DNA of 64,000 nucleotides from the IMG/VR virus record IMGVR_UViG_3300037225_000856, positions 1 to 64,000 of that record. The stretch is one strand, 5' to 3'. The translations under genes were made by a program, and so were the position numbers. A model generated the notes under the pieces. The model did no database searches, had not been told where the DNA came from, and saw only the letters and a list, made by a program, of their open reading frames with translations. Positions 1 through 64,000 of this stretch are shown here, one piece after another. Positions within the stretch are counted from its first letter, which is position 1; each line of letters starts with the position of its first letter. This DNA is from a virus.

Positions 1-1
1 T

Positions 2-1357
2 AATCTTAATACAATTATTGATGATTTATATACAAAATATACTTATGAAATTTACGATGGATTACCTTCATCAGATATTACAAGTTGGGGGTTAAATATT
101 GATAGTTATTTTAAAACAGGTATAACAAAATCTGCAATTGTTAATGGAAACCAAACATATACTTTAACGCCAACATCAATTTCTCAATATACAGCAACAG
201 GACTCACTGATCAAGAGGGACAAAATGTATTAAATAATGCACTTTTTAATATTTTTAATGATGAAAATAATAGAATAGTTTATAGTGTTTATATTCATGG
301 TGCTGCATCAAAATTATATTTATCTGCTGGTGGGACTCAATATAATGAGGCATTAGGTGAAAGAAGAGCACAAGCAGCACAGGCTTTAGTAAGAGCAAAA
401 TTGGTTGCAATGTTTGGACAATCCATTGGTGATAATATTGAAGTTACTTGGGATACTGTGCTTGGTGAAAGCGTTGGTGATGTTCAGGCAAGCGATAGTA
501 CTGCTACAAAAGCAGCTATTCCATATAAAGAAACTAAACAAGCGAGATATGCAGAAATTGATATTCATAAGAATGGTAGAACGTTACCACCAGTAAAGGC
601 AGATTTAAGTCCAACAGACACAACCAATATTGCAAAATTACAATCACAAATTGAAGCTACCAAGACTCAGATCAGACAAATAAAAACCAGCTTATCTTGT
701 GTATTAAATGAGAGAGGAACGACTACTGCAAACGGTACTACTGATACAGGAATTCTTCATGGTTTTGATTCAATTAGTGGTAATTATTATTATCCCGTAT
801 TTCATAGCCAAACACCTGAAGATATGCATAAAAGGTTAACATTTTTACACCAATGTCAAAGACAAGGTGCTTCAAAAAGATGGAATAGTCCTGACCCCAC
901 AAATGCTACAGGAGGTGGTAGTTTAACAGCAAGAAATTCAGTGTTTGGTCGTCAGCCAATATGTATTCTTAGAGTAGGTGACTTTTTCTACACAAAGGTT
1001 ATAATTGAAAACTATACAGTTGACTATTCTGATACTACTTGGGATATGAACCCAGAAGGTTTTGGCATGCAACCAATGTTAGCAAAAGTTACATTACAAT
1101 TGAAGTTAATTGGTGGTCAGTCATTGAAAGGTCCTATCGATGCTTTGCAGAATGCAGTTACTTTCAATTATTATGCAAACTCTTCATTTACAAATGCTGG
1201 TATGTATAAGTTGCCTTCAAGTGAGGCTGATAAACAAGAGTCATTTATTAAACAAATATTGACTGCTGAACAACAAACATTAGGTAGAAGTTATGATGAT
1301 TATACAGTAAAACTGATAACTAATACTGTAATACAAAATCTTTTAATAGGAAGATAA
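2..1357 (+). CDS. Virion protein with OmpA-like domain (5'-partial)
   Basis: The reading frame is open from the window edge, so the N-terminus is missing. A stretch encoded at about 280-420 (YIHGAASKLYLSAGG, then YNEALGERRAQAAQALV) follows the OmpA/MotB C-terminal pattern, in which a beta strand is followed by an NxxLxxRRA helix; that fold normally binds peptidoglycan. A Thr/Gln-rich linker and an unrecognised C-terminal region follow (residues with VGDFFYTKVIIENYTVDYSDTTW). A LysM-type baseplate gene follows directly, which suggests a baseplate or tail-tip protein that meets the cell wall. Family similarity is read by eye, and the virion role is inferred from context. Confidence 0.6.
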   Translation, partial: NLNTIIDDLYTKYTYEIYDGLPSSDITSWGLNIDSYFKTGITKSAIVNGNQTYTLTPTSISQYTATGLTDQEGQNVLNNALFNIFNDENNRIVYSVYIHGAASKLYLSAGGTQYNEALGERRAQAAQALVRAKLVAMFGQSIGDNIEVTWDTVLGESVGDVQASDSTATKAAIPYKETKQARYAEIDIHKNGRTLPPVKADLSPTDTTNIAKLQSQIEATKTQIRQIKTSLSCVLNERGTTTANGTTDTGILHGFDSISGNYYYPVFHSQTPEDMHKRLTFLHQCQRQGASKRWNSPDPTNATGGGSLTARNSVFGRQPICILRVGDFFYTKVIIENYTVDYSDTTWDMNPEGFGMQPMLAKVTLQLKLIGGQSLKGPIDALQNAVTFNYYANSSFTNAGMYKLPSSEADKQESFIKQILTAEQQTLGRSYDDYTVKLITNTVIQNLLIGR

Positions 1358-1605
1358 ATTTAAAAATTTTTAATTATGTTTATAAATTTAAAAATTAAAG
1401 TATTTATAAAAGACCCATATTAATAATATGGCAATGAGTAAGGTTGGCTGAAAACTTAATATTAATTAAAAAGTTTGAGTCATGCTCGGATAAAAATAAA
1501 AGAAATTGGAAACGATTGGTTAAAACCAATAATATTCAATAGAGGGTTGTGATAAACCCAATAAAGATAATGCCTTTATAAAATAAAATATTATTATATA
1601 CCATT
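1358..1605 (+). other. Hairpin-rich spacer, possible structured RNA leader
   Basis: No open reading frame of note. A GTATTTATA motif lies at 1400-1408. It is followed by a series of inverted repeats: 1415-1431 (CCATATT/AATATGG), 1452-1476 (AAACTT/AAGTTT around an AT-rich palindrome), 1515-1530 (ATTGGT/ACCAAT with loop TAAA) and 1544-1559 (GGGTT/AACCC). This would be a structured 5' leader for the baseplate gene or a small phage RNA. No known riboswitch or intron core was recognised. Confidence 0.4.
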
Positions 1606-1920
1606 ATGCCAAATATAGATTATGACAGATATGCAATATTAAGAAATGGTGATGGCACTGTTGATGCGATGCCATATGTTAATTTACCTGTAAATCCGAG
1701 TGATAAATATGAATATTGGAATTCAGATTTTAGCAGGATGGATAAACTTAGCCAAAAATATTATGGAAATCCATTTTATGACTTCTTTATAATGTATGCT
1801 AATGGTCAGTTTGTGAGCGAGTTTGACATACCAGACGGCACACTTTTACGCATACCCTTCCCTTTAACTAAGGTCAAAGGAGACTATGAAGCAATATTAA
1901 CCGCATTTAAAACGCAATAA
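1606..1920 (+). CDS. Baseplate wedge protein, LysM-like (T4 gp53 type)
   Basis: This 104-residue protein has the pattern RMDKLSQKYYGNPFYDFFIMYAN followed by a D(I/L)PDGTLLRIP segment. That is the arrangement seen in LysM-like wedge proteins of contractile tails (T4 gp53 family): a short beta-alpha-alpha-beta unit with YYG and an aromatic helix, then an 'IPxGxxLRIP' strand. Length suits the compact members of the family. It follows the OmpA-domain protein and ends just before the promoter of the glycan operon, so it marks the boundary of the tail gene block. Confidence 0.7.
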   Translation: MPNIDYDRYAILRNGDGTVDAMPYVNLPVNPSDKYEYWNSDFSRMDKLSQKYYGNPFYDFFIMYANGQFVSEFDIPDGTLLRIPFPLTKVKGDYEAILTAFKTQ

Positions 1921-1922
1921 TA

Positions 1923-1954
1923 CTTGACAATCTAAATTAAAATGACTATGTTTG
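1923..1954 (+). promoter_or_regulatory. Bacteroidota-type promoter of the glycan operon
   Basis: cTTG at 1923-1926, a 20-bp spacer, then TATGTTTG at 1947-1954, matching the Bacteroidota primary-sigma pattern (TTTG, about 19 bp, TAnnTTTG). Much the same sequence, including TTGACAATC, occurs before the helicase gene at 62860-62890. The -7 box overlaps the first in-frame ATG (1942), so that codon lies upstream of the expected transcription start and translation should begin at 1975. Confidence 0.75.
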
Positions 1955-1974
1955 CAGTTGCTAAAATTGTAAAC

Positions 1975-2667
1975 ATGAAAAATAATATTATTGTGGTCTT
2001 TTCTTCACACTTAGGCGATGAAATTAATAATAAATTTATAGAGCATATTGATAACACAATTGGAGTTAAACATACAACGATATGTTATACTAATTATAAT
2101 CAGTTCAGTCTTACTGAATTATACAATAAAGCAATTAAAGAACATAACAGTCCTGATGCAATCTTTGTATTTTGCCACCCGGATATTTTTATTAAAACCC
2201 GCACATGGGGTAGGTTATTATTAAGTAAATTTAATGCACTCTCATATTCCATAATTGGCGTTGCTGGTTCAAAAATTCTAACAGATAATGCAATTTGGTG
2301 GACTAATCGGGCAGCCATGACAGGAATAGTTGAACATACCGATAGTATTAGTACATGGGTGAGTGAATATTCTCATGAGCGTAAAGGTCAGGTTACACCA
2401 GTAGTTTTGGTTGATGGAGTATTTATGGCAGTCGATTGCAATAACATTGAACATCAATTTGATGAAGAGTTTAAAGGCTTCCATTTTTATGATTTATCGC
2501 TATCAATTCCGAATTTTATTGCGGGATGCAATATTGGCGTAACGACTGATATAAGGATAATTCATCAATCAATTGGCATGACAAATGAGCAATGGGAAGC
2601 AAGTAGACAGCAATTTGTAAATAAATATAAAAACGAACTACCAATAGATTTGGATAATTATAAGTAA
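1975..2667 (+). CDS. Glycosyltransferase, StrF/GT2_5-like
   Basis: A protein of about 230 residues starting MKNNIIVVFSSH. It has a YNKAIKEH helix followed by FVFCHPDIFI, the position of the metal-binding D(x)D in the StrF-type GT-A family, and a later GFHFYDLSLSI segment (family pattern FHFYDxDLC). The expected role is transfer of a sugar from a nucleotide donor in the cytoplasm. The upstream ATG at 1942 sits within the promoter -7 element, so the start at 1975 is preferred. It is the first gene of the 23-kb glycan operon. Donor and acceptor cannot be told from sequence. Confidence 0.65.
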   Translation: MKNNIIVVFSSHLGDEINNKFIEHIDNTIGVKHTTICYTNYNQFSLTELYNKAIKEHNSPDAIFVFCHPDIFIKTRTWGRLLLSKFNALSYSIIGVAGSKILTDNAIWWTNRAAMTGIVEHTDSISTWVSEYSHERKGQVTPVVLVDGVFMAVDCNNIEHQFDEEFKGFHFYDLSLSIPNFIAGCNIGVTTDIRIIHQSIGMTNEQWEASRQQFVNKYKNELPIDLDNYK

Positions 2668-2678
2668 ATATATTAATC

Positions 2679-3308
2679 ATGTCAATAAAAGTAGATAAAG
2701 TTGATGAAGGTTTACCCATAAGCGTAATAGTACCAACAATGTTAAAACGTAAAGCATTTTTGGAAGCACACGTATTACCAATGATTGAAAATAACGAACC
2801 AATAGAAATTATTAAGGTCATGAATGAAGGGTCAGCACCGCATCAGCGTAATATAGGTGCAGAGAAAGCTACACAGAAGTATCTTATGTTTTGGGATGAT
2901 GATTGCGTTATGCCACAAGGTTTTCTTAAAATGCTTCTTACTACCCTTGAAAACAGTAATGCTGATTATGCCTACACAGGCTATTATGGCATAGCAATGA
3001 ATCCTAATGTTGAACCTAATTATAATTTTGTTATAGAAAGTCAGATTTTTAATGCAAGCGTGCTTAGACAATATAATTATATTAGTACAATGGCATTAAT
3101 TAAAAAAATAGCTTTTATTGGTTTTGATGAAACATTAAAGAGATTTCAGGATTGGTCAATGTGGTTAAGTATGTTAGAGCAGGGCAAAACTGGTATTTTT
3201 GTACCCAATATAAAATTTCTGGCATTTTTTAATGATGATGGACAAACATCAAAAAATAATTCACAAGTAGACGCATATAATATTATTAGAATAAAACATA
3301 ATTTATAA
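2679..3308 (+). CDS. Family 2 glycosyltransferase
   Basis: 209 residues, GT-A fold. It begins with a typical strand (ISVIVPTMLKR), then HQRNIGAEKA before FWDDDCVMP, where DDD is the nucleotide-sugar/metal-binding DxD site. A RFQDWSMWL segment downstream corresponds to the catalytic-base (E/D)D region of GT2 enzymes. It is 11 bp after the preceding transferase and read in the same operon. An endonuclease gene begins 3 bp after its stop codon, so this gene and the transferase at 4217 were probably adjacent before that insertion. Confidence 0.75.
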   Translation: MSIKVDKVDEGLPISVIVPTMLKRKAFLEAHVLPMIENNEPIEIIKVMNEGSAPHQRNIGAEKATQKYLMFWDDDCVMPQGFLKMLLTTLENSNADYAYTGYYGIAMNPNVEPNYNFVIESQIFNASVLRQYNYISTMALIKKIAFIGFDETLKRFQDWSMWLSMLEQGKTGIFVPNIKFLAFFNDDGQTSKNNSQVDAYNIIRIKHNL

Positions 3309-3311
3309 TAT

Positions 3312-4220
3312 ATGAACATTTCTGTTAGAAAAATATGGAATGAAGACGAAACTAATTTTTTATTAGCAAATTATTCTAATGAAGGATTAAAATTTTGTTT
3401 TAAAAAATTAAATATATCAAAATATGTTATTTTTAGAAAAGCAAAATCATTAGGTCTTAAAGTTTCTGAGCAAAAATTACGAGAATTACAATCTAAGTCA
3501 CAACAAGAAAATAATTTTAAAAAATATTCTCCAGAAGAATATATAAATCCAAGAACTCCAGAAACTGCATATTTTTTAGGTTATTTTTGGGCAGATGGCA
3601 ACATAATAAAAAGAAATACACATAAATCATCAATATCTTTAGTTGAAAAAGATGCTGAGTATTTATTTAATAATATTGTAAAAAAAATAAATGGTAATGT
3701 TTGGACAATAAGTAACTCAATTCCTGTTTATTCCATTGATAAATTTGGTAATAAAAAGCAAGTTAGAAATCAAAAACTGATTAAATCATATTCGATTGAG
3801 TTATTTAATTTTTTTAAAATTATGAATTACGATATTAAATCGAAAACTAATTTCAATAAAATATTTAATATTATTCCGCAGCATTTAAAGTCATTATTTA
3901 TTTTGGGTTTGTTTGATGGTGATGGCTGTATAAATACAACCTATAAAACATATAAAAACATTAGCGGAAGAGTAGAATTTAGTTCAACATATAATTATGA
4001 TTGGTCAACATTTGCAAATTATTTAAGTGAAAATAAAATAGAATATATAATAAAAAATAGAGTAAATAAAAATGGAAAATGCTCATTATTTAGAATTAAT
4101 AAACAAACATCAATTATAAATTTATATGAATTGATTTATAAAAATAGTGAGATTGGATTACTACGTAAAAGAGAGAAATTTAAAAAATATTATAATTATT
4201 TAATAAATAAAGGCATATGA
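3312..4220 (+). CDS. LAGLIDADG homing endonuclease (free-standing)
   Basis: 302 residues with two LAGLIDADG-type motifs: AYFLGYFWADGN at about residues 86-97 and FILGLFDGDGC near residues 194-205, so one chain should supply both catalytic acidic residues. The N-terminus (W..DE..FLLANY, KAKSLGLK) looks like a helix-turn-helix DNA-binding region. The gene fits exactly between two glycosyltransferase genes: it starts 3 bp after one stop, and its TGA overlaps the next ATG (ATGA at 4217-4220). No intron core was recognised, so it appears to be an intergenic free-standing mobile endonuclease rather than an intron ORF. Confidence 0.85.
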   Translation: MNISVRKIWNEDETNFLLANYSNEGLKFCFKKLNISKYVIFRKAKSLGLKVSEQKLRELQSKSQQENNFKKYSPEEYINPRTPETAYFLGYFWADGNIIKRNTHKSSISLVEKDAEYLFNNIVKKINGNVWTISNSIPVYSIDKFGNKKQVRNQKLIKSYSIELFNFFKIMNYDIKSKTNFNKIFNIIPQHLKSLFILGLFDGDGCINTTYKTYKNISGRVEFSSTYNYDWSTFANYLSENKIEYIIKNRVNKNGKCSLFRINKQTSIINLYELIYKNSEIGLLRKREKFKKYYNYLINKGI

Positions 4221-4936
4221 GAGTGAACTTTTTAATGAGGTGTTTTAACCGTCTGGAATACAGCGTTTTAACATTAAGAGAAATAGATCGTTTAGCAGGT
4301 TACGATAATTACAAAGTAATAATGATTGACCAAGCAAGTACCGATGGTACAAGAGAATGGCTAAAATCTTTGGTGAAAGAAGGATATTATAAAATAAAAC
4401 CTATTTATTCTAATGAAAATCTTGGTGATTTTGGTGGTACAAAACTTGGTTATGATAATCTTGATGAAGATTGTGAGTACGTAATTCAGCAAGACAATGA
4501 TGCTGTTCCGATTACTCCTCATTTTTTGGCTAACATGGTTAAAATCATGGATGCATTCCCAAAAATCGGTCAATTAATGCTTAAAAGAAATGGTGTTACT
4601 AATGTATTACAAATATCAAATAAAATTGATTATGAAGGTATTATATTTGGAGATTCACAAATTGTGACATGCGTTAATATGCAGAGAAGAAAAGTTGTTG
4701 AAGAAATTAATTCATGGATTGTTGATGAAACACAATTTTGGGATTTTAATTTAAATGCCGAAATGCGTAAGCGTGGTTATGAATTGAAAAAAATTGAAAA
4801 CATTAGAGTTGTACATATTGACATGTTTCCAGAATTAGGATTAATGTTACAATCTAAAAAATATCCTTTATATTTTAAAAATCGTCCAAATGGTAGTGGT
4901 AAAATAAATTTTAATACTGTTAATTATAATGCATAA
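4217..4936 (+). CDS. Family 2 glycosyltransferase
   Basis: 239 residues. The N-terminal strand VNFLMRCFNR is followed by VIMIDQASTDGT (the VDxxSxDGT nucleotide-binding segment of GT2) and YSNENLGDFGG, then YVIQQDNDAVP, where DND is the DxD-equivalent. The C-terminal half contains a WDFNLNAEMRKRGYEL segment where GT2 enzymes place the catalytic acid and acceptor helix. Its start overlaps the stop of the LAGLIDADG gene by 4 bp, so it is now translationally coupled to that mobile gene. The donor sugar is unknown. Confidence 0.75.
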   Translation: MRVNFLMRCFNRLEYSVLTLREIDRLAGYDNYKVIMIDQASTDGTREWLKSLVKEGYYKIKPIYSNENLGDFGGTKLGYDNLDEDCEYVIQQDNDAVPITPHFLANMVKIMDAFPKIGQLMLKRNGVTNVLQISNKIDYEGIIFGDSQIVTCVNMQRRKVVEEINSWIVDETQFWDFNLNAEMRKRGYELKKIENIRVVHIDMFPELGLMLQSKKYPLYFKNRPNGSGKINFNTVNYNA

Positions 4937-5671
4937 ATGATAAGCGTAATTTTAAATGTGTATAAGAGACCACATACTCTTGAAAGACAAATTGAAGCAA
5001 TAAAAAATCAATCAGTTACAGTGAAAGCTGAAAACATTCATGTTTGGTATAATAGGAGTGATGTAGCACAACATTTTCCACAGGATAAGACTATAAAAAC
5101 ATATGCTTGTAGCTGGAACACTAAATTTTTTGGCAGGTTTACAATATCTCTTTTAGTAAGAACGCCATATGCTGCAATCTTTGACGATGATACAATACCA
5201 AAAAAAGATTGGTTTAAGAATTGTTTGGAAACAATTGAAAAACCAGAAACAAATGGAATTCTTGGTGGTACTGGTGTTATTTTATTAGAAAAAAAATACG
5301 TTCCACAAATTAATTTTGGATGGAGTAGTAAACATGTGAATACCACAGAAAGAGTTGACTTGGTTGGTCATGCTTGGTTTTTTAGACAAGAATGGGCAAA
5401 ATATCTGTGGTATGAAAAACCATTTGACTGGAATAATGGTGAGGATATTATGTTTTCATATCTGGCTCAAAAATATGGTGGTATAAATACATTTGTTCCA
5501 CCGCATCCTGAAGATAATAAAGATTTGTGGAGTTCTGATTTTAATCTTGGAAGAGAAATTGGTGGTGATGAAAATGCGTCATTTAGATTAGGAAATCATT
5601 ATGTTGAAAGGGATAGAATTTGTGAATATTGTATAAATAATGGTTGGAAAACAGTTAATAGTATTATATAA
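4937..5671 (+). CDS. GT-A glycosyltransferase
   Basis: 244 residues. ISVILNVYKRPHTLERQIEAI is a standard GT2 opening, AAIFDDDTIPKKDW carries the DDD metal-binding site, and NNGEDIMFSYLAQKYGG has the ED pair typical of the catalytic base region. Arrangement and length also resemble the exostosin GT64-type domain. It directly abuts the previous stop codon. It is a cytoplasmic sugar transferase of the cluster with unknown linkage. Confidence 0.7.
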   Translation: MISVILNVYKRPHTLERQIEAIKNQSVTVKAENIHVWYNRSDVAQHFPQDKTIKTYACSWNTKFFGRFTISLLVRTPYAAIFDDDTIPKKDWFKNCLETIEKPETNGILGGTGVILLEKKYVPQINFGWSSKHVNTTERVDLVGHAWFFRQEWAKYLWYEKPFDWNNGEDIMFSYLAQKYGGINTFVPPHPEDNKDLWSSDFNLGREIGGDENASFRLGNHYVERDRICEYCINNGWKTVNSII

Positions 5672-5672
5672 A

Positions 5673-6401
5673 ATGAAAGACTTTAAACAAGACTTTGCAA
5701 AATTTGCAAAAATGGTGAAAGAACATCAGTCGTTTGCAATTTCAAGAAATAATGACGGTGAAATGATTATTTTATTTAACGAATTTATTGATATTCGAAA
5801 TAAATGTAATGGAGAATTCATTTATAATCCCCAGCAGGTAGAACATAGATTTTTTAGAGAAAAACTACTGGAATCTGCACAATATAAAGCTGATAATTAC
5901 TATGTCGGCATTGCTTGTAGATGTTGTGTGGGTAATGAAAAGCACGAAAAATTAAAAGCATTAACTGGTCAAGATGAAGAACATCTTACATGGGGAAATA
6001 TATTTGTTAATTCAAATTATCCGCTTTATATTGAGAAAATATTACCAGAATATAGTAATTACAAAATGATTATGGTAGTAAATAATAAAGCAATTTTGGA
6101 TTATTTACCTTTTGCTAATAAGATTGTAAAGACATTTCGTGTCGGTACAAATGCTTGGATGTCCAATTATGATTTAGTGGATAAAATGAAAAAATATATT
6201 GAAGATAATAAAATCAAAGGACATATGTTTTTGTTTTGTGCAGGACCGTTTTCAAACATTTTGATTCATGAGTGTTTTAAATCTTCACTAAACAATACTT
6301 ATTTGGACACAGGTTCTACGCTTGACAGTAGAATGGGTCTTGGAACAACCAGAGGTTATCTACAAGGCGCAAATACATTAAGACAAACTTGTATTTGGTA
6401 A
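5673..6401 (+). CDS. GT-D-type glycosyltransferase (DUF1792-like)
   Basis: About 242 residues. FAISRNNDGEMIILF near the N-terminus matches the (F/I)SRxxDGE motif of the DUF1792/GT-D fold, in which the DGE residues bind the metal-nucleotide. The C-terminal FLFCAGPFSNILIHECF and LDTGSTLD segments match that family's GP(L/F)Sxxxxxxxx and D(I/T)G regions. The start at 5673 is preferred over the in-frame ATG at 5640, because 5640 lies inside the previous gene and 5673 follows its stop by one base. The fold class differs from the GT2 genes on either side. Confidence 0.6.
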   Translation: MKDFKQDFAKFAKMVKEHQSFAISRNNDGEMIILFNEFIDIRNKCNGEFIYNPQQVEHRFFREKLLESAQYKADNYYVGIACRCCVGNEKHEKLKALTGQDEEHLTWGNIFVNSNYPLYIEKILPEYSNYKMIMVVNNKAILDYLPFANKIVKTFRVGTNAWMSNYDLVDKMKKYIEDNKIKGHMFLFCAGPFSNILIHECFKSSLNNTYLDTGSTLDSRMGLGTTRGYLQGANTLRQTCIW

Positions 6402-6402
6402 T

Positions 6403-7104
6403 ATGATCAATCAAATAGTATATACAAATTCGAACTGCTCAGATTTATGGGAAATGTTTATTAAACAAAATGAGAAGCATTGTAAAATGCCTTTGTATTT
6501 TATTTCAGACAAACTTCCAGAGAATTATCATAATAATTTTTTGAAGTATACTAATGATGAGCCATACTATAAGGTTTGGGTAGAAGCAGCACAGATGTTT
6601 GGTAAGGATTTTTTTATTTATTTACAGGAAGATTTTGTATTATATGCAGATGTTAATCAAAATAAAATCGATGAATATGTTGAATTCTTGAAGAATAATT
6701 CTAAATATTCATTTGTAAGATTATTAAAGTCTGGAAATCTTAATAATAAAAAAATTTCTTCAACGTTATATGAAATTGAAAGTACAAATCCGAACATTTT
6801 TTCAATGCAAGCAACTATCTGGAGAACTTCAGATAATATATTATTAATGAACACTGTAAAAAGTAAAGGATGGCTGGAAACTGATGGTGATTATCGTAAT
6901 AGAATGATTGGACTTAATATGAAGGGTGCTTATCATTATGATGATGAAAACAAACGTGGTAGTGCTCATTATGATAGTAATGTATATCCATATATTGCAA
7001 CAGCAATTGGTGGTGGTAAATGGAATATGAGAGAATATGGCATACAATTAAATAAATTGTTTGCTGAATATAAGATAGATGTTAATAAAAGAGGAAAATT
7101 ATGA
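6403..7104 (+). CDS. Putative glycosyltransferase-like protein
   Basis: 233 residues, not assigned to a named family with confidence. It shows a GT-A-like order: an N-terminal strand (NQIVYTNSNCSDLW), a middle strand FFIYLQEDFVLY in which ED could serve as the DxD-like metal site, and a C-terminal region ending near HYDSNVYPYIATAIGGGKWN. It sits within an uninterrupted run of glycosyltransferases and overlaps the next gene by 4 bp. The role in glycan synthesis is inferred mainly from context. Confidence 0.45.
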   Translation: MINQIVYTNSNCSDLWEMFIKQNEKHCKMPLYFISDKLPENYHNNFLKYTNDEPYYKVWVEAAQMFGKDFFIYLQEDFVLYADVNQNKIDEYVEFLKNNSKYSFVRLLKSGNLNNKKISSTLYEIESTNPNIFSMQATIWRTSDNILLMNTVKSKGWLETDGDYRNRMIGLNMKGAYHYDDENKRGSAHYDSNVYPYIATAIGGGKWNMREYGIQLNKLFAEYKIDVNKRGKL

Positions 7105-7718
7105 TATTAAATTTAAACGAATTACATAGAAAATATAATATGAAAATTCATGGTGTTATTCATATTGGTGCACATTTTGGAGAAGAGCAAAATATATATA
7201 AGTTATTAAATATTAATAAAATATCGTATTTTGAACCAGTTGGTAAAACATTTAAAAAATTAAAAGAAAGGGTTGGTAATAATGCTAATTTATTTAATTA
7301 TGCTTTAGGTAATGAAAATAAAGAAATTGAAATGTATGTTGAAGAAGCAGACGCATATGGGTGTTCATCTTTATTAAAACCAAGCGATAATTATAAAAAT
7401 GTAAAATTTAATTATGGTGAAATTGTTCAAATGAAACGTCTTGACGATATTGAATTTGATTTTAACGATTATAATTTCATGAATATTGATGTTCAAGGAT
7501 ATGAATTAGAGGTGTTAAAAGGTTCTGTTAAAACATTGGAACACATGGATTATATTATGAGTGAAATTAATAGAAACATTCCTGAGAAACCATTAGAATA
7601 TATAAATTGTGTTGAAATTAATAAATTAGTTGAATTTTTATCATCGTTGGGGTTTCAATTAGTTGAACAAAATTGGGCTGGTATATCTTGGGGTGATGGA
7701 TTTTTTATTAGAAAATAA
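7101..7718 (+). CDS. FkbM family methyltransferase
   Basis: 205 residues. GVIHIGAHFGEE is the SAM-binding motif I (GANxGxx type), YFEPVG is motif II with the acidic residue, and FMNIDVQGYELEVLKG is the signature of FkbM-family O-methyltransferases (K/NIDVxGxExxVLxG). These enzymes commonly methylate sugar hydroxyls in O-antigens and capsules. It overlaps its upstream neighbour by 4 bp (ATGA). A second FkbM gene lies at 19496, so two sugar positions may be methylated. Confidence 0.85.
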   Translation: MILNLNELHRKYNMKIHGVIHIGAHFGEEQNIYKLLNINKISYFEPVGKTFKKLKERVGNNANLFNYALGNENKEIEMYVEEADAYGCSSLLKPSDNYKNVKFNYGEIVQMKRLDDIEFDFNDYNFMNIDVQGYELEVLKGSVKTLEHMDYIMSEINRNIPEKPLEYINCVEINKLVEFLSSLGFQLVEQNWAGISWGDGFFIRK

Positions 7719-7719
7719 A

Positions 7720-8424
7720 ATGATAGTAGGAAATGGAATGATAGCATCTGAATTTAATTTACATAGTGAAGATTATGTGGATTATCTTATATTTGCATCT
7801 GGCGTTTCAAATTCAAAAGAAATTAACAAAAATGAGTTTGATCGTGAAAAAAAAATAATATTAGAAATAATTAATAAATATAAAAGATTAAAACTAATTT
7901 ATTTTAGTAGTATATTAGTTGAAATTTCAAAAAATAAATATTACACTGCAAAATTAGAAATTGAAGAATTAATAAAAACTTACGCAGCTAACTATATTAT
8001 TTTTAGACTTCCACAAATAATTGGTAACCGTGGTAATTCAAACAATTTAGTAAATTTTTTAAAACATTCTATAAATAATGATTTGGAAATTATTGTGTAT
8101 AATGATGTTGAAAGAGCATTGATAGATATTGAAGACTTAGTAATGGTTGTCAATTATTGTAAAAATAAAATTAATCATGAAATATTAAACTTTTCTGGTA
8201 TTGAAAAATTAAATGTAATTATATTATGTAACTTAATTGGTAATATTTTAAATAAAAAACCAATTTTAAAAATTACAAACGATGTCGAAAATAATAATTG
8301 GAACACTAAAAACAGTGACATTGTAAATGAAGCAATTGTTAAAATTAACAATGTGGAATATACAAATAGAGTGTTGAGAAAATATATTAAAAATGAAAGT
8401 AATAACATTAAGTTTTGCATATGA
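7720..8424 (+). CDS. Extended SDR-like NAD(P)-dependent epimerase/reductase
   Basis: About 234 residues. The start at 7720 is chosen because MIVGNGMIASEF forms the expected first strand with a GxGxxA nucleotide-binding loop; an in-frame ATG at 7663 lies inside the methyltransferase gene. KLIYFSSIL carries the Ser of the catalytic site and YYTAK gives YxxxK. The protein is shorter than typical sugar-nucleotide epimerases (about 310 residues), and the C-terminal substrate domain is reduced, so the substrate is unclear. Codon use is extremely AT-rich, as in the adjacent genes. Confidence 0.65.
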   Translation: MIVGNGMIASEFNLHSEDYVDYLIFASGVSNSKEINKNEFDREKKIILEIINKYKRLKLIYFSSILVEISKNKYYTAKLEIEELIKTYAANYIIFRLPQIIGNRGNSNNLVNFLKHSINNDLEIIVYNDVERALIDIEDLVMVVNYCKNKINHEILNFSGIEKLNVIILCNLIGNILNKKPILKITNDVENNNWNTKNSDIVNEAIVKINNVEYTNRVLRKYIKNESNNIKFCI

Positions 8425-9160
8425 TATGATTAAATTGTTTGAAATTGGAAGATTTTGGGCAAAAGATATATATGTTAACAAAGAATTTATTTCTGAATAT
8501 TCGGCAGCATCATATGCGACATTTATTGATAAAAATCCAAGTTTAATGCTTCATTTATATACTGATGATGTTGAGTTGATGAAAGAAAAAATATCAAAAT
8601 ACAATATAAACACAAATAATATTATTTATTATGACTATAGTGAAGAATTAAACAAATATGCTGGCAATTTAAAATATAGTTTTGACATTTTACACAATTT
8701 TATTCTTTTTGCGAGAAGCAAAACTGAATACACAATTAAAATTGATTGTGATTTAACTTTTTTCAATGCAATTCCAACAATGAATAATGACAGTAAAGAT
8801 GTTTTGGTTTGGAAATATGAAAGAAAATTAATGCAGGGAAATCCTAAAATGGGTGAAATTATGTCATCGATCAATACAGTGGGTAATATTGATTATCCCA
8901 TATATAATGTTGGTCTTTTGGGAATGCCACTAATGTTTCAAGTAAATGATTTAGACCAAGTTTATCATAAAATGGCTGCTGTTGATATTATTGATGTTTC
9001 TGATTTAAAGGTACATTCGTGGCATTGTGCAGAACAAACAGCAAAAAATTGGATATTTTATAAATATAAATATAATGTAATTCAAACATATAATATTGTT
9101 AACCACCATTTTTCAGAGAAAAAACAATGTATATTTGACGCTAAATATTTACTAAAATGA
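8393..9160 (+). CDS. GT-A glycosyltransferase, GT8-like
   Basis: 255 residues beginning KVITLSFAY. LHLYTDD and TIKIDCDLTFF are placed as in nucleotide-diphospho-sugar transferases, with DCD as the DxD metal-binding motif. SWHCAEQTAKNWIFYKY may form the acceptor region (EQ helix). It overlaps the preceding SDR gene by 32 bp and the next by 4 bp, showing tight translational packing. The sugar is unknown. Confidence 0.55.
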   Translation: MKVITLSFAYDMIKLFEIGRFWAKDIYVNKEFISEYSAASYATFIDKNPSLMLHLYTDDVELMKEKISKYNINTNNIIYYDYSEELNKYAGNLKYSFDILHNFILFARSKTEYTIKIDCDLTFFNAIPTMNNDSKDVLVWKYERKLMQGNPKMGEIMSSINTVGNIDYPIYNVGLLGMPLMFQVNDLDQVYHKMAAVDIIDVSDLKVHSWHCAEQTAKNWIFYKYKYNVIQTYNIVNHHFSEKKQCIFDAKYLLK

Positions 9161-9981
9161 TAAGTTTTATAACTACAGGCAGAGATGATGATTATGGCGG
9201 TGGCGGTAATTTTTTAGATAGATTATACATATCACTGTCAAAAAATATTGAAATATTAGAACGATTTAATGTTGAGTATGAATATTTGGTTGTTGAATGG
9301 AGTCCAATAAAAAATTATCTAATTAATAATGAAAAATTTCGACAATTATTTTTAAATAAAAATTTAATTGATGTTGTTGTTAAATCAAATGTTGCAGTAA
9401 GTGAAAATCTTAATTCAAATAAATTTTTTGAATATTTTGCAAAAAATGTTGGTGTCAGAATAAGTAAATATGAGGTATTAATATTACTTAATTCAGATAT
9501 TATCATACCACCAGAAACAATGAGAGAAATAATTAATTTATTTCATGAGAAACATGATGAGAAGCATTTTTATAGATTAATAAATAGAGTTCAAATAGAT
9601 ATTAATTTAAATATATTAAAAAGGGAATGTATTCATTATCCGAATAATCCAGATGCTATTATTTGCGGTTATTGCTCTGGTGATATTTTAATTATAAATA
9701 AAAATTTTTTTATTGAATCTGGTGATGGGTATGATGAAACAAATATGGGACATCGGGTTACTTCACAAACTGGTATGGATGGTGAAATTCTTTGGAATTT
9801 ACATCATAAAGGAATTACATTAATGTTTCTACAAGCAGATTATTGGCATATTAATCATAGTAAAATTGGTGTTCATACCGATGGTATTTATAATACAAAC
9901 GGATATGTGAATAAACCAAATTGGGGATTTATTAATTATCCTAAAAATATAATATCGAAAAAATTAATAGAAATTGGTTAA
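9157..9981 (+). CDS. Glycosyltransferase, GT2-like
   Basis: 274 residues. It opens ISFITTGRDDDYGGGGNFLDRL, a form of the 'FxxTxRNDxYGG' start seen in a group of GT-A proteins, followed by YLVVEWSP and VLILLNSDIIIPPETM, where NSD replaces DxD. The segment TGMDGEILWNLHHKG could supply the catalytic acid. It is followed with a one-base overlap by the frameshifted transferase at 9981. It is assigned as a sugar transferase of the operon with unknown donor. Confidence 0.6.
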   Translation: MISFITTGRDDDYGGGGNFLDRLYISLSKNIEILERFNVEYEYLVVEWSPIKNYLINNEKFRQLFLNKNLIDVVVKSNVAVSENLNSNKFFEYFAKNVGVRISKYEVLILLNSDIIIPPETMREIINLFHEKHDEKHFYRLINRVQIDINLNILKRECIHYPNNPDAIICGYCSGDILIINKNFFIESGDGYDETNMGHRVTSQTGMDGEILWNLHHKGITLMFLQADYWHINHSKIGVHTDGIYNTNGYVNKPNWGFINYPKNIISKKLIEIG

Positions 9982-10349
9982 TGAAAACATTTTATAATTC
10001 ACGTACTTTTTCAGAAGACCCAATACATAAATTAGATTTTTTGTTTGCATTAAATGATGAGAGAACAAAAAATGTTTGCCTGCATTTATCATATGGTGGT
10101 GTAGAAGAAAATAAATTTTTTGTTGATGGCTTAATACATTATCATTTAAATACCGAAACTCCAAATGTATTTATAAATTATAATACGAGAGAAATTGGAT
10201 TTTTTGACGAAAAGAGGTTTAATAAAATATTTTCAATATGTCCATATCTTGTACAAAAACGAAATAGAATTTTAAATAATGAATTATATATATGTATTTC
10301 ATCCATTTTCAGAACAATATATTTTGCCGGAAAACAAAAAAACAATTGA
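9981..10349 (+). pseudogene. N-terminal part of a frameshifted glycosyltransferase
   Basis: This frame (122 codons) and the +1-shifted frame at 10279-10863 overlap around a TATATATAT run at 10286-10296 and together read as one protein of about 294 residues. The first frame stays sensible up to RNRILNNELYI, then turns to an unlikely tail (FRTIYFAGKQKNN). The second frame becomes sensible at YVFHPFSEQY. A one-base indel in the dinucleotide run would explain it. Real gene decay, phase-variable slippage and assembly error cannot be separated without reads. Confidence 0.6.
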
Positions 10350-10863
10350 TGTTATTTATGTTGGAAATGCTCCTTTCGAATATTTAAATAAAATTCAATG
10401 GGATAATAAAAAAAATGTTCTTATTGGTAAAGTAAATCCTAAAGCAACACGTGGCTTTGTATCATATGTTGAAAAACTTAATTTAATATCAATGTCAAAA
10501 ATATCAATATGTACCAACGAATATGTTTTAAATGGGGATGCACTTAATTTTTTAAAAAATTTTAGCAATATAAATGATATATTAGAAATTAGAAATAATA
10601 AATTGACTCAGCATAAGAGTAGAGTTATTGAAGCAGCATTTTGCCGAAGTATTATTTTGTGTAAATCTGATGAATTTAACATCATTGAAGATATTTTTGA
10701 TGTGAAGAAAGAATTTATATATTTTGATGATAGTAATCTGAAAGAAATTATTAATGAAATTCTAAGTAATTATGATAAGTATAAAATAATTGCAGATAAT
10801 GCTTATAATAGAGCAATAAATAATTATACAACAAAACATTTTTATAATAAATATATTTTATGA
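10279..10863 (+). pseudogene. C-terminal part of the same frameshifted glycosyltransferase (GT-B like)
   Basis: 194 codons. A strand IDVIYVGNAP is followed by a Rossmann-like region and the segment HKSRVIEAAFCRSIILC, which resembles the E-A-x-x-x nucleotide-binding region near the C-terminus of GT-B/CgeB-type transferases, and by EIINEILSNYDKY and AYNRAINNYTTKHF helices typical of the C-terminal end of GT4-like enzymes. The ATG at 10279 is internal to the preceding frame and may not be a true start. It overlaps the next gene by 4 bp. Confidence 0.55.
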
Positions 10864-11801
10864 AAACAAAAGTATTAATTACGGGTGGTGCGGGATATAT
10901 TGGTTCAGTTTTAACTGAATTATTATTATCGAAAGACTATAATGTAACAGTTATTGACAATTTACTTTATAATCAAATATCATTACTGCATGTTTGTAAT
11001 AATAAAAATTTTTCATTGATTGATGATAACGTAATGCATTACGTTAATAACAAAGAGTTTATTAATAGTTTCGATGTAATAATTCCATTGGCTGCTATCG
11101 TAGGTGCTCCTGCATGTGATGTTAATAAAAGTTTAGCAACAGAAATTAATTTTAATCAAATTAAATCAATTGTTAATGTTTTAAATAAAAGTCAGCGGTT
11201 AATTATGCCAAACACAAATAGTCAATATGGTAGTTCAAATACCATAATTACTGAAGAAAGCCCATTTAACCCATTATCACATTATGCTATAACTAAATGC
11301 GATGCTGAAAAATATATTTTAAATAGTAGTAATGGTATTTGTTTAAGATTGGCAACTGCTTTTGGTGCTTCGCCAAGAATGAGAACTGATTTATTGGTTA
11401 ATGATTTTGTATATAGAGCAGTAACTGATGGTTTTTTGGTTCTATTCGAGTCTAATTTTATAAGGAATTATATTCATGTAAGAGACATTGCAAATACATT
11501 TTTATTTTGTATTGAAAATTATGAGAAAATGAATAATGCAGTTTTTAATGTTGGATTATCAAATGCAAACATATCAAAAAAAGAATTAGTTGATCGAATT
11601 AAAAAATTTATTCCCGAATTGGTGGTTGTTGAAACTGAATTTAAACAAGATATGGATAAGCGTAATTATGTTGTTTCAAATGAGAAGTTGGAGAGTTATG
11701 GTTGGAAAGCAACTAATTCAATTGAAGATGGAATATGCGAATTAATTAAAGCATATAAAATGATAGTAAAGCATAAAAATAAGAATTTTACAAATCTATA
11801 A
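10860..11801 (+). CDS. NAD-dependent sugar-nucleotide epimerase/dehydratase
   Basis: 313 residues, full length for extended SDR enzymes. VLITGGAGYIGSVL is the Rossmann GxxGxxG motif, PLAAIVGAPACDV follows the second strand, NTNSQYG provides the catalytic Ser/Thr region and HYAITK the YxxxK dyad. NYIHVRDIA and FNVGLSNANI are the usual substrate-domain signatures. It probably acts on a nucleotide sugar (4-epimerase, 4,6-dehydratase or reductase); the exact reaction is not decided by sequence. It is fourth in line of the SDR genes of this operon. Confidence 0.8.
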   Translation: MKTKVLITGGAGYIGSVLTELLLSKDYNVTVIDNLLYNQISLLHVCNNKNFSLIDDNVMHYVNNKEFINSFDVIIPLAAIVGAPACDVNKSLATEINFNQIKSIVNVLNKSQRLIMPNTNSQYGSSNTIITEESPFNPLSHYAITKCDAEKYILNSSNGICLRLATAFGASPRMRTDLLVNDFVYRAVTDGFLVLFESNFIRNYIHVRDIANTFLFCIENYEKMNNAVFNVGLSNANISKKELVDRIKKFIPELVVVETEFKQDMDKRNYVVSNEKLESYGWKATNSIEDGICELIKAYKMIVKHKNKNFTNL

Positions 11802-11805
11802 AACA

Positions 11806-12744
11806 ATGAAAAAATTTTGGGAAAACAAGAAAGTATTGGTCACTGGTGCACACGGATTTGTTGGGACTAATTTAATAAATGAATTAATTAAAAGAGGCAT
11901 TAATAATGTTTTAACGCCAAATAAAAAGGAGTGTGATTTAACTATAGAAGAAGAAGTTAAAAAATATTTCAATGAAAATAAACCAAATATTGTTATTCAT
12001 TTAGCTGGAAGGGTGGGGGGAATTGGTATTAATAAAGCAAAACCTGCAGAATTTTTTTATGAAAATATTATGATGGACACGTTAGTAACACATTATTCAT
12101 TTATTAATGGAGTCGAAAAATTGGTTTCTTTGGCTGCAGGATGTGGTTATCCTAAGTTATTGGAAACACCATATAAGGAAGAAGATTTTTGGATGGGATT
12201 TCCTGATGAAAATTCGTATGGTTATTCATTAGCTAAGAAAAATTTGATAATTCAATCATGGGCGTATAGAGACCAATATGGATTTAATTCATCAGTTCTT
12301 TTACCCGCTAATCTATATGGCAAATATGATAATTTTAATTTGGATACATCACATGTTGTTCCTGCGCTTATAAGAAAAATTTTAGAAGCAAAAGAAAATA
12401 ATGAAAAAATTGTTACTGTTTGGGGAACAGGTATGGCATCAAGAGAATTTTTATATGTTCGTGATACGGTAAAAGCAATTTTAGATGTTGCAGAAAAATA
12501 TAATGATAGAGATTTTCTTAATCTGGGAACGGGGGTTGAAACAACAATAAAAGAATTAGTTGAAATAATTGCAGAATTAACAAATTACGATGGTAAAATC
12601 GTATGGGATTCAAGTAAATCTGATGGACAACCTAGAAGGTTTTATGATATGAGTAGATTTGAAAAAGCAATCGGTTACGTACCAAATACTTCTGTAAAAG
12701 AAGGTATAAAAAAAACAATTGATTGGTATTTACAAAAAAAATAA
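11806..12744 (+). CDS. fcl: GDP-L-fucose synthase
   Basis: 312 residues, the normal length. VLVTGAHGFVGTNL (Rossmann loop), HLAGRVGGIGIN (the family's AA(x)VGGI segment), LAAGCGYPK (family SSCIYP position), YGYSLAKK (YxxxK), NLYGKYDNFN followed by SHVVPALIRK, and WGTGMASREFLYV are the successive signatures of Fcl/WcaG. The enzyme epimerises and reduces GDP-4-keto-6-deoxy-D-mannose to GDP-L-fucose with NADPH. Gmd, which makes its substrate, is not in this window, so it must be elsewhere in the phage or in the host. Confidence 0.8.
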   Translation: MKKFWENKKVLVTGAHGFVGTNLINELIKRGINNVLTPNKKECDLTIEEEVKKYFNENKPNIVIHLAGRVGGIGINKAKPAEFFYENIMMDTLVTHYSFINGVEKLVSLAAGCGYPKLLETPYKEEDFWMGFPDENSYGYSLAKKNLIIQSWAYRDQYGFNSSVLLPANLYGKYDNFNLDTSHVVPALIRKILEAKENNEKIVTVWGTGMASREFLYVRDTVKAILDVAEKYNDRDFLNLGTGVETTIKELVEIIAELTNYDGKIVWDSSKSDGQPRRFYDMSRFEKAIGYVPNTSVKEGIKKTIDWYLQKK

Positions 12745-13721
12745 TGTTTATGAAAAAAATTTTAATTACTGGCGGTGTTGGTTTTATCGGGTCACACTTA
12801 ATCAAAAGATTAATAAATAAAGGATATCATGTAATTGTGATTGATAATCTCGAAAGAGGTAATATTGAAAACATTAGTGATGTCTTGGATAACATAACAT
12901 TTTTAAATTTAGATTTGCGTGATTATAATTTAATTGAGCCATATTTCAAAAATATTGATGTTGTAGTACATTTAGCATCTAAAGTCGGGGGAATTGGTGT
13001 ATATTTATCAAAACCATATAATATAATATCAAATAATATAATAATTGATTCTAATGTTCTAAAAGCAACACTAAAAAATAATATAAATAAGTATTTTTAT
13101 GCTTCCAGTGCACACATTTACCCCAAGCAATTACAAATGTTTAAAGATTCACCAAAAATGTTTGAAGAAGATGCATATCCTGTTGATTGTGAATTGTCGT
13201 ATGGTTGGGCAAAATTAATTGGTGAAAAACAAATAGAATATGCATGTGAGGAATATCCAAATTTTAATGCAGCAATTGCAAGATTTATTGGAATATATGG
13301 AACAAATCAAGATTATCAGTTAGAAACGGGGTCAGTAATTCCGGTATTTTCACATAAAGCAATAAAATATCCAGAAATTCCCTTTAATGTTTTTGGTGAC
13401 GGTACAGAAATCAGATCATATTGTTTTATTGATGATGCATTAGATTGTATGGAATTAATGATTGATGGTTTAGATAACATGCGATTAGTAAAAGTAAATG
13501 TTGGAAAAGAAGAACGTAATACAATTGCTGAAATTGCTGAAAATATCATTAAAATATCCAATAAAAATATTATAATTGAATATGATAAAACAAAAGAAAC
13601 TAAAATCTGGAGTCAATGGTGTAGTTGTAATTTAGCTGAAAAAATATATGGATGGAAAGCAAAAACATCGTTGATGGACGGATTAAAAATAATTTATGAT
13701 GACATAAAAAGAAGAATATGA
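12744..13721 (+). CDS. SDR epimerase, paralogue of GDP-mannose 3,5-epimerase
   Basis: About 325 residues. It starts within TAATG at the end of fcl (an ATG at 12750 is also possible). ILITGGVGFIGSHL is the nucleotide-binding loop and SYGWAKLIGE gives the Y-K dyad. The layout follows the 3,5-epimerase at 15665 (SSAxxYP, then R-F-x-x-I-Y-G, then GDGxxxRSxxFIDDxLD), but the position of that enzyme's catalytic Cys is His here (YASSAHIYPK). A different reaction, such as a 4-epimerisation or 4-reduction, is therefore more likely. The substrate is unknown. Confidence 0.7.
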   Translation: MFMKKILITGGVGFIGSHLIKRLINKGYHVIVIDNLERGNIENISDVLDNITFLNLDLRDYNLIEPYFKNIDVVVHLASKVGGIGVYLSKPYNIISNNIIIDSNVLKATLKNNINKYFYASSAHIYPKQLQMFKDSPKMFEEDAYPVDCELSYGWAKLIGEKQIEYACEEYPNFNAAIARFIGIYGTNQDYQLETGSVIPVFSHKAIKYPEIPFNVFGDGTEIRSYCFIDDALDCMELMIDGLDNMRLVKVNVGKEERNTIAEIAENIIKISNKNIIIEYDKTKETKIWSQWCSCNLAEKIYGWKAKTSLMDGLKIIYDDIKRRI

Positions 13722-14320
13722 TATTAAGAACTGATATAATTAACATGCTTTTTTTAAATTATAATTTTAAAACTTATCTTGAGATTGGAGTAAGAAACCC
13801 GAATGATAATTATAATATAATTAATGCGGCATTTAAGTATGGCGTTGACCCAAATCCGAATGGAAAATATACATATAATATGACGAGCGATGAATTTTTT
13901 AAAAATCATGTTGGAGAACAAAAATACGACATAATTTTTATTGATGGTTTACATACATATGAACAGTCATATAGAGATGCAATTAATTCAACTAAACATA
14001 TTTCAGAAGATGGATTTATTGTAATGCACGACTGTAATCCCCCAGATGAAGCGCATTTAAATTTGGAATCAGATAATGGAATGGTTTTTAAAACTATTAT
14101 ACGATTAAAACAAGAATTAAAAGATTGGTGCTGTTTTGTTATTGATGAAGATTTCGGATGTGGAATTTTAACAAGAAGAAAAATACTTGAAAATAGATCA
14201 TTGGATTATAACATTGATAATATTGATAATATTTCTTGGAATTATTTTAATGAAAATAGAAATGAATTATTACAATTAATTTCTTTTAATGAATATAAAA
14301 ATTTAATAAAAAATAGATAA
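13718..14320 (+). CDS. Class I SAM methyltransferase (Methyltransf_24-like)
   Basis: 200 residues. TYLEIGVRNP is the SAM-binding motif I, GVDPNP follows as the ribose-binding acidic strand, and YDIIFIDGLHTYEQSYRD is the conserved 'DxxFIDGxHxYexxxxD' signature of this small methyltransferase type found in surface-glycan clusters. IVMHDCNPP continues the family pattern (HDxxPP), which suggests divalent metal use. It probably methylates a sugar hydroxyl. It overlaps its upstream neighbour by 4 bp. Confidence 0.75.
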   Translation: MILRTDIINMLFLNYNFKTYLEIGVRNPNDNYNIINAAFKYGVDPNPNGKYTYNMTSDEFFKNHVGEQKYDIIFIDGLHTYEQSYRDAINSTKHISEDGFIVMHDCNPPDEAHLNLESDNGMVFKTIIRLKQELKDWCCFVIDEDFGCGILTRRKILENRSLDYNIDNIDNISWNYFNENRNELLQLISFNEYKNLIKNR

Positions 14321-14321
14321 G

Positions 14322-14723
14322 ATGGATAGAAAATATTTACCCACATTAGCGGAATTAATTGATAGATTATCAATAGTACAATTAAAAGAAGTGTTTATTC
14401 CAGAACATAAAGAAGAATATGCACAAGAAATTAAAGATATTGTTAGTGACATTAATCTTATACTTGAAGAATCAAACAACAAAATAAATGCTGAAACTAT
14501 TAGAGCAATTATTGTGTTAGCACAAATGAATCTACATATTTGGCATAATGAATCTAATTATAGAAAAGGAATTAAAGATGGCAATAATCTTGAATTAACA
14601 CATGGATTGAATGGTATTAGAAATGTGGCAAAAAATAAAGTACAGGAAATTGTTGGCGGAAGAAAAGATTATAAAATCGATTGTCTTGCTGTCAATTTTA
14701 AAGATTGGGAAATAAGTTGGTAA
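14322..14723 (+). CDS. Conserved glycan-cluster protein of unknown function
   Basis: 133 residues, mostly helical. LPTLAELIDRLSIVQLKEVFIP begins the protein; IIVLAQMNLHIWHNESNYRKG in the middle recalls the DUF4254-type segment (LHxxNxxxWHxE) found in polysaccharide loci, but the rest does not allow a firm assignment. The next gene encodes a STELLO-like transferase, so a supporting or transferase-associated role is possible. No catalytic function is claimed. Confidence 0.5.
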   Translation: MDRKYLPTLAELIDRLSIVQLKEVFIPEHKEEYAQEIKDIVSDINLILEESNNKINAETIRAIIVLAQMNLHIWHNESNYRKGIKDGNNLELTHGLNGIRNVAKNKVQEIVGGRKDYKIDCLAVNFKDWEISW

Positions 14724-14738
14724 TTAAAAATCTCAAAT

Positions 14739-15668
14739 ATGAAAAAATATATAATAATAACAACAATCAACAAACCAAGTGAAGCAATATTTAAATTTTG
14801 TGAAAAAAGAGATTGGTTTTTTATAATAGTGGGTGATTTAAAAACACCACATGAAGAATATTATAAACTTGAAAAACAATTTTCAAATGTTAAATATTTA
14901 ACGCCAGAATATCAAAAAAATGAATATAAAGAATTAAGTGAAGCCATTGGCTGGAATTGTTCTCAGCGCAGAAATATTGGATTTCTCGAAGCATATAATT
15001 TGGGTGCTGAAATTATTGCATCATCTGATGACGATAATATTCCATATGATTCGTGGGGAAATGAAATTTTTGTTAATCAAGAAATTGAAGTTGATTTATA
15101 TCATCCAAAGTTAGATGTTTTCGATCCTTTATCAATAACTAAAGATAATTACATTTGGCATAGAGGATTTCCAATTGAATATCTTCAAGAACGTCATATG
15201 GTTGAATATCGTGGTAAAACAAAAAGAAAGGTATTGGTTCAAGCAGATTTGTGGGATGGTGACCCAGATATTGATGCTCTTGCAAGACTATCATTTAAAC
15301 CAATTGTAAAATACTCTAATATTACTGCACCATATTGTTCGGACAGAATAGCACCGTTTAATTCACAAAATACTTTTTTGTCAAGAGAAGTAATTCCGTA
15401 TTATGCAGTATTTCCATACATTGGCAGAATGGACGATATTTGGGGTTCATATATATTACAACATTATTTTCCAAATTCAGTAATATATAATAAAGCATCG
15501 GTTTATCAAAAAAGAAATATCCAAGATTTGATAACTAATTTGGAAAATGAGATAATTGGTTACAGAAATACCTTGACGTTGATTAAAAATTTAAATAATT
15601 TTGAACAATTATTACCCGCAAAAACGTTAAAGTTTTATAATATTTATAAAAAACAATTTAAAATATGA
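14739..15668 (+). CDS. STELLO/DUF288-like glycosyltransferase
   Basis: 309 residues. IIITTINKPSEAI, then FFIIVGDLKTP, then CSQRRNIGFLEAYNLGAEIIASSDDDNIPYD follow the order seen in the DUF288 family (V(V)GDxKTP; NxGYxxAxxxGAxxIxxxDDDN), whose plant members are the Golgi STELLO proteins. DDDN is the likely metal/nucleotide-sugar site. A later SQNTFLSREVIPY, PYIGRMDDIWGSYI region also fits. It should be a cytoplasmic transferase here, as no membrane segment is visible. The family occurs mainly in eukaryotes, algae and scattered bacteria and viruses. Confidence 0.7.
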   Translation: MKKYIIITTINKPSEAIFKFCEKRDWFFIIVGDLKTPHEEYYKLEKQFSNVKYLTPEYQKNEYKELSEAIGWNCSQRRNIGFLEAYNLGAEIIASSDDDNIPYDSWGNEIFVNQEIEVDLYHPKLDVFDPLSITKDNYIWHRGFPIEYLQERHMVEYRGKTKRKVLVQADLWDGDPDIDALARLSFKPIVKYSNITAPYCSDRIAPFNSQNTFLSREVIPYYAVFPYIGRMDDIWGSYILQHYFPNSVIYNKASVYQKRNIQDLITNLENEIIGYRNTLTLIKNLNNFEQLLPAKTLKFYNIYKKQFKI

Positions 15669-16705
15669 AAAGAATATTAATTTTAGGTGGCGGTGGCTTT
15701 ATCGGTGGTCATCTTGGAAAACGTTTAAAATCAGAAGGTAATTGGGTAAGAATTGTTGACATAAAAAATCACGAATACTTTTCTCACGAAGAAATTTCTG
15801 ATGAATTTATTCTTGGTGATCTTCGTGACCCAATGCTGGTTTCAAGAGTAATGTTTGCTCCGAAACAAAGTGTAAATGGTGACGAAAATGCATTTGATGA
15901 AGTATATCAACTTGCAGCAGACATGGGTGGTGCGGGATATATTTTTACTGGAGAACATGATGCTGATGTTATGCACAATTCGACATTAATTAACTTAAAC
16001 GTAGTACACGAAGCAGTTAAAAAAGGAGTAAAAAAACTTTTTTATTCTTCTTCGGCATGCATGTACCCAGCATATAATCAACTTACCCCAAATAATCCAA
16101 ATTGTGCAGAATCTTCAGCATATCCCGCAGCACCTGATAGTGAATATGGCTGGGAAAAACTATTTAGTGAAAGATTATATTTATCTTATCACAGAAACTA
16201 TGGTTTAAATGTGAGAATAGCAAGGTTTCACAACATATTTGGCACATTTGGTACTTGGCGTGGTGGTAAAGAGAAAGCACCTGCAGCAATGTGTAGAAAG
16301 GTTGCAGAACACACTAATGATCTGATCTCACATGAAATTGAAGTTTGGGGCGATGGTCAACAAACCCGTTCATTTCTATATGTTGATGAATGTCTTGAGG
16401 CTATTCAAAGATTAATGGCAAGTGATTGTATTGAACCACTTAATATTGGTTCAGAAGAAATGGTGAGCATTAATCAATTAGCTCAAATGACAATTGATAT
16501 TTCTGGTAAAAATCTTAAGATTAAAAATATTGCAGGACAGGTATTTATTGATAAATATACTTTTAAATGTCCTGAAGGAGTTCGTGGCAGAAATTCAGAT
16601 AATAAACTTTATCGTGAAAAAATTGGTTGGGAAGTAAGTCAACCATTAGAAGCAGGATTAGTAAAAACATATAATTGGATTAATAAACAAGTAAATGAAT
16701 TATAG
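15665..16705 (+). CDS. GDP-mannose 3,5-epimerase (plant GME-like)
   Basis: 346 residues. ILILGGGGFIGGHL (NAD site), QLAADMGGAGYI, YSSSACMYP with the catalytic Cys, YGWEKLFSE with Tyr and Lys, RFHNIFGTFGTW, GGKEKAPAAMCRK with the second acid-base Lys, and WGDGQQTRSFLYVDECLEA with PLNIGSEEMVSINQ match plant GDP-D-mannose 3',5'-epimerase segment by segment. That enzyme converts GDP-D-mannose to GDP-L-galactose (and GDP-L-gulose). Together with fcl this points to GDP-hexose donors for the transferases. It overlaps both neighbours by a few bases. Confidence 0.85.
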   Translation: MKRILILGGGGFIGGHLGKRLKSEGNWVRIVDIKNHEYFSHEEISDEFILGDLRDPMLVSRVMFAPKQSVNGDENAFDEVYQLAADMGGAGYIFTGEHDADVMHNSTLINLNVVHEAVKKGVKKLFYSSSACMYPAYNQLTPNNPNCAESSAYPAAPDSEYGWEKLFSERLYLSYHRNYGLNVRIARFHNIFGTFGTWRGGKEKAPAAMCRKVAEHTNDLISHEIEVWGDGQQTRSFLYVDECLEAIQRLMASDCIEPLNIGSEEMVSINQLAQMTIDISGKNLKIKNIAGQVFIDKYTFKCPEGVRGRNSDNKLYREKIGWEVSQPLEAGLVKTYNWINKQVNEL

Positions 16706-17285
16706 CGGTGCAATTGTTATACAGGGTCAATCTGATTATGTTAATGAACTTAAAAAAGCATGGTCAGGAAATTCATTAATATGGTCAACATGGATAGGTA
16801 ATGAAAGTAAATATAATAAAGAAGATATTGTTGTATTTAATGAAATGCCTTCAGTACGTGGTGTTGGAAATGTTATGTTACAACAGAAAACAACATTAAA
16901 TGGCATATTAAAGGCAAAAGAATTAAAATATGAAAGAGTGTTGAAATGGAGAAGTGATATGATTCCAACAAATACCGATGAATTTGTTAAATTATTTCTT
17001 TTAAATGCAATAAATATGTTTTTTTTTCATGACAGTGGAGATTATTATGTTGATTATATAATGGAAGGGGAAACCGATAAAATATACGATATGTGGAATT
17101 TTACTAATATTAATGTATGGTGTGCCGAAATTGCATTAACTAATAATATTAGGAAAAAACAATTAAATAAAAACATTGAATTTTTTGGTAAAAATTTAAA
17201 TAATGTGAATGATGTTTTGTGGTTAAAAAAACAAATTAAATTATCAATATATAAAAATGATATTTGTTATGTTTACAAACAATAA
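16695..17285 (+). CDS. WavE-like polysaccharide biosynthesis protein
   Basis: 196 residues. IVIQGQSDYV begins the protein; GNVMLQQKTTLNGILKAKELKYERVLKWRSDMIP resembles the WavE family pattern (N-R-Q-x-x-S-T-x-x-G-L-x-x-A, then K-x-R-x-D), where RSD is the presumed nucleotide-sugar/metal site. Shorter than typical WavE proteins. It overlaps the 3,5-epimerase by 11 bp and the next gene by 17 bp. Assignment as a glycosyltransferase is moderately supported. Confidence 0.55.
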   Translation: MNYSGAIVIQGQSDYVNELKKAWSGNSLIWSTWIGNESKYNKEDIVVFNEMPSVRGVGNVMLQQKTTLNGILKAKELKYERVLKWRSDMIPTNTDEFVKLFLLNAINMFFFHDSGDYYVDYIMEGETDKIYDMWNFTNINVWCAEIALTNNIRKKQLNKNIEFFGKNLNNVNDVLWLKKQIKLSIYKNDICYVYKQ

Positions 17286-18009
17286 AATAAATATTGTAAT
17301 GCCAATGGCTGGTCGTGGCGGAAGATTTAGTCAATTTAATCTACCAAAACCACTCATAAAAATTGATGACAAAGCAATGGTTTGGCATGCTATTAATAGT
17401 TTAAAACTTGACGGAAATTATATATATATTACAAGAAAGTATGATGACCATTCATTAAATATTGAATTAAATAATATATTATCTGAAGTAACACCTGATT
17501 GTGATATAATTCAAATTAATCATGTGACTGAAGGTCCTGCTTGTAGTGTATTATTAGCAAAAGAATTAATTAATAATAACAAACCATTAATTATTACAAA
17601 TTGTGATAGAATATCCTATTGGAATTCTCAAGATTTTTTGAATGCTATAAATCAAGAAGATGTTGATGGTTTGGTAGTAACATGGAATAAAATTGCAACT
17701 ACTGAAAGTTTTATTGAATTGGATGAAAATGGATATGGAATAAGATTGGTTGAGAAAGAAATTATAAGTGACCAACCATTAAACGGAATACATTATTGGA
17801 AAATGGGAAAATATTTTGTAGAATCGGCAGAAAAAATGATTTTAAAAAACATTAGAATAAAAAATGAATTTTATGTTTCCATGACATATAATCAAATGAT
17901 TAATGATGGATATAAAATTAAAACATATAAATTAAAACCAAATCAGCATTTTTCTGTCGGTGACCCAGAAGATTTAAAAAAATATTTACAATGGAAAAAC
18001 TCAAAATAA
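17269..18009 (+). CDS. Sugar-phosphate nucleotidyltransferase
   Basis: About 246 residues. NIVMPMAGRGGRFSQ followed by LPKPLIKIDDKAMV is the NTP-binding signature of nucleotidyltransferases (GxGxRF...PKP). LIITNCDRI is the place of the metal-binding Asp (usually NGD/NCD). The enzyme would activate a sugar-1-phosphate or modified polyol phosphate with NTP. The start at 17269 (MFTNNKINIV) is preferred to 17257, although both overlap the previous gene. It stands immediately before the cupin and the RuBisCO-like gene, so these three may form one donor-making unit. Confidence 0.75.
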   Translation: MFTNNKINIVMPMAGRGGRFSQFNLPKPLIKIDDKAMVWHAINSLKLDGNYIYITRKYDDHSLNIELNNILSEVTPDCDIIQINHVTEGPACSVLLAKELINNNKPLIITNCDRISYWNSQDFLNAINQEDVDGLVVTWNKIATTESFIELDENGYGIRLVEKEIISDQPLNGIHYWKMGKYFVESAEKMILKNIRIKNEFYVSMTYNQMINDGYKIKTYKLKPNQHFSVGDPEDLKKYLQWKNSK

Positions 18010-18314
18010 GTGACATGAAGGGTGGATGGTTTGTTGGTGATTTTATGCCAACAGCATTTCATACAGAAAAATTTGAAGTTGGTTATCATAAATATAAGAA
18101 AGGTCAGCAATGGGATAAACATTATCATATGTTAACAACTGAGATAAATTATGTTATAAGTGGTCAAATGAAAATACATGGAGAATTACTTGAAGTTGGT
18201 GATATTTTCATAATATATCCTAACGAAATTGTTGAACCTGAGTATTTAACTGATTGTGAACTTATCATATCCAGAGACGGTTCATTTAAAAATGATAAAT
18301 ATGTTGTAAAATAA
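17991..18314 (+). CDS. Cupin-domain protein
   Basis: 107 residues, a single cupin barrel. Motif 1 is seen as KKGQQWDKHYHMLTTEINYVISGQM (two His, then Glu) and motif 2 as GDIFIIYPNEIVEPEYL, where the usual His is missing or displaced. Such small cupins act as sugar isomerases, epimerases or sensors in nucleotide-sugar pathways. It overlaps the nucleotidyltransferase by 19 bp and lies 5 bp before the RuBisCO-like gene, making a common pathway likely. Substrate unknown. Confidence 0.7.
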   Translation: MEKLKISDMKGGWFVGDFMPTAFHTEKFEVGYHKYKKGQQWDKHYHMLTTEINYVISGQMKIHGELLEVGDIFIIYPNEIVEPEYLTDCELIISRDGSFKNDKYVVK

Positions 18315-18319
18315 AAGAC

Positions 18320-19495
18320 ATGATATTTAAAGAGGAAATAAATAAAAATGACTATATTATAGTTAAATATTTTTTAGAATCAAAGACATCGTTAAGAACT
18401 GCAGCTTGGAGTTTAGCTATTGGTCAAAGTGTTGGTAATCCAAATGTTAGAAATAAGTGGGAAACAGATGAATTGTTTGAAAAATATTCAGCATTGGTAA
18501 TTGCTGATGAAGCCGAATTAAAATTACTTAAAAGAGGTATTGTAAATATAGCTTTTCCAAAAGTAAATATCGATTGGAATACAGATGGTATTTCACAATT
18601 ACTATGTTTTATAATGGGTGGTCAATTAGACATTGATGATATAATTAAATGTCATGTTTTGGATATTGAATTTCCTGACTCAATTGTTAATAATTTTAAG
18701 AAACCTAAGTTTGGTTTAACTGGATTTAGAGAATATACAAACACATATAATAAACCATTTTTTGGTGGTATTGTTAAGCCAAAGACTGGTATATCAAGTG
18801 GAGTATTATTGGATATGGTAAAGGAAATGGTTGATGGTGGTGTAAATTTTATAAAAGAAGATGAAATATTGGGAAATCCAGAATTCTGTAAAATAACTGA
18901 TAGAGTACCGAAAATAATGAATTATTTAATAGGAAAAAATGTGATATATTCCGTATGTATTAATTCAGACCCAATGTATGTGTTGAACAGGGTTAAAACC
19001 GTTTATTGTCTTGGTGGCAATTCAGTTCATATTAATTTTTGGTCTGGAATGGGTGTTTATAAATCTGTTAGAGATTTAGATTTACCAATTTTTATTCATT
19101 TTCAGAAAAGTGGTGATAAAATTTTAACAAGTAAAACACACGATTTTCATATTGATTGGTACGTGATATGTAAATTAGCATCATACATGGGCGTTGATTC
19201 AATTCATGCTGGCATGATTGGTGGTTATATGGACAATGATGAAGTTGAATTATTAAAAGCATTAAAGGTGTTGACCGAGAATAATGTTACCCCTGCACTT
19301 AGTTGTGGAATGCATCCGGGTTTGATTGAGTACATTAATAATAAAATTGGGGTAGATTATATGGCAAATGTTGGTGGTGCGTTACACGGGCATCCTAATG
19401 GTACATATGCTGGTTGTTTGGCAATGAGACAAGCAATTGATAAAACATATCGGAAAGAATATTATCTGGCAATTAAAACATGGGGAAAAAAATAA
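18320..19495 (+). CDS. RuBisCO-like protein (form IV-type) in a glycan operon
   Basis: 391 residues, full length for a RuBisCO large-chain homologue. The N-terminal domain has AAWSLAIGQSVGNP and LDIEFP; the barrel has GGIVKPKTGIS (K153, like K175 of RuBisCO), GGVNFIKEDE (K179, D181, E182 at the carbamylated Lys201, Asp203, Glu204 positions), IFIH (H260, like His294), DSIHAGMIGGY (H296, like His327), LSCGMH (S328, like Ser379) and VGGALHGHPNG. Two residues essential for carboxylation are replaced: Arg295 by F261 and Lys334 by Y303. Metal-enediolate chemistry is thus plausible but CO2 fixation is not. Known RuBisCO-like proteins act as enolases, isomerases or decarboxylases on phosphorylated or branched sugars. 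Residue matching was done by eye. Confidence 0.85.
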   Translation: MIFKEEINKNDYIIVKYFLESKTSLRTAAWSLAIGQSVGNPNVRNKWETDELFEKYSALVIADEAELKLLKRGIVNIAFPKVNIDWNTDGISQLLCFIMGGQLDIDDIIKCHVLDIEFPDSIVNNFKKPKFGLTGFREYTNTYNKPFFGGIVKPKTGISSGVLLDMVKEMVDGGVNFIKEDEILGNPEFCKITDRVPKIMNYLIGKNVIYSVCINSDPMYVLNRVKTVYCLGGNSVHINFWSGMGVYKSVRDLDLPIFIHFQKSGDKILTSKTHDFHIDWYVICKLASYMGVDSIHAGMIGGYMDNDEVELLKALKVLTENNVTPALSCGMHPGLIEYINNKIGVDYMANVGGALHGHPNGTYAGCLAMRQAIDKTYRKEYYLAIKTWGKK

Positions 19496-20221
19496 ATGGG
19501 AAATCTCGATTACATTAACAATGCATTTACTCCTGATGAATTAAAACATGGTTGTTTTAGAAATTGGGATGGTGTGTGTAATATATTAACATATTCATTT
19601 ATTACACATATGTCAAAGTATCTTAAATTCGATAACATTAAAGTTATTCTGGATATCGGTTCAAGGGATGCATGTCAAACATTAGAGTTTAACAGATGGT
19701 TTCCAAATACAAAGATTTATGCGTTTGAACCAGTACCATCTAATATTGCATGGTGTAGAAACACAACAAAAAACATTCCTAATATTACAATTATACCCAA
19801 AGCAGTTAGTTCATTTAATGGAAAATCTAAATTTTATGAAGTAATAAATGGTAACGTGGGAGCAAGTTCATTTTTATTAACCAGTGGTCACCCACGTTCA
19901 AGTGGATGGGCACAAAAAGAAATTGAAATTGAGTGTGTTAGATTGGAAGATTGGTTAAAAGAAAATAATATAAATAAAGTTGATTTAATTTGGGCAGATG
20001 TTCAAGGTGTTGAAAAACTTGTTTTTGAAGGCATGGGACATTTTTTGAATGATGTAGATGGTATCGCCACAGAGGTTGAACTTCAGGCATTATATAAAAA
20101 TGCCACAATGAAATCAGAATTGGATATATTATTGAATAAGAATTTTCACTTACTTGAATCGAAACCAGAACCACAGCAAACAGAAGCAGATGTAATTTAT
20201 GTAAATAAAAAATATTTATAA
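19496..20221 (+). CDS. FkbM family methyltransferase
   Basis: 241 residues. VILDIGSRDACQT is the SAM-binding motif I, YAFEPVPSN the acidic second motif, and VDLIWADVQGVEKLVFEGM the FkbM signature (DxQGxExxVxxG). The reaction should be O-methylation of a glycan residue. It abuts the RuBisCO-like gene with no spacer and overlaps the following gene by one base. It is only distantly similar to the FkbM gene at 7101 and is probably not a recent duplicate. Confidence 0.85.
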   Translation: MGNLDYINNAFTPDELKHGCFRNWDGVCNILTYSFITHMSKYLKFDNIKVILDIGSRDACQTLEFNRWFPNTKIYAFEPVPSNIAWCRNTTKNIPNITIIPKAVSSFNGKSKFYEVINGNVGASSFLLTSGHPRSSGWAQKEIEIECVRLEDWLKENNINKVDLIWADVQGVEKLVFEGMGHFLNDVDGIATEVELQALYKNATMKSELDILLNKNFHLLESKPEPQQTEADVIYVNKKYL

Positions 20222-20673
20222 TGAAATTTATTGCACATAGAGGTAACATTAATGGTGTTGAAATTGAAAAAGAAAATACGTTAGAATATATTGTTTCAGC
20301 AATAGAAGGGGGTTTTGATGTGGAAATTGATATGTGGTATAAAGATAATTCATTTTATTTGGGACACGATAATTTTGAGTATAAAATTTCATTAGCTTTT
20401 TTACAGCAATTTTCAGTGTTTCTTTGGTGTCATGCTAAAGATATTTATACTTTAAATGAATTATTAAAATATTTTGAAATTAATTGTTTTTTTCATCAAA
20501 ATGATAATTGTACATTAACATCACATAAATATATTTGGACGTATCCTGAAAAATCGTTGACAGAACGTTCAATATTACTTAAATTTGCAAAAGACGAGAA
20601 CTTTACAATACCGAAGAATATTTTTGGTATATGTAGCGATAACGTTGAATACTATAAAAACAAATTAATATGA
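20221..20673 (+). CDS. Glycerophosphodiester phosphodiesterase-like protein
   Basis: 150 residues. FIAHRGN near the start, ENTLEYIVSAIEGGFDVEIDMWY and FYLGHDN give the catalytic His-Arg, Glu and EID/GHD residues of the GDPD (PI-PLC-like) barrel. The protein is much shorter than complete GDPD enzymes (about 240-250 residues), so the barrel is abbreviated. Compact homologues of this type are found in viral and bacterial sugar loci, where they may cleave a glycerophospho-linked sugar. It overlaps both neighbours by up to 4 bp. Confidence 0.6.
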   Translation: MKFIAHRGNINGVEIEKENTLEYIVSAIEGGFDVEIDMWYKDNSFYLGHDNFEYKISLAFLQQFSVFLWCHAKDIYTLNELLKYFEINCFFHQNDNCTLTSHKYIWTYPEKSLTERSILLKFAKDENFTIPKNIFGICSDNVEYYKNKLI

Positions 20674-21686
20674 ATTTACTTATTGCATATGGAACTCGTC
20701 CTGAGTTTGTCAAAACTAAACCAATAATTAATGAATTGAATAAAAATAATTTTTTATTTAAAACATTATTTACTGGTCAACATGTGGATTTATTAAAAGA
20801 ATGTCCCGCAAATTATGTAACCAGCATCATTAATTCGGGTATTCAAGAGAATAGATTAGACGAAATCGTTCAATCAATAATGGGCGTGTTTACGGGAGCA
20901 AAAATGTTTTATGATAATATAACTCATGTAATGGTTCAGGGAGATACCACATCAGCAATGGCAATTGCATTATCTGCATATCATCATGGTATAAAAGTTA
21001 TTCATCTGGAAGCAGGACTTAGAACATATGATAAAAAAAATCCATATCCTGAAGAAGTAAACAGGAGAATTATTTCAGAAATTGCTGATATTCATTTATG
21101 TCCGACAGAATTAGCAAAACAAAATTTATTGAATGAAAGAATTGATGATGATATTTATGTGGTTGGCAACACAGTGATCGATAATTTATTATCTTATAAA
21201 GATAAATGTGAATATACTAATAAGATTTTAGTTACTCTACATAGGCGTGAGAATCATCACTGGATGGACAAATGGTTCATTGAATTAGATAATTTGGCTA
21301 AATTATATCCAGAATATGAATTTATTCTACCAATTCATCCTAATCCAAATGTACAAAAATGGAAGCATTTATTAAAGAATGTTGTGATTATTGACCCACT
21401 TCCATATGAGAAAATGCTTGATTTACTGGTTCAATGCAGACTTGTAATTACTGATAGTGGTGGACTTCAAGAAGAATCTTGCTTTTTCAATAAAAAATGT
21501 TTAACTTGCCGAATTGTAACAGAACGTCCAGAAGCAATTGGATTAAGCACTTTTATGGTTGAAAGACCAAATATGTTAATTGGGGCATTTATACATCACA
21601 TTAATAATTATAAAATAAATGTAGAATGTCCATTTGGTGATGGACATGCTGCAGAAAAAATAATGAAGATATTAAAAAATTTATAA
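20670..21686 (+). CDS. wecB: UDP-N-acetylglucosamine 2-epimerase
   Basis: 338 residues, slightly shorter than usual (about 370). YGTRPEFVKTKP (family GTRPExIKxxP), LFTGQHVDLL, VMVQGDTTSAMAIALSAYHHGIKVIHLEAGLRT, PEEVNRRIISEIADIHLCPT, VVGNTVIDNL, THPxxxRE-like LHRRENH and ITDSGGLQEES occur in the standard order of the WecB/MnaA GT-B fold enzyme. It converts UDP-GlcNAc to UDP-ManNAc, giving an N-acetylmannosamine donor for the glycan. Confidence 0.88.
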   Translation: MNLLIAYGTRPEFVKTKPIINELNKNNFLFKTLFTGQHVDLLKECPANYVTSIINSGIQENRLDEIVQSIMGVFTGAKMFYDNITHVMVQGDTTSAMAIALSAYHHGIKVIHLEAGLRTYDKKNPYPEEVNRRIISEIADIHLCPTELAKQNLLNERIDDDIYVVGNTVIDNLLSYKDKCEYTNKILVTLHRRENHHWMDKWFIELDNLAKLYPEYEFILPIHPNPNVQKWKHLLKNVVIIDPLPYEKMLDLLVQCRLVITDSGGLQEESCFFNKKCLTCRIVTERPEAIGLSTFMVERPNMLIGAFIHHINNYKINVECPFGDGHAAEKIMKILKNL

Positions 21687-22468
21687 TGAAAAAAGTATTA
21701 GTAATTGGTGACGGTTGCAAAGATGTGTTTCAATATGGAAAGTGTGAAAGGTTAAGTCCTGAAGCACCAGTACCTATATTTAAACCAACAAAAGCAAATA
21801 ATAATGGTGGCATGGCAGTGAATGTTTATAATAATCTTAAAGCATTAGGTGTTGAATGCGATATTTTAACCGAAAGCGGTATTACAAAAACCCGTTATGT
21901 TGATGAAATCAGTAATCAAATGCTACTCCGAGTTGATGAAAATGATATGATTTTTACGAGTCCAAGAATGTATGATAAAATCATGAATTTTGATTATAGT
22001 GCATATGATGCAGTAGTTATATCTGATTATGATAAAGGTTTATTAAGTGAAAAAATGATTAAACGTATTGCAATTAGCAATCCATTGACGTTCATGGATA
22101 CCAAGAAGAATATTAGCAATTGGGCAACATTTATAAAATTCATTAAAATAAATAAAAAAGAGTTTGATCAAAATGAAGGTTATTTAACACTTCATTTTCC
22201 AAATGACGTTATTGTGACATTAGGTGAAGCTGGTGCGATGCGTTATTATAATGATAATGGCGCATGTAGAACTGAGATGTATCCAAATGTTAATGAACAT
22301 CCTGTACGTGATCTTACAGGTGCAGGTGATACTTTTTTTGCAGGACTTGTTGCGAAATTCATAGAAAATAACGATATTTGTGATGCAATTATATTTGCAA
22401 ACAAATGTGCTGCTTGGGCAGTAACGCAAAAAGGTGTGGCAGTGGTTGATAGATATAAAATTAAATAA
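21686..22468 (+). CDS. PfkB-type heptose-7-phosphate kinase-like (HldA/HldE N-domain)
   Basis: 260 residues. VIGDGCKDVFQYGKCERLSPEAPVPIF matches the HldE/HldA opening (VVGDxxxDxYxxGxxxRxSPEAPVP), then NNGGMAVNVYNNLKALG, TKTRYVDEISNQMLLRVD, VISDYDKGLL, and the anion-hole motif LTGAGDTFFAGL. The role would be phosphorylation of D-glycero-D-manno-heptose-7-phosphate. It is about 50-60 residues shorter than cellular enzymes, with a deletion between the LG...E segment and TKTRY. It overlaps the 2-epimerase stop by one base and leads the heptose gene group. Confidence 0.72.
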   Translation: MKKVLVIGDGCKDVFQYGKCERLSPEAPVPIFKPTKANNNGGMAVNVYNNLKALGVECDILTESGITKTRYVDEISNQMLLRVDENDMIFTSPRMYDKIMNFDYSAYDAVVISDYDKGLLSEKMIKRIAISNPLTFMDTKKNISNWATFIKFIKINKKEFDQNEGYLTLHFPNDVIVTLGEAGAMRYYNDNGACRTEMYPNVNEHPVRDLTGAGDTFFAGLVAKFIENNDICDAIIFANKCAAWAVTQKGVAVVDRYKIK

Positions 22469-22469
22469 T

Positions 22470-22847
22470 ATGATAGAAATTACACATGTAACAAATAAAA
22501 AAATACACGTACCGAAAGCATGGGGCGAAGAAGTTATTATTCACAATGGAGAAGATTATTGTGGAAAATTATTGCGTTTTAGAAAAGGTGGTATGTTCAG
22601 CCTACATTTTCATTCTTTAAAGACGGAATCATTTTATGTTAATAAAGGTATTTTTAACTTAACCACAATTGATACAAGAACTGCTGCAAGACAGCATATT
22701 AGTCTTGTAGAAGGAGATATTATTCATATTGAACGCAATACTCCACATCAACTGGAAGCACTTGAAGAAAGTGAAATATTTGAAGTAAGCACACCACATA
22801 ATGATAATGATAGTTATAGAATAGAGAAAGGAGATAGTCAATGTTAA
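22470..22847 (+). CDS. Cupin-domain protein, mannose-6-phosphate isomerase-like
   Basis: 125 residues. KAWGEEVIIHNGEDYCGKLLRF, FSLHFHSLKTESFYV and GDIIHIERNTPHQLEAL give both cupin motifs with the expected His/Glu/His metal ligands. KxWGxE near the N-terminus resembles the C-terminal domain of type II mannose-6-phosphate isomerase/GDP-mannose pyrophosphorylase. The start at 22470 is preferred over 22434, which lies inside the kinase gene. It sits between the heptose kinase and HAD genes. The substrate is not known. Confidence 0.68.
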   Translation: MIEITHVTNKKIHVPKAWGEEVIIHNGEDYCGKLLRFRKGGMFSLHFHSLKTESFYVNKGIFNLTTIDTRTAARQHISLVEGDIIHIERNTPHQLEALEESEIFEVSTPHNDNDSYRIEKGDSQC

Positions 22848-23131
22848 TTTACGTAGATATTGATAACACAATTTGTACAACTATTGATAGTGATTATAAG
22901 AATTCCAAACCGATTCAAGAAAATATTGATAAAATAAATCGACTTTATAATGAAGGCAATACGATTGTTTATTGGACTGCTCGTGGCAGAGTTACACGTA
23001 AAAATTGGTCAATTTTAACTCGTAAACAACTGAGAGATTGGGGATGTTTGCATCATAAACTAGATATGAGTAGCAAACCTGCATATGATAGAATTATCGA
23101 TGATAAAGCGTTTAAAATTAATGAATTATGA
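22841..23131 (+). CDS. Small HAD-family phosphatase
   Basis: 96 residues. YVDIDNTICT carries the nucleophile and acid Asp (DxDxT), IVYWTARG has the motif II Thr, and YDRIIDDKA the motif III/IV Asp pair. Compact HAD proteins of this size occur in capsule and LPS loci. Between a heptose kinase-like and a nucleotidyltransferase-like gene it could remove the 7-phosphate as GmhB does, but it is much shorter than GmhB (about 190 residues), so this is an inference. It overlaps both neighbours by 4-7 bp. Confidence 0.7.
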   Translation: MLIYVDIDNTICTTIDSDYKNSKPIQENIDKINRLYNEGNTIVYWTARGRVTRKNWSILTRKQLRDWGCLHHKLDMSSKPAYDRIIDDKAFKINEL

Positions 23132-23562
23132 ATATTTGGACTAATGGTTGTTTTGACATCTTACATACAGGGCATATTGAGTTATTGAATTATGCAAAGA
23201 TGTTTAATCCAGATTTTGAAATATTTTATACACCACTTATTGTTCACAACACTTTATTTGTTGGACTTGATAGTGATGAAAGAGTTAAAAATTTAAAAGG
23301 AGATAAACGACCAATAAATGACATTGACACACGTTTAACAATAATGCGTAATTTGAGAATGGTTGATGAAGTATTTATATTTAATACAGATGATGAACTG
23401 CGACAATTAGTTAAAGAATTGAGTATTGATTATATGATTGTTGGTAATCAATATCAAGATAAAGAAGTAATTGGACATGAGAATTCGAAATATGGTGTAA
23501 TCTATTATAAAGTAGACGAGAGGTCAACAACAAATATTATTGAAAAAATTAAAAATTCATGA
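23128..23562 (+). CDS. Cytidylyltransferase-like nucleotidyltransferase (HldE C-domain/HldC-like)
   Basis: 144 residues. NGCFDILHTGHIELL contains the HxGH nucleotide-binding motif in the form typical of RfaE/HldE C-terminal domains. FVGLDSDERVKNLKGDKRPIND and TRLTIMRNLRMVDEVFIF follow, then STTNIIEKI. An insertion (IFYTPLIVHNT) separates the first helix from the GLDSDE strand. It probably adenylylates heptose-1-phosphate, giving ADP-heptose. It overlaps the HAD gene and the epimerase by 4 bp each. Confidence 0.78.
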   Translation: MNIWTNGCFDILHTGHIELLNYAKMFNPDFEIFYTPLIVHNTLFVGLDSDERVKNLKGDKRPINDIDTRLTIMRNLRMVDEVFIFNTDDELRQLVKELSIDYMIVGNQYQDKEVIGHENSKYGVIYYKVDERSTTNIIEKIKNS

Positions 23563-24467
23563 TAGTAGTAACAGGTGGTGAAGGATTTATTGGCAAAAAT
23601 CTTGTTAAAGAGTTGGAAAGACAGGGCAATATTGGTGTTGTAAGTCTTGATACAAAAACCGAAAATCTTGGTTTTATTTATTCTTGGCTTTTAACCTATG
23701 CTGATCAAATTGATTGTATATTTCACCTTGGAGCAATTACCGATACTACTGAAATGAATAAGAGTTTATTCGATGAATATAATGTTGAATCTTCAATTTT
23801 TATCTGGAATTTATGTTCAGATTGGGGTATACCATTGATTTATGCAAGTTCTGCAGCAACATATGGTGATGGTAAAGAAGGATTTGATGATGAGAAGGAT
23901 ATTATTAATCTTAAACCATTAAATCCATATGGCTGGTCAAAACAACAATTTGATATATGGGCAGAAATTCAAGAGCAACAACCACCAAACTGGTATGGTC
24001 TGAAGTTTTTCAATGTATACGGGTATGGAGAAGCACAGAAAGGTAAAATGGCATCAGTTGCTTTTCACATGTTCAATCAGATTGACGAATCAAAAAAAGT
24101 TAAATTATTCAAATCACATCGTCCAGATTATGAAAACGGTGAACAAAAAAGAGATTTCATTTATATTGATGATATAGTTGATGTTTGTTTATTTTTATAC
24201 GATAAAAAACCACTTTCAGGTATTTATAATGTAGGTACTGGAAAAGCACGTACATTTAATGATCTTGGCAGCGCAGTTTTTAAAAGTCTTGATATTCCGC
24301 TTTTAATTGATTATATTGACACTCCGATTTTAATCAGAGATAAATATCAATATTTTACTGAAGCTAAGATTAATAAGTTGAGGATGACTGGTTATAAAAA
24401 ACCTTTTAGTGAGTTAGAAGATGGTATTTCGAAATATATAAATAAATTAAATGATAAAACTTGCTAA
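23559..24467 (+). CDS. hldD: ADP-L-glycero-D-manno-heptose 6-epimerase
   Basis: 302 residues. IVVTGGEGFIGKNL, HLGAITDTTEMN (family GAxSxTTExD), YASSAATYGDG, NPYGWSKQQFD, FFNVYGYGEAQKGKMASVAFHMFNQ, LFKSHRP, RDFIYIDDIVDV, NVGTGKARTFNDL and YQYFTEAKINKLRMTGY match HldD almost motif for motif. The enzyme inverts C6 of ADP-D-glycero-heptose, using tightly bound NADP. Its location directly after the kinase, phosphatase and nucleotidyltransferase makes an ADP-heptose pathway very likely. The sedoheptulose-7-phosphate isomerase GmhA is not seen in this window. Confidence 0.88.
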   Translation: MIVVTGGEGFIGKNLVKELERQGNIGVVSLDTKTENLGFIYSWLLTYADQIDCIFHLGAITDTTEMNKSLFDEYNVESSIFIWNLCSDWGIPLIYASSAATYGDGKEGFDDEKDIINLKPLNPYGWSKQQFDIWAEIQEQQPPNWYGLKFFNVYGYGEAQKGKMASVAFHMFNQIDESKKVKLFKSHRPDYENGEQKRDFIYIDDIVDVCLFLYDKKPLSGIYNVGTGKARTFNDLGSAVFKSLDIPLLIDYIDTPILIRDKYQYFTEAKINKLRMTGYKKPFSELEDGISKYINKLNDKTC

Positions 24468-25089
24468 CATTATTTATGAAAAAGAATTGATAAATCACAC
24501 AAAAGTTGATTATGTTAATTATTTCAATTCATCTACCGAATATAATAAAGTAGATAAAACACTACCTACATTATATGTGGGATGGTCGTTCATGAAATCC
24601 TGCAATCCCTTTAATGAGATTATTCAAAATGCTAATATTCTTCATAAAAAGATAATTGCAAATGAGTTATATTGGGAATGTAGTTTTGAAGAAAGTGAAC
24701 CATCACATGTAAAAGGCATTAAAAAATTTGTTAGCTTAGTACCACAATTTTATTTTCAACCAAAATATAATTTTATAAACTTAGACCCATTATTTTTTCA
24801 AATAACTGATATTGAAGGATTAATGGATGTTCTCCCAAAAGAAATTGATTTTTTATATAATTTTAAAAATGAAATGATTTATTTATTGGCGGGTAATAAG
24901 ATCACTGGCATCGATTTGCTGATGTATAAAAATTTTAAATTTAATACCTTAGAAATTCTTGCAAGAATACAAGAAAGAACAAAAAAATATCAGAATGATT
25001 TAGATGGTAGCATATATCTATCATATTATAAAATACTTCCAGATTTTTCTCACCTTAAAAGATATCTAATAGTTATATTGTCAATTTGA
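24451..25089 (+). CDS. Unrecognised protein, last gene of the glycan operon
   Basis: 212 residues; the family is not recognised. The N-terminus (IKLANIIYEKELINHTKVDYVNYFNSS) is followed by TLYVGWSFMKSCNP, IIANELYWECSFEE and a run of aromatic strands. No signal peptide or membrane segment is obvious, although the C-terminus (LKRYLIVILSI) is hydrophobic. It overlaps hldD by 17 bp and is followed by a GTATTTATA-type promoter for a new transcription unit, so it probably ends the operon. Confidence 0.5.
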   Translation: MIKLANIIYEKELINHTKVDYVNYFNSSTEYNKVDKTLPTLYVGWSFMKSCNPFNEIIQNANILHKKIIANELYWECSFEESEPSHVKGIKKFVSLVPQFYFQPKYNFINLDPLFFQITDIEGLMDVLPKEIDFLYNFKNEMIYLLAGNKITGIDLLMYKNFKFNTLEILARIQERTKKYQNDLDGSIYLSYYKILPDFSHLKRYLIVILSI

Positions 25090-25099
25090 ATATAACGTA

Positions 25100-25108
25100 G
25101 TATTTATA
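25100..25108 (+). promoter_or_regulatory. GTATTTATA phage promoter-like motif
   Basis: The G is 28 bp before the ATG at 25128, in the sequence GTATTTATATAAAATAAA. The same box, with similar downstream AT-rich sequence and a distance of 23-28 bp to the start codon, is found at 30283, 59450 and 62221. It differs from the host-type TAnnTTTG box and may be a phage late promoter. Confidence 0.5.
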
Positions 25109-25127
25109 TAAAATAAATTATAATACT

Positions 25128-25322
25128 ATGAAAGATAAACTTAAAAAAGCACTTGACGATTTTGTCGAAACTCCTAAGACTGAAGAAGAATTAGCTGAAA
25201 AATCAAAAAATGACAACGTAAAAAAGATTGTTCTTGATGAAAGAGACGGTCTCATTGTCGAACGCATTGATAAAGTATTTGTAACTAAAGAGGGAAAACA
25301 GCTACTTCGTGAAATATATTAA
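25128..25322 (+). CDS. Small charged phage protein
   Basis: 64 residues, highly charged: MKDKLKKALDDFVETPKTEEELAEK followed by IVLDERDGLIVERIDKVFVTKEGKQLLREIY. It looks like a compact soluble helix-strand protein, with no recognised family. It is the first gene of a unit of acidic, probably head-internal proteins and lies 28 bp after a GTATTTATA box. A small virion-internal or assembly role is only inferred from neighbours. Confidence 0.55.
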   Translation: MKDKLKKALDDFVETPKTEEELAEKSKNDNVKKIVLDERDGLIVERIDKVFVTKEGKQLLREIY

Positions 25323-25334
25323 TAATATTCGACA

Positions 25335-26156
25335 ATGAAAAATGAAAAAAAAGATAACCTTTTAGCGGAACATCTAAGAAAGATTAAATATCGTGTTGGT
25401 TATAAAATCAACGAAACTCCTAAATATCGTCCACTGGTAAATGATAATGAGGAATTTGATGCTGTTCCAGATAGTATATATGCTACGAAGGACGGTCAAC
25501 CAGTTCCTACAAGTCAGGGATTAACCAATGAAGCTGGTGATCAAGAAGATGCTCCTAAACCAGAAGGACAAGAACCTCCTGCGCCTTCGAATGATCAACC
25601 ACAAAATACTGATGCTCCACAGGCAGGTGCTCCAGTAGATGCTCCTGTACCAGCATTTGATAAAACTGGTGGAGATAGTCAATTACCACCACCCCCAGAA
25701 GGTGGCGAACCAGTAAACCCAATGGGTGATATGATTGGCGGTCCTCAGGCTTCAGACCCTATGGGTGCTCCTGACCCGTCACAAGAAGTAAATAGAATGC
25801 AAAACGATATTATTAAACATAATATTGAAGCCATGAAAAGCATTCATGACCAATTAGAAAGTCTTAATGCAACTGTTCAGGCTTTAAATGCACAGTCAAA
25901 AACACTTAGTGCTGAAGTTGAAGAAGTTCGTGAACCTACAAATACTGAGAAACTTATGAGCAAGAAAAACGTAAGTTATCCTTATTATTTTAATTTAAAT
26001 GATTTCTGGAATGGCAATTGGTTTACTGAACAGAGAGAAAAAGAGCATGAAAAAGGCATTAATGAATTACCAGATGGTACATTTGTTGCTGATTTCGATG
26101 ATTTACCACAAAAATCTAAAATTGACGTACAAAATAGTTTTAATGAAATAAATTAA
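25335..26156 (+). CDS. Acidic Pro-rich protein with N-terminal (I)NE processing-type motif
   Basis: 273 residues. The N-terminal 27 residues are basic and end in YKINE, matching the (L/I)xE pattern shared with the next three proteins. A long acidic Pro/Gln/Ala-rich low-complexity stretch follows (about residues 60-150), then a predicted coiled coil (about 155-200, RMQNDIIKHNIEAMKSIHDQLESL) and an aromatic C-terminal part (SYPYYFNLNDFW). A scaffold- or core-type head protein is plausible. No family was recognised. Confidence 0.6.
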   Translation: MKNEKKDNLLAEHLRKIKYRVGYKINETPKYRPLVNDNEEFDAVPDSIYATKDGQPVPTSQGLTNEAGDQEDAPKPEGQEPPAPSNDQPQNTDAPQAGAPVDAPVPAFDKTGGDSQLPPPPEGGEPVNPMGDMIGGPQASDPMGAPDPSQEVNRMQNDIIKHNIEAMKSIHDQLESLNATVQALNAQSKTLSAEVEEVREPTNTEKLMSKKNVSYPYYFNLNDFWNGNWFTEQREKEHEKGINELPDGTFVADFDDLPQKSKIDVQNSFNEIN

Positions 26157-26157
26157 T

Positions 26158-26643
26158 ATGATTAAAAATGATAAAAGAAAACTATTTGAAGTTTTTGAAA
26201 AAGTGAACAAAATCAACCTCAAAGAATGGTATGATGATGAATATTATGGTAAAGCACCACAAGCTCCAAAAGGTATTGGTAATTTTAATGCTATTGATTG
26301 GGTAGTATTGCATGAACAATTGATATTAAATACAAATATTATTAAGGCAGGTAATAAGAGTACTGAAAAACATTTGGCTGCTACTATTAATGATTTAACT
26401 GATTCCGATGGTATGTTAAGTCCAGAAGAATTACAACATCTTCAAGATTTTGGATTAATTAATATAAATGGTATGTTTACAGGTCTTAATAGTCAATTCC
26501 CAATAATTGAAAATAAAAAATATTTTGATTTTAATACATTTAAAAGAAAAGCTGCTGAAATCTGGAGTGAAGAAGCACCAGTTCAACAAAGAAATAATGA
26601 TTCCGAAGCACCATATTTAAGAGGTAGAGAACCAGAAAGTTAA
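26158..26643 (+). CDS. Putative head-internal protein with shared N-terminal motif
   Basis: 161 residues. The N-terminus KRKLFEVFEKVNKINLKE (ending at residue 23) resembles that of the two proteins that follow (ER(L/F)xE(M/I)...VNKxxLNE). The rest has a helical segment (LHEQLILNTNII...EKHLAATIND), a DSDGMLSPEEL segment that reminds of an EF-hand loop but is not a full motif, and an acidic Arg-rich tail. It is 1 bp after the previous gene and 2 bp before the peptidase gene. Confidence 0.5.
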   Translation: MIKNDKRKLFEVFEKVNKINLKEWYDDEYYGKAPQAPKGIGNFNAIDWVVLHEQLILNTNIIKAGNKSTEKHLAATINDLTDSDGMLSPEELQHLQDFGLININGMFTGLNSQFPIIENKKYFDFNTFKRKAAEIWSEEAPVQQRNNDSEAPYLRGREPES

Positions 26644-26645
26644 TA

Positions 26646-27095
26646 ATGAAAGTTTTTAATTCATACGGCACTCCAGAACGTCTTTTTGAAATGATGAAAA
26701 GGGTTAATAAACTCAATGAAGAAATTCTTCCAACAGAGAAAAAAAATGAGGTTATTAAAGAACTTATTGCTTTTGTAATGGAAAAACTTGGTTTATCCGA
26801 AGATCAGATGCCAAATATAGTTATATCATATGATGAGAATGAAGCTGCAGGTATGCATTCATTTGGTAAATATACACCAGAAACTAATGAATTAAGAGCA
26901 GTTGGGGCAAATAGAAATTTTGCTGATGTTTGCAGAACAGTGGTACATGAATTAAAACATAATGAACAAAGAATAAAAGGAATTTTAAAACCTAATTCAA
27001 ACGATACGGGCAGCGAAATAGAGAATGAGGCAAATGCGTTTGCTGGTGTTATAATGAGAGAGTTTGGTCAAAAACATCCAATAATTTTTGAATAA
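26646..27095 (+). CDS. Putative zinc metallopeptidase with shared N-terminal motif
   Basis: 149 residues. VVHELKHNEQ (residues 100-108) contains HExxH with the catalytic Glu, and a downstream SEIENEANAFAG helix could give the third zinc ligand, an arrangement of gluzincin-like peptidases. The N-terminus, KVFNSYGTPERLFEMMKRVNKLNE, ends in LNE at residue 25 and is shared with neighbouring proteins. This would be consistent with packaging into the head. Whether it is the head protease, an ejected peptidase or a wall-active enzyme is unknown. Confidence 0.6.
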   Translation: MKVFNSYGTPERLFEMMKRVNKLNEEILPTEKKNEVIKELIAFVMEKLGLSEDQMPNIVISYDENEAAGMHSFGKYTPETNELRAVGANRNFADVCRTVVHELKHNEQRIKGILKPNSNDTGSEIENEANAFAGVIMREFGQKHPIIFE

Positions 27096-27108
27096 TAATA
27101 TAAAAAAA

Positions 27109-28584
27109 ATGAAAGTATTTAAACCAACAGGTAGTAAAGAAAGATTTGCTGAAATATTTCAGGGAGTCAATAAAGTTAAATTAAATGAAGGTTTCGGACA
27201 GAGTTATAATCCACAAGCTGTTCTTGAAATGGCATTTGAAGGACTAAAAAATGGTACTCTTAATATTGTGCATAGTAATTCACAAGGAGAGGGCGAACAA
27301 AGTTTTATTGAACTGGTTTGTAAAGACAAACAAGGCAATAACATAACATTTACATTTAAAACATTATCAAGTGCTGACGATCAGGAAGGTGTTTATAATA
27401 TTGATAAAACCATAATGACAAATTTTTCATTTGATGACCAAACTGGTGAAGATAGTGTTGAAATGGATGAAAATGCATTAAAACAATTTAATGCACAACA
27501 TGCCAATGATTTATTTGATGCTGTTAAAGAATATATTGATGTTGAAGAAGAAGAACCAGCAATAGATGAGTTATATGAAGATGCAATTAGGAAAATTGAT
27601 TCGAGTCCATTTGGTAAAGACAGTTTTGATAAATTGCAAACAGGTAAAGCATATGCTGATGAAAAACCAGTTAATCCTGCAATAAGAGTAAAATCTCCTG
27701 AATTAGATAAATTTGTTAGTGAAGATGCAAACAGTCTGTTACATTTTTCACAGGCAGCACGTGATGCAGGTAGTAGTTTTAAAACAAAATTAGCTGTGTC
27801 ATATCAACATGTACTTGCTAATACACTTAAAGATATTGGTATTACAATTCAAAACATTGAAGACATTGATAACCAGAAATATAAAATTACTGCAGAATAC
27901 CAAGGACAACCACGTACATTTACAATTAATGGAGGTAAATTTAATAATGCTGCAAAAGTAAGAGAATTGCTGAAAAAAGCATTGAAAATTGGTGTTGAGG
28001 AAAGTTTATATGAAGAAGAAGCAAAAATAGCTGGTGATTATCCAGACCCAATGGGTAAGAAATTCAAACCAAAAGAACATTATCCAAAGAAAAAGAGAAA
28101 ACCGCAAACTACTGTTAAATTAAGTGAACAGGATGAAGAAAATAATTATGAAGAAACATCTGATTCAAATATTCCAATAGATAAAAGAGCAAAAAAAACA
28201 GCACAGTCCGATATGCACAAAGAATTTAATCGTACAATACCATATGATACAAAATTTAATGCTGGCATGGATGAAAAAGCTGAAGAACCATTAACTGGCG
28301 ATGATAATGTTACAGACACTGAATTTATGAATAAAGAGCGTCAGGGATTACAAGGTGGTGAAGATGATGTTAATCCAGATACTACCAACGATGTTAACCC
28401 AGAAACAGAAATGGGTACTGAAAATGATGTTGAAGCAGGTGATGGTATGACTCCTGAACCAGATTTTGATAAAATGGGAATGGGAATTGGTAGTGATTGG
28501 GATAAAAAGACAAGAGGAACTGATAATGAGCTAGAAAATGATGATGTTATTAATAATTTTAATATGAATTTTTTCTTGAAATGA
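27109..28584 (+). CDS. Large acidic putative head core protein
   Basis: About 491 residues. The start at 27109 (MKVFKPTGSKERF) is chosen because it aligns with the N-terminus of the peptidase gene; an ATG at 27088 lies in the previous gene. The first 27 residues end in KVKLNE. Two related-looking alpha/beta segments follow, then a basic patch (KPKEHYPKKKRKPQ), another LSE, and a very acidic tail rich in Asp, Asn, Glu and Gly. Charge distribution and the motif suggest a head-internal or scaffold protein. No family was recognised. Confidence 0.55.
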   Translation: MKVFKPTGSKERFAEIFQGVNKVKLNEGFGQSYNPQAVLEMAFEGLKNGTLNIVHSNSQGEGEQSFIELVCKDKQGNNITFTFKTLSSADDQEGVYNIDKTIMTNFSFDDQTGEDSVEMDENALKQFNAQHANDLFDAVKEYIDVEEEEPAIDELYEDAIRKIDSSPFGKDSFDKLQTGKAYADEKPVNPAIRVKSPELDKFVSEDANSLLHFSQAARDAGSSFKTKLAVSYQHVLANTLKDIGITIQNIEDIDNQKYKITAEYQGQPRTFTINGGKFNNAAKVRELLKKALKIGVEESLYEEEAKIAGDYPDPMGKKFKPKEHYPKKKRKPQTTVKLSEQDEENNYEETSDSNIPIDKRAKKTAQSDMHKEFNRTIPYDTKFNAGMDEKAEEPLTGDDNVTDTEFMNKERQGLQGGEDDVNPDTTNDVNPETEMGTENDVEAGDGMTPEPDFDKMGMGIGSDWDKKTRGTDNELENDDVINNFNMNFFLK

Positions 28585-29447
28585 AAACAAATTTATGTAA
28601 ATGCGGTTGTGGTAATCTATGTGAACAAAACTACCTAAAGGGACATGGTCGGAAGGGTAAAAAAAATAGTATTGAGCATAATATTAAAATATCTAAGGGA
28701 AATATTGGTAAAAAATGTAGCTATGAAACTAAAGAAAAATTAAAGGAAATTAATTTAGGTAGAAAGCATACAGAAGAAACTAAGCAAAAGATTTCAAAAA
28801 TAGCCAAAGAAAAAGAATTTGGAAAATGGATGATAGGAAAAGAAGTGTCTGAAGAAACGAGAAATAAAATAAGCGAGAGCAATATTGGACGTGTAACATC
28901 AGAAGAAACGAGAAATAAAATATCGTTAGCAAATTCTGGAGAAAATAACGGAATGTATGGTAAAACCCATTCTGATGAATATAAAGAAACGTTGAGAAAT
29001 AATGCCGTAAATCTTAGAAAAAATGCACATACACCAGAAGCAATTGAAAAAATGAGAATTAAAATGATTGGGAGAAAAACATCTTCAGAAATTAAAAGAA
29101 AAATGAGAATCTCAAAAATTGAATTTATTAAAAATAAAAATGGTGGGATTTGTCCAATGCATAATATTAATGCTTGTAAATATTTAGATGATTTATCTAA
29201 AATTAATGAGTGGAATTTACAACATGCATTAAATGGTGGTGAATTTTATGTTTCAGAATTGGGATATTTTGTTGATGGATATGATATTAATAAAAATATT
29301 GTTGTTGAATATGACGAACCGCTTCATTATAATAGAAACGGTGAATTAAAAAATAAAGATATTATTAGACAAAACGAAATAATTAATCATCTAAGATGTA
29401 AATTTTTTAGATATAATGAAAAGAAAGGAATTTTATATGAAATTTAA
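28581..29447 (+). CDS. Homing endonuclease-like protein with NUMOD3 repeats
   Basis: 288 residues. A Cys-rich start (CKCGCGNLC) is followed by at least five NUMOD3-type DNA-binding repeats (H(N/T)EETKQKIS, SEETRNKISESNIGR, NGMYGKTHSDE). The C-terminus (GYDINKNIVVEYDEPLHY, then RQNEIINHLRCKFFRY) resembles a Vsr/EDxHD-like nuclease core instead of HNH or GIY-YIG. Its ATG overlaps the stop of the preceding gene, and its end overlaps the start of the next by 11 bp, so it is wedged between two head-protein genes. Confidence 0.75.
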   Translation: MKTNLCKCGCGNLCEQNYLKGHGRKGKKNSIEHNIKISKGNIGKKCSYETKEKLKEINLGRKHTEETKQKISKIAKEKEFGKWMIGKEVSEETRNKISESNIGRVTSEETRNKISLANSGENNGMYGKTHSDEYKETLRNNAVNLRKNAHTPEAIEKMRIKMIGRKTSSEIKRKMRISKIEFIKNKNGGICPMHNINACKYLDDLSKINEWNLQHALNGGEFYVSELGYFVDGYDINKNIVVEYDEPLHYNRNGELKNKDIIRQNEIINHLRCKFFRYNEKKGILYEI

Positions 29448-30225
29448 TGAATTTATAAGTAGCTTTCAATATACAAATGACGGTATTGGAAAAAATACAT
29501 CAATTAACGATGTTAATAAGGAACAGCTTTTAGTTGGTATTGCTGTTGAAATGGAACATACAACCGATTTAAATCAATCAGCATCTATTGCGATTGATCA
29601 TCTGACTGAAAATAATGAGTATTATTCAATTTTAATTAAAAGTGGTTTAGTTGACGAAAATAAGGCGTTAGAATTAAGTAAACAATTTTTGAATATTACT
29701 ACAAGCGAAGATACTCCTAATGATTCGGTACAGGCAAATGCTGCTGCAGATGTAGATAAACCAGAAGGTGAAGAAAATGATAAAGAAATGACAAACATGT
29801 TGCTTGGTTTTAAACCTCATAACGTTGGTGATGAAATAGAAGGTGATGAAGAAACAGAAAAAACTCCTGAAGTAGAGCCAGAAAAAAAAGAAGATGAACT
29901 TGGAGAAGCAGAAGCAGGTTTTGAAGAATACACTGGCAATATTGGTGACAGATATGCTGATGATGATGGTAATGAATTTGTTGTTCATAATAAAGTAAAA
30001 GGTGGTGTAACATTAAAAACTCAAAGTGGAGAAATAGAAGTTGCAACAAGTGATTTAAAATTTTATAAAAAATTAAATGAAGGTGAAACCGCAAAAAAAA
30101 TAATTACTGAAGAACAAATTAAAACAGCAAAAAGAACCTTAAGCAATAGTAAAGTTCCAACTGGTATGACAAAAAAAGAAGCTGTGCAGATTTTAATGAA
30201 TAATAATCTGAAGAAGATACTATAA
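29437..30225 (+). CDS. Acidic phage protein with DUF5661-like segment
   Basis: About 262 residues from the ATG at 29437; an in-frame ATG at 29416 falls within the endonuclease gene. MKFNEFI at the start resembles the T4 capsid-targeting leader (MKTYQEFI). GIAVEMEHTTDLNQSASIAIDHLTENNEYYSIL matches the 'ExEHtxDxxxAxxIAxxHLxExxxYY' pattern of DUF5661. An acidic Glu-rich middle, an SH3-like segment (GDRYADDDGNEFVVHNKVKGGVTL) and KKLNEG follow. It ends just before a strong terminator. Confidence 0.6.
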   Translation: MKFNEFISSFQYTNDGIGKNTSINDVNKEQLLVGIAVEMEHTTDLNQSASIAIDHLTENNEYYSILIKSGLVDENKALELSKQFLNITTSEDTPNDSVQANAAADVDKPEGEENDKEMTNMLLGFKPHNVGDEIEGDEETEKTPEVEPEKKEDELGEAEAGFEEYTGNIGDRYADDDGNEFVVHNKVKGGVTLKTQSGEIEVATSDLKFYKKLNEGETAKKIITEEQIKTAKRTLSNSKVPTGMTKKEAVQILMNNNLKKIL

Positions 30226-30248
30226 TAATTACAACTTTTCAATAATAA

Positions 30249-30275
30249 AAAGACTACCAAATGTAGTCTTTTTTG
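30249..30275 (+). terminator. Rho-independent terminator
   Basis: Stem AAAGACTAC (30249-30257) with GTAGTCTTT (30263-30271), 5-nt loop, followed by a T run. It separates the head-protein unit from the next structural gene. Confidence 0.85.
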
Positions 30276-30282
30276 TTTTAGA

Positions 30283-30291
30283 GTATTTATT
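30283..30291 (+). promoter_or_regulatory. GTATTTATT phage promoter-like motif
   Basis: Starts 24 bp before the ATG at 30307 and immediately follows a terminator, which is where a promoter for the next unit is expected. Downstream TATAAAATAAA repeats the context of the box at 25100. Confidence 0.5.
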
Positions 30292-30306
30292 ATAAAATAA
30301 ATTAAA

Positions 30307-31869
30307 ATGAGTACCTACCGTTCATATATATTAAAAAATAATACGCTGATAAGTAGCAATCTTACCAACAATTCACAGAATCCTGTAACTGAAGTATCAT
30401 ACGGTACATCAGAAAAGGAATTGAGTAGATTTATTTTTGATATTGATTTAAGTGGTTTACGTGCTAAAATTACTGATGGCACGATTAATCCAGCCAGAAT
30501 TAGTGCGCACACATTGCATATGACCAATACGATTAGATATTCACCAGACCGTCTTGGTAAAAAATCATATCTACCAAATATTAATAGAGCAAGTAGTTTT
30601 GACCTTCAATTATTTAATGTCAATCAGAATTGGGATGAAGGTAGCGGATATGAATTTGATTATGGTAAAAATTTATTTCAATTTAGCTTGCCCAATCAAC
30701 CACCAAATTCATATTATGTAAGAAATGGGGTTATTTTATCTGGCACTACTGGTACTACTGGCAGTACAATAACTGGTGTTACAATAATATATAATACTTC
30801 AGAATCATTAGATTTCGCATCAAATGTAGGAATATCTAACTGGCTTCAAGCAAGTGGAAATACTAATTGGACTAAAGCTGGCGCATACATTAGTGGTGTA
30901 ACTCAAATAATAGGCAGCGAACATTTTGAAAAGGGTGATGAAAATATTGATGTTGATGTTACTGATTATATAAATCAAAGACTATTCGGTACTGGTTATA
31001 CTGGTACAACAGGATTTACTGGTAGTTCTTTTGGTATTGGTATTAAATTTCCAGACAGTTTTGAAGCACTTGACCCTGTATTAAGACAAGCTGTTGCATT
31101 TTTTGCAAAGCATACTAATACTTATTACGAACCATATATTGAAACAACAATTGATGATAAAATAGTTGATGATAGAAATTATTTTTATTTGGACAAAAAT
31201 AACGATTTATTTTTATATTTAAATGTCGGTAATGGCAATGTTTCATATACAGCAACTGTAAATAAAGTTGAAATTTTTGATCAGGATGATAATTTAGTTT
31301 CAGGATTTACAGGTAGTTCAATAGTTAATGTAAGTAAAGGTATTTATAAAATTACATTGAATGTTGATTCTCAAACATATCCAGACGCTGTTTTATTCAA
31401 AGATAAATGGTCAGTGACTGTTAATGGTAAAAATTTTATACATGAAGGTGAATTTTATTTAATATCTCAGCATAAATTCTATACCTTTGATCAATCAAAC
31501 CAAATTAATTTTGAAAATTACTTCTTTTATTTCTGGGGAATTGGTGAAAAAGAGAACATTAGAGCAGGTGTAACAAAAAAAATTAAATTAACTATCAAAG
31601 AACTCTATGCAAATCAAAATAATTTCTTACCTTTGGATATTGAATACAGGTTATTTACAACAGTAGGAAAAAAATATGAACTTGATTTAATACCATTTAC
31701 TTCAGTGAACAGAACAAATACAGGATATGAGTTCAATCTTGACACATCATGGTTGATACCCCAAGACTATTTCTTGCAACTTAGAATGAAAAATGGTGAC
31801 TACTATGAAAATAAACAAACACTTTCATTTACTGTTGTTTCTGATGGAAAATTAAGTACTGTTTGTTAA
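30307..31869 (+). CDS. Probable virion structural protein
   Basis: 520 residues, beta-rich. No signal peptide or catalytic motif is seen. The N-terminal half (SRFIFDIDLSGLRAKI, QNWDEGSGYEFDYG) has the look of a carbohydrate-binding or DNRLRE-like beta sandwich; Gly/Thr-rich TGTTGSTITG and TGYTGTTGFTGSS loops follow; the C-terminal half has Ig-like strands (SVTVNGKNFIHEGEFYLIS). This composition is common in phage fibre, neck or head-decoration proteins. The exact virion location is unknown. Confidence 0.5.
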   Translation: MSTYRSYILKNNTLISSNLTNNSQNPVTEVSYGTSEKELSRFIFDIDLSGLRAKITDGTINPARISAHTLHMTNTIRYSPDRLGKKSYLPNINRASSFDLQLFNVNQNWDEGSGYEFDYGKNLFQFSLPNQPPNSYYVRNGVILSGTTGTTGSTITGVTIIYNTSESLDFASNVGISNWLQASGNTNWTKAGAYISGVTQIIGSEHFEKGDENIDVDVTDYINQRLFGTGYTGTTGFTGSSFGIGIKFPDSFEALDPVLRQAVAFFAKHTNTYYEPYIETTIDDKIVDDRNYFYLDKNNDLFLYLNVGNGNVSYTATVNKVEIFDQDDNLVSGFTGSSIVNVSKGIYKITLNVDSQTYPDAVLFKDKWSVTVNGKNFIHEGEFYLISQHKFYTFDQSNQINFENYFFYFWGIGEKENIRAGVTKKIKLTIKELYANQNNFLPLDIEYRLFTTVGKKYELDLIPFTSVNRTNTGYEFNLDTSWLIPQDYFLQLRMKNGDYYENKQTLSFTVVSDGKLSTVC

Positions 31870-31896
31870 GAAAATTTCAGTTTATTTTTAAAAATC

Positions 31897-31928
31897 CTTG
31901 TATTTATAATAAATGTGAATTATATTTG
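31897..31928 (+). promoter_or_regulatory. Promoter of the SSB gene
   Basis: cTTG (31897-31900), 20-bp spacer, TATATTTG (31921-31928): a Bacteroidota-type promoter. A GTATTTATA box (31900-31908) overlaps the upstream element. The predicted leader before the ATG at 31978 is about 40 nt. Confidence 0.65.
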
Positions 31929-31977
31929 TAAACAATTTTATAATTGAAAAATAACTTTAAATGTAAATTTATTAAAA

Positions 31978-33189
31978 ATGGAAAATCAAAATGAAAATGT
32001 GGCAAACACTCAAGGTAGTGAGTTGTCAAAATCTAACAAAGAATTGGTTGATATAAAAACCAAAAACACAAAAGCTAAACGTAGAACAAGTGAAGAAATC
32101 TTAGCAAAGTATTTTACTCCACGTAAGGATAGTGAATCCTTTAGAATTTTACCCCCAAAATCAGGCAGGAAAACTATTGAAGTTGCGTTTTTTCATGTTA
32201 TTCAAACTAATATTGCTGGTGGAAAGAAAAAATTTTCAAAAATTTATTGTCCCACTCACAATGACCCAAGGGTAAAAAAGACAGATAAAAATGGTCAGGT
32301 TGTATTGGATGAAAAAAATCTTCCAGTAATGATTCCAGCTCCATGTCCGTTATGTGAAAAATCAGCAAAATTACTTGAAACACAAGATCCTTCAATAAAA
32401 TTCATCAAAAAAGAAAATATGACTGATGAACAGAAAAAAATTAACGAAAAAAATAAAGCAATTTTTATAGAAGCAAATAATTGGGCAGCAAAAAAATTCT
32501 ATATTGTTCGTGGAATTGATATGGGTAATACTAAAGATGATATTAAATTCTGGAGATTTAAACACAGTTTTAAAGGTGATGGTACTCTTGAAAAACTTCT
32601 TCCGGCTTTAAATGAATTTAATTCACTACATCAGGTTAGTTTTACTGATGTAAATAATGGAGCTACATTATATATTACTATGGGTTATACTAAAGTAGGT
32701 GCTCAAGAATACAGAACAGTTTTAAGAATTAGTTCTCGTGGGAAATCTCCACTTCATACTGACCCATTGGTTATAGAAAAATGGGTTACTGAAGATATTA
32801 CTTGGAGAGAAGTATTTCAACCAAGAAAAGCACCAAATATTACGCCATTTGAATATCTCCAAATGGTAAGTGTTGGAATTGACCCTTATTGGGATGATAG
32901 TGATTCAAACAAGAAGCATTGGGTATTTCCAAACAATCCAGAATTAGAAGAACGTGCAAATACTCGTACACAAAATCTTGATGCTGATAATGATGAAAAA
33001 ATCGAATATGCTTCTGATGTGGTTGATGAAGAATATTCATATGTTCCTATCAGTATAACTCCTGTTAATACACCCATTTCTAATGTAGAAACATCAATCA
33101 CACTTTCAAATGAAAATGCGGATTTACAGGTAATTGATGAAGAAGATCAGGGGAAATCAGGTAATGAGTATGACGATTTGCCATTCTGA
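31978..33189 (+). CDS. Single-stranded DNA-binding protein (T4 gp32-like)
   Basis: 403 residues. The central domain contains YCPTH and, about 40 residues later, PCPLC, giving a C-H-C-C type zinc site as in gp32. KFWRFKHSFKGDGTLEKLLPALNEF and ITMGYTK...YRTVLRISSRGKSPL strands follow the gp32-like OB-fold. The N-terminal 45 residues are basic and flexible (KNTKAKRRTS), and the C-terminus is strongly acidic, ending YDDLPF, the tail type by which SSBs recruit partner proteins. It is followed by the UvsX gene, its usual functional partner. Confidence 0.82.
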   Translation: MENQNENVANTQGSELSKSNKELVDIKTKNTKAKRRTSEEILAKYFTPRKDSESFRILPPKSGRKTIEVAFFHVIQTNIAGGKKKFSKIYCPTHNDPRVKKTDKNGQVVLDEKNLPVMIPAPCPLCEKSAKLLETQDPSIKFIKKENMTDEQKKINEKNKAIFIEANNWAAKKFYIVRGIDMGNTKDDIKFWRFKHSFKGDGTLEKLLPALNEFNSLHQVSFTDVNNGATLYITMGYTKVGAQEYRTVLRISSRGKSPLHTDPLVIEKWVTEDITWREVFQPRKAPNITPFEYLQMVSVGIDPYWDDSDSNKKHWVFPNNPELEERANTRTQNLDADNDEKIEYASDVVDEEYSYVPISITPVNTPISNVETSITLSNENADLQVIDEEDQGKSGNEYDDLPF

Positions 33190-33232
33190 TGTAATTGATA
33201 GTCAGTTAGTTTCAAAAATAATTTTTTATAAT

Positions 33233-33263
33233 AAAGGGGAAAAATGAAAATTTCCCCTTTATT
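33233..33263 (+). terminator. Rho-independent terminator
   Basis: AAAGGGGAAA (33233-33242) pairs with TTTCCCCTTT (33251-33260), 8-nt loop, between the SSB and UvsX genes. The T stretch after the stem is short, so partial read-through into uvsX is possible. Confidence 0.75.
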
Positions 33264-33288
33264 ATCTTATTTAAAAAAATAAAATATT

Positions 33289-34419
33289 ATGACAAAAGTA
33301 GCAGAAGAAGTACCTTCAAATGACAAGGTACGCAAACCAATACCTAAAAAGAATTTCTCGTTAGATAATTATAAGAAAAAAATTGGTGCAGAAGATATTC
33401 CAGACAAACCGTTAGAATGGATAAAACTGAATCCTTCAATGGAAAAAGCTACAGGATTACCCGGATTTCCTAAAGGATATGTTTCAGTACCACGTGGTTA
33501 TACAAATACTGGTAAATCAACAGCATTGTGTGAAGCAATTGTAAGTGCACAAAAAATGGGCATTTTTCCAATTATTATTGATACTGAAAACAATTTAGGT
33601 ATTAGTAGATTAGAAACTATGGGATTTGATTGGAGTGGTAATTATATTATTGTTGACAATGAATATCTTCTTGAAAATTTTGGCAGAAAACAAGACCCAA
33701 AAAGAAATGAAGCAGCAATTGAAGATATGGCAAAATGTATTTATTTTTTCCTTGATCAGCAAGATGCTGGCGATCTTCCATTTGATTTATTATTTGCAAT
33801 TGATTCTATTGGTACATTAAATTGTATTAAAACTATTAATGCAGAAGAGAAAAATGGTACGGACAATAATATGTGGAACGCAGGGTCCAGCGAAAAGTCA
33901 TTTATGAATTTATTAAATAATATTATTCCAAACAGTAGAAAAGTTAATAAACCATATACAAATACACTTATAGCTGTTCAGAAAATATGGTATGATTCGA
34001 TGAATAAAGTGATTAAACACAAACATGGCGAAACGTTTTTCTTTGGTGCAAGATTAATATATCATTTTGGTGGCATTTTAACTCATGGTACTCAAAGAGT
34101 TATTGCAACCAGCAAAAAACGTGATGTTGCTTATGGTATTGAAACAAAAGTAAATGTTGCGAAGAATCACATTAATGGTCCACTTGGTGGTATATCAATG
34201 GAAGGTAAGATTATATCAACCCCGCACGGATTCGTATTTCCTGATGACCTTGATGAATATAAGAAAAAAAATATATTATATTTTCGTAATATATTTGGCG
34301 AAGACACTAATGCAGAAGATATTACTAATAAATTCAAAAAAGTTTCAGGTGATGGAGAAACAGATTCATTTGAAGATGAAATAATTGAAAGAAGTCCAGA
34401 ATTACCAGAAATTGAATAA
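33289..34419 (+). CDS. uvsX: UvsX/RecA-like recombinase
   Basis: 376 residues. GYTNTGKST (residues 70-78) is the Walker A loop, IIIDTENN the acidic strand after it, and LLFAIDSIGT (near 166-175) the Walker B strand, followed by IAVQKIWYD (L2/sensor region). It should form filaments on gp32-coated single-stranded DNA and carry out strand exchange in recombination-dependent replication. The acidic C-terminus (ETDSFEDEIIERSPE) matches phage RecA tails. A GIY-YIG endonuclease gene lies directly downstream. Confidence 0.88.
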   Translation: MTKVAEEVPSNDKVRKPIPKKNFSLDNYKKKIGAEDIPDKPLEWIKLNPSMEKATGLPGFPKGYVSVPRGYTNTGKSTALCEAIVSAQKMGIFPIIIDTENNLGISRLETMGFDWSGNYIIVDNEYLLENFGRKQDPKRNEAAIEDMAKCIYFFLDQQDAGDLPFDLLFAIDSIGTLNCIKTINAEEKNGTDNNMWNAGSSEKSFMNLLNNIIPNSRKVNKPYTNTLIAVQKIWYDSMNKVIKHKHGETFFFGARLIYHFGGILTHGTQRVIATSKKRDVAYGIETKVNVAKNHINGPLGGISMEGKIISTPHGFVFPDDLDEYKKKNILYFRNIFGEDTNAEDITNKFKKVSGDGETDSFEDEIIERSPELPEIE

Positions 34420-34430
34420 TGAAAATCTTT

Positions 34431-34451
34431 GGTAAGTGACAATAAGTCACC
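34431..34451 (+). other. Hairpin upstream of the GIY-YIG gene
   Basis: GTGAC (34436-34440) and GTCAC (34446-34450) form a 5-bp hairpin, which GGT/ACC can extend after a two-base bulge. No T run follows, so it may be an RNA element, such as a block on the mobile gene's ribosome-binding region, rather than a terminator. Confidence 0.4.
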
Positions 34452-34466
34452 CGCCAATTTTTAAAT

Positions 34467-35411
34467 ATGAGAAAAGCAAATAAATATTGGACAAAAGAAC
34501 GCTGTATTGAAGAAGCGTTAAAATATGATAGTAGAACTGATTTTAAAAATAAATCAAGTGCGTGTTATTCAATATCAGTAAGAAAGGGTTGGCATGATGA
34601 GATATGTCAACACATGATATATAAACAATTACCTAATGGTTATTGGACAAAAAAAAAGTGTCATGAAGAAGCATTAAAATATAATGCCAGAAGAGAATTT
34701 CAAAAAAATTCAAAATCGGCTTATTCAGTGGCGCATACCAATGGATGGTTAAATGACATATGTGTACATATGCATAGAGAAGCACTTTTAAGTGATTATT
34801 GGACGAAAGAAAAATGTCAGGCAGAAGCGTTAAAATATAAAACTAAAAAGGAGTTTAAAGAAAATTGTCGTCAGGCATATACAATTTCATGTAATAATAA
34901 ATGGATTGATGAAATTTCGAAACATATGTCTTTATTAAAAAAACCTATTAGTTATTGGACTGAAGAAATGTGTAAAGCAGAAGCATTAAAATATCAATAT
35001 AAAACAGATTATATAATACATTCACAAAAAGCATATAATATTGCCCAAAAAAATGGTTGGAACAAAAGACATTGCAATCATATGATAATTTTAGGTGATA
35101 AGTATAATAGATTAATATATGTATATGAATTTTTAGATAATTACGCATATGTTGGTTTAACATTTAATATGAAAAAAAGAAATGCAAAACATTTAAGTTT
35201 AAATGAAATTAAACTCACTTCTGTGGCTAAACATATGTCTGAGACTAATTTAACTCCAACCTTAATAAAATTAACAGATTATTTGCCTGTTAAAGTTGCA
35301 CAAAATTTAGAAGATTTTTATATTGAAAAATATAAAAAAGGCGGATGGTTATTATTAAATAAACTTAAAGGAGGCGGATTAGGTTCAACAAGAAAAATAA
35401 TCAGAAAATGA
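34467..35411 (+). CDS. GIY-YIG homing endonuclease with four DNA-binding repeats
   Basis: 314 residues. Four tandem repeats of about 44 residues come first, each reading YWTKExCxxEALKY, then F...AY..A..(N/K)GW and ending C.HM. The C-terminal GIY-YIG nuclease domain begins LIYVYEFLDNYAYVGLTFNMKKR, with the two motif Tyr regions and Arg, and NLEDFYIEKY giving the catalytic Glu. Repeats of this kind are known as DNA-recognition arms in phage mobile endonucleases. It is inserted between uvsX and the exonuclease gene and overlaps the latter by 4 bp. Confidence 0.8.
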   Translation: MRKANKYWTKERCIEEALKYDSRTDFKNKSSACYSISVRKGWHDEICQHMIYKQLPNGYWTKKKCHEEALKYNARREFQKNSKSAYSVAHTNGWLNDICVHMHREALLSDYWTKEKCQAEALKYKTKKEFKENCRQAYTISCNNKWIDEISKHMSLLKKPISYWTEEMCKAEALKYQYKTDYIIHSQKAYNIAQKNGWNKRHCNHMIILGDKYNRLIYVYEFLDNYAYVGLTFNMKKRNAKHLSLNEIKLTSVAKHMSETNLTPTLIKLTDYLPVKVAQNLEDFYIEKYKKGGWLLLNKLKGGGLGSTRKIIRK

Positions 35412-36451
35412 AAATAAGAACATTACTTGTAGATGGCTCATATTTGCTTCAGCGTTCATTTCACGGAGCAAAAGATGTTTATAATAGTAAGGGAATACAT
35501 ATTGGTGGATTATACCAATTTTTAACAACACTTCGTAAGTTAATTAAAGAACACATGATAACAAAGGTCGTTATTATGTGGGACGGTGAATTTGGGGGAA
35601 AGGCTCGATATAATATTGATAATCAATATAAAGCCAATAGAATTTCAAAATCTTGGCACAATAAAATTGAATTAACTGATCGTGAAATAAAAATTGAAAA
35701 AGAAAAAAAAGACTCAATTCTTTTCCAAAGAACAAGAATTAAGGCTTATCTTGAAGAAATCTTCATAAGACAGGTTGAAATATTGGAAACAGAGGCTGAC
35801 GATCTTATTGCTGCTTATTGTTTAAAATATAATAATCTTGAAGAATTATTTATCTATTCAAGTGATAGGGATTTTGCACAATTACTAGATTTAAATATTA
35901 CAATATTATTTCCAAATATCGATCAACCAGTAAATAAGGCAAATTATATGATGTATTTTAATCACCATTATTCAAATGCGTTAATGCTTAAAATAATATG
36001 TGGTGATATCTCTGATAATATTGATGGCATTGAAGGAATGGGAGAAGATACTCTTTTAAAATATTTTCCTGAAATAAAATTTAAACACCTGACAGTTAGA
36101 GAAATTTGTAAAAGAGCAGATGAAATTAATCATGAAAGAGTTTTAAATAAAAAGAAACCTTTAAAGGCACTTGATAATCTTTTACATAACATCAACAGAC
36201 TGAAAACTAATTTTCAATTAGTTAATCTAAGAGAACCAATGATCAATGATGAAGTGAGAACAGAACTGGATAATATCGATTCACCATTGTCACTTGAGGA
36301 TAGAGGTAGTAAAAATCTCATTAAAATGATGAAAGAAGATGAATTTTTAACAGTTTATGGTAGTACGTTTGTTCAATATGTAGAACCATTTTATACTGTA
36401 ATTATGTGTGAAAGAGACTTATATCAAAAAAGCACCAATAAGAAAAAATAG
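35408..36451 (+). CDS. 5'-3' exonuclease / flap endonuclease (T4 RNase H-like)
   Basis: 347 residues. LLVDGSYLLQRSFH (first metal Asp), VIMWDGEFGGKARYNIDNQYKANR (DG and the RxxxxxxYKxxR helical-arch segment), ETEADDLIAAYC and YSSDRDFAQLL (acidic pairs), and CGDISDNIDGIEGMGEDTLLKYF (H3TH DNA-binding motif) are the FEN/PIN-family signatures. It would remove RNA primers and flaps at the phage fork. The C-terminal region after residue 220 is less conserved. Its start overlaps the mobile endonuclease gene by 4 bp. Confidence 0.85.
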   Translation: MKIRTLLVDGSYLLQRSFHGAKDVYNSKGIHIGGLYQFLTTLRKLIKEHMITKVVIMWDGEFGGKARYNIDNQYKANRISKSWHNKIELTDREIKIEKEKKDSILFQRTRIKAYLEEIFIRQVEILETEADDLIAAYCLKYNNLEELFIYSSDRDFAQLLDLNITILFPNIDQPVNKANYMMYFNHHYSNALMLKIICGDISDNIDGIEGMGEDTLLKYFPEIKFKHLTVREICKRADEINHERVLNKKKPLKALDNLLHNINRLKTNFQLVNLREPMINDEVRTELDNIDSPLSLEDRGSKNLIKMMKEDEFLTVYGSTFVQYVEPFYTVIMCERDLYQKSTNKKK

Positions 36452-36460
36452 TTTTTAAAA

Positions 36461-36496
36461 AATCCTTTCTATTTAGAAAGATTTTAAATATATTTG
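36461..36496 (+). promoter_or_regulatory. Hairpin and Bacteroidota-type promoter
   Basis: A hairpin AATC-c-TTTCT / AGAAA-GATT (36461-36483) could end the upstream unit. TTTC (36466-36469), 19-bp spacer and TATATTTG (36489-36496) form a promoter for the gene at 36529, so terminator and promoter overlap. Confidence 0.55.
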
Positions 36497-36528
36497 TATA
36501 GTTTATTAACAATTTAAAATTTAATAAA

Positions 36529-37140
36529 ATGAATGAAAAAGAACGCAGTAATTTATTTAGATTTTCACTGTATCAGGAAAATATTTTATTGTGTGAAAAG
36601 GTATTTAATGCTGATCAATTTAATCCTTTCACAAGATATTCAATAGATATTAGAGATATTTTACCGAGATCAATTACTAAATTACAAAAAGCACTTTCTA
36701 AGAGAAATTATGATACTCTTATTGAAGGTGGCGAAGCATATGGAGATTTGTATCAATATAATCAAAGGATGATTAATATGTATTCGAAAGAATATAGAGA
36801 GAATATGCGTTATAATCCACAACCAATTGTTCAACAGATAGAAGAAAAAACAATTCGTGGTGTTGAATGTAAGATCGGATTTTATATTAACGATAAACCA
36901 ATTGTTGAAAGAATGTTTTATGTTGATGGTTTTAATCCTGTTGCAAGATGGTCATATGAGCTAACTCATAATGTAATTGTAATTGCAAATGACATTTTTA
37001 ATCAAATAAAAAGAAATGATATTAAAAATATGTGGGATGATTATGATTTAATTAATATTAGAGGATTATCAATTACTCAAATCAGAGAACTTTCTCCTTC
37101 TAAAAGAGAGGAAATGTTAAGAAGAATTAGACGAAATTAA
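36529..37140 (+). CDS. Unknown protein with internal tandem duplication
   Basis: 203 residues. Residues around 10-60 (FRFSLYQENILLCEKVFNAD, FNPFTRYSIDIRDI) and around 116-165 (CKIGFYINDKPIVERMFYVD, FNPVARWSYELTHN) are copies of one module with the core F/Y..N..(I/P)..E..F..D.FNP..R.S. The halves are joined by a helical linker. The C-terminal LSITQIRELSPSKREEMLRRIRRN is helical and basic. The family is not recognised. It lies between the replication block and the methyltransferase gene, with its own promoter. Confidence 0.5.
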   Translation: MNEKERSNLFRFSLYQENILLCEKVFNADQFNPFTRYSIDIRDILPRSITKLQKALSKRNYDTLIEGGEAYGDLYQYNQRMINMYSKEYRENMRYNPQPIVQQIEEKTIRGVECKIGFYINDKPIVERMFYVDGFNPVARWSYELTHNVIVIANDIFNQIKRNDIKNMWDDYDLINIRGLSITQIRELSPSKREEMLRRIRRN

Positions 37141-37153
37141 AAAATAAAAAATT

Positions 37154-38218
37154 ATGAATGAAAATATAATTATAAATCCAGAATTACACAATCTGCTTGA
37201 CCCATTATCAGAAGAAGAATATAAATATCTTGAAGAAAGTCTTCTTAAAGAAGGATGTAGAGATTCAATAATATTGTGGAATGAAACACTCATAGATGGT
37301 CATAACAGATATGAAATATGTCAAAAATATAATATTAAATTTAATACATATCAATTAAATTTTGAAAGTATTATTGAAGCTGAAAAATGGATAATAATTA
37401 ATGCTTTTGGTAGAAGAAATATAAACACTTATCAACGTTCAAAATATTATTTAAAATATGAAAAACTTATAGCACCAATAGCAAAAGAAAACCAAAAATT
37501 GTCAAAGGGACGTGGAAAAAAAGGTTTGCAGATATCTGCAGACCTTAATATTGATACTCGTGAAGAAGTTGCAAAAAAAGCTGGAGTATCTCATGATACT
37601 ATTTATAAAGTTAAAAAAATTGAAGCAAAAGCTACTGATGAAATAAAAGAACAATTATCGTCTGGTGATATATCAGTGAATGAGGCTTATAAAAAAATAA
37701 CTGTCCATGTAGGTCAAAATTCGGGAGAAAATGAATGGTACACACCATCTAATATAATTGAATTAGCAAGACAGACTATGGGTTCAATTGATTTAGACCC
37801 AGCAACTTCAGAAATCGCAAATGAGACAGTAAAAGCAGAGGAAATATTCACTAAAGAAACTAATGGATTGGATAAACCTTGGAGTGGAAATGTGTGGTTA
37901 AATCCACCATATTCACAACCTTTAATTACTGAATTTTCAAAAAAAATAGTTGATGAACTGTCTAATATAAACCAAGCATGTGTATTGGTTAATAATGCAA
38001 CAGAAACAAATTGGTTACAAAATATAATGAGTGTTTGTAATGCTGTTTGTTTAATAAAAAGTAGAATAAAATTTATTGATATGAATGGTAATGCATCTGG
38101 TGCTCCATTACAAGGTCAAATTATTTTATATTTCGGTAATAATTTAAATAATTTTTATAATAATTTTAACACATTAGGAATATGTCTGAAGAAAATGACG
38201 ATAGAAGAGGAACAATAA
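37154..38218 (+). CDS. ParB-like domain fused to phage DNA N6-adenine methyltransferase
   Basis: 354 residues. The first ~180 residues form a ParB/Srx-like nuclease domain plus HTH (ETLIDGHNRYEICQKYN, then VAKKAGVSHDTIYKVKKI and SSGDISVNEAYKKI). The C-terminal domain has NEWYTPSNIIELARQTMGSIDLDPAT and VWLNPPYSQPLITEF, where NPPY is the catalytic motif of adenine methyltransferases of the phage Dam family (SAM-binding DLDPA). It would methylate phage DNA at a site chosen partly by the ParB module, protecting it from restriction or acting as a regulator. Confidence 0.82.
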   Translation: MNENIIINPELHNLLDPLSEEEYKYLEESLLKEGCRDSIILWNETLIDGHNRYEICQKYNIKFNTYQLNFESIIEAEKWIIINAFGRRNINTYQRSKYYLKYEKLIAPIAKENQKLSKGRGKKGLQISADLNIDTREEVAKKAGVSHDTIYKVKKIEAKATDEIKEQLSSGDISVNEAYKKITVHVGQNSGENEWYTPSNIIELARQTMGSIDLDPATSEIANETVKAEEIFTKETNGLDKPWSGNVWLNPPYSQPLITEFSKKIVDELSNINQACVLVNNATETNWLQNIMSVCNAVCLIKSRIKFIDMNGNASGAPLQGQIILYFGNNLNNFYNNFNTLGICLKKMTIEEEQ

Positions 38219-38619
38219 AATATCCTGAACGTTATATACAATCAAAATTAATTTCATATCAAGGAATGGTGAGAATAAGAAATATTACTCCAACCGATAT
38301 TGATGGATTAATTGATTATAATGGTAATGTATTTGTTTATTTAGAAGGAAAATTAATTGGTAAAGATTTAGATTATGGACAAAGATTATGTTTTGAACAT
38401 TTAGTTCAATCGCATGAAAAAGCAGGAAATTTTTCGTGGGTGTTAGTTTTTGAATTTAATGAACCAGTTACTGAAATTATAATTGCAAAAAATAAATTTG
38501 TTCGTGAAATTTATGAGAGTAAAAGATTAAAATGGAGACCACCAGAGAAAAAAATAACATTAATTGAAGCTATTGAAGAAATTGAAAATTATTGTACAAA
38601 ACGTGGAATTCAAATATAA
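38182..38619 (+). CDS. Putative PD-(D/E)XK nuclease-like phage protein
   Basis: 145 residues. PTDIDGLIDYNGNVFVYLEGKLIG has an Asp in a strand followed by ExK, the spacing of a PD-(D/E)XK active site, and GQRLCFEHLVQSHEKAG with SWVLVFEF follow as the usual helix and strand. A Holliday-junction resolvase or recombination nuclease role is possible beside SSB, UvsX and the exonuclease. It overlaps the methyltransferase gene by 37 bp. The family call is by motif only. Confidence 0.55.
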   Translation: MSEENDDRRGTIKYPERYIQSKLISYQGMVRIRNITPTDIDGLIDYNGNVFVYLEGKLIGKDLDYGQRLCFEHLVQSHEKAGNFSWVLVFEFNEPVTEIIIAKNKFVREIYESKRLKWRPPEKKITLIEAIEEIENYCTKRGIQI

Positions 38620-38624
38620 ATAAT

Positions 38625-38648
38625 CTTATACTTCTTATAAGGTTTTTT
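38625..38648. terminator. Bidirectional terminator between convergent genes
   Basis: CTTATA (38625-38630) pairs with TATAAG (38636-38641), followed on the + strand by TTTTTT. The element overlaps the stop codon of the - strand primase and lies just after the + strand nuclease gene. Confidence 0.65.
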
Positions 38649-41025
38649 CTTCTTCATCCTTAATACCCTCTTCTTTACACCATCTTTGTACTGTTCTTAA
38701 CTCTACATCACCTATTCTTCCCCATAATTCTTTCTCTTTTGGATATTGTTTACAGGCTTCAAGACATGCTTTCTTTTGATCACTGGTGACTTTTTTTCTT
38801 CCATCCATTTTTTGCTTGTCAACCATTTGTCTTGGTATATCAAATAAAAGTGCTAAATATTCGTTGGTATAGCCTAATAATTGCATTTTTATTATAGTAT
38901 CGTTTCGAACTGAAATACTCATATTTTTATATTTTTGTTGTTCAATACCAAACATCAATCTGACGAATGCTTCACGATAACTATTCATAATAATATCTGA
39001 AAGTTCTTTTGCTCGTGGGTCAACTGGCAATTTATCGTTACTAACCCAATCAGTAGGCATCTTATCGTTAAGAAACCCCAAATCAAAAGTATAATATTTT
39101 TCATAATGATAAAGTGCTGAAAATATCAATATTAATCGTTTATGCATTATCCACATACGTTTAATAACATCAGTGTTAAATTTATAAATATATTTAACAT
39201 TTTTTTCAAATTCTGAATATTCTTCAAATAATTTAGTGTCCATTTCTTCACCTAAATCCAAATAAAGTGATTCTTTTAAATCATTTAAACCTTTCCAAAG
39301 TTGAAAAAAATTAGTTTTATTTGTTTCTATCATTTCATTGATGAACTCGATAAGAACATTTTCATCTTTTTGCCTTAATTCATTTAGACTATTAATTTCG
39401 AAAGCTAAAAATCTTGATAGTAAACCATTGTCAACGTTAGCATTTGCAAAGAAATTATATGCTGTTTCAGGTGTTGAAGCTAATGTCATTGACAGATATG
39501 TTTCATTAATTACAAATTTACTATCGGCAAGATTTTTTTGATATCTCTCATGTCCCCAACATGCTAATATAAGATCAAGAAAAGCACCATATCTCGTATT
39601 ATTTGCACCAATAAGTGTTGCAGCTTCAGTTGTAGAAATAATTGCTCTACCATTGTTCTTTTTGAGTTCTTTTACAAATCCTGCTTTGGTTACATCAGCA
39701 CCAATAAATAAACTTCGATATACTGGCGCATGTTCCATAAAAGGTTTATTCTCTGCAAGTGCTTGTGCTTCTTTAGTTTTAAAATCACGATACTCTGCTG
39801 CATTTTGTCTGTCAATTTTTTCTTCAATTTTTGCACAAATTTTTTGCATTTCATTAATGGTGTTTTTTCCTGTTGATTGTTTAGCTATAACCCACATGAA
39901 TAAATTTGCCTCATATTCATATGACCCAAAATGTTTAAATTTAAGATTTGGTAATATTCCACTAACATTTGAAATTCCTGAAAGTAATGCCATAAATTTT
40001 GGTACATCAGTGAATTTCATTAATGGTATTTTTAACATACTTGGTAGTTTACTATATAATTCAATAGGTGGTAATATTACATCATTTTTTATTTTTTGAT
40101 TAACAAGTTTAGCAATTGCTTCTTTTGCTCGTATAAGATATTTGTTAATTCCTGATTTATCACCGTTAAAATCTCTTAAAATAATATTATATTTATCATC
40201 ACATTCACTGTAATTATATTTATCTGATACTGAACATATATTATGATAAATTTGACGACCTTCCTCACCAAACGTGCAGAGACTAAAACCATAAGACAAC
40301 CAATCATCATAACTTTCAGTTAAATTTATTTTATTTTGTACAAGAAAAACTGACATATAAAAACATTCCTGATATAATTCATCAGAAATTTCAGTTTTTT
40401 TATACCCAGCAATTTCACCTTTTTCAAATTCATTTAATTTTTCAAATATATTTTCGAATTTTCCAGTATAATTCCATTCCCAACTATCTTCTTTTTGATA
40501 AAGATTATCAATATATGGAATATAGCACATTCTACTGATGTCCTTACCACTTTTATCAGTAACTAAATAATATTTATTTGCAAAATATTCCTCAAGTTCC
40601 TGATATAAATATTGCCATTTTAAAGGGTCTTTTAGATTATGTTTAACAACTACTTTCAAGCCGTCACCACTCGGACTTATAAATAACAAATATGTTTGAA
40701 TATCATTTTCAAGTTCTTGACGAACTTCCTCTAGACGTTCTACATGATCAAAATCAAGAACAATAAGTCCACTCATTTCTAATAAGTCTTCACTCTTACC
40801 AGTACCTCCAAATGTGCCACCAAATGTTATAGCTGAAAATAATTCTAATTTTTGTTGGCTGATTTCTTTTCTGGTTGCTTTAGGATTGTCTTTTAAAAAT
40901 TTTTTATATGTATTGGTGTTTTGTTTTAATTTTGAATCACTTGTTGCCCATGTTAAAATTTTATTTAAATCTGCAGGACGATGATCAGGACGATTATTAA
41001 CCTTTTTAAAATATTCTACTTTCAT
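38635..41025 (-). CDS. Primase-helicase (VirE_N / BT4734-like plus DUF3987)
   Basis: 796 residues and the only sizeable - strand gene. GLIVLDFDHV and LLFISPSGDGLKVVVKH followed by DISRMCYIPY give the active-site strands of BT4734-type primase domains (metal Asps, then SxSGxGxH-like). A PriCT-like helical region follows (about 220-300). The second half resembles DUF3987: AKQSTGKNTINE stands where a Walker A would be (GK then Asn in place of Ser/Thr), with AIISTTEAATL and LLSRFLAFEI after it. An HTH-like end (YTNEYLALLFDIPRQMV) closes the protein. This architecture is typical of Bacteroidota mobile elements. Confidence 0.78.
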   Translation of the reverse strand: MKVEYFKKVNNRPDHRPADLNKILTWATSDSKLKQNTNTYKKFLKDNPKATRKEISQQKLELFSAITFGGTFGGTGKSEDLLEMSGLIVLDFDHVERLEEVRQELENDIQTYLLFISPSGDGLKVVVKHNLKDPLKWQYLYQELEEYFANKYYLVTDKSGKDISRMCYIPYIDNLYQKEDSWEWNYTGKFENIFEKLNEFEKGEIAGYKKTEISDELYQECFYMSVFLVQNKINLTESYDDWLSYGFSLCTFGEEGRQIYHNICSVSDKYNYSECDDKYNIILRDFNGDKSGINKYLIRAKEAIAKLVNQKIKNDVILPPIELYSKLPSMLKIPLMKFTDVPKFMALLSGISNVSGILPNLKFKHFGSYEYEANLFMWVIAKQSTGKNTINEMQKICAKIEEKIDRQNAAEYRDFKTKEAQALAENKPFMEHAPVYRSLFIGADVTKAGFVKELKKNNGRAIISTTEAATLIGANNTRYGAFLDLILACWGHERYQKNLADSKFVINETYLSMTLASTPETAYNFFANANVDNGLLSRFLAFEINSLNELRQKDENVLIEFINEMIETNKTNFFQLWKGLNDLKESLYLDLGEEMDTKLFEEYSEFEKNVKYIYKFNTDVIKRMWIMHKRLILIFSALYHYEKYYTFDLGFLNDKMPTDWVSNDKLPVDPRAKELSDIIMNSYREAFVRLMFGIEQQKYKNMSISVRNDTIIKMQLLGYTNEYLALLFDIPRQMVDKQKMDGRKKVTSDQKKACLEACKQYPKEKELWGRIGDVELRTVQRWCKEEGIKDEEEKTL

Positions 41026-41353
41026 GTGTTTTTTTTTAGTTTTTAATATCTCAAAGATAATTTCTTTTAAAACTACTTCCTAATGTTTTTAAAAATAAAA
41101 CGACAGACGACATATTTTTTTTTAGTCATATTCTTACATATGATACGACACATGTCATAAAATGACCACAAAATTATCATATATATAATAATATAATAAA
41201 GAAGAAGAAAGGGTATGACATATGATTTTATTCATAATAATGGAATATTTTATAATAAAAATTATTATTTGTTTTTCTTAATTATTTAAATTATCTTTGT
41301 ATTTATTATTTTAAATAAAATATAATAAGAAATTTAATAAATTAATAATATAT
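41026..41353. promoter_or_regulatory. Divergent control region with repeats and promoters
   Basis: A 330-bp region without genes. For the - strand primase, CAAAGATA at 41052-41059 is a TATCTTTG -7 box on that strand. For the + strand, TTTG (41268-41271), 20-bp spacer and TATCTTTG (41292-41299) precede the tRNA, with GTATTTATT overlapping. Between them are related AT-rich words with dyad symmetry: ACATATGATA (near 41138), CACATGTCATA (near 41150), TTATCATATATA (near 41174) and GTATGACATATGAT (near 41213). These may be operators or part of a replication origin. Confidence 0.45.
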
Positions 41354-41426
<73 letters not shown>

Positions 41427-41635
41427 CAAAAAACTTCGGTTTATAATATTTTTCGTAAATCGATTCTTAGCGAAATCAGGATTCTATCTGATTTAAACCT
41501 CACAGGTGAAAACTTGTGAGGTTTTCTTATTTTATTATGTTTTTAATCAAAAACTTTTGTATTTATTATAAATGAAACCGAACCGAAAAGTTCGGTTGAT
41601 GCAATTAAGGGTACGGTTATGTAGATACAGAGATT
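41427..41635 (+). other. Hairpin-rich leader before the Vsr-like endonuclease gene
   Basis: No ORF. It contains a hairpin AAATCAG/CTGATTT (41473-41494), a terminator, a GTATTTATT box at 41559-41567 and a hairpin around AACCGAA/TTCGGTT (41577-41600). The last lies in the untranslated leader of the gene at 41636 and could hide its ribosome-binding region. Confidence 0.45.
41496..41527 (+). terminator. Rho-independent terminator after the tRNA
   Basis: AACCTCACA (41496-41504) pairs with TGTGAGGTT (41515-41523), a 9-bp stem followed by TTCTTATTTT. It ends the tRNA transcript. Confidence 0.85.
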
Positions 41636-42727
41636 ATGAAGGGATTAACAACATATGAATTTATAATGAAAGCAGGATTTGTGCATGGTGATAGGTATGA
41701 TTATTCTAAAGTTGATTATATTAATAATAGGACAATGGTAGATATTATATGCAAAGAACATGGATTATTTCAACAAAATGCTTCAAACCATCTTGCTGGT
41801 CAGAATTGTCCTATTTGTATGGGTAGGGGAAAAGGTAATAGTGAGAGATTTATTAATGCTGCAAAACAAAAACATGAAGATAAATATGATTATTCTTTAG
41901 TTAAATATAAAGGTAGTAAATCTAAAATAAATATTATTTGTAAAGAACATGGTGTTTTCGAGCAAAGACCCACAAGACATTTATGCGGTGATGGTTGTCC
42001 TAAATGCAATGGTGGTGTTAAATCAAATCATAATGAATTTATTCAGAAGGCAAATGTTATACATGATAATAAATATGATTATTCATTAGTTGATTATATT
42101 AATTCAATAACAAAGGTTAAAATAATTTGTAAAAAACATGGTATTTTTGAAATGAAACCAAATTCTCATTTATGTGGACAAGGTTGCTATATGTGTGGTA
42201 TTGAAAAAAATACTCATACCACAGCACAATTTATTGAAAAAGCACAAAAAATTCACGGTAATATATATGATTATAACTTAGTTGATTATATTCATAATAA
42301 CATAAAAATAAAAATAATTTGTCGTGAACATGGAATTTTTGAACAAAAACCCTATTCGCATTTAAATGGTAGAGGTTGTTCTAAATGTAAAACCAAATCA
42401 AAAGGTGAATTATTTATTGCCAATTGGCTAAGTCAAAATGTTATTAGTTTCGAAGTTCAAAAATCATTTATTGATTGTAAAAATGTGCTGCCTTTAAGAT
42501 ATGATTTTTATTTACCTAAATATAATATGCTTATTGAATATGACGGTGAACCCCATTTTAGAGAAGTTGCTTATTTGGGCGGTAAAAGAGGTTTTGAATT
42601 AAGACAAACCAATGATAAATTAAAAACAGATTATGCAATAAACAATAACATTAATTTATTGCGTATTCCTTATACTGAAAGAAAATGTCTTTCAAAAATA
42701 TTAAAAAATAATATTGTAACTACTTAA
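41636..42727 (+). CDS. Vsr-like homing endonuclease with four zinc-ribbon repeats
   Basis: 363 residues. Four repeats of about 60 residues (FI.KA...H...YDYS.V.Y, then IICKEHG.F.Q....HL.G..C..C), each with a Cys/His zinc-binding pattern, form the DNA-recognition part (DUF723-like). The C-terminal GELFIANWLSQN, PLRYDFYLPKYNMLIEYDGEPHF and KTDYAINNNINLLRIPY segment resembles the Vsr/EDxHD nuclease fold, with D and EYDGxxH as catalytic candidates. It lies directly upstream of a fibre gene, a frequent target area of mobile endonucleases. Confidence 0.78.
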   Translation: MKGLTTYEFIMKAGFVHGDRYDYSKVDYINNRTMVDIICKEHGLFQQNASNHLAGQNCPICMGRGKGNSERFINAAKQKHEDKYDYSLVKYKGSKSKINIICKEHGVFEQRPTRHLCGDGCPKCNGGVKSNHNEFIQKANVIHDNKYDYSLVDYINSITKVKIICKKHGIFEMKPNSHLCGQGCYMCGIEKNTHTTAQFIEKAQKIHGNIYDYNLVDYIHNNIKIKIICREHGIFEQKPYSHLNGRGCSKCKTKSKGELFIANWLSQNVISFEVQKSFIDCKNVLPLRYDFYLPKYNMLIEYDGEPHFREVAYLGGKRGFELRQTNDKLKTDYAINNNINLLRIPYTERKCLSKILKNNIVTT

Positions 42728-42739
42728 TAATCAAAGCAT

Positions 42740-43861
42740 ATGACCTTCTTCAGTCGTCCCGATCTCAGTTCGGTCCAATTTAAACAATTACCCGATTCAA
42801 TATTAAATTTGTCTGGTCAAACCCGAATAGAAACAACAACAGGTTTAACACTTGCAAATGGTAGTGGCAGCACTATTATTATTAATGCAAAAGGTAGTGA
42901 TCTTGTTGGTAATGTATTAACTTTTGATGGCACTGAAATTAAATTAATGCCATCTACATCATCGGGTATTGTAGTATATAATCCGCCATATAGATCGCCA
43001 GCATCTATAACATTAGGTGGAATTATTACTGGAACTACGCTTACAGGAAGAACAATATCTTCAATTATTGAACAATTATTAGTTCCAACAGTAAATCCTA
43101 CTTTAAAAGCACCTTCAAGCACATTTAATGTTTCATTATCAAACCCATATGAAATAGGTTCTATTGTAAGTGTAGTTGGTTGTACATGTCTTAGTGTAGG
43201 TTCTATTAATCCACAATATTCTTCAGCGTCATCATGCAGAAGTAATGGTGCAATATCGCATAATTATATTGATTTTAATGGTGGTACTTGTAGTTGTTTT
43301 GGAAATACATGTACTTGTACACGCTCATTACCAGCATATACGGTTGTTGCAGGTATAAGAACAGCATATGGTTCTGTTTCATATTGTGCAGGTGTTCAAC
43401 CTAAAAATAATTGCGGTTCAAACTATTTAAGTCCATTAACTTCTGGAACTACAACTCCAATAGGTGTTATTGTTTGTGGTTTATATCCATATTTTTATGG
43501 CAAAGTTGCAAGTGGTGGTTGTCCTGCAGGTGTTAATAGACCAACACCAACGTGTGCATTGGTAATTAGCGGAACAAAATGTGTTTGTGACAGTAGTAGT
43601 ATTATATATATTAATTTTAATAGTACCTCAGATGATTATTTGTTTTTTGCAATACCAAGTGCTTCAGCAGCTAAAACATGTTGGTATATAAATGCACTTA
43701 ATAATGGTGCAATTGGTGGTGCAGTAAGTGCTGGTGGTAATTTATTCCCAGCACTTGCTTCTGTGAATCCAGTAACAACAGCATGTTGGGCAGGTCAAAC
43801 ATATAATGTTTATATAAGTAATTATCAATCGGCAGTAAATACATTAATGACAATATATTAA
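42740..43861 (+). CDS. Cys-rich virion protein of fibre module A
   Basis: 373 residues. The N-terminus (RPDLSSVQFKQLPDSILNLSGQT) resembles the attachment ends of tail proteins in this phage type. The middle is unusually rich in Cys (VVGCTCLSVG; GTCSCFGNTCTCT). The C-terminal ~100 residues (DDYLFFAIPSASAAKTCWYINALNNGAIGG and CWAGQTYNVYIS) are closely similar to the end of the protein at 48147, so the two are paralogues. No signal peptide. Probably a structural partner of the long fibre that follows. Function unknown. Confidence 0.6.
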   Translation: MTFFSRPDLSSVQFKQLPDSILNLSGQTRIETTTGLTLANGSGSTIIINAKGSDLVGNVLTFDGTEIKLMPSTSSGIVVYNPPYRSPASITLGGIITGTTLTGRTISSIIEQLLVPTVNPTLKAPSSTFNVSLSNPYEIGSIVSVVGCTCLSVGSINPQYSSASSCRSNGAISHNYIDFNGGTCSCFGNTCTCTRSLPAYTVVAGIRTAYGSVSYCAGVQPKNNCGSNYLSPLTSGTTTPIGVIVCGLYPYFYGKVASGGCPAGVNRPTPTCALVISGTKCVCDSSSIIYINFNSTSDDYLFFAIPSASAAKTCWYINALNNGAIGGAVSAGGNLFPALASVNPVTTACWAGQTYNVYISNYQSAVNTLMTIY

Positions 43862-43886
43862 TAATAAAAATTAAAAATATAAAAAA

Positions 43887-46802
43887 ATGGCAATAATATT
43901 AAATGATAATCTTAAAATAAATGCAGGTAAACCAATTGATTCGAGATATTTAACAACTGGAAATACTATATATACTTCAACTGGTGCAACCAATTCAGCA
44001 ATTCCAATTCCTTTAAGGTATACTGGTTTAACAGTTAATATTTTAGGCACTGAATATTGGTATAAAACTGGCGTTGCTGACATTAATTTAATTCAGAAAA
44101 TATATAATAGTATAATACCAATAGGTAATTTTATTACTGGTGCGACAAATATTGGATTTTTTAGTGGACATACAAGTATTCAAACACTTAATATTACAAC
44201 ATCAAGTGGCATAATTGGAAATTATTTAGATTATACTGGTAGTTATTCTTCATTATATAATTATTATTATAGAGGTTTTGATCAAAAAATTCATATTGGT
44301 ACACCAAATGATAACATACCAAAAAGAGGTTATGTAAAAACAGTATTACCAGTTGAATCATGGATTTGGAATCAATATACTGGTGGTAGTGGAAATTTAC
44401 TTGGTTGGATTTTTGTTCAAGGTGATATTTCATTAAAAATTGGACAAACTGTAAATGGTGTGATATATTATACTGGTTCGTCTCAAGTTTATACACAAAC
44501 TGCATGGAGTGCTCCAGCTAATAATGGAGGAAAAGCAGTTATTAATTCAGTTCTTGGCAGTTTAACAACTGGTACTACAATAAGTATTGGAGGACCGGTT
44601 TTTGCCACTAAAACCAATAATGTATTGAATTTTAGAACAATTCAAAGTAAAACTCCAAATATATTGAATATAAGTTCTGATGAAGCATTTATTTATTTAT
44701 CTGGCACAACACAAGCAGCACAAATAAATCAAGGTATTAATATTGGTAGTGGCGTTGGTATTTATGGAGGTTTAAGTGGTACATCTCTTCAATTTAGAAG
44801 TATTGTTGGTAGTGGTAATACAACAGTTGGTTTAAATGGAAATACAGTCGCAATTTATTCAAGCGGTGGTGGTACAATTACAGGTGCAACAAATGGTTTA
44901 AATATTAACGGTAAAAATGTTCAATTAGGTGGCACTATAACTATACCTACAATAATAAAAGATTCGAGAATAGTGCCTGTTGGTATTGAATATGACAGTA
45001 ATTATAATGTTACATTTAGTAGTCGTTCATTAGTAGATAAAGCATACGTAGATGCTGTTGCAGCAGGACTTGTTCCTAAATTAGCTGTTGAAGTTGCAAC
45101 AACAAGTAATATTACATTAAGTGGCATTTTAACAATTGATGGTGTTTCTACAATAAATAATATGAGAGTATTAGTTAAAAATCAAATAAGTGGTCAAACG
45201 AATGGAATATATGTTGTTAATAGTGGTGGTACTTGGAGTCGTTCAATAGATTTTAATTTTGTTCCTTCTGGTGAAGTTGTTCAAGGTGTATTAGTACCTG
45301 TTATTAGCGGTAATACACAAAAAAATACTCTTTGGGTATTAGTAACACCAAATCCAATTATTAGCGGAGTTACTTCAATAATATTTGGTTTATTTAGTAG
45401 TTCAAATTTTATTGCAGGTACTGGTATAAATATTGGGGGTAGTACGATATCAACAGATACACTAACTCAATCAATAATTAATTCTGCAATTACTGGTGCT
45501 ACAAACGGGTTAACAAAAATTAGTAATAGAAAAGTTTGTCTTGGTGGTACATTAAGTGATGACGTTACTATTAATTTAAATTCATGTAAAATAAATTTTA
45601 TTAATGGTAGTGTAGTATCATGTGGTGCAACAAGTCACGGTTTTGATAGTTATAATGATTATAAATTGAGTGGTCAGACATTTATAAGTGTACCTAGTAA
45701 AAATTTTGCTTGTGGTAATTTAGCTGTTGGTTATCAAGCACTTTATAATAACACAACTGGTTATGGTAATTTAGCTATTGGTTATGGTGCACTTTTAAAT
45801 AATACTTGTGGTAATCGTAATATTGCAATTGGTTATAATGCACTTTGTTCTAATACAACAGGAAGTACTAATATTGCAATTGGTAATTATGCACTTTTAC
45901 GTAATATTTATGGTTGTAATAATATTGCAATTGGTTGTAGTGCACTTTCTTATAACACTTGTGGTTGCAATAACATTGCTAATGGTTATGGTACACTTTT
46001 ATGTAATAAATTTGGTTGTAATAATATTGCAATTGGTTGTAGTGCACTTCTTTATAATACTTGTGGTTGTAATAACATTGCTAATGGTGGTTTTGCACTT
46101 TATAATAATATTAGTGGTTCTTCTAATATTGCAATTGGATGTGGTACACTTTTATATAATAAATTTGGTTGTAATAATATTGCAATTGGTTATCAAACAC
46201 TTTGTAGTAATATAACTGGAAGTACTAATATTGCAATAGGATATACTGCAGGATATTATGAAACAGGTTCAAGTAAATTATATATTGCAAATTCATCCAC
46301 AACTCATCCATTAATTTTTGGTGATTTTTCAACTAACTGTGCAATAATTTACGGTGCATTTAAAACAAGTGGTGCTACATCACTCCTTGTAGCTCCTGCT
46401 GCTGGTACAACCTCTGATGCAATATTGGTTTGGAATAGTAGTGATAAGTTAATTAAAACAATGCCATATATAAGTGGTGGTACTGGCGGGGGTGATAAAA
46501 ATAATATATATTCCAAAACCATAATTACTGGCAATACATTATTAACAACAGGTAGCACATATGTGATATTAGCATCAGGCACTTCAATAACAATTACATT
46601 ACCTACAACACCACTTACCGGACAAGTATTTAAAATTAAAGATGCCTATGGCAATGCATTGACTAACAATATAATTATTAATGCTGGTTCAGGTAGAACA
46701 ATTGATGGCTCACAATGTGCATTAATTAATACAAATTATGGTGCTCTTGAACTTATGTTTGGTGCTACATGTAAATGGTTTAATTTGGCTTTTATTAACT
46801 AA
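43887..46802 (+). CDS. Long tail fibre of module A with 17-residue repeats
   Basis: 971 residues. The N-terminal ~75 residues (MAIILNDNLKINAGKPIDSRYL...LTVNILGTEYWYKTGV) are shared with the fibre at 49196. They are followed by Gly/Thr-rich beta-rich modules, including a SLVDKAYVDAVAAGLVPK segment seen in phage fibres. Next come about eleven 17-residue repeats (xNIAIGxxALxxNxxGx, from residue 610) like the YadA-head/beta-roll family, and a C-terminal TSLLVAPAAGTTSDAILVW plus strand-rich cap. It is expected to be a trimeric fibre for host recognition. Confidence 0.72.
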   Translation: MAIILNDNLKINAGKPIDSRYLTTGNTIYTSTGATNSAIPIPLRYTGLTVNILGTEYWYKTGVADINLIQKIYNSIIPIGNFITGATNIGFFSGHTSIQTLNITTSSGIIGNYLDYTGSYSSLYNYYYRGFDQKIHIGTPNDNIPKRGYVKTVLPVESWIWNQYTGGSGNLLGWIFVQGDISLKIGQTVNGVIYYTGSSQVYTQTAWSAPANNGGKAVINSVLGSLTTGTTISIGGPVFATKTNNVLNFRTIQSKTPNILNISSDEAFIYLSGTTQAAQINQGINIGSGVGIYGGLSGTSLQFRSIVGSGNTTVGLNGNTVAIYSSGGGTITGATNGLNINGKNVQLGGTITIPTIIKDSRIVPVGIEYDSNYNVTFSSRSLVDKAYVDAVAAGLVPKLAVEVATTSNITLSGILTIDGVSTINNMRVLVKNQISGQTNGIYVVNSGGTWSRSIDFNFVPSGEVVQGVLVPVISGNTQKNTLWVLVTPNPIISGVTSIIFGLFSSSNFIAGTGINIGGSTISTDTLTQSIINSAITGATNGLTKISNRKVCLGGTLSDDVTINLNSCKINFINGSVVSCGATSHGFDSYNDYKLSGQTFISVPSKNFACGNLAVGYQALYNNTTGYGNLAIGYGALLNNTCGNRNIAIGYNALCSNTTGSTNIAIGNYALLRNIYGCNNIAIGCSALSYNTCGCNNIANGYGTLLCNKFGCNNIAIGCSALLYNTCGCNNIANGGFALYNNISGSSNIAIGCGTLLYNKFGCNNIAIGYQTLCSNITGSTNIAIGYTAGYYETGSSKLYIANSSTTHPLIFGDFSTNCAIIYGAFKTSGATSLLVAPAAGTTSDAILVWNSSDKLIKTMPYISGGTGGGDKNNIYSKTIITGNTLLTTGSTYVILASGTSITITLPTTPLTGQVFKIKDAYGNALTNNIIINAGSGRTIDGSQCALINTNYGALELMFGATCKWFNLAFIN
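45714..46274 (+). repeat. Eleven 51-bp repeats encoding a 17-residue beta-roll unit
   Basis: Consensus of the unit is x-N-I-A-I-G-x-x-A-L-x-x-N-x-x-G-x. Codons are so similar that the repeats stay visible at DNA level (GGTTGTAATAATATTGCAAT). Units 5-7 and 9 carry extra Cys (NNIAIGCSALLYNTCGC). Confidence 0.8.
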
Positions 46803-46869
46803 TAATTTATAATTTATAATTTATTGGTGATAATAATTAAAATGAAAATTATTATATTCTTATTTTTTT

Positions 46870-46909
46870 CTTGTAAATTGAGTTTTTCATGATTATCTTT
46901 GTATTTATA
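46870..46909 (+). promoter_or_regulatory. Promoter of the GT9-like gene
   Basis: cTTG (46870-46873), 20-bp spacer, TATCTTTG (46894-46901), directly overlapping GTATTTATA (46901-46909). The ATG at 46947 is about 38 bp further on. Both host-like and phage-type boxes are fused, as at 41292. Confidence 0.6.
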
Positions 46910-46946
46910 AAAAAATATAAAAAATTATAAATTAAATTAAAACTCA

Positions 46947-47885
46947 ATGATAGTAAACAGTAAAAAAACAGATAATGATAGGTATGTAATCGCTGAAATT
47001 TTTGGCGGACATGGAAAAACCATCGTTTCAACTGCAGTAATTCGTGCAATTAAGAAGCAGTATCCTGATTATAAAATAATTGTAATTGCCAGTTGGGATG
47101 GAAGTTTTTTTTATAATCCTGATGTTTTTAGGTTCTTTTTACAAAATCAAATACCACAATACTTCAAAGAGGATTATCTTAAAGAAGATACTATTATAAT
47201 GAAACATGATCCTTATAATGAAACAAATCATATTCTTAGAAAAGAACATCTGACTGAGACTTGGTGTAAAATGTTTAATGTACCTTATGATGGTTATAAA
47301 CCTAAAATCTATTTAAACCCACGTGAACTTGAAATAGCGAGAGATAAAATAAAACCAGATAATCGTCCTATTATGCTTCTCCAGACACACGGAGGAAGCA
47401 ATCAACAATATTCGAAAAAATCTTGGTATAGGGATATGCCTATAGAGACAGCGCAAAAATTAGTAAATTATTTTAATAAGTCCTACCGTATACTTCATAT
47501 TAAGTCACCAGAGCAACCAATTTTACAAGGTGTTGAACCTCTTACTTTACCATATAGAGAATTATATGCCGTATTTCCACTTTCAACAAAAAGACTGTTC
47601 ATAGATTCTTTTGCTCAACATGTTGCAGCAGCATTGGATTTACCAAGCACTGTTGTTTGGATTGGTAATTCACCCAAAGTATTTGGTTATCCTGAAAATA
47701 TAAATATATTGCCGAATGCGAATATTATAAACAATCTTGATAAATTTACATACTTAGTTGATGATATTTCTGGCATGGTGCAAGCCTTCCCGTATGATAC
47801 TGTTAATTTGTTCGATATAAATAAAATTATTGAAGCAGTAAACAAACAACCAGTTCCAGATGTTTCAAAGATGAATTTCATGTAA
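46947..47885 (+). CDS. GT9/heptosyltransferase-like glycosyltransferase
   Basis: 312 residues. IAEIFGGHGKTIVSTAVIRAIKKQYPDYKIIVIA is the N-terminal Rossmann start of GT9 enzymes (GDxxxxxPxIxxLxxxxPxAxI). LLQTHGGSNQQYSKKSW is at the position of the donor-binding strand with basic residues, and LFIDSFAQHVAAALDLPSTVVWIG corresponds to the DSGxxHxAxAxxxPxxxLxG motif. GT9 members mostly use ADP-heptose. It has its own promoter between the two fibre modules. Because this phage also has an ADP-heptose pathway, a heptosyltransferase role is attractive but not shown. Confidence 0.68.
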   Translation: MIVNSKKTDNDRYVIAEIFGGHGKTIVSTAVIRAIKKQYPDYKIIVIASWDGSFFYNPDVFRFFLQNQIPQYFKEDYLKEDTIIMKHDPYNETNHILRKEHLTETWCKMFNVPYDGYKPKIYLNPRELEIARDKIKPDNRPIMLLQTHGGSNQQYSKKSWYRDMPIETAQKLVNYFNKSYRILHIKSPEQPILQGVEPLTLPYRELYAVFPLSTKRLFIDSFAQHVAAALDLPSTVVWIGNSPKVFGYPENINILPNANIINNLDKFTYLVDDISGMVQAFPYDTVNLFDINKIIEAVNKQPVPDVSKMNFM

Positions 47886-47929
47886 AGAGAATTAGTCATC
47901 ATTTTTAATGTTGTTTATTTTTTTAAAAA

Positions 47930-47953
47930 CCCATTGTTATCAGTGGGTTTTTT
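47930..47953 (+). terminator. Rho-independent terminator
   Basis: CCCATTG (47930-47936) pairs with CAGTGGG (47941-47947) with loop TTAT, followed by TTTTTTG. It ends the GT9-like transcript. Confidence 0.85.
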
Positions 47954-48146
47954 GTTTTGGTTGTCATTTGTCAATTATTGTTTTAAAAGTATTTATAGAC
48001 ATTAAGATTAATTAATGTGAAAATAATGGTTCAATTATATTTATATTAATATTTTAAAGCTGTAATGGTAATTATTAATTAATAAAAACTATTTATAAAT
48101 AACTAATTAAAACTATTTATAGATAGATGATTTAAATATAAAAAAT
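47954..48146 (+). promoter_or_regulatory. Leader with repeated (G/C)TATTTATA boxes
   Basis: No gene. GTATTTATA at 47989-47997 and two CTATTTATA copies at 48089-48097 and 48113-48121 with shared flanks (AAAACTATTTATA). Multiple phage-type promoter boxes before fibre module B may give strong late expression. Confidence 0.45.
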
Positions 48147-49136
48147 ATGGGTTCTAATACAAAGATAATTTTAAGTGATAGTAAAGCATATCAAACAACT
48201 GGTCAAACACTAACATTATCAGGACATACAAAAATAGCAACTGTCGGTGATTTAAAATATGTAACACATCCAACATTTAGTGAAGATACTCAAATTATTG
48301 ATAAAAAATACGTTGATGATAGTGTTGTAACTACAGGAAGTACTATATATAATTTAGTATCACCATCTACAGTCACTGTTGGCGGGTTGACATCTGGAAC
48401 TGTATTAACAGGTAAAACTTCAAATGAAATACTTAAAGAAATTTTAGTAATGTATTTATTACCTTCTTTCAGTAGTTTTTGTAATAATGTTAGTACTCCT
48501 CTTGAAGTTGGTACTACAATAAGTGGTTCAAAATCATTTAGTTTTGGTTTTGCTAATGCAGGTAATGTTTGTGCAAATACTTTATCTATCAGAGACGTTA
48601 GTATAGGCAGTAATATTGCAACTGCTTGTCCAATATCATCACCTCAATCTGCAACTATTAATGCAAAAACATTTGCTTCTTGTGGTAATACTCAAGTTTG
48701 GTGTGGCTGTGCTACAAATACATGTGGTGCTCAAATAGGTTCAAGTAGTTATACAATAACAGGATTGTTACCTTATTATTGGGGTGTGTGCACATGCCCG
48801 GGTGCTGCTGGTGCTGGTCGTCCAACAGCAACTTGCGCTATGGTAATTGGTGGAACTAAAATACTTGCAAGCAGTGAAGCAATAAGTATTAATTTTAATA
48901 GTGGTGTTAATGATTATTTATGGTTTGCAATTCCTGCAACCGTTGCTGCTAAGACTTGTTGGTGTGTAAATGGTATTAATAATGGTGCAATTGGTGGCGG
49001 AGTAAGTCCTGCATGTAATCTTTTCCCTGCTCCTAATTCAATTAGTGTTACTACTGCTTGTTGGAGTGGTTGTAATTATTGTGTTTATATTAGTAATAAA
49101 CAAACATGTGCAACATCATCAATGTCATTAACATAA
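48147..49136 (+). CDS. Cys-rich virion protein of fibre module B
   Basis: 329 residues. The start (TKIILSDSKAYQTTGQTLTLSGHTKIATVGDLKYVT) with KKYVDD resembles phage tail-fibre N-termini. The middle is Cys-rich (CGNTQVWCGCATNTCG; WGVCTCPGAAG). The C-terminal region (NDYLWFAIPATVAAKTCW, NNGAIGGGVSPACNLFPA and CWSGCNYCVYISN) is paralogous to that of the protein at 42740. It is followed 60 bp later by a long fibre, repeating the order of module A. Confidence 0.6.
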   Translation: MGSNTKIILSDSKAYQTTGQTLTLSGHTKIATVGDLKYVTHPTFSEDTQIIDKKYVDDSVVTTGSTIYNLVSPSTVTVGGLTSGTVLTGKTSNEILKEILVMYLLPSFSSFCNNVSTPLEVGTTISGSKSFSFGFANAGNVCANTLSIRDVSIGSNIATACPISSPQSATINAKTFASCGNTQVWCGCATNTCGAQIGSSSYTITGLLPYYWGVCTCPGAAGAGRPTATCAMVIGGTKILASSEAISINFNSGVNDYLWFAIPATVAAKTCWCVNGINNGAIGGGVSPACNLFPAPNSISVTTACWSGCNYCVYISNKQTCATSSMSLT

Positions 49137-49146
49137 TAAAAATTAA

Positions 49147-49186
49147 AAGATATTTATAAAAACAAAAAGATATTTATAAAAACAAA
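49147..49186 (+). repeat. 20-bp tandem repeat carrying GATATTTATA boxes
   Basis: Two adjacent copies of AAGATATTTATAAAAACAAA, just before the ATG at 49196. Each has a TATTTATA core as in the phage-type promoter box, so a duplicated promoter or an mRNA leader element is likely. Confidence 0.55.
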
Positions 49187-49195
49187 ATATAGAAA

Positions 49196-52100
49196 ATGGC
49201 AATAGTTTTAAACGATAACTTAAAAATTAATGTTGGTAATCCGATTGATTCTAAATATTTAAATTCTTTAAATCAACCATATACTGGTGTTACTGCTGTT
49301 AATACGGCAATAGTATTGTCACAAAGATATGTTGGTTTAACAGTTAATGTAAATAAAATAGAATATTGGTATAAAACAGGTGTTACTGATACTGCTTTAG
49401 TTGTTAAAGATAGTGGTATTGCAAATACCGGACTTACTATAGCAATTAATGGTTTAACAAAGGTTGGTAATGTTGTTAAATTAGGTGGTACATTAACTGG
49501 AGATACTACAATTAATTTAGCAACACATAATTTAAATTTAACTAATGGTAATTTAAATTTAACAAATGGCAATATACTATTAATAACAGGTAGTTCAATA
49601 CAATGGAGCGATGGTTCATATATTACAAATACTATTAATGGAATAAGTATAATTGATGATGATTTAATTGTTAGTGGTAATACAACAAGCGTTAAATTTA
49701 TTGAAAATGGTGTTTGTCTTGCAAATAAATATCTTGCAACTGGAGCAACAAGTGTTAATTCTAAAGCATTATGTGGTTGTATACCAAGTTGTTTTTTAGG
49801 TGCAAATTCTTGTGCAGTAGACAGTGCTAAATTAGGTAATAAATTACCAGCTTATTATCTTAATACTGGCACTACTATTATTTGTGCTTGTGATAGTGCT
49901 AAATTGAATAATAAATTACCTGCATATTATCTTAATACTGGTTCAACAGCTTTATGTGCTACTTGTGCAGGTAACGCTTCAACATTAGTCGGTTGTACAC
50001 CAAATTCATTTTTATTGTCTGGTGGTACAGCAGTAAATTCATCGAAATTAGGTAGTCATTTACCTGCATATTATCTTAATACAGGTAGTACAGCAATATG
50101 TGCAACAACAGCAATTAATTCAAAAGCATTATGTGGTTGTGTACCTGCAAGTTTTCTTCTTAGTGGTGGTACAGCTAAAAATTCATTATGTTTAGGCGGT
50201 AATTTAGCTAATACTTATGCATCACTTGCTTCACCTAATTTTACAACATGTATATGTACTCCCGTAATGTGTTCAACAGGTGTAGTTAAAGGAACAATAA
50301 TAAGTGGTTCAAGTTGTGTTGAATCACCAGTTATTCAATTAACAACAGGTGCTGGAGCAGGATGTGTTTTCACGTCAAATGCTACTGGTTGTGGTATTTG
50401 GTGTACTCCTGTTGCTGGTGGAATTCTATGGAGTGGTTCAACTGTTAATGGTGTTGGCACTTATTTGTCCGCATCAAAAATTTATTCAAATGTTAATATG
50501 ACATTTGATGGCACAAAATTGGGTGTAACTGGCAATATATGTGCAAGCACTTGCTTATGTTCTTCAATTACAATTGGTACATCATGTGTTTGCAGTCCTA
50601 TTATATTAGGTTCTAGTTGTGTATGTGGTTTTATTGTTTGTAGCAATACGTGTATTCTTGCAGGTACTTGTGTTACAGGTACAATTATGTGCGCATCTTC
50701 ATGTGTGAGAAGCCCATTAATTTCTGGTGGAACTGTTTGTGGTTTAACTGCTGTATGTGGTGGAATACATTGCGCAACTACTTGTTTTGCTGGTTCAGGT
50801 GCTGGTTTAACAGGCACTGCAGCCAGTTTAACTGTTGGTTGTGCGACTTGTGCTGTTGGAGCAAAAAATCTTTGTGGCTGTGTACCTACATCATTTTTAC
50901 TTAGTGGTGGTACTGCTGTATGTTCAACCTGTGCTGGCAATGCAAGTACCGTGGCTGGTTGTACTCCTTCATGTTTCTTGGGAGTAACCGCATGTGCTTG
51001 TGATTCGAAATGTTTAGGTGGTCATTTACCTGCATATTATCTCAATACTGGTAGTACTGCAATATGTGCAACTTGTGCAATAGGTGCTAAAAACCTTTGT
51101 GGTTGTGTTCCAGCATCGTTTTTACTTAGTGGTGGTACTGCAAAAAATAGTACTTGTTTAAACGGACAATTAGCAAGTTATTATGCACCAATAGCAAGTC
51201 CTAATTTTACAACTTGTATTTGCGCACCTATTGTTTGTGCAACTACTTGTTTTGTTGGTAGTGGTGCAGGTTTAACTGGCACTGCAGTTTCACTAAAAAG
51301 TAATGATTCTTGTTGTTTAAATGGAGTATTAGCTGCAGGTTATCTTTTATCTGGTGGTACAGCTAAAAATTCATTATGTTTAGGTGGTAAATTACCTGCA
51401 TATTACCTTAATACAGGTACTACAATTACTTGTGCAAATGATTCAGCAAAATTAAATAATAGATTACCAGCATATTATCTTAATACTGGCAGTACTGCAT
51501 TATGTGCAACTTGCGCTGGTAATGCATCAACATTAGTAGCTTGCACACCATCATGTTTTTTAGGTGCTACTGCTTGTGCAGTTGATAGTGCAAAATTGGG
51601 TAATAAATTACCTGCTTATTATCTTAATACTGGTAGTACAGCAATATGTGCAACAACTGCAGGAAATGCATTATGTTTAGGTGGTTCACTTGCTGCTTGT
51701 TATGCTACAAAAGCATTAGCAATTACTGGTGCTACAAGTTTAGGTAGTGGATGTGTTGTTTATTCAACAGTTGCTAATAATAACTTAAAATTTAAGTCAT
51801 TAAGTGGTGGAAGTGGTATTTCAATGAGCAGTACTGCAAATGTAATTAATATTTGTGGTATTGGTTGGTCAAATTTAACTAATGGTTCAACTGTTGTTGG
51901 TTGTGGAACAGTTGCAAGTGGCAACACATCTTTATGTAATACATTTATTGGTGTTTGTGCAGGTAAGAATATTAATATTGCTGGTTGTGATAATACTGGT
52001 ATTGGTTTTCAAGCACTTTACAGTAATACTTGTGGTTTTGGCAATGTTGCAATTGGTTTTCAAGCACTTCAAAGTAATATTAGTGGTCTTGGCAATGTTG

Positions 52101-53296
52101 CAAATGGTTATAAAGCACTTCAAAGTAATATTTGTGGTTATAGTAATATTGCAATTGGTACTAATGCACTTCAAGGTAATATTTGTGGTAGTTGTAATAT
52201 TGCAATTGGTCCTGATGCACTTTCTTGTAATAGTTGTGGTTCATATAATGTTGCAATAGGTACTGGTGCACTTGAAGCTAATTGTTGTGGTGGTTGTAAT
52301 GTTGCAATTGGTAATAGTGCACTTGAATTTAATATTAGTGGTGTTGGCAATGTTGCAAATGGTTTTCAAGCACTTTTGTATAATATAATTGGTTCTAATA
52401 ATATTGCAATAGGTTTTAATACACTTCGATGTAATGGAGAGTCTTGTAATAATATTGGAATAGGTTCTAATGCACTTTTTAATAATACTTGTGGTTATTG
52501 CCTTATTGCAATAGGTCATCAAGCATTATGCGGTAATATTTGTGGTTGTGATAATGTTGCTGTGGGATATCAGGCACTTTATTTTAATACTGGTGGTACT
52601 AATAATATTGCAATTGGTTCTCAAACACTTTATTGTAATATAATTGGTTGTGATAATATAGCAAATGGTGTTCAAGCACTTTATTTTAATACTGGTGGTA
52701 ATGATAATATAGCAAATGGTGTTCAAGCACTTTATAATAATATTTGTGGTTGTGATAATATAGCAAATGGTGTTCAAGCACTTTATAATAATACTTGTGG
52801 TAATGCTAATATTGCAAATGGTGTTCAAGCACTTTATAATAATACTTGTGGTAATGCTAATATTGCAAACGGTACTGCTGCACTTCTGAATAATACTTGT
52901 GGTAATGCTAATGTTGTTAATGGTCATTATGCACTTTATTGCAATACTCATGGTTCATATAATGTTGCAATAGGTTATCAAGCAGGGTATTCACAAGTTA
53001 CTGGTAGTACAAGTATATATATAGGTAATTGTGCTGGTTATAACGAAACCGATGGATGTAGACTTTATATTGCAAATTCAGGTACTGTTAATCCATTAAT
53101 TTATGGTGAATTTGATACTAAAAGATTAGTAATAAGTGGTACTACTGAAATTGTAAATGGTACTTGTAATTATTTATATTTAGGCAATAAAGACACTGAT
53201 GGCAGTTGGAGATTTGCAATAAGTGGAGGAACAGACTTCATTATTCAAAAAAGAATAGCAACGGTATGGACAACAAAATTATATGTGTTAGGATAA
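49196..53296 (+). CDS. Very long, Cys-rich repetitive tail fibre of module B
   Basis: 1366 residues, no signal peptide. The N-terminus (MAIVLNDNLKINVGNPIDSKYL...YWYKTGVTD) matches the fibre at 43887. The middle has seven copies of LPAYYLNTG(S/T)T with flanking LSGGTAKNS and CAGNAS blocks, and is very rich in Cys: residues 446-533 contain 16 Cys in 88. Twenty 17-residue beta-roll repeats follow (from residue 932), then GYQAGYSQVTGSTSIYIGN and a compact C-terminal cap (GSWRFAISGGTDFIIQKRIATVWTTKLYV). It is probably a trimeric adhesin. The Cys enrichment is unlike ordinary phage fibres. Confidence 0.72.
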   Translation: MAIVLNDNLKINVGNPIDSKYLNSLNQPYTGVTAVNTAIVLSQRYVGLTVNVNKIEYWYKTGVTDTALVVKDSGIANTGLTIAINGLTKVGNVVKLGGTLTGDTTINLATHNLNLTNGNLNLTNGNILLITGSSIQWSDGSYITNTINGISIIDDDLIVSGNTTSVKFIENGVCLANKYLATGATSVNSKALCGCIPSCFLGANSCAVDSAKLGNKLPAYYLNTGTTIICACDSAKLNNKLPAYYLNTGSTALCATCAGNASTLVGCTPNSFLLSGGTAVNSSKLGSHLPAYYLNTGSTAICATTAINSKALCGCVPASFLLSGGTAKNSLCLGGNLANTYASLASPNFTTCICTPVMCSTGVVKGTIISGSSCVESPVIQLTTGAGAGCVFTSNATGCGIWCTPVAGGILWSGSTVNGVGTYLSASKIYSNVNMTFDGTKLGVTGNICASTCLCSSITIGTSCVCSPIILGSSCVCGFIVCSNTCILAGTCVTGTIMCASSCVRSPLISGGTVCGLTAVCGGIHCATTCFAGSGAGLTGTAASLTVGCATCAVGAKNLCGCVPTSFLLSGGTAVCSTCAGNASTVAGCTPSCFLGVTACACDSKCLGGHLPAYYLNTGSTAICATCAIGAKNLCGCVPASFLLSGGTAKNSTCLNGQLASYYAPIASPNFTTCICAPIVCATTCFVGSGAGLTGTAVSLKSNDSCCLNGVLAAGYLLSGGTAKNSLCLGGKLPAYYLNTGTTITCANDSAKLNNRLPAYYLNTGSTALCATCAGNASTLVACTPSCFLGATACAVDSAKLGNKLPAYYLNTGSTAICATTAGNALCLGGSLAACYATKALAITGATSLGSGCVVYSTVANNNLKFKSLSGGSGISMSSTANVINICGIGWSNLTNGSTVVGCGTVASGNTSLCNTFIGVCAGKNINIAGCDNTGIGFQALYSNTCGFGNVAIGFQALQSNISGLGNVANGYKALQSNICGYSNIAIGTNALQGNICGSCNIAIGPDALSCNSCGSYNVAIGTGALEANCCGGCNVAIGNSALEFNISGVGNVANGFQALLYNIIGSNNIAIGFNTLRCNGESCNNIGIGSNALFNNTCGYCLIAIGHQALCGNICGCDNVAVGYQALYFNTGGTNNIAIGSQTLYCNIIGCDNIANGVQALYFNTGGNDNIANGVQALYNNICGCDNIANGVQALYNNTCGNANIANGVQALYNNTCGNANIANGTAALLNNTCGNANVVNGHYALYCNTHGSYNVAIGYQAGYSQVTGSTSIYIGNCAGYNETDGCRLYIANSGTVNPLIYGEFDTKRLVISGTTEIVNGTCNYLYLGNKDTDGSWRFAISGGTDFIIQKRIATVWTTKLYVLG
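51989..53008 (+). repeat. Twenty 51-bp repeats encoding a 17-residue beta-roll unit
   Basis: Same unit as at 45714. Units 14-18 (DNIANGVQALYNNTCGN type) are nearly identical in nucleotide sequence, showing recent expansion or gene conversion, while earlier units are diverged. Confidence 0.85.
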
Positions 53297-53323
53297 TATT
53301 ATAAATAAAAAAATAAAAATTTA

Positions 53324-53354
53324 TTTGTTTATTCAATTTCTTTTTATATATTTG
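53324..53354 (+). promoter_or_regulatory. Bacteroidota-type promoter
   Basis: TTTG (53324-53327), exactly 19 bp, TATATTTG (53347-53354): the consensus promoter of the Bacteroidota. It precedes the signal-peptide gene cassette, with a leader of about 100 nt before the ATG at 53461. Confidence 0.75.
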
Positions 53355-53460
53355 CATGAAATTAATTAAAAATAATTGAGATTTTTTGTAACCTTTTATA
53401 AAAATTTTTTGTATGAATATAAAACACTAGAATAAAAATTTTAAATAAACTTATAATAAA

Positions 53461-54519
53461 ATGAAAAAAAAATTAATTGCGTTTTTGGTTTTAATAATGT
53501 TTACAACAATAAGTTATGGACAACTTATTGCACCAAATGGAATAGAGATTGGTAAGAAAACAAGTCATACTATTTTAAAAACCGATTCTATTGCATTATC
53601 TGGAACACATACAGCTATTTCATATAAAGGTTCAGACACTCTTATGTATTATATTCCTTTTAATGATAGAGCTTATGATAATAATTCTTCTTCGAATTTA
53701 ATACCTGTACTTTCGTCTGATCCTGCAACAGGTAATGCTTACATAAATTCTGTTGATAATAAACTACATTATCTCTCTGGTGGTTATTGGCATCGTGTAG
53801 CTATTATTGATAGTACGGCAGCTTCAGCATCACCCTCTACTCTTTTAAATGAATTGGTTGGCTATTGGAAGTTTGATGAAACATCAGGAACAAATCTGGC
53901 AGATGCTACGGCAGGAGCACATAATGCTACCCTTGGAGCAGGTACAGTCAATCAGACAGGAAAAATTGGCAAAGCAGTCACATATAATAATACAGGCTAT
54001 GCCACAGTACCCTATGCAGCATTTTCTGCAATAACAGATAAAGAGACTATTTCTTTTTGGTTTTATCCAACTTCATTACCATCCACTGTTACAAGAAATG
54101 AATGGCTATTCACTCATGAAATTGCAGGGACAAGCGAAACATCAAGAGTTCTATGGAATAAAGATGATAATAAAATCTATGCGATATTTGATAACACATC
54201 AGACGTGACTTATCAGGTTAATAGTGCAGCAATAACAGGGCTCAGTCAATGGTACCACATAGTCGCTGTTTGTCCCGGTAATGGTCAGGCACTTAAACTT
54301 TATATCAATGATGTTGATGTTTCAACTTCACCCGGTACATTTTCCGGCACACTGAAAGTCTCAACTGCTCAGGCTATTATTGCCAATGATGATGCTAGTG
54401 ACAATTATGGGTTAGTAGGAACTTTGGACGAATTGGGGATATGGAGAAGGGCTTTGTCCGCTTCAGGGGTTGATTCAGTATATGTTAAAGAAAATACAGG
54501 AACAAGTTATCCATTTTAA
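53461..54519 (+). CDS. Secreted LamG/concanavalin-like protein
   Basis: 352 residues. KKKLIAFLVLIMFTTISYGQ is a clear Sec signal peptide with probable cleavage after YG. The region to about residue 120 resembles phage/bacterial fibre stalks (NGIEIGKKTSHTILKTDSIAL). From residue ~130, LVGYWKFDETSGTNLADATAG, ETISFWFYP, WYHIVAVCPGNGQALKLYINDV and GTLDELGIWRRALS are the LamG/laminin-G-like carbohydrate-binding domain. Such a domain with a signal peptide suggests an exported glycan-binding protein. GC content rises within this gene. Confidence 0.75.
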   Translation: MKKKLIAFLVLIMFTTISYGQLIAPNGIEIGKKTSHTILKTDSIALSGTHTAISYKGSDTLMYYIPFNDRAYDNNSSSNLIPVLSSDPATGNAYINSVDNKLHYLSGGYWHRVAIIDSTAASASPSTLLNELVGYWKFDETSGTNLADATAGAHNATLGAGTVNQTGKIGKAVTYNNTGYATVPYAAFSAITDKETISFWFYPTSLPSTVTRNEWLFTHEIAGTSETSRVLWNKDDNKIYAIFDNTSDVTYQVNSAAITGLSQWYHIVAVCPGNGQALKLYINDVDVSTSPGTFSGTLKVSTAQAIIANDDASDNYGLVGTLDELGIWRRALSASGVDSVYVKENTGTSYPF

Positions 54520-54530
54520 AATATATAGTC

Positions 54531-56372
54531 ATGAAAAAAATATTAATGTTATTTTGTTTTTTAGTTTTCACTTCTTCGCTATTCAGTCAGGCTTGGACAT
54601 TTCCGGGATGGCAACCATATAAGGTAAAGCAGTATTTTGGAGATAGTGTTTATGTTGCAAAGGATATTAGGACACCTTCTGGTTATGTGCAGACACAGTT
54701 AAATACTTTGCAAGATAGCATAGCAGCACTTAGGACATCTATTATATCATTACAAGCAGCTTCATCACCCTCTTATCCTACATATTACATAGCTAATGCA
54801 GGTTCGGATGGGGCAGATGGGTTAACACCTGCAACACCTTGGCAGACAATAGCAAAAATAAATAGTGCAATGGCATCATTAGTTCCCGGATCAAAAGTTT
54901 ATTTTAATCGTGGGGATCAGTGGAGAGAACAACTTACTATAACACAAAATGGTTCAGCAACGAATCCGATTACCTTTACAGCTTACGGAACAGGGGCAAA
55001 GCCCAAGATTAACGCCGCCGATATTAAGACAGGATGGGGTCATAAATATCATCAATATTCAAATATCTGGGGAATAGTCTGTCCTAATGTTACTCCTGCA
55101 AGGTGTATGGTAGTTATTAATGGGATACTTTTCACGCAGACTACTTCGGTGGCGGCATTGAGTTCAGGTAAATATTTCATCAAGGTAGGTACTCCTGATA
55201 GTGTCTATGTTTGTTCAGCTACCGATCCTTCTACGGTGACATCTGAAGTATCGGCAAGGGATTATGGTATTTATTCAACAAAAAAATATCTTACTATTTC
55301 TTATCTGGATGTAAGAATGGCGGGAAGTAAGGGGATATTACTTGAAGGCTCAGGTGTAGAAGTGGATGGATATTCGCTCATTGATAGTTGCAATGTTTAT
55401 CGTAACAGACTTGCCGGAATTGGTCTTTATGACGGATATAGTTATTCTACAATACAGAGATGTACAGGTACGTATAATGGTAATACGTTTATCTCATGGG
55501 GTAATCAAATTGGTGGTGAAGGAACAGGAGGGGTAGGTAGTGATTATAATACAATTAAGAATTGTTATTCTGCTTATTCTATACACGATTATGCTATAGC
55601 GGGACAATATTCAGATGGAACTGCTTATCAGACATTTAATTCTAATGGTGATGTTATTCAAAACAATGAAAGTGGTCATGATGCAGAGGGTATATTTCTT
55701 GATCCCCATACAAAAGGTAGTACAACGGTGACTTGTAGATACAATTACGTTCATGATTGTAATACCACAACAGCCAGTCAAGCTATTGGAATTGGTACTT
55801 CTGGGACGGGTGATGTTTTCAATATTTATTATAATCTAGTTGTTAACTGTGGTAACTCAGGAGGAGCCTACGCACCGATTATGTTTGCGAATACAATTGG
55901 AGGCCATGTATATTTTTATAATAACACTGTTTATAATAATGGGGTTGCAGTTATACTTACACAACTTTTTGCAGTACATGGCACGAATATAACAATGAAG
56001 AATAATATATTCTATTTTTCGACAGCTTCAGATAGCTATTATTTCAACTGGGAAATCAGTAGTACTGGATTCTGGACAAGTGATTATAATCAAGTATATA
56101 AATCTACAGGAGGTACTGCTGTATATGCTTATGCTCAATACAACGGAGGAGCACCTTATACTACTTTTGCAGCATGGAAATCAGCAAGCAGTCAGGATGC
56201 TCATAGTGGCTATGTCGACCCATTATTTACTACGACTGGATCAGATTTTACCCTACAGACAGGTTCACCTTGTAAGAATACAGGAACAGTTATTGCAACT
56301 ATCCCACAAGTAGATATTTTAGGCAATCCAATAGTCGGGTTGCCGGACATGGGATGTTATGAACATCAATAA
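54531..56372 (+). CDS. Secreted right-handed beta-helix protein
   Basis: 613 residues. KKILMLFCFLVFTSSLFSQ is a signal peptide. A short coiled coil (VQTQLNTLQDSIAALRTSI) follows, then TYYIANAGSDGADGLTPATPWQTIAKIN, the typical start of pectate-lyase-like parallel beta-helix domains, and many NxxxxN-type rungs (YNTIKNCYSAYS, FNSNGDVIQNNESG, VYFYNNTVYNNG). The end, DILGNPIVGLPDMGCYEHQ, matches the 'DxxGxxRxxxxxDxGAYE' end of bacterial beta-helix proteins. Possible polysaccharide lyase or hydrolase. The catalytic residues cannot be assigned by eye. Confidence 0.75.
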   Translation: MKKILMLFCFLVFTSSLFSQAWTFPGWQPYKVKQYFGDSVYVAKDIRTPSGYVQTQLNTLQDSIAALRTSIISLQAASSPSYPTYYIANAGSDGADGLTPATPWQTIAKINSAMASLVPGSKVYFNRGDQWREQLTITQNGSATNPITFTAYGTGAKPKINAADIKTGWGHKYHQYSNIWGIVCPNVTPARCMVVINGILFTQTTSVAALSSGKYFIKVGTPDSVYVCSATDPSTVTSEVSARDYGIYSTKKYLTISYLDVRMAGSKGILLEGSGVEVDGYSLIDSCNVYRNRLAGIGLYDGYSYSTIQRCTGTYNGNTFISWGNQIGGEGTGGVGSDYNTIKNCYSAYSIHDYAIAGQYSDGTAYQTFNSNGDVIQNNESGHDAEGIFLDPHTKGSTTVTCRYNYVHDCNTTTASQAIGIGTSGTGDVFNIYYNLVVNCGNSGGAYAPIMFANTIGGHVYFYNNTVYNNGVAVILTQLFAVHGTNITMKNNIFYFSTASDSYYFNWEISSTGFWTSDYNQVYKSTGGTAVYAYAQYNGGAPYTTFAAWKSASSQDAHSGYVDPLFTTTGSDFTLQTGSPCKNTGTVIATIPQVDILGNPIVGLPDMGCYEHQ

Positions 56373-56380
56373 AAATTAGT

Positions 56381-59113
56381 ATGAAAAGACTACTTATTTT
56401 ATTAACATTTTTGATAGTCACCCTGACACTTCAGGCAACAACATATTATGTCAAAGCAGGGGGTAATGATAATGCCAATGGCACATCAACAGGCACTGCA
56501 TGGGGGCATTGCCCGGGGCTGACAGGGTGGACGGGTACTGTAACACTTGCAGCAGGAGATAATATACTATTCAATCGTGGTGACTCGTGGTATGGCACTC
56601 TGACAATTTCACAATCTGGAACATCAGGAAGTCGTATTACCTTTGGTGCTTATGGCTCAGGTGCAAAACCGATAATAACAGGATTCACGACTATATCAGG
56701 TTGGTCGAATAATGGAGGTGGTATATATTCCAAAGCAGTTACTTGCACATCTGTACCGACTAACATGGTTACTGTGAATGGTGTTAATACAGGGAAAGGC
56801 AGATACCCGAAAGAAGGAAACTGGTTGACTAATACTACTGTAGGCATGGGTTATATTACAGATAATAGTTTACCCGCTTCTCCTAACTGGACAGGTGCAA
56901 ATATATTTCTGAAAACAGAAGGTTATAGATGGAATCATGGTACAATTACCAGTCAGCCAACACACCAAATTAATTATACTCAACAGGGTGGAGATGATAG
57001 TTGGTGTGGAGGAAATAGTTATGCTGGGTGGGGATATTTCATAGATAATTCACTTTTGACACTTGGCACAGTTAATGGTGTTGCTCCGCAATTAGGAGAA
57101 TGGTTTCATGACGGCACTACTTTTTATATGTATTTTGGTGCGGTTGATCCCACGACAAAAATTGTTAATGTAGCGACATTGGATAATGCAGTAGTTTGCG
57201 CACAATCTTATATTACTATTGATAATATAAGTTTCTTAGGATATAATGGAGATCATACATATTATAATAAATCAGCCGTACAACTGGGAGGATCAAGTTA
57301 TGTTTCTGTTACTAACTGTGAGATAGGATTTATAGGAGCTGGTGGAACATTTCCGGGTGATTATGCAACTTATGATAATTGTTGGATTCATGATATTAAT
57401 GGTACTGCAATTCTTGGTCAGGCTTATAATTATCTTACTTTAACAAATAGTATCATTGAAAATATAGGTTTGATTTATAGTATGACAGGTGGATGGTATT
57501 CACGTGGGATGGCATCTAATATTACCACTGGTACACACGCTTTGATTCAATATAATATTTTCAGACATATTGGCAGTGTTGGTGCATATATACAGGGAGG
57601 TGCTTATAATGTAGTTGATAAAAATTTATTTGATGATTGTGTCAGTAGGGCTTTTGATTCTGGTTGTATTTATGTGAATGGGAATAGTACGGGACGAGTC
57701 ATATCAAATAATATCTGCATAAATACGCAAGGCAGCATGGAAGGCATATCCGGAACATGGGCAACGTCATTCTGGACAACGGCTGAAGCTATTTATTGTG
57801 ATTATCCAAATACAGGGATAACACTCACAGGGAATACATGCGTGAATACAGTACATGGGTCTGGTATTAAGCTGCATAATTCACATGACATGTCAGTATC
57901 AAATAATCTACTATATAGTAACTATATGGATGTTCAATATCTGGAAGATCAGTCCGATAATCCAATAAGAAATCTTAGTTTAAGTAATAATAAGATTATT
58001 GCTCAACGTGCCGGACAGATGTTAATAGCTGCTTATAGTAACACTGATGATATTCCTTCATTTGGACTTACAACGGCTTCCGGTAATATATACGGGAGAC
58101 CTGTTGATGATGGGGTGGATCAGGATTTTTATACTTCCGAACCAACAGCAGGACATAATTACAGGACTTATGCCTATTGGCTTTCAAGATCAGGAGAGAC
58201 AGGTTCTACATTCTCATCCGTTTCAACATCAAGTATGAATAATATTCACTTCATTTATAATGCAACAAAATCAGGTGTCAATTATACTTTATCTGCTGAA
58301 ATGGTTGATATTGCAAATACAGCATATTCTGGAACAATAACACTGCCATCTTATTCTTCATTGGTTCTTGTTGGGGCAGGGACGGTTACTCCAGCAGGAA
58401 GTCCTACTTTTCCAACAGTTACAACTACAGTTATTACAAATATAACAAATACAAATGCTCAGAGTGGAGGCACAATAATTAATGATGGCGGGGCAACAGT
58501 AACTTATGCTGGAATTATATGGAGTAATGTTATTGGATCAACAATTGATGATTTGCCCGATGCACCTTATGGTGGAATTTCCAATGTATATACTTATCCG
58601 TATGAAGTTACTAATCCATTTGTGGCAACTACAGGCATTGTTTTAGCTCCTAATACCACATATTATTTGAAGGCTTATGCTACAAACAGCGCAGGTACTG
58701 CTTACGGGGCAGATGTGCAATTTACAACACTGACTAATTCTGCTATACCAACAATAACAACTACTGCAATTTTTAATATTACTCAAACTACAGCGTCTAG
58801 CGGAGGTAATCTGACCTCTGATGGAGGCGCAAGCGTGACCTCAAGAGGAGTATGTTGGAACACCTCTGCAAATCCGACAATAGCAAATAATAATACATCC
58901 GATGGCACGGGCACAGGTTCATTCACAAGTTCAATAACTGGATTAACAACAAATACTACTTATCATGTAAGAGCTTATGCAACAAATAGTATTGGCACGG
59001 CTTATGGGAATGAATTACAATTTACCACTGCTACTGTCACCTCAATTCATGTAATATTTTCAGGCGGTAAACCAGTGTATTCTGGCACAAAAATAATAGT
59101 TATAGTTCAGTAA
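56381..59113 (+). CDS. Secreted beta-helix protein with C-terminal FN3-like domains
   Basis: 910 residues. KRLLILLTFLIVTLTLQATT is a signal peptide. TYYVKAGGNDNANGTSTGTAWGHC starts a parallel beta-helix (to about residue 680), with rungs such as SYVSVTNCEIGF, NYLTLTNSIIENIG and GVISNNICINTQG. Two related Ig/FN3-like repeats follow (TTVITNITNTNAQSGGTI and TTAIFNITQTTASSGGNL, each ending TTYxxRAYATNSxGTAYG). This is a typical layout of secreted Bacteroidota polysaccharide-active proteins. The DNA is markedly richer in GC than the rest of the window. Confidence 0.78.
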   Translation: MKRLLILLTFLIVTLTLQATTYYVKAGGNDNANGTSTGTAWGHCPGLTGWTGTVTLAAGDNILFNRGDSWYGTLTISQSGTSGSRITFGAYGSGAKPIITGFTTISGWSNNGGGIYSKAVTCTSVPTNMVTVNGVNTGKGRYPKEGNWLTNTTVGMGYITDNSLPASPNWTGANIFLKTEGYRWNHGTITSQPTHQINYTQQGGDDSWCGGNSYAGWGYFIDNSLLTLGTVNGVAPQLGEWFHDGTTFYMYFGAVDPTTKIVNVATLDNAVVCAQSYITIDNISFLGYNGDHTYYNKSAVQLGGSSYVSVTNCEIGFIGAGGTFPGDYATYDNCWIHDINGTAILGQAYNYLTLTNSIIENIGLIYSMTGGWYSRGMASNITTGTHALIQYNIFRHIGSVGAYIQGGAYNVVDKNLFDDCVSRAFDSGCIYVNGNSTGRVISNNICINTQGSMEGISGTWATSFWTTAEAIYCDYPNTGITLTGNTCVNTVHGSGIKLHNSHDMSVSNNLLYSNYMDVQYLEDQSDNPIRNLSLSNNKIIAQRAGQMLIAAYSNTDDIPSFGLTTASGNIYGRPVDDGVDQDFYTSEPTAGHNYRTYAYWLSRSGETGSTFSSVSTSSMNNIHFIYNATKSGVNYTLSAEMVDIANTAYSGTITLPSYSSLVLVGAGTVTPAGSPTFPTVTTTVITNITNTNAQSGGTIINDGGATVTYAGIIWSNVIGSTIDDLPDAPYGGISNVYTYPYEVTNPFVATTGIVLAPNTTYYLKAYATNSAGTAYGADVQFTTLTNSAIPTITTTAIFNITQTTASSGGNLTSDGGASVTSRGVCWNTSANPTIANNNTSDGTGTGSFTSSITGLTTNTTYHVRAYATNSIGTAYGNELQFTTATVTSIHVIFSGGKPVYSGTKIIVIVQ

Positions 59114-59148
59114 TAATAATTATAGTTCACTAATAATATTATAATTCA

Positions 59149-59418
59149 GTGAAAAAAATATTAATAATATTATTTTTTGTTTTTATTAGTATTTCAATGC
59201 AAAGAAATACTTCTAATGGTATAAAAATTTATCCTAATCCCATGCATGATCACTTTACAGCTTCTGTTGAAGAAGGTGCATTACCTCCAGTAATAAGAAT
59301 GTATGATATCTCTGGCAAAATTGTTTTAATGAAAAATATAGGAAAATATCTTTCAATTGTAGAAATTTCTTTTAATTTAAAACCGGGTACATATATCGTT
59401 GCTTTTGATGATAATTAA
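59149..59418 (+). CDS. Small exported protein with a type IX secretion (Por) sorting domain
   Basis: 89 residues from a GTG start (59149). KKILIILFFVFISISM is a signal peptide. The rest, GIKIYPNPMHDHFTASV, IRMYDISGKIVLMKNI and FNLKPGTYIVAFDDN, is a complete T9SS type A C-terminal sorting domain (YPNP, DxxGK, L.PGxY). In the host this domain directs cargo through the outer membrane and is normally fused to a large enzyme; here it stands almost alone after the beta-helix gene. Three imperfect copies of TATAGTTCA(C/G)TAATAAT lie at about 59101-59149. Confidence 0.78.
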   Translation: MKKILIILFFVFISISMQRNTSNGIKIYPNPMHDHFTASVEEGALPPVIRMYDISGKIVLMKNIGKYLSIVEISFNLKPGTYIVAFDDN

Positions 59419-59449
59419 TTTTTGAAAGTAAAATTTTCATAAAATATAA

Positions 59450-59458
59450 GTATTTATA
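59450..59458 (+). promoter_or_regulatory. GTATTTATA phage promoter-like motif
   Basis: Located 23 bp before the ATG at 59473 in the context GTATTTATATAAAATATAA, almost identical to the one at 25100. Confidence 0.5.
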
Positions 59459-59472
59459 TAAAATATAATATT

Positions 59473-59769
59473 ATGGATAATAGTTTTTTACAAGACGGGC
59501 AAGGCAATCAATCTAACAGTAGATTGATCGCTGATATAATGATAGTTTGCGGGCTTCTGATGGCGTTAATATTCATTGTTATAGGAGTTTTTAAACCTGA
59601 GATTGATCTTATGAAGATAGCTACTGCAATAGGTGTTCTTTATGGTTCGGTAGCAGGAACAGCAATGACATTTTTATTCTTTCAGAAAAAGACAGAAGTA
59701 CAAGAGGAAAAGAATAAACCAGATGAAAATAATAATGAAAACAAGTTAGAGTCTAAACAGGAAAAATAA
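59473..59769 (+). CDS. Holin-like two-TM membrane protein
   Basis: 98 residues. A short polar N-terminus, then two hydrophobic helices (IMIVCGLLMALIFIVIGVF at about 23-41 and IGVLYGSVAGTAMTFLFF at about 53-70) separated by a turn with charged residues, and a long charged Lys/Glu/Asn tail (KKTEVQEEKNKPDENNNE). This is the shape of small phage holins. No endolysin gene is seen beside it, so other membrane roles remain open. Confidence 0.55.
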   Translation: MDNSFLQDGQGNQSNSRLIADIMIVCGLLMALIFIVIGVFKPEIDLMKIATAIGVLYGSVAGTAMTFLFFQKKTEVQEEKNKPDENNNENKLESKQEK

Positions 59770-60006
59770 TTTTTCTTGGTAAACATTATATAAAAATTTA
59801 ATATTCTTAATTGATTAATCAATTATATATGATTATGATGAAAATTTTATAATTATGTCTATTAATTAAATTTAAATATGTAATAATTTAAAAGACGAAT
59901 TTATTTTCGTCTTTTTTATAACATATCGATAATAATATTAATATTTGTTTCTAATAAACATGTAAGTATTTATGTTAGCATCATTTAATAAATATTAAAA
60001 ATTAAT
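59770..60006 (+). terminator. Intergenic region with terminator and GTATTTATG box
   Basis: No gene. AAAGACGAA (59891-59899) pairs with TTCGTCTTT (59906-59914), followed by a T run: a rho-independent terminator. A GTATTTATG motif at 59966-59974 lies 41 bp before the next ATG. Confidence 0.8.
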
Positions 60007-62169
60007 ATGAAAATAAAATCTATAAAAATATCAGGTCTTTTTATTTCGAGTCATTCTCCATCATTTATTTTGCAATTGACAACAACAACTGCTAATCAAT
60101 CTATAACATTACCACATTTACATGATGATGGTGCTGGTTATAATTATGTTCATAACTATACTGTTGATTATGGCGATAATTCAGGATTAAAAAAAGTAGT
60201 TTCATATAATGACACTAACTGTACTCATATTTATTCTACAATAGGGACCTATTTAGTTAAAATATTTGGGACGTGTGAAACATTTTATACTAATTATACT
60301 TCTATCAGATTACTTATTACCAAGGTATTATCTTGGGGTATGATTGGAATTAAAGTTGTTAGTTTTTGGGGATGTCAATTTATGACATCAATACCCCCTG
60401 ATATATTAGGTAGTTTTTCTTTAGTACAAACTTTTGGCGGAGGCGATACGTGGGGTTCATTTCAGGGATGTAATTCTTTAACGTCACTTCCGTTGGGATT
60501 ATTTGATCATTGTGTGTGGGCGTGGGATTTTGAAAGGACGTTTTACTCGTGTGGTAATTTAATATCAATTCCTGCAGGATTATTTGATCATTGTGTTATG
60601 GCTGCTAACTTTCACTATACCTTTGAAGGATGCAATTCTTTAACTTCAATCCCTGCAGGATTATTTGATCATTGCCCCGATGTTTTCACATTCAGACATC
60701 TGTTTGAGGCAACTGCAATATCATCAATACCTGCGGGTTTATTTGATCATTGCCCCATAGTAACAGATATGTCATATGTTTTTCGAGAATGTATGAACCT
60801 AACCTCGATACCGACTGGATTATTTGATCATTGCCCTCTCGTAGATGATTTTTCCTACGTATTTGAGGGTTGTATTAATATAAGTACTATTCCAGTTGAT
60901 TTATTTAAATATAATCTTAATGTATATAATTTTTACGATGCTTTTCTATCCTGCAGGTCTTTAACTTCAATCCCTGCAGGATTATTTGATCATTGCCAAA
61001 GCGTAACAACATTTTATGAATGTTTTTCACAGTGTTATGCTTTAACTGGTCTAGCTCCAGATTTATGGAATACGCACTCAGGTGCAACAGGAACTTTTTG
61101 TTTTTCTTACGATACTAGCTTATCTAATTATTATGATATACCTATAAACTGGGGAGGTCCTCCTGCAATGAGTGGTGATCCAGCATCATTAATTATATCT
61201 GTAATTTCGCCAACAGAAATAGATCTTTCATGGACGGATAATGTAACTAATGAACAAGGATATAAAATAGAAAGAAGTGTTAATGATGATTCTCACTATT
61301 CAGTTATAGATTCAATTCCAGCAAATTCTAATACATATACGGGTACATCATTAAATCCTTCTACTCTCTATTATTATCGTGTTAGGGCATATAAAGGCAG
61401 TAGTACATATTCTAATTATACTAATAGTGTGTCTGGAACAACGTATGTAATACCAATTGCTCCATCAGGGTTGACTGGTATTCCTTCAACTACAGAAGCA
61501 ACGGTAGATAATTTTACTTTTACTAATAATTCACCTAATTGTGAAGGAATAAGAGTATATATTTCACCTGATGGTGAAGAATGGTTTGAATTTATAGATA
61601 TTTCTCCATTATCTGGAGATGCTACGGGATTTTCTTTGACAAATCTATTTCCTCCCGATTTTTCATTAGGATATAGATATGTTAAAATTTCTGCTTTTAG
61701 TGGAACTCTTGAGTCTGGGTATTCAAATATTGTTGAGGGATCACAGTATGATGCTATAAATACAATTGGTACAGACACCGGTGATTTCACTACATTATAT
61801 GACGCTATTGATTTCATAAATGAAGGAAATGCTATTGGGAATATTCTATATAAGGTCATCGAAAATACTATTGAAACAGAATCAGTAATTCTTTACGAAT
61901 CAGGATATGAAGGTCTAAGCAGTTATGCATCAGTAATTATTTATCCTACAATATCAGGACTAACAATTTCTGGTAATATTGCAGGGGATTTAATAAGATT
62001 TGATCATACTGATAATGTTAATATAGACGGAAGGGTTAATCAGGCAGGGGCAGCGGATTTACATATTACCAATTCTCATTCAGGGTCTCCCGTTGCTGTA
62101 CATATTATCGGAGCCACAAACTCAGATGTTATTAATTGTATTTTAACTGGGTCAAAAATAATTGAATAA
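60007..62169 (+). CDS. BspA-type LRR protein with PKD-like and FN3 domains
   Basis: 720 residues, no signal peptide. The N-terminal ~100 residues look like a PKD/beta-sandwich domain (YTVDYGDNS, HIYSTIGTYLVKIFG). Then come eight or more BspA/TpLRR repeats with core LTSIPAGLFDHC..V..F...F..C (about residues 125-350). A fibronectin III domain follows (TEIDLSWTDNVTNEQGYKIERS, TLYYYRVRAYKGSSTYSN), another sandwich, and the start of a beta-helix-like C-terminus (TLYDAIDFINEGNAIG, VINCILTGSKI). Probably an adhesin or receptor-binding protein of the virion. Confidence 0.7.
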   Translation: MKIKSIKISGLFISSHSPSFILQLTTTTANQSITLPHLHDDGAGYNYVHNYTVDYGDNSGLKKVVSYNDTNCTHIYSTIGTYLVKIFGTCETFYTNYTSIRLLITKVLSWGMIGIKVVSFWGCQFMTSIPPDILGSFSLVQTFGGGDTWGSFQGCNSLTSLPLGLFDHCVWAWDFERTFYSCGNLISIPAGLFDHCVMAANFHYTFEGCNSLTSIPAGLFDHCPDVFTFRHLFEATAISSIPAGLFDHCPIVTDMSYVFRECMNLTSIPTGLFDHCPLVDDFSYVFEGCINISTIPVDLFKYNLNVYNFYDAFLSCRSLTSIPAGLFDHCQSVTTFYECFSQCYALTGLAPDLWNTHSGATGTFCFSYDTSLSNYYDIPINWGGPPAMSGDPASLIISVISPTEIDLSWTDNVTNEQGYKIERSVNDDSHYSVIDSIPANSNTYTGTSLNPSTLYYYRVRAYKGSSTYSNYTNSVSGTTYVIPIAPSGLTGIPSTTEATVDNFTFTNNSPNCEGIRVYISPDGEEWFEFIDISPLSGDATGFSLTNLFPPDFSLGYRYVKISAFSGTLESGYSNIVEGSQYDAINTIGTDTGDFTTLYDAIDFINEGNAIGNILYKVIENTIETESVILYESGYEGLSSYASVIIYPTISGLTISGNIAGDLIRFDHTDNVNIDGRVNQAGAADLHITNSHSGSPVAVHIIGATNSDVINCILTGSKIIE

Positions 62170-62220
62170 GAAAAATTTGACTATTATATTATAAGAATTG
62201 ATGAAAAGGAATTTTTATTA

Positions 62221-62229
62221 GTATTTATT
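62221..62229 (+). promoter_or_regulatory. GTATTTATT phage promoter-like motif
   Basis: Located 25 bp before the ATG at 62246. Spacing agrees with the boxes at 25100, 30283 and 59450. Confidence 0.45.
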
Positions 62230-62245
62230 AACAAACTACATAATT

Positions 62246-62413
62246 ATGAAAAATTTATTTGATAATTTTGAGATTAAATATCTTCCACTATATATTGGTA
62301 TGATAATTCTTATCGGTTGTATGCTTTATTTTAGTCAAAAACATATTCGTGAAGCAATTAAAGAAGTAAAAGCAAAAGAAAAAAAATCAATAACATTAAA
62401 AAAAAGTAAATAG
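62246..62413 (+). CDS. Small single-TM membrane protein
   Basis: 55 residues, too short for usual ORF cut-offs. MKNLFDNFEIKYLPLYIGM, then a transmembrane helix (LYIGMIILIGCMLYFS), then a highly basic Lys-rich tail (HIREAIKEVKAKEKKS). The topology fits a small lysis-associated or inner-membrane protein. Support comes from a promoter-like box 25 bp upstream and the gap it fills. Confidence 0.55.
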   Translation: MKNLFDNFEIKYLPLYIGMIILIGCMLYFSQKHIREAIKEVKAKEKKSITLKKSK

Positions 62414-62437
62414 TAAAGAAAAATAAACCATATAATT

Positions 62438-62857
62438 ATGAATTACTCAACATTTGATATTAACAATTTCTTTATAAAAAAAGACAGTACGTTACCTGAA
62501 TTAAAATATCCCTTAATTCAACAGGTGAGAGAAAAATATAACATTACAGATGATATGCTTGAAAATTGTGCAATCACAGCATCTATGATAGATGCAGAAA
62601 CAGGTTTATATCGCATTGCAAATGTGCCAGCCAGTCTTGTTATTAATTATGACAGACTTGGCAAGCCATATGACGAAAAATATACTTTAGTTTATAAGTT
62701 CAAATTAAGAGATACAAAAAAAGCAGGAAGATATAAAATGGAGCTGGTTATAGACTTTTTAGGTGAGCAAATCGGTTGTGGTAAAATTAAATTACCAGTT
62801 GAAGGACAGATTAATGTTATTATATCAGACTCAATTACTAAAACAGATGTAATTTAA
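62438..62857 (+). CDS. Putative virion/baseplate protein
   Basis: 139 residues. FDINNFFIKKDSTLPELKYPLIQQVREKYNITDDMLENCAITASMIDAETGLYRIANVPASLV resembles the N-terminal pattern of baseplate upper proteins (BppU type: polar segment, then a beta sandwich with 'F.m.d..tg...i.n..a.i') and YTLVYKFKLRDTKKAGRYKMELVIDF continues the sandwich. Role as a structural protein is inferred from this resemblance and position. Confidence 0.5.
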   Translation: MNYSTFDINNFFIKKDSTLPELKYPLIQQVREKYNITDDMLENCAITASMIDAETGLYRIANVPASLVINYDRLGKPYDEKYTLVYKFKLRDTKKAGRYKMELVIDFLGEQIGCGKIKLPVEGQINVIISDSITKTDVI

Positions 62858-62859
62858 AC

Positions 62860-62890
62860 CTTGACAATCAAAAAAATTTAACTATCTTTG
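62860..62890 (+). promoter_or_regulatory. Bacteroidota-type promoter of the helicase gene
   Basis: cTTG (62860-62863, within TTGACAATC), exactly 19 bp, TATCTTTG (62883-62890). Very similar to the glycan-operon promoter at 1923-1954. The ATG at 62914 is 23 bp after the -7 box. Confidence 0.8.
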
Positions 62891-62913
62891 CAATAATTTA
62901 ATTAAGATATTTA

Positions 62914-64000
62914 ATGGAATTGCCTGTTTTTATAGTATATGTAGAAAGAATTCCCAGAAGACTGGCATATTATTTAAGGTTTTCAATAAACGACCAATTA
63001 ATTCAGCGCATAAAAGAATTACCTCAAGAGACTCGTAAATGGAATTCAGTTATGATGGTATGGGAAGTTACAACGCCTTCATTATTGTCTCTTATTAAGA
63101 AATATAGAGGTTCGAATAAAATTCATTTTGATTTTGGCAATGAAGACAGTAGAAAAGTATTTATTCAACAAATTAAAAAAATTGAAATTGCTGAAGAAGA
63201 AAAACGTAAGTTCATTGCCGATCTTAATATTAAAAAAGAGCAGTGGGTACAATATAAACTGGAGTTAGAGGAAACTTATGAGAAATATAGCGAGCAATGC
63301 CATGCTTTATTAAACAAAGACATAAAACTTTATCCACATCAAATTACTGCAGCATTATTTATGAATGCCACTCGTAATACGTTAATTTCTCACGATATGG
63401 GACTTGGTAAAACACTTTCGAGTATCCTTTATGTTGAAATGAATAATTTTGAAAAGGTTATTGTCGTTACTCCTAAATCATTAATGTTCAACTTCTTTTA
63501 TGAGATTCAAAAATTCACCAGAAGTAATGCGCATATTATAAATTGGAAAAAAAATACTTGTTCTGTTGAGAATGCAAAATATGTTGTCATTAATTATGAT
63601 TTTTTTAATTCGGGCAGTAAAGAAAAATTTCAAGCAAAATGGAACAAACTAAAATTTGATAAAATTGACTGCGTTATTTGTGATGAATCCGTAAAAATTA
63701 AAAATACAAAAAGCAACACTTATAAAAATTTTAAATCGGTATTTAAAAAAAATATATTTAAAAACGAAAAAATCAGTAAAATTTTTCTTTCTGGAATTCC
63801 ATGTCCCAATTCTTCACAGGAACTTTATAGTGTTATGAATCAGATATCTCCAACAGATTTTGCAACTAAGAAATATTTTCTGGAATATTTTTGTGGATTA
63901 GTCTACGATTATAATAGTGGTTGGGGTTATATAAAAGATAGTGGTGAAGCCAAACTTGAAGAACTTTATCATAAAATAGAACCGTTTGCGCATCGAAAAA
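62914..64000 (+). CDS. SNF2-family helicase (3'-partial)
   Basis: At least 362 residues; the frame runs off the window. An N-terminal region (RRLAYYLRFSINDQLIQRIKELPQETRKWN) resembles the HARP-like part of SMARCAL1-type phage helicases. LISHDMGLGKTLSS is the Walker A motif, VIVVTPKSLMFNF motif Ia, VICDESVKIKN the Walker B/DExx box and IFLSGIPCPNS motif III. It is likely a DNA remodelling or branch-migrating helicase (a T4 UvsW or SNF2-like activity) in replication and recombination. It is preceded by a strong host-type promoter. Confidence 0.82.
   Translation, partial: MELPVFIVYVERIPRRLAYYLRFSINDQLIQRIKELPQETRKWNSVMMVWEVTTPSLLSLIKKYRGSNKIHFDFGNEDSRKVFIQQIKKIEIAEEEKRKFIADLNIKKEQWVQYKLELEETYEKYSEQCHALLNKDIKLYPHQITAALFMNATRNTLISHDMGLGKTLSSILYVEMNNFEKVIVVTPKSLMFNFFYEIQKFTRSNAHIINWKKNTCSVENAKYVVINYDFFNSGSKEKFQAKWNKLKFDKIDCVICDESVKIKNTKSNTYKNFKSVFKKNIFKNEKISKIFLSGIPCPNSSQELYSVMNQISPTDFATKKYFLEYFCGLVYDYNSGWGYIKDSGEAKLEELYHKIEPFAHRK

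Follow-up and report, generated by a model that had tools for sequence, protein, structure and literature searches.

Known RuBisCO-like proteins serve salvage and catabolism. The methionine-salvage enolase MtnW (2,3-diketo-5-methylthiopentyl-1-phosphate enolase, form IV-YkrW) has the RuBisCO fold, the Lys/Asp/Glu metal triad and K175, and uses them for non-carboxylating, enolase-type chemistry on a monophosphate substrate. OiaX and the RuBisCO-like proteins that adjoin four-carbon acid sugar kinases are likewise form IV proteins with the metal site and K175, and they work in catabolic operons on short sugar-derived phosphates. RuBisCO homologues that fit no known form were already present in the Sorcerer II ocean data of 2007, according to the accessible part of that report (PMC1821046), and a form IV-GOS is named in the accessible part of a later paper (PMC10173188).

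Viruses also carry genes of this family, which have been reported as carbon-fixation genes (PMC12607003, PMC8506154, PMC12615777). As far as the available text of these papers goes, one viral sequence is called ‘RbcL-like’ and rbcL is also seen in a random IMG/VR sample (PMC12607003), and the activity of one viral rbcL, which may well encode a true RuBisCO, has been assayed (PMC12615777). The protein analyzed here, a RuBisCO-like protein (RLP) encoded in a 64,000-nucleotide stretch of viral DNA (the window), resembles these in being a RuBisCO-family protein from a viral contig. Compared by description only, they differ in that carbon fixation is the reported role, and the available text describes no cassette of nucleotidyltransferase, cupin and glycerophosphodiester phosphodiesterase (GDPD).

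The phage locus and its RuBisCO-fold protein

RLP lies in an operon that runs in one direction through the window:

17257..18009, + strand: NT, a MobA/RmlA-like sugar-phosphate nucleotidyltransferase of 250 aa, which accompanies RLP more constantly than any other gene
17991..18314, + strand: CU, a small cupin of 107 aa directly upstream of RLP, with an invariant HxH...E metal motif
18320..19495, + strand: RLP, 391 aa, with the metal site K179, D181, E182 and K153/K155 retained and the carboxylation residues gone
19496..20221, + strand: FkbM-family methyltransferase between RLP and GD, a variable accessory slot often filled by other methyltransferases
20221..20673, + strand: GD, a compact GDPD-like protein of 150 aa with invariant H6 R7, E35, D37 and H49
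20670..24467, + strand: glycan genes that are context and not core (UDP-GlcNAc 2-epimerase, PfkB/heptose-kinase-like, cupin, small HAD, heptose-1-P adenylyltransferase-like and ADP-heptose epimerase-like)

The genes of ADP-heptose type (kinase-like, adenylyltransferase-like and epimerase) occupy 21686-24467 of the same phage island.

The RLP reading frame is intact, starts with ATG and spans exactly 18320-19495. Both Pfam domains of the RuBisCO large chain score above their gathering cut-offs: RuBisCO_large (PF00016) at 2.7e-31 with 109.4 bits against 30.1, and RuBisCO_large_N (PF02788) at 1.8e-4 with 22.2 bits against 20.7. An AlphaFold2 model built with 48 relatives in the alignment (mean pLDDT 94.4) has the RuBisCO fold, and type III RuBisCOs rank first when the model is searched with Foldseek (3a12, E 8e-31, TM 0.88). 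Profile search and structural overlay, both proposed as checks in a preliminary description made from the DNA letters, thus place RLP inside the RuBisCO large-chain superfamily, as that description had claimed. The top NCBIfam match is TIGR03326 rubisco_III (1.2e-47), scoring 162.8 bits where the cut-off is 497, and all NCBIfam equivalogs (type III RuBisCO, MtnW, OiaX and others) score RLP far under their cut-offs; RLP thus belongs to the superfamily but to none of its named equivalogs. The archaeal type III RuBisCOs (3a12, 8dht, 1geh) have the nearest fold (TM 0.88-0.90) and share with RLP the metal site, K175, K177, S379, G381 and G403, but RLP is shorter, about 23% identical and lacks the carboxylation residues. 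The top PDB match by single-sequence search is MtnW (2oej/2oek), and the Chlorobium RuBisCO-like protein (1ykw/1tel) is a weaker match by both fold and profile. A fold search of the BFVD viral structure library with RLP returned zero RuBisCO-fold viral proteins.

The window belongs to a 112,403-base virus record in IMG/VR that carries a T4-type baseplate wedge, a tail spike, a primase/helicase, HNH and homing endonucleases and a RecA-like gene. The record is incomplete and a large terminase was not found in it; a terminase is present in seven of the eight other RLP-carrying viral records tested. Relatives of RLP are encoded at no fewer than 331 IMG/VR loci, 80 of which were retained for analysis with 12 from another, partly overlapping search. 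Because phage genes lie on the record itself, terminases on other RLP records and RLP relatives at so many viral loci, a chimera with bacterial DNA is not a sensible explanation, and the claim that RLP is truly joined to phage genes holds. An alignment-based scan of genome contigs found RLP relatives on 22 bacterial or archaeal contigs, and a single-sequence scan of the same contigs found none; no relative was found among the INPHARED phages. Since these scans used degenerate peptide patterns, the counts are lower bounds and the viral-to-cellular ratio is approximate, but similar scans yielding no fewer than 331 loci in viruses and 22 contigs from cells suggest that phages may be the main carriers of the family. 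Within cellular families the gene is sparse: 4 of the 112 genomes in the family to which a Legionella genome belongs have it, as do 2 of 297 in that of a SAR11 genome. RLP also occurs on a very large viral contig of 518,643 bases that carries a terminase (L057), and on two contigs binned, as given, as DPANN-type archaea (L106 and L098), in the first of which NT adjoins it.

Residue pattern and phylogenetic position

Residues were read from an alignment of 113 clade members to references that included forms I-III, and are numbered by their RuBisCO positions. The clade retains K175, K177, K201, D203, E204, S379, G381 and G403. Every member has Gly for E60, Gly for N123, Asn for T65, Gln for H294 (Q262 in RLP) and Tyr for K334 (Y303), while Lys replaces R295 (K263) in 99 of the 113 and Asp replaces H298 (D266) in 98. 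The residues by which carboxylating RuBisCO is recognized (E60, N123, H294, K334, R295 and H298) are thus G, G, Q, Y, K and D in this clade, invariant or nearly so. By this pattern, the metal site and the enolization lysines remain, and the residues for gas addition and for the distal phosphate are gone. Because G381 and G403 on the P1 side are retained, R295 and H298 on the P2 side are replaced and NT needs one phosphate, the substrate would carry a single phosphate. Seven further residues (N40, P41, R44, G101, H237, N239 and C329) are invariant and new in this clade, and are candidates for contacts to the substrate or for structural roles. Amino-acid change in RLP is strongly constrained: in the three least saturated pairs dN/dS is 0.02-0.05, synonymous differences far outnumbering amino-acid differences, as expected under strong purifying selection.

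The preliminary description had read K175, K201, D203, E204, S379 and the change of K334 to Tyr correctly, but it erred in counting H294 as kept and in giving Phe for R295. Its ‘His294’ is H260, two residues before the true position, and profile alignments to 8dht and 3nwr agree with placing H294 at Q262; the position of R295 holds Lys. H327, which it also listed as kept, is His in 97 of the 113 sequences but Gln in 16. The invariant changes at E60, T65 and N123 were not on its list. Its prediction that RLP does not carboxylate, now almost certain, is supported by the loss of E60, N123, H294, R295, H298 and K334 and by a tree that places RLP outside forms I-III.

In that tree, whose references were forms I, II and III, MtnW, OiaX and the proteins adjoining four-carbon acid sugar kinases (references for IV-Photo, IV-NonPhoto and IV-GOS being left out), the phage and cellular RLPs form a single clade with 100/100 support. 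The clade lies on the form IV side, opposite the carboxylating forms I-III, and is separate from MtnW and OiaX (100/100). As a homologue outside forms I-III in which the carboxylation residues are replaced, RLP is a form-IV-type enzyme in the broad sense and belongs to a distinct, mainly phage-borne clade. MtnW differs from it in keeping H294, in having Lys at N123 and in having lost K177, which RLP keeps; OiaX and the kinase-adjoining proteins differ in keeping H294, R295 and K334. The novel homologues of the ocean data and form IV-GOS may be the same clade as the phage RLPs, a likeness by description only: both are marine metagenomic RuBisCO homologues with function unassigned, but neither phage nor operon context is given in the accessible parts of those papers (PMC1821046, PMC10173188).

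The cassette and its apparently exchangeable front ends

Four genes recur together. Within 12 genes of RLP at 114 loci (a few near-copies and the window itself, L013, included), NT is found at 101, GD at 89 and CU at 74, and the cupin stands directly upstream of RLP at 65. When the loci are dereplicated to 69 and the span narrowed to six genes, the counts are 64 for NT, 49 for GD and 48 for CU, with CU directly upstream of RLP at 42. A six-frame HMM search found NT at 20 of the 22 cellular loci, the remaining two being short or cut-off contigs. NT is beside RLP in phages, SAR11, Legionella, Elusimicrobia, Azospirillum and archaea, and the order GD-RLP-CU-NT, with all four adjacent, is found at deep-branching loci of Azospirillum (followed by a gene that looks CysN-type) and Elusimicrobia (amid genes that look phosphoheptose isomerase-, epimerase- and HldE-like), both contexts being read by eye. 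This spread from phages to bacteria and archaea argues that the four genes form one pathway. CU and GD are absent beside the Legionella RLPs.

The cassette of RLP, NT, small cupin and GD, which phages share with Azospirillum and Elusimicrobia, is new here. No paper describing it, or linking RuBisCO-like proteins to O-antigen, was found in the open-access literature searched. The claim of novelty made earlier has to be narrowed, as viral RuBisCO-family sequences (PMC12607003, PMC12615777, PMC8506154) and novel homologue groups (PMC1821046) had already been reported. The neighbors first described (nucleotidyltransferase, cupin, FkbM methyltransferase and sugar epimerases) were confirmed. The view that RLP belongs to an operon for sugar activation and is no mere passenger was supported by the conservation of that operon in phages, bacteria and archaea. 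Calling the glycan ‘phage-directed’ proved too narrow, because the same operon also sits on contigs of bacteria and archaea, some of them plainly chromosomal.

NT is MobA/RmlA/IspD-like, with 4evw as its nearest solved structure (8e-35). GD, at 20221-20673, is the more informative partner and had been overlooked in the preliminary description. Its invariant residues match the GDPD catalytic pattern HR...E...ExD...H, and the first third of the protein has a profile match to the GDPD structure 7e0v (1.7e-4). The model is confident (pLDDT 97) and its top GDPD fold match, 2pz0, is weak (Foldseek E 0.025, prob 0.94); Pfam gives no GDPD match worth counting and places GD in no family. Most likely, GD is a GDPD-like phosphodiesterase or lyase in a shortened form. 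The GD family is present in at least 576 IMG/VR stretches, is common in phage sugar clusters and is annotated as ‘hypothetical’ in most cyanophages.

Two local variants were seen. A divergent LicD-like gene adjoins the RLP-NT pair in three Legionella species (L109, L111, L112), where GD and CU are missing, and a role in phospho-transfer of the product is possible; as it stands beside only these three RLPs, a LicD-type transferase was rejected as a general partner. At six SAR11 loci (L099-L103, L105) two diverged NTs flank RLP in the order GD-NT-RLP-NT, an arrangement that points to either a second activation step or a second product.

NT, GD and CU are also found at loci lacking RLP, where HAD or PfkB and KdsC-like genes accompany them. 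Of 80 GD loci in viruses, 68 have NT and 10 have RLP; the 70 without RLP have a HAD at 36, PfkB at 11 and a KdsC-like HAD at 10, whereas at 113 RLP loci PfkB and KdsC-like genes are never found and HAD is found at 16. NT, mostly together with GD, is also present in cultured cyanophages. In Synechococcus phage S-SKS1, NT is fused to RibB (AGH31555.1, L217:6001-7428; PF00926, 5.4e-65), a fusion annotated as DHBP synthase alone, and in cyanophage DSL-LC03 a HAD is fused to NT. HAD-NT fusions are at L218:1797-3182 (cyanophage) and L040:4602-5975 (RLP-carrying viral contigs). One RLP locus, L059, carries a RibB 57% identical to that of S-SKS1; RibB was rejected as a common partner, being present at 1 of 113 RLP loci. 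A cyanophage gene of 103 aa, considered as a cupin, was also rejected, as Pfam shows a HAD-type domain.

The lineage of NT follows the front-end gene. Front-end labels change 8 times on the NT tree against 39.5 times in shuffles, none of 200 shuffles being as low, and the PfkB-linked NTs form one clade. This is as expected if NT acts on the product of the front-end enzyme, although linked inheritance could in part contribute to the clustering.

Proposed function and alternative readings

We consider it probable that the sugar phosphate activated by NT is made by RLP or with its help, RLP carrying out a metal-assisted enolization step in a four-gene pathway and not CO2 fixation. The step would be an isomerization, an epimerization or a rearrangement started by enolization, in which RLP and the cupin may convert a ketose monophosphate to a sugar phosphate of unusual keto or rearranged structure. 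NT would attach a nucleotide to this product, and glycosyltransferases would then build the activated sugar into a surface or virion glycan. GD might cleave or transfer a phosphodiester in the product once this is activated or attached, which, like the role of the cupin, is a guess. Since NT and GD belong to sugar clusters in general and are also found without RLP, their linkage shows a shared module and not the order of the steps.

RibB converts ribulose 5-phosphate by way of an enediol. The NT-RibB fusion of S-SKS1 has the same NT family as the RLP cassette and a partner with this enediol chemistry, but the partner has the DHBP synthase fold and the phage lacks an RLP relative. By this analogy, our best guess for the substrate of RLP is a ketose monophosphate made from ribulose or xylulose 5-phosphate. 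More tentatively, and with somewhat less than even confidence, these observations might reflect a modular, largely viral pathway in which interchangeable front ends (RLP, RibB, HAD, PfkB), each with a matching version of NT and with GD and the cupin as helpers, make a family of sugars, keto or rearranged in structure and activated by a nucleotide, that biochemistry does not yet know; in such a pathway glycan biosynthesis would have recruited the RuBisCO fold.

Among the alternatives, the best placed is that RLP resembles OiaX and decarboxylates an oxo-sugar-acid phosphate to provide the phosphate for NT. OiaX and the kinase-adjoining proteins are form IV enzymes whose substrates are sugar-acid phosphates, and OiaX shares Gly at N123 with the RLP clade. 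The clade is nevertheless separate, it lacks the H294, R295 and K334 of OiaX, RLP scores 123 bits against the OiaX cut-off of 700, and a sugar-acid kinase or dehydrogenase was not recognized beside RLP in the loci examined; we regard this reading as unlikely. Less plausible still is that the cassette makes and breaks a nucleotide-linked small molecule, such as a signal or an anti-defense compound, which NT would build and GD remove. NT and the phosphodiesterase-like gene are found together more regularly than any other two genes (68 of 80 GD loci) and the set is mostly phage-borne, but its neighbors are glycosyltransferases, methyltransferases, epimerases and heptose genes, and the bacterial copies lie in regions of surface-glycan type.

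Only slightly behind in plausibility is the view that RLP is chance cargo of variable islands with no pathway tie to NT, CU and GD. Hypervariable glycan islands do shuffle genes, and RLP is in few GD loci and few genomes of the SAR11 family; against this, NT accompanies RLP across phages, bacteria and archaea, its lineage tracks the front-end gene and RLP is under strong purifying selection, which makes mere carriage improbable. A methionine-salvage enolase like MtnW, or a methylthioribulose-phosphate isomerase, is very improbable. MtnW heads the single-sequence PDB matches and falls on the same side of the tree, but in a separate 100/100 clade with Lys where RLP has Gly at N123, and RLP scores 127 bits against 514 for TIGR03332 and 147 against 409 for PRK09549. 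Methionine-salvage partners are missing as well: no MtnA-family gene was found in nine RLP-carrying viral records, and no class II aldolase near RLPs. That RLP is an active viral RuBisCO raising host CO2 fixation during infection, as viral rbcL genes have been reported to be, one with assayed activity (PMC12615777, PMC12607003, PMC8506154), is hardly credible given six replaced residues, most of them in all 113 sequences, a clade outside forms I-III, a sugar-activation operon, and neither a small subunit (RbcS) nor phosphoribulokinase (PRK) found in the same nine records.

If the proposed enolization of a sugar phosphate is correct, a biosynthetic role in making activated sugars would be a new use of the RuBisCO fold. 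When viral contigs are annotated automatically, a glycan enzyme can be labeled ‘rbcL’ and so be taken for a carbon-fixation gene, and claims of carbon fixation are now being published. Because the RLP clade has lost the carbon-fixing parts and travels with sugar-activation genes, viral ‘RuBisCO’ genes of the RLP type ought to be left out of tallies of carbon fixation. The four-gene operon is a short, expressible set with which the reaction could be found.

Apart from the cassette, an Rfam scan of 10000-45000 of the window returned tRNA only. In the phage contig, a 1036-aa reading frame (L134:14755-17865) has profile matches to tRNA nucleotidyltransferase and RNA ligase, and may encode an RNA-repair fusion protein.

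Follow-up and report, generated by a model that had tools for sequence, protein, structure and literature searches.

Dispersed cysteines on the distal tail fibres of a lineage of large uncultured phages

The window analysed here, a stretch of 64,000 nucleotides of viral DNA (IMG/VR record IMGVR_UViG_3300037225_000856), encodes an extremely cysteine-rich tail fibre, and high cysteine content of the fibres is a trait of its lineage of large uncultured bacterial viruses. The anatomy indicated, to which a probability of about 0.8 is given, is that of a distal fibre shaft bearing a dispersed coat of thiols, in which the amount of cysteine is kept while its positions turn over, and of an N-terminal module poor in cysteine. 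We infer that the property under selection would be the density of reactive thiol and not particular bonds.

The fibre was assigned by PHROG profile search to virion structural, tail spike and tail fibre families (phrog_6002, E 1.4e-69; phrog_4636, E 3.9e-41), and comprises the following parts:

49196..53296, + strand, cysteine-rich tail-fibre ORF, an uninterrupted frame of 1366 aa with 102 Cys (7.47%; 92 TGT, 10 TGC)
49196..49714, + strand, residues 1-173, with 0 Cys by count
49715..51865, + strand, shaft built from repeated fibre modules, approximately residues 174-890, with Cys along its whole length
50531..50794, + strand, residues 446-533, with 16 Cys in 88
52025..52993, + strand, array of the 17-residue repeat NxxGxxN[IV]A[IN]Gxx[AT]Lxx, 18 matched units, residues 944-1266

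Residues 1-75 correspond to an N-terminal module common to other fibres of the lineage; in the first 75 residues of 17 module proteins, 10 cysteines were found in 1275 residues, and none in 11 of the 17, versus 3.40% in the rest of these proteins. The 16 cysteines that an earlier note had counted in residues 446-533 were confirmed exactly, and the densest 88-residue stretch (443-530) ties with this one. From its base composition at each codon position, the gene would be expected to contain 4.1% TGY, compared with the 7.47% observed. The core of the 17-residue repeat consists of N1, G4, N7, A9, G11, A14 and L15, and column 3 is cysteine in 11 of the 18 units. At this column the proposal that cysteine stands in place of Ser, Thr or Asn holds, as the 178 units from loci L046-L125 presented threonine in 64%, serine in 10% and cysteine in 0.6%; elsewhere it holds only partly, since in two alignments (described below) serine and asparagine were enriched opposite cysteine, and other residues too. 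A PDB sequence search returned no match for the fibre or for the partner protein encoded upstream, and neither residues 1-535 of the fibre nor the partner matched the named phages searched by tblastn.

As judged from the sequence, the fibre cluster appears to extend over 42740-53296 and to comprise at least four proteins, with cysteine enriched in the cluster proteins and not in their neighbours. The remaining features are:

42740..43861, + strand, first cysteine-rich protein of the cluster, 373 aa with 16 Cys (4.3%), from the ORF translation
43887..46802, + strand, paralogue of the fibre, sharing its N-terminal module and repeats by sequence comparison, 971 aa with 21 Cys (2.2%)
46947..47885, + strand, in-cluster gene, 312 aa with 1 Cys and a weak glycosyltransferase-9 match (PF01075, E 0.054, below the cut-off)
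48147..49136, + strand, partner protein, 329 aa with 17 Cys (5.2%), homologous to 42740-43861, aligned relatives having 6-19 Cys
60007..62169, + strand, possible further virion protein with fn3 and tail-type PHROGs, 720 aa with 20 Cys (2.8%), of uncertain membership in the cysteine-rich set

The claim that the partner and neighbouring ORFs of the cluster are also cysteine-rich was borne out (5.2%, 4.3% and 2.2%, versus a mean of 1.34% in the window ORFs not classed as fibre-like), and the gp6-like baseplate protein of the same record contained 0.16%. A homologue of the first cluster protein, of similar length and with 12-25 cysteines, was found in all 11 cluster regions read. Its family includes further paralogues, the partner among them; the first protein belonged to no PHROG or Pfam family, and the partner to no PHROG family and no Pfam family above the cut-off. 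Regional DNA bias was ruled out as the cause of the enrichment, because the gene at 46947-47885, which lies inside the cluster, encodes a single cysteine.

Relatives of the lineage were retrieved through the baseplate protein gp6, with no selection for cysteine. This search yielded 80 loci, of which 25 on longer contigs were taken further and 10 carried the module (G056 was left out, its matches resembling those of G054). In the module-bearing relatives that were read, the fibre-like ORFs reached 2.06-3.43% cysteine in 8 of 8, whereas the remaining ORFs of those 20-kb regions had 0.61-1.34%. Single module fibres of the lineage can nevertheless be cysteine-free (L045:8954-10432, 0 in 492 aa). 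Among the gp6 relatives, G053, which lacks the module, presented fibre-like ORFs of 1.8% and 0.4% near a contig end, and the stretches of G055 that were read showed no fibre cluster.

The unselected scan for the repeat recovered at least 120 loci, 77 of these with arrays, and 46 of the 77 were under 1% cysteine among the matches listed. Thus, the enrichment that the earlier note had expected across fibre homologues is found within the lineage and not across the repeat family as a whole. GNxNIAIG-type fibres and spikes (PHROG 6002, 23837 and 4636; cyanophages, SPO1 gp2.52, Flavobacterium phage immuto) share the short repeat and its conserved core, but, unlike the window fibre, the named or public records contain 0-1.5% cysteine in their fibre-like frames (11 of 11). 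A clearly distinct group of large phages also has cysteine-rich fibres. Over 62 loci, the cysteine content of the repeat ORFs was weakly correlated with that of other fibre-like ORFs (Spearman 0.24, p 0.064). Phage size alone was rejected as an explanation, given that large records with cysteine-poor fibres exist (S-CAM4, P-SSM2, immuto, LR756500). Among the matches listed, 58 unselected loci were compared (12 rich and 46 poor, with 19 intermediate ones excluded); the five on contigs >65 kb were all rich, and the median lengths of rich and poor loci were not significantly different (p 0.11). In bacterial genome contigs there were five pattern matches, one being a 184-aa frame with an NxCGxxNIAIG peptide, unlike the repeat fibre, and the other four having the peptide in no frame >150 aa.

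The placement of cysteine within the repeat was then compared over 132 rich arrays, defined as those with at least 3% cysteine (1230 repeats, 40 loci), in which it occurred at columns 3, 5, 6, 12, 13, 16 and 17 (6.8-19.3%) and elsewhere at 0-1.7%. Loci L010-L041 had been found by a pattern forcing one cysteine at column 3. In the 41 rich arrays not selected for cysteine (341 repeats, 15 loci, among the matches listed), columns 5, 6, 12, 13, 16 and 17 contained 7.9-20.2%, column 3 only 0.9% and the others 0-1.5%, and the column-3 cysteine of the full set is therefore attributed mostly to search bias and to the window lineage. The seven columns differed from the other ten in the lineage itself (13.6% vs 0.24%), in a second group (14.8% vs 0.33%) and in unassigned loci (12.2% vs 0.26%), and column entropy in cysteine-poor arrays predicted cysteine in rich ones (Spearman 0.74). 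A contrast of the same kind was observed in the YadA-head repeats of a relative, L005, with cysteine at column 11 in 10 of 30 units and none at columns 2-6. In cysteine-rich arrays, cysteine thus appears, by sequence, to be confined to variable columns and nearly absent from core columns, and the variability, together with a single-chain model, indicates that these positions are probably solvent-exposed. Of the patternless scatter over the surface considered in the earlier note, the surface part agrees with these data and the lack of pattern does not, since restriction to few columns is a strong pattern.

Outside the repeats, two alignments of cluster proteins revealed that the positions turn over. 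The probability that a cysteine was matched by cysteine in another aligned protein was 0.35 in the alignment of 12 proteins, where cysteine ranked 15th of the 20 residues, and 0.32 in that of 10 proteins, where it ranked lowest, versus 0.46 for all residues, while the number per protein stayed at 12-25 and 6-19, respectively. Before these counts, L005:2024-2998 (25% identity) was left out of one alignment and the cysteine-free L006:9180-10235 out of the other; the second alignment was chosen by length and place, excluding the fused relatives L272:12135-14234 and L264:5834-8674. Some cysteine columns were well conserved, namely three in 10 of 12 proteins and one in 9 of 12, and one in 9 of 10 in the second alignment, so some fixed disulfides probably coexist with the moving positions. 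As the first cluster protein and the partner are paralogues of each other, the two aligned families represent one paralogous family and are not independent, for which reason the odds of the anatomical reading were lowered from 0.85.

Conserved cysteines are usually taken as fixed disulfides or metal sites, and the fibre might be stabilised by defined disulfides within or between chains or by metal sites, in the form of cysteine ladders or CxC clusters, although we consider this quite unlikely. In the window fibre, cysteine pairs one repeat period (17 residues) apart are in excess (19 vs 8.6 expected; z 3.9) and CxC mildly so (13 vs 8.6, z 1.7), CC neighbours being scarce (2 vs 8.5, z -2.4); column 3, in which this fibre is rich, stacks slightly over the arrays (21 vs 13.4; z 3.0 before any correction for multiple testing), and such chemistry would also account for the few conserved columns. 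However, the spacing-17 excess follows from the column preference, and over all columns of the 132 arrays same-column cysteines in successive coils were as frequent as expected (169 vs 168.3, sd 9.2), so that the stacked ladders proposed earlier are unsupported. Within repeats, cysteine pairs fell below expectation (391 vs 461; z -4.0 by array, z -4.7 by locus), and this self-avoidance differs from a regular clustered metal-ligand motif, which, with the poor conservation of positions, leaves the proposed metal sites without support. The kept amount with moving positions, the column confinement and the lack of stacking speak against ladders or metal sites at fixed positions and agree with selection acting on how much thiol is exposed.

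Extracellular proteins usually avoid unpaired cysteine on their surface; in reducing, oxygen-free habitats it could be harmless and fill variable positions by drift, with no function. This is an unlikely explanation, although cysteine does lie at variable positions and turns over, and the ribonucleotide reductases (RNR) of the lineage itself, with large subunits in frames of 854-1265 aa without stops that do not indicate oxygen use and no R2 found in G001, are compatible with hosts not using oxygen. Drift should not raise single columns to 12-20% cysteine, above the 4.1% given by base composition of the window gene, keep 12-25 cysteines in proteins about 35-54% identical to that of the window, produce self-avoidance within repeats, or spare the gp6-like baseplate protein, which is also part of the virion. 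Moreover, among 50 records, four, all of them with cysteine-rich fibres, contain a small subunit of the oxygen-dependent class I RNR above the cut-off, which weakens strict anoxia, and oxygen-using hosts are possible; a fifth match, in G004, was below the cut-off and contained stops, NrdD was found in none of the 50, and these records are mostly cysteine-rich or short, so the counts say nothing on association. A gene for cysteine supply was likewise rejected, PAPS reductase being found in 0 of 29 records. Thioredoxin (7 of 29 records, including the cysteine-poor immuto) and glutaredoxin (3 of 27: G005, G006 and G009) showed no consistent link, and the thiol-oxidising enzyme profile PF04777 gave no match, its control being equally silent. 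It is very unlikely that the cysteines serve as attachment sites for S-linked sugars or lipids, perhaps through the sugar-gene cluster of the phage; decoration sites might well look dispersed, mobile and constant in amount, and the window has many sugar-metabolism-like genes at 2-25 kb (named by eye) and three GT2 matches, but GT2 does not track the trait, with none in G005 (5.25% fibre cysteine) and four in the cysteine-poor G004. That TGT and TGC might not be read as cysteine in this phage is scarcely credible, considering that four CxxC motifs of a zinc-finger-like ORF (41636-42727) use both codons, that TGY occurs at ordinary rates in other genes and that distinct phages have cysteine at the same columns.

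In the mechanism envisaged, the fibres would be synthesised in reduced form in the host cytoplasm, and once the cell has lysed their exposed thiols would react between molecules. Disulfides might link fibre chains and neighbouring fibres opportunistically, in a keratin-like manner, or the thiols might form mixed disulfides or soft contacts with cell surfaces bearing thiols or metal, with greater hold or durability as the outcome. Such an intermolecular thiol-disulfide mechanism, whether cross-linking or adhesion, is proposed tentatively, at somewhat less than even odds; the fibres may form disulfides once released or may attach to the host through thiols, and sequence cannot separate the two. 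In a more specific and rather unlikely version, a coat of free thiols, selected for quantity and free in position, would bind host-surface or matrix thiols by multivalent mixed disulfides, having arisen or been acquired more than once, and would be the phage analogue of thiolated adhesive polymers. That the amount is kept and the sites are not, both here and in one or more clearly separate groups, suggests a so far undescribed use of sulphur chemistry at the fibre surface.

No paper on cysteine-rich phage fibres was found in the part of the literature that was searched, in which a report on virion disulfides of Agrobacterium phage Milano came up. According to that report, the structural proteins of Milano contain 2.1% cysteine, and defined disulfides lock the tube, sheath and baseplate of its contractile tail, with fibre Cys38 bonded to baseplate proteins; its authors speculate that reduction near the host permits contraction (PMC10811340). 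Both are tailed phages with many virion cysteines, but here the only baseplate protein identified is cysteine-poor, cysteine is dispersed on the distal fibre up to 7.5%, and residues 1-173 of the window fibre contain no N-terminal cysteine for a baseplate bond. Should the thiols be free, or link one molecule to another, thiol-disulfide exchange would take part in adsorption or durability, beyond the defined network of Milano.

T4 gp37-type fibre tips bind metal through HxH motifs; the window fibre resembles them in its many potential metal-binding residues, but differs in that these form no regular motif or cluster and its cysteines avoid each other. YadA heads (PF05658) have a related short repeat with a conserved SVA core and, to our knowledge, are ordinarily cysteine-poor; they occur in L005:10673-12760, where they are cysteine-rich too. 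The window fibre differs from them in its 17-residue repeat and in the lack of a PF05658 match at E 0.1.

The AlphaFold2 single-chain model of residues 940-1290 (pLDDT 78.8) predicted short strands repeating in register with the 17-residue unit, while the model of the partner reached a pLDDT of only 49. Foldseek of the repeat model against the PDB gave no E below 0.001. VIA-align returned Z of 11.0-15.6 among the matches listed. Many of these were beta-helix enzymes and tailspikes aligned to model residues about 129-351, a result read as suggesting a common solenoid arrangement only. In BFVD there were 23 matches below E 0.001, several of them unnamed; among the others were a protein of Tenacibaculum phage pT24 annotated as 'Chlorovirus glyco repeat' and, from Bodo saltans virus, FhaB-like adhesion proteins.

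The Cys-rich tail fibre and the ORFs around it are listed below.

Cys content of the fibre cluster
49196-53296, + strand: Cys-rich tail fibre, intact ORF, 1366 aa, 102 Cys (7.47%)
48147-49136: partner ORF, 5.2% Cys
42740-43861: ORF of the cluster-leading protein, 4.3% Cys
43887-46802: neighbouring Cys-enriched ORF, 2.2% Cys
46947-47885: gene amid the Cys-rich neighbours, 1 Cys in 312 aa

The 16 Cys noticed earlier in residues 446-533 of the fibre proved exact (16/88), and the Cys richness claimed for its neighbours was borne out by the three percentages listed for them. The first 173 residues are Cys-free and the last 46 hold one Cys, so the Cys belong to the shaft and repeat region. They are encoded by 92 TGT and 10 TGC codons; since the CxxC motifs of the zinc-finger-like ORF 41636-42727 are also spelled TGT/TGC, the reading as Cys is sound. 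That ORF is of the treble-clef/CxxC type (DUF4379), its Cys richness having an ordinary zinc-finger reason, and similar ORFs seem to recur across the record. Profile matches identified the fibre as a tail fibre/spike or virion structural protein, and 17-residue repeats fill residues 944-1266; an AlphaFold2 single-chain model in which short strands recur in step with the repeat (pLDDT 78.8) predicts a beta-solenoid there. A PDB sequence search found no solved-structure relative of the fibre or the partner. In the remainder of the 112,403-base record, the gp6-like baseplate protein contains 0.16% Cys and a nearby 1854-aa ORF 0.54%. The leader and partner ORFs are paralogues of one multi-copy family, present in each relative's cluster with some copies fused to other fibre parts, and matching no known family.

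The lineage was traced with this gp6-like gene (L008:7143-8993, phrog_219), which retrieved relatives at 70-95% identity (80 of 130 loci kept); the nearest named-phage records, Flavobacterium phage immuto among them, stood at 26-28%, and the fibre-like frames of immuto have 0-0.34% Cys. The N-terminal fibre module was searched for in 25 gp6-found records and 4 others; it was present in 14 of these 29, 10 of them among the 25. The 20-kb fibre regions of 11 records were read. In all eight found through gp6 alone (G050, G051, G052, G054, G057, G058, G059 and G060), fibre-like ORFs had 2.06-3.43% Cys versus 0.61-1.34% in other ORFs; in G007, G008 and G010, first met via the Cys pattern, they had 2.92-3.67%. 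Counter-cases are G053, of the gp6 lineage and lacking the module, with two fibre-like ORFs of 1.8% and 0.4% Cys near a contig end, and G055, where the three stretches read showed no cluster. G004 carries the module and fibres of 0-0.3% Cys, with no gp6 match at E 0.001. The Cys enrichment is confirmed as a non-random, lineage-level property of tail fibres.

In a second group (G005, G006, G009), class I RNR lies near glutaredoxin and the arrays are Cys-rich; G006 entered through a Cys-unselected scan. The gp6 match of this group is short and weak in G005 and G006 (34-41% over about 90 residues) and absent in G009. The trait therefore appears, from this comparison of records, to have arisen or moved more than once. 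Across 62 loci, Cys in repeat ORFs and in other fibre-like ORFs was weakly correlated (Spearman 0.24, p 0.064), the latter having a median of 1.80% at 17 loci with rich repeats (at least 3% Cys) versus 0.39% at 30 with poor ones. A 205-aa fibre-cluster ORF of a relative (L263:2676-3293) reaches 11.2% Cys, denser than the window fibre.

A Cys-blind repeat scan covered at least 120 stretches, and at no fewer than 77 loci an array had three units or more. Among the matches listed (77 loci), 46 were below 1% Cys, 19 at 1-3% and 12 at 3% or above; the 77 pattern-bearing fibre ORFs listed for L046-L125 had a median of 0.35% and a maximum of 4.6%. Enrichment across homologues, a check set by the earlier note, holds for the own lineage and fails for the repeat family overall. 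In 11 phage records, named or public, whose fibres matched, fibre-like frames had 0-1.5% Cys. The Cys version of the repeat occurred in 32 viral stretches; of five pattern matches in bacterial genomes, none was a repeat fibre. These counts indicate a trait that is real and uncommon, seen in viral contigs only across the viral and bacterial-genome searches.

The nearest described Cys-rich virion is that of phage Milano: its structural proteins are reported to contain 2.1% Cys, its tube, sheath and baseplate to have defined bonds, and its fibre Cys38 to be bonded to baseplate proteins (PMC10811340). The Cys of the present fibre differ in being placed on the distal fibre, reaching 7.5% and being dispersed. 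No report of Cys-rich phage fibres was found in the literature among the open-licence papers listed as matches; the fibre is a variant, so far undescribed in the literature found, of an already known protein kind.

In 132 rich arrays (at least 3% Cys; 1230 repeats, 40 loci), Cys occupied columns 3, 5, 6, 12, 13, 16 and 17 of the repeat at 6.8, 19.3, 9.3, 11.1, 13.7, 13.6 and 18.8%, and other columns at 0-1.7%. Because the search that found L010-L041 forced Cys at column 3, the count was repeated on 41 rich arrays listed from the Cys-blind scan (341 repeats from 15 loci). Cys then stood at 12.9, 7.9, 7.9, 14.1, 12.3 and 20.2% in columns 5, 6, 12, 13, 16 and 17, at 0.9% in column 3 and at 0-1.5% in the remainder. 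The rule of six columns holds, and column 3 reflects search bias together with the habit of the window fibre, which has Cys there in 11 of 18 units. Own-lineage loci, those of the second group and the remaining ones showed a similar contrast. Column variability in 86 Cys-poor arrays predicted the Cys columns of rich ones (Spearman 0.74), whose variable columns have fewer T, A, D, S and E and more C and F. A relative with YadA-head repeats (PF05658; L005:10673-12760) has Cys at one variable column, 11, in 10 of 30 units and none at columns 2-6, the same habit of avoiding the conserved core in another repeat type.

The stacked Cys ladders envisaged by the earlier note were not found: a Cys was followed by one in the matching column of the coil after it 169 times against 168.3 expected (sd 9.2). 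Within-repeat pairs numbered 391, a figure confirmed as identical in both sets, where the expectation was 461 by array (z -4.0) and 480 by locus (z -4.7). Fixed sites likewise found little support, positions being poorly conserved. Cys-to-Cys match probability was 0.35 in 12 cluster-leading proteins (rank 15 of 20 residues) and 0.32, the lowest, in 10 partner-type proteins, compared with 0.46 over all residues and 0.79-0.85 for Trp. Paralogues may be mixed in the partner set, which would lower all its figures alike. Cys per protein was kept at 12-25 and 6-19, respectively. As leader and partner are paralogous, this turnover is one family seen twice. Because a handful of aligned columns are well conserved, there may be a few fixed bonds alongside the Cys that are dispersed, which are the majority.

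The enrichment lies in fibre-cluster proteins, limited to variable columns and showing no pairing pattern, its amount kept while positions move. The N-terminal module is Cys-poor: in 17 proteins it holds 10 Cys in 1275 residues, against 3.40% in the rest of the chain, and one of these proteins is wholly Cys-free. It is inferred that the variable positions are exposed and that selection acts on thiol density. Thiol chemistry is plausible, and the best reading of these sequences is that the distal fibre would carry a thiol coat reacting intermolecularly once the fibre is released, either through opportunistic cross-links between chains and between fibres or through contact with thiols or metals on the host surface. 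The main rival, drift under strict anoxia, agrees with the RNR of own-lineage G001, G050, G054, G055 and G058, which gives no sign of oxygen use (R2 tested in G001 alone), but 4 of 50 records, all four with Cys-rich fibres, have a class I RNR match above the cut-off, which weakens this rival. The RNR large-subunit frames of G001 (6445-9219) and G058 (194881-197520) span 1265 and 1203 aa versus 854-876 aa in relatives, which suggests an insertion kept in frame, for instance an intein.

Elsewhere in the window, an 89-aa ORF (59149-59418), directly after a 910-aa beta-helix ORF, matches the type IX secretion C-terminal sorting domain (Por_Secre_tail, E 1.3e-7), and the N termini at 53461, 54531 and 56381 look signal-peptide-like by eye; together these suggest that the phage encodes proteins which a Bacteroidota-type host exports. 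About 30 successive genes at 1942-25089 include many resembling, by eye, sugar-nucleotide or glycosyl transfer enzymes, and the record has three GT2 matches.
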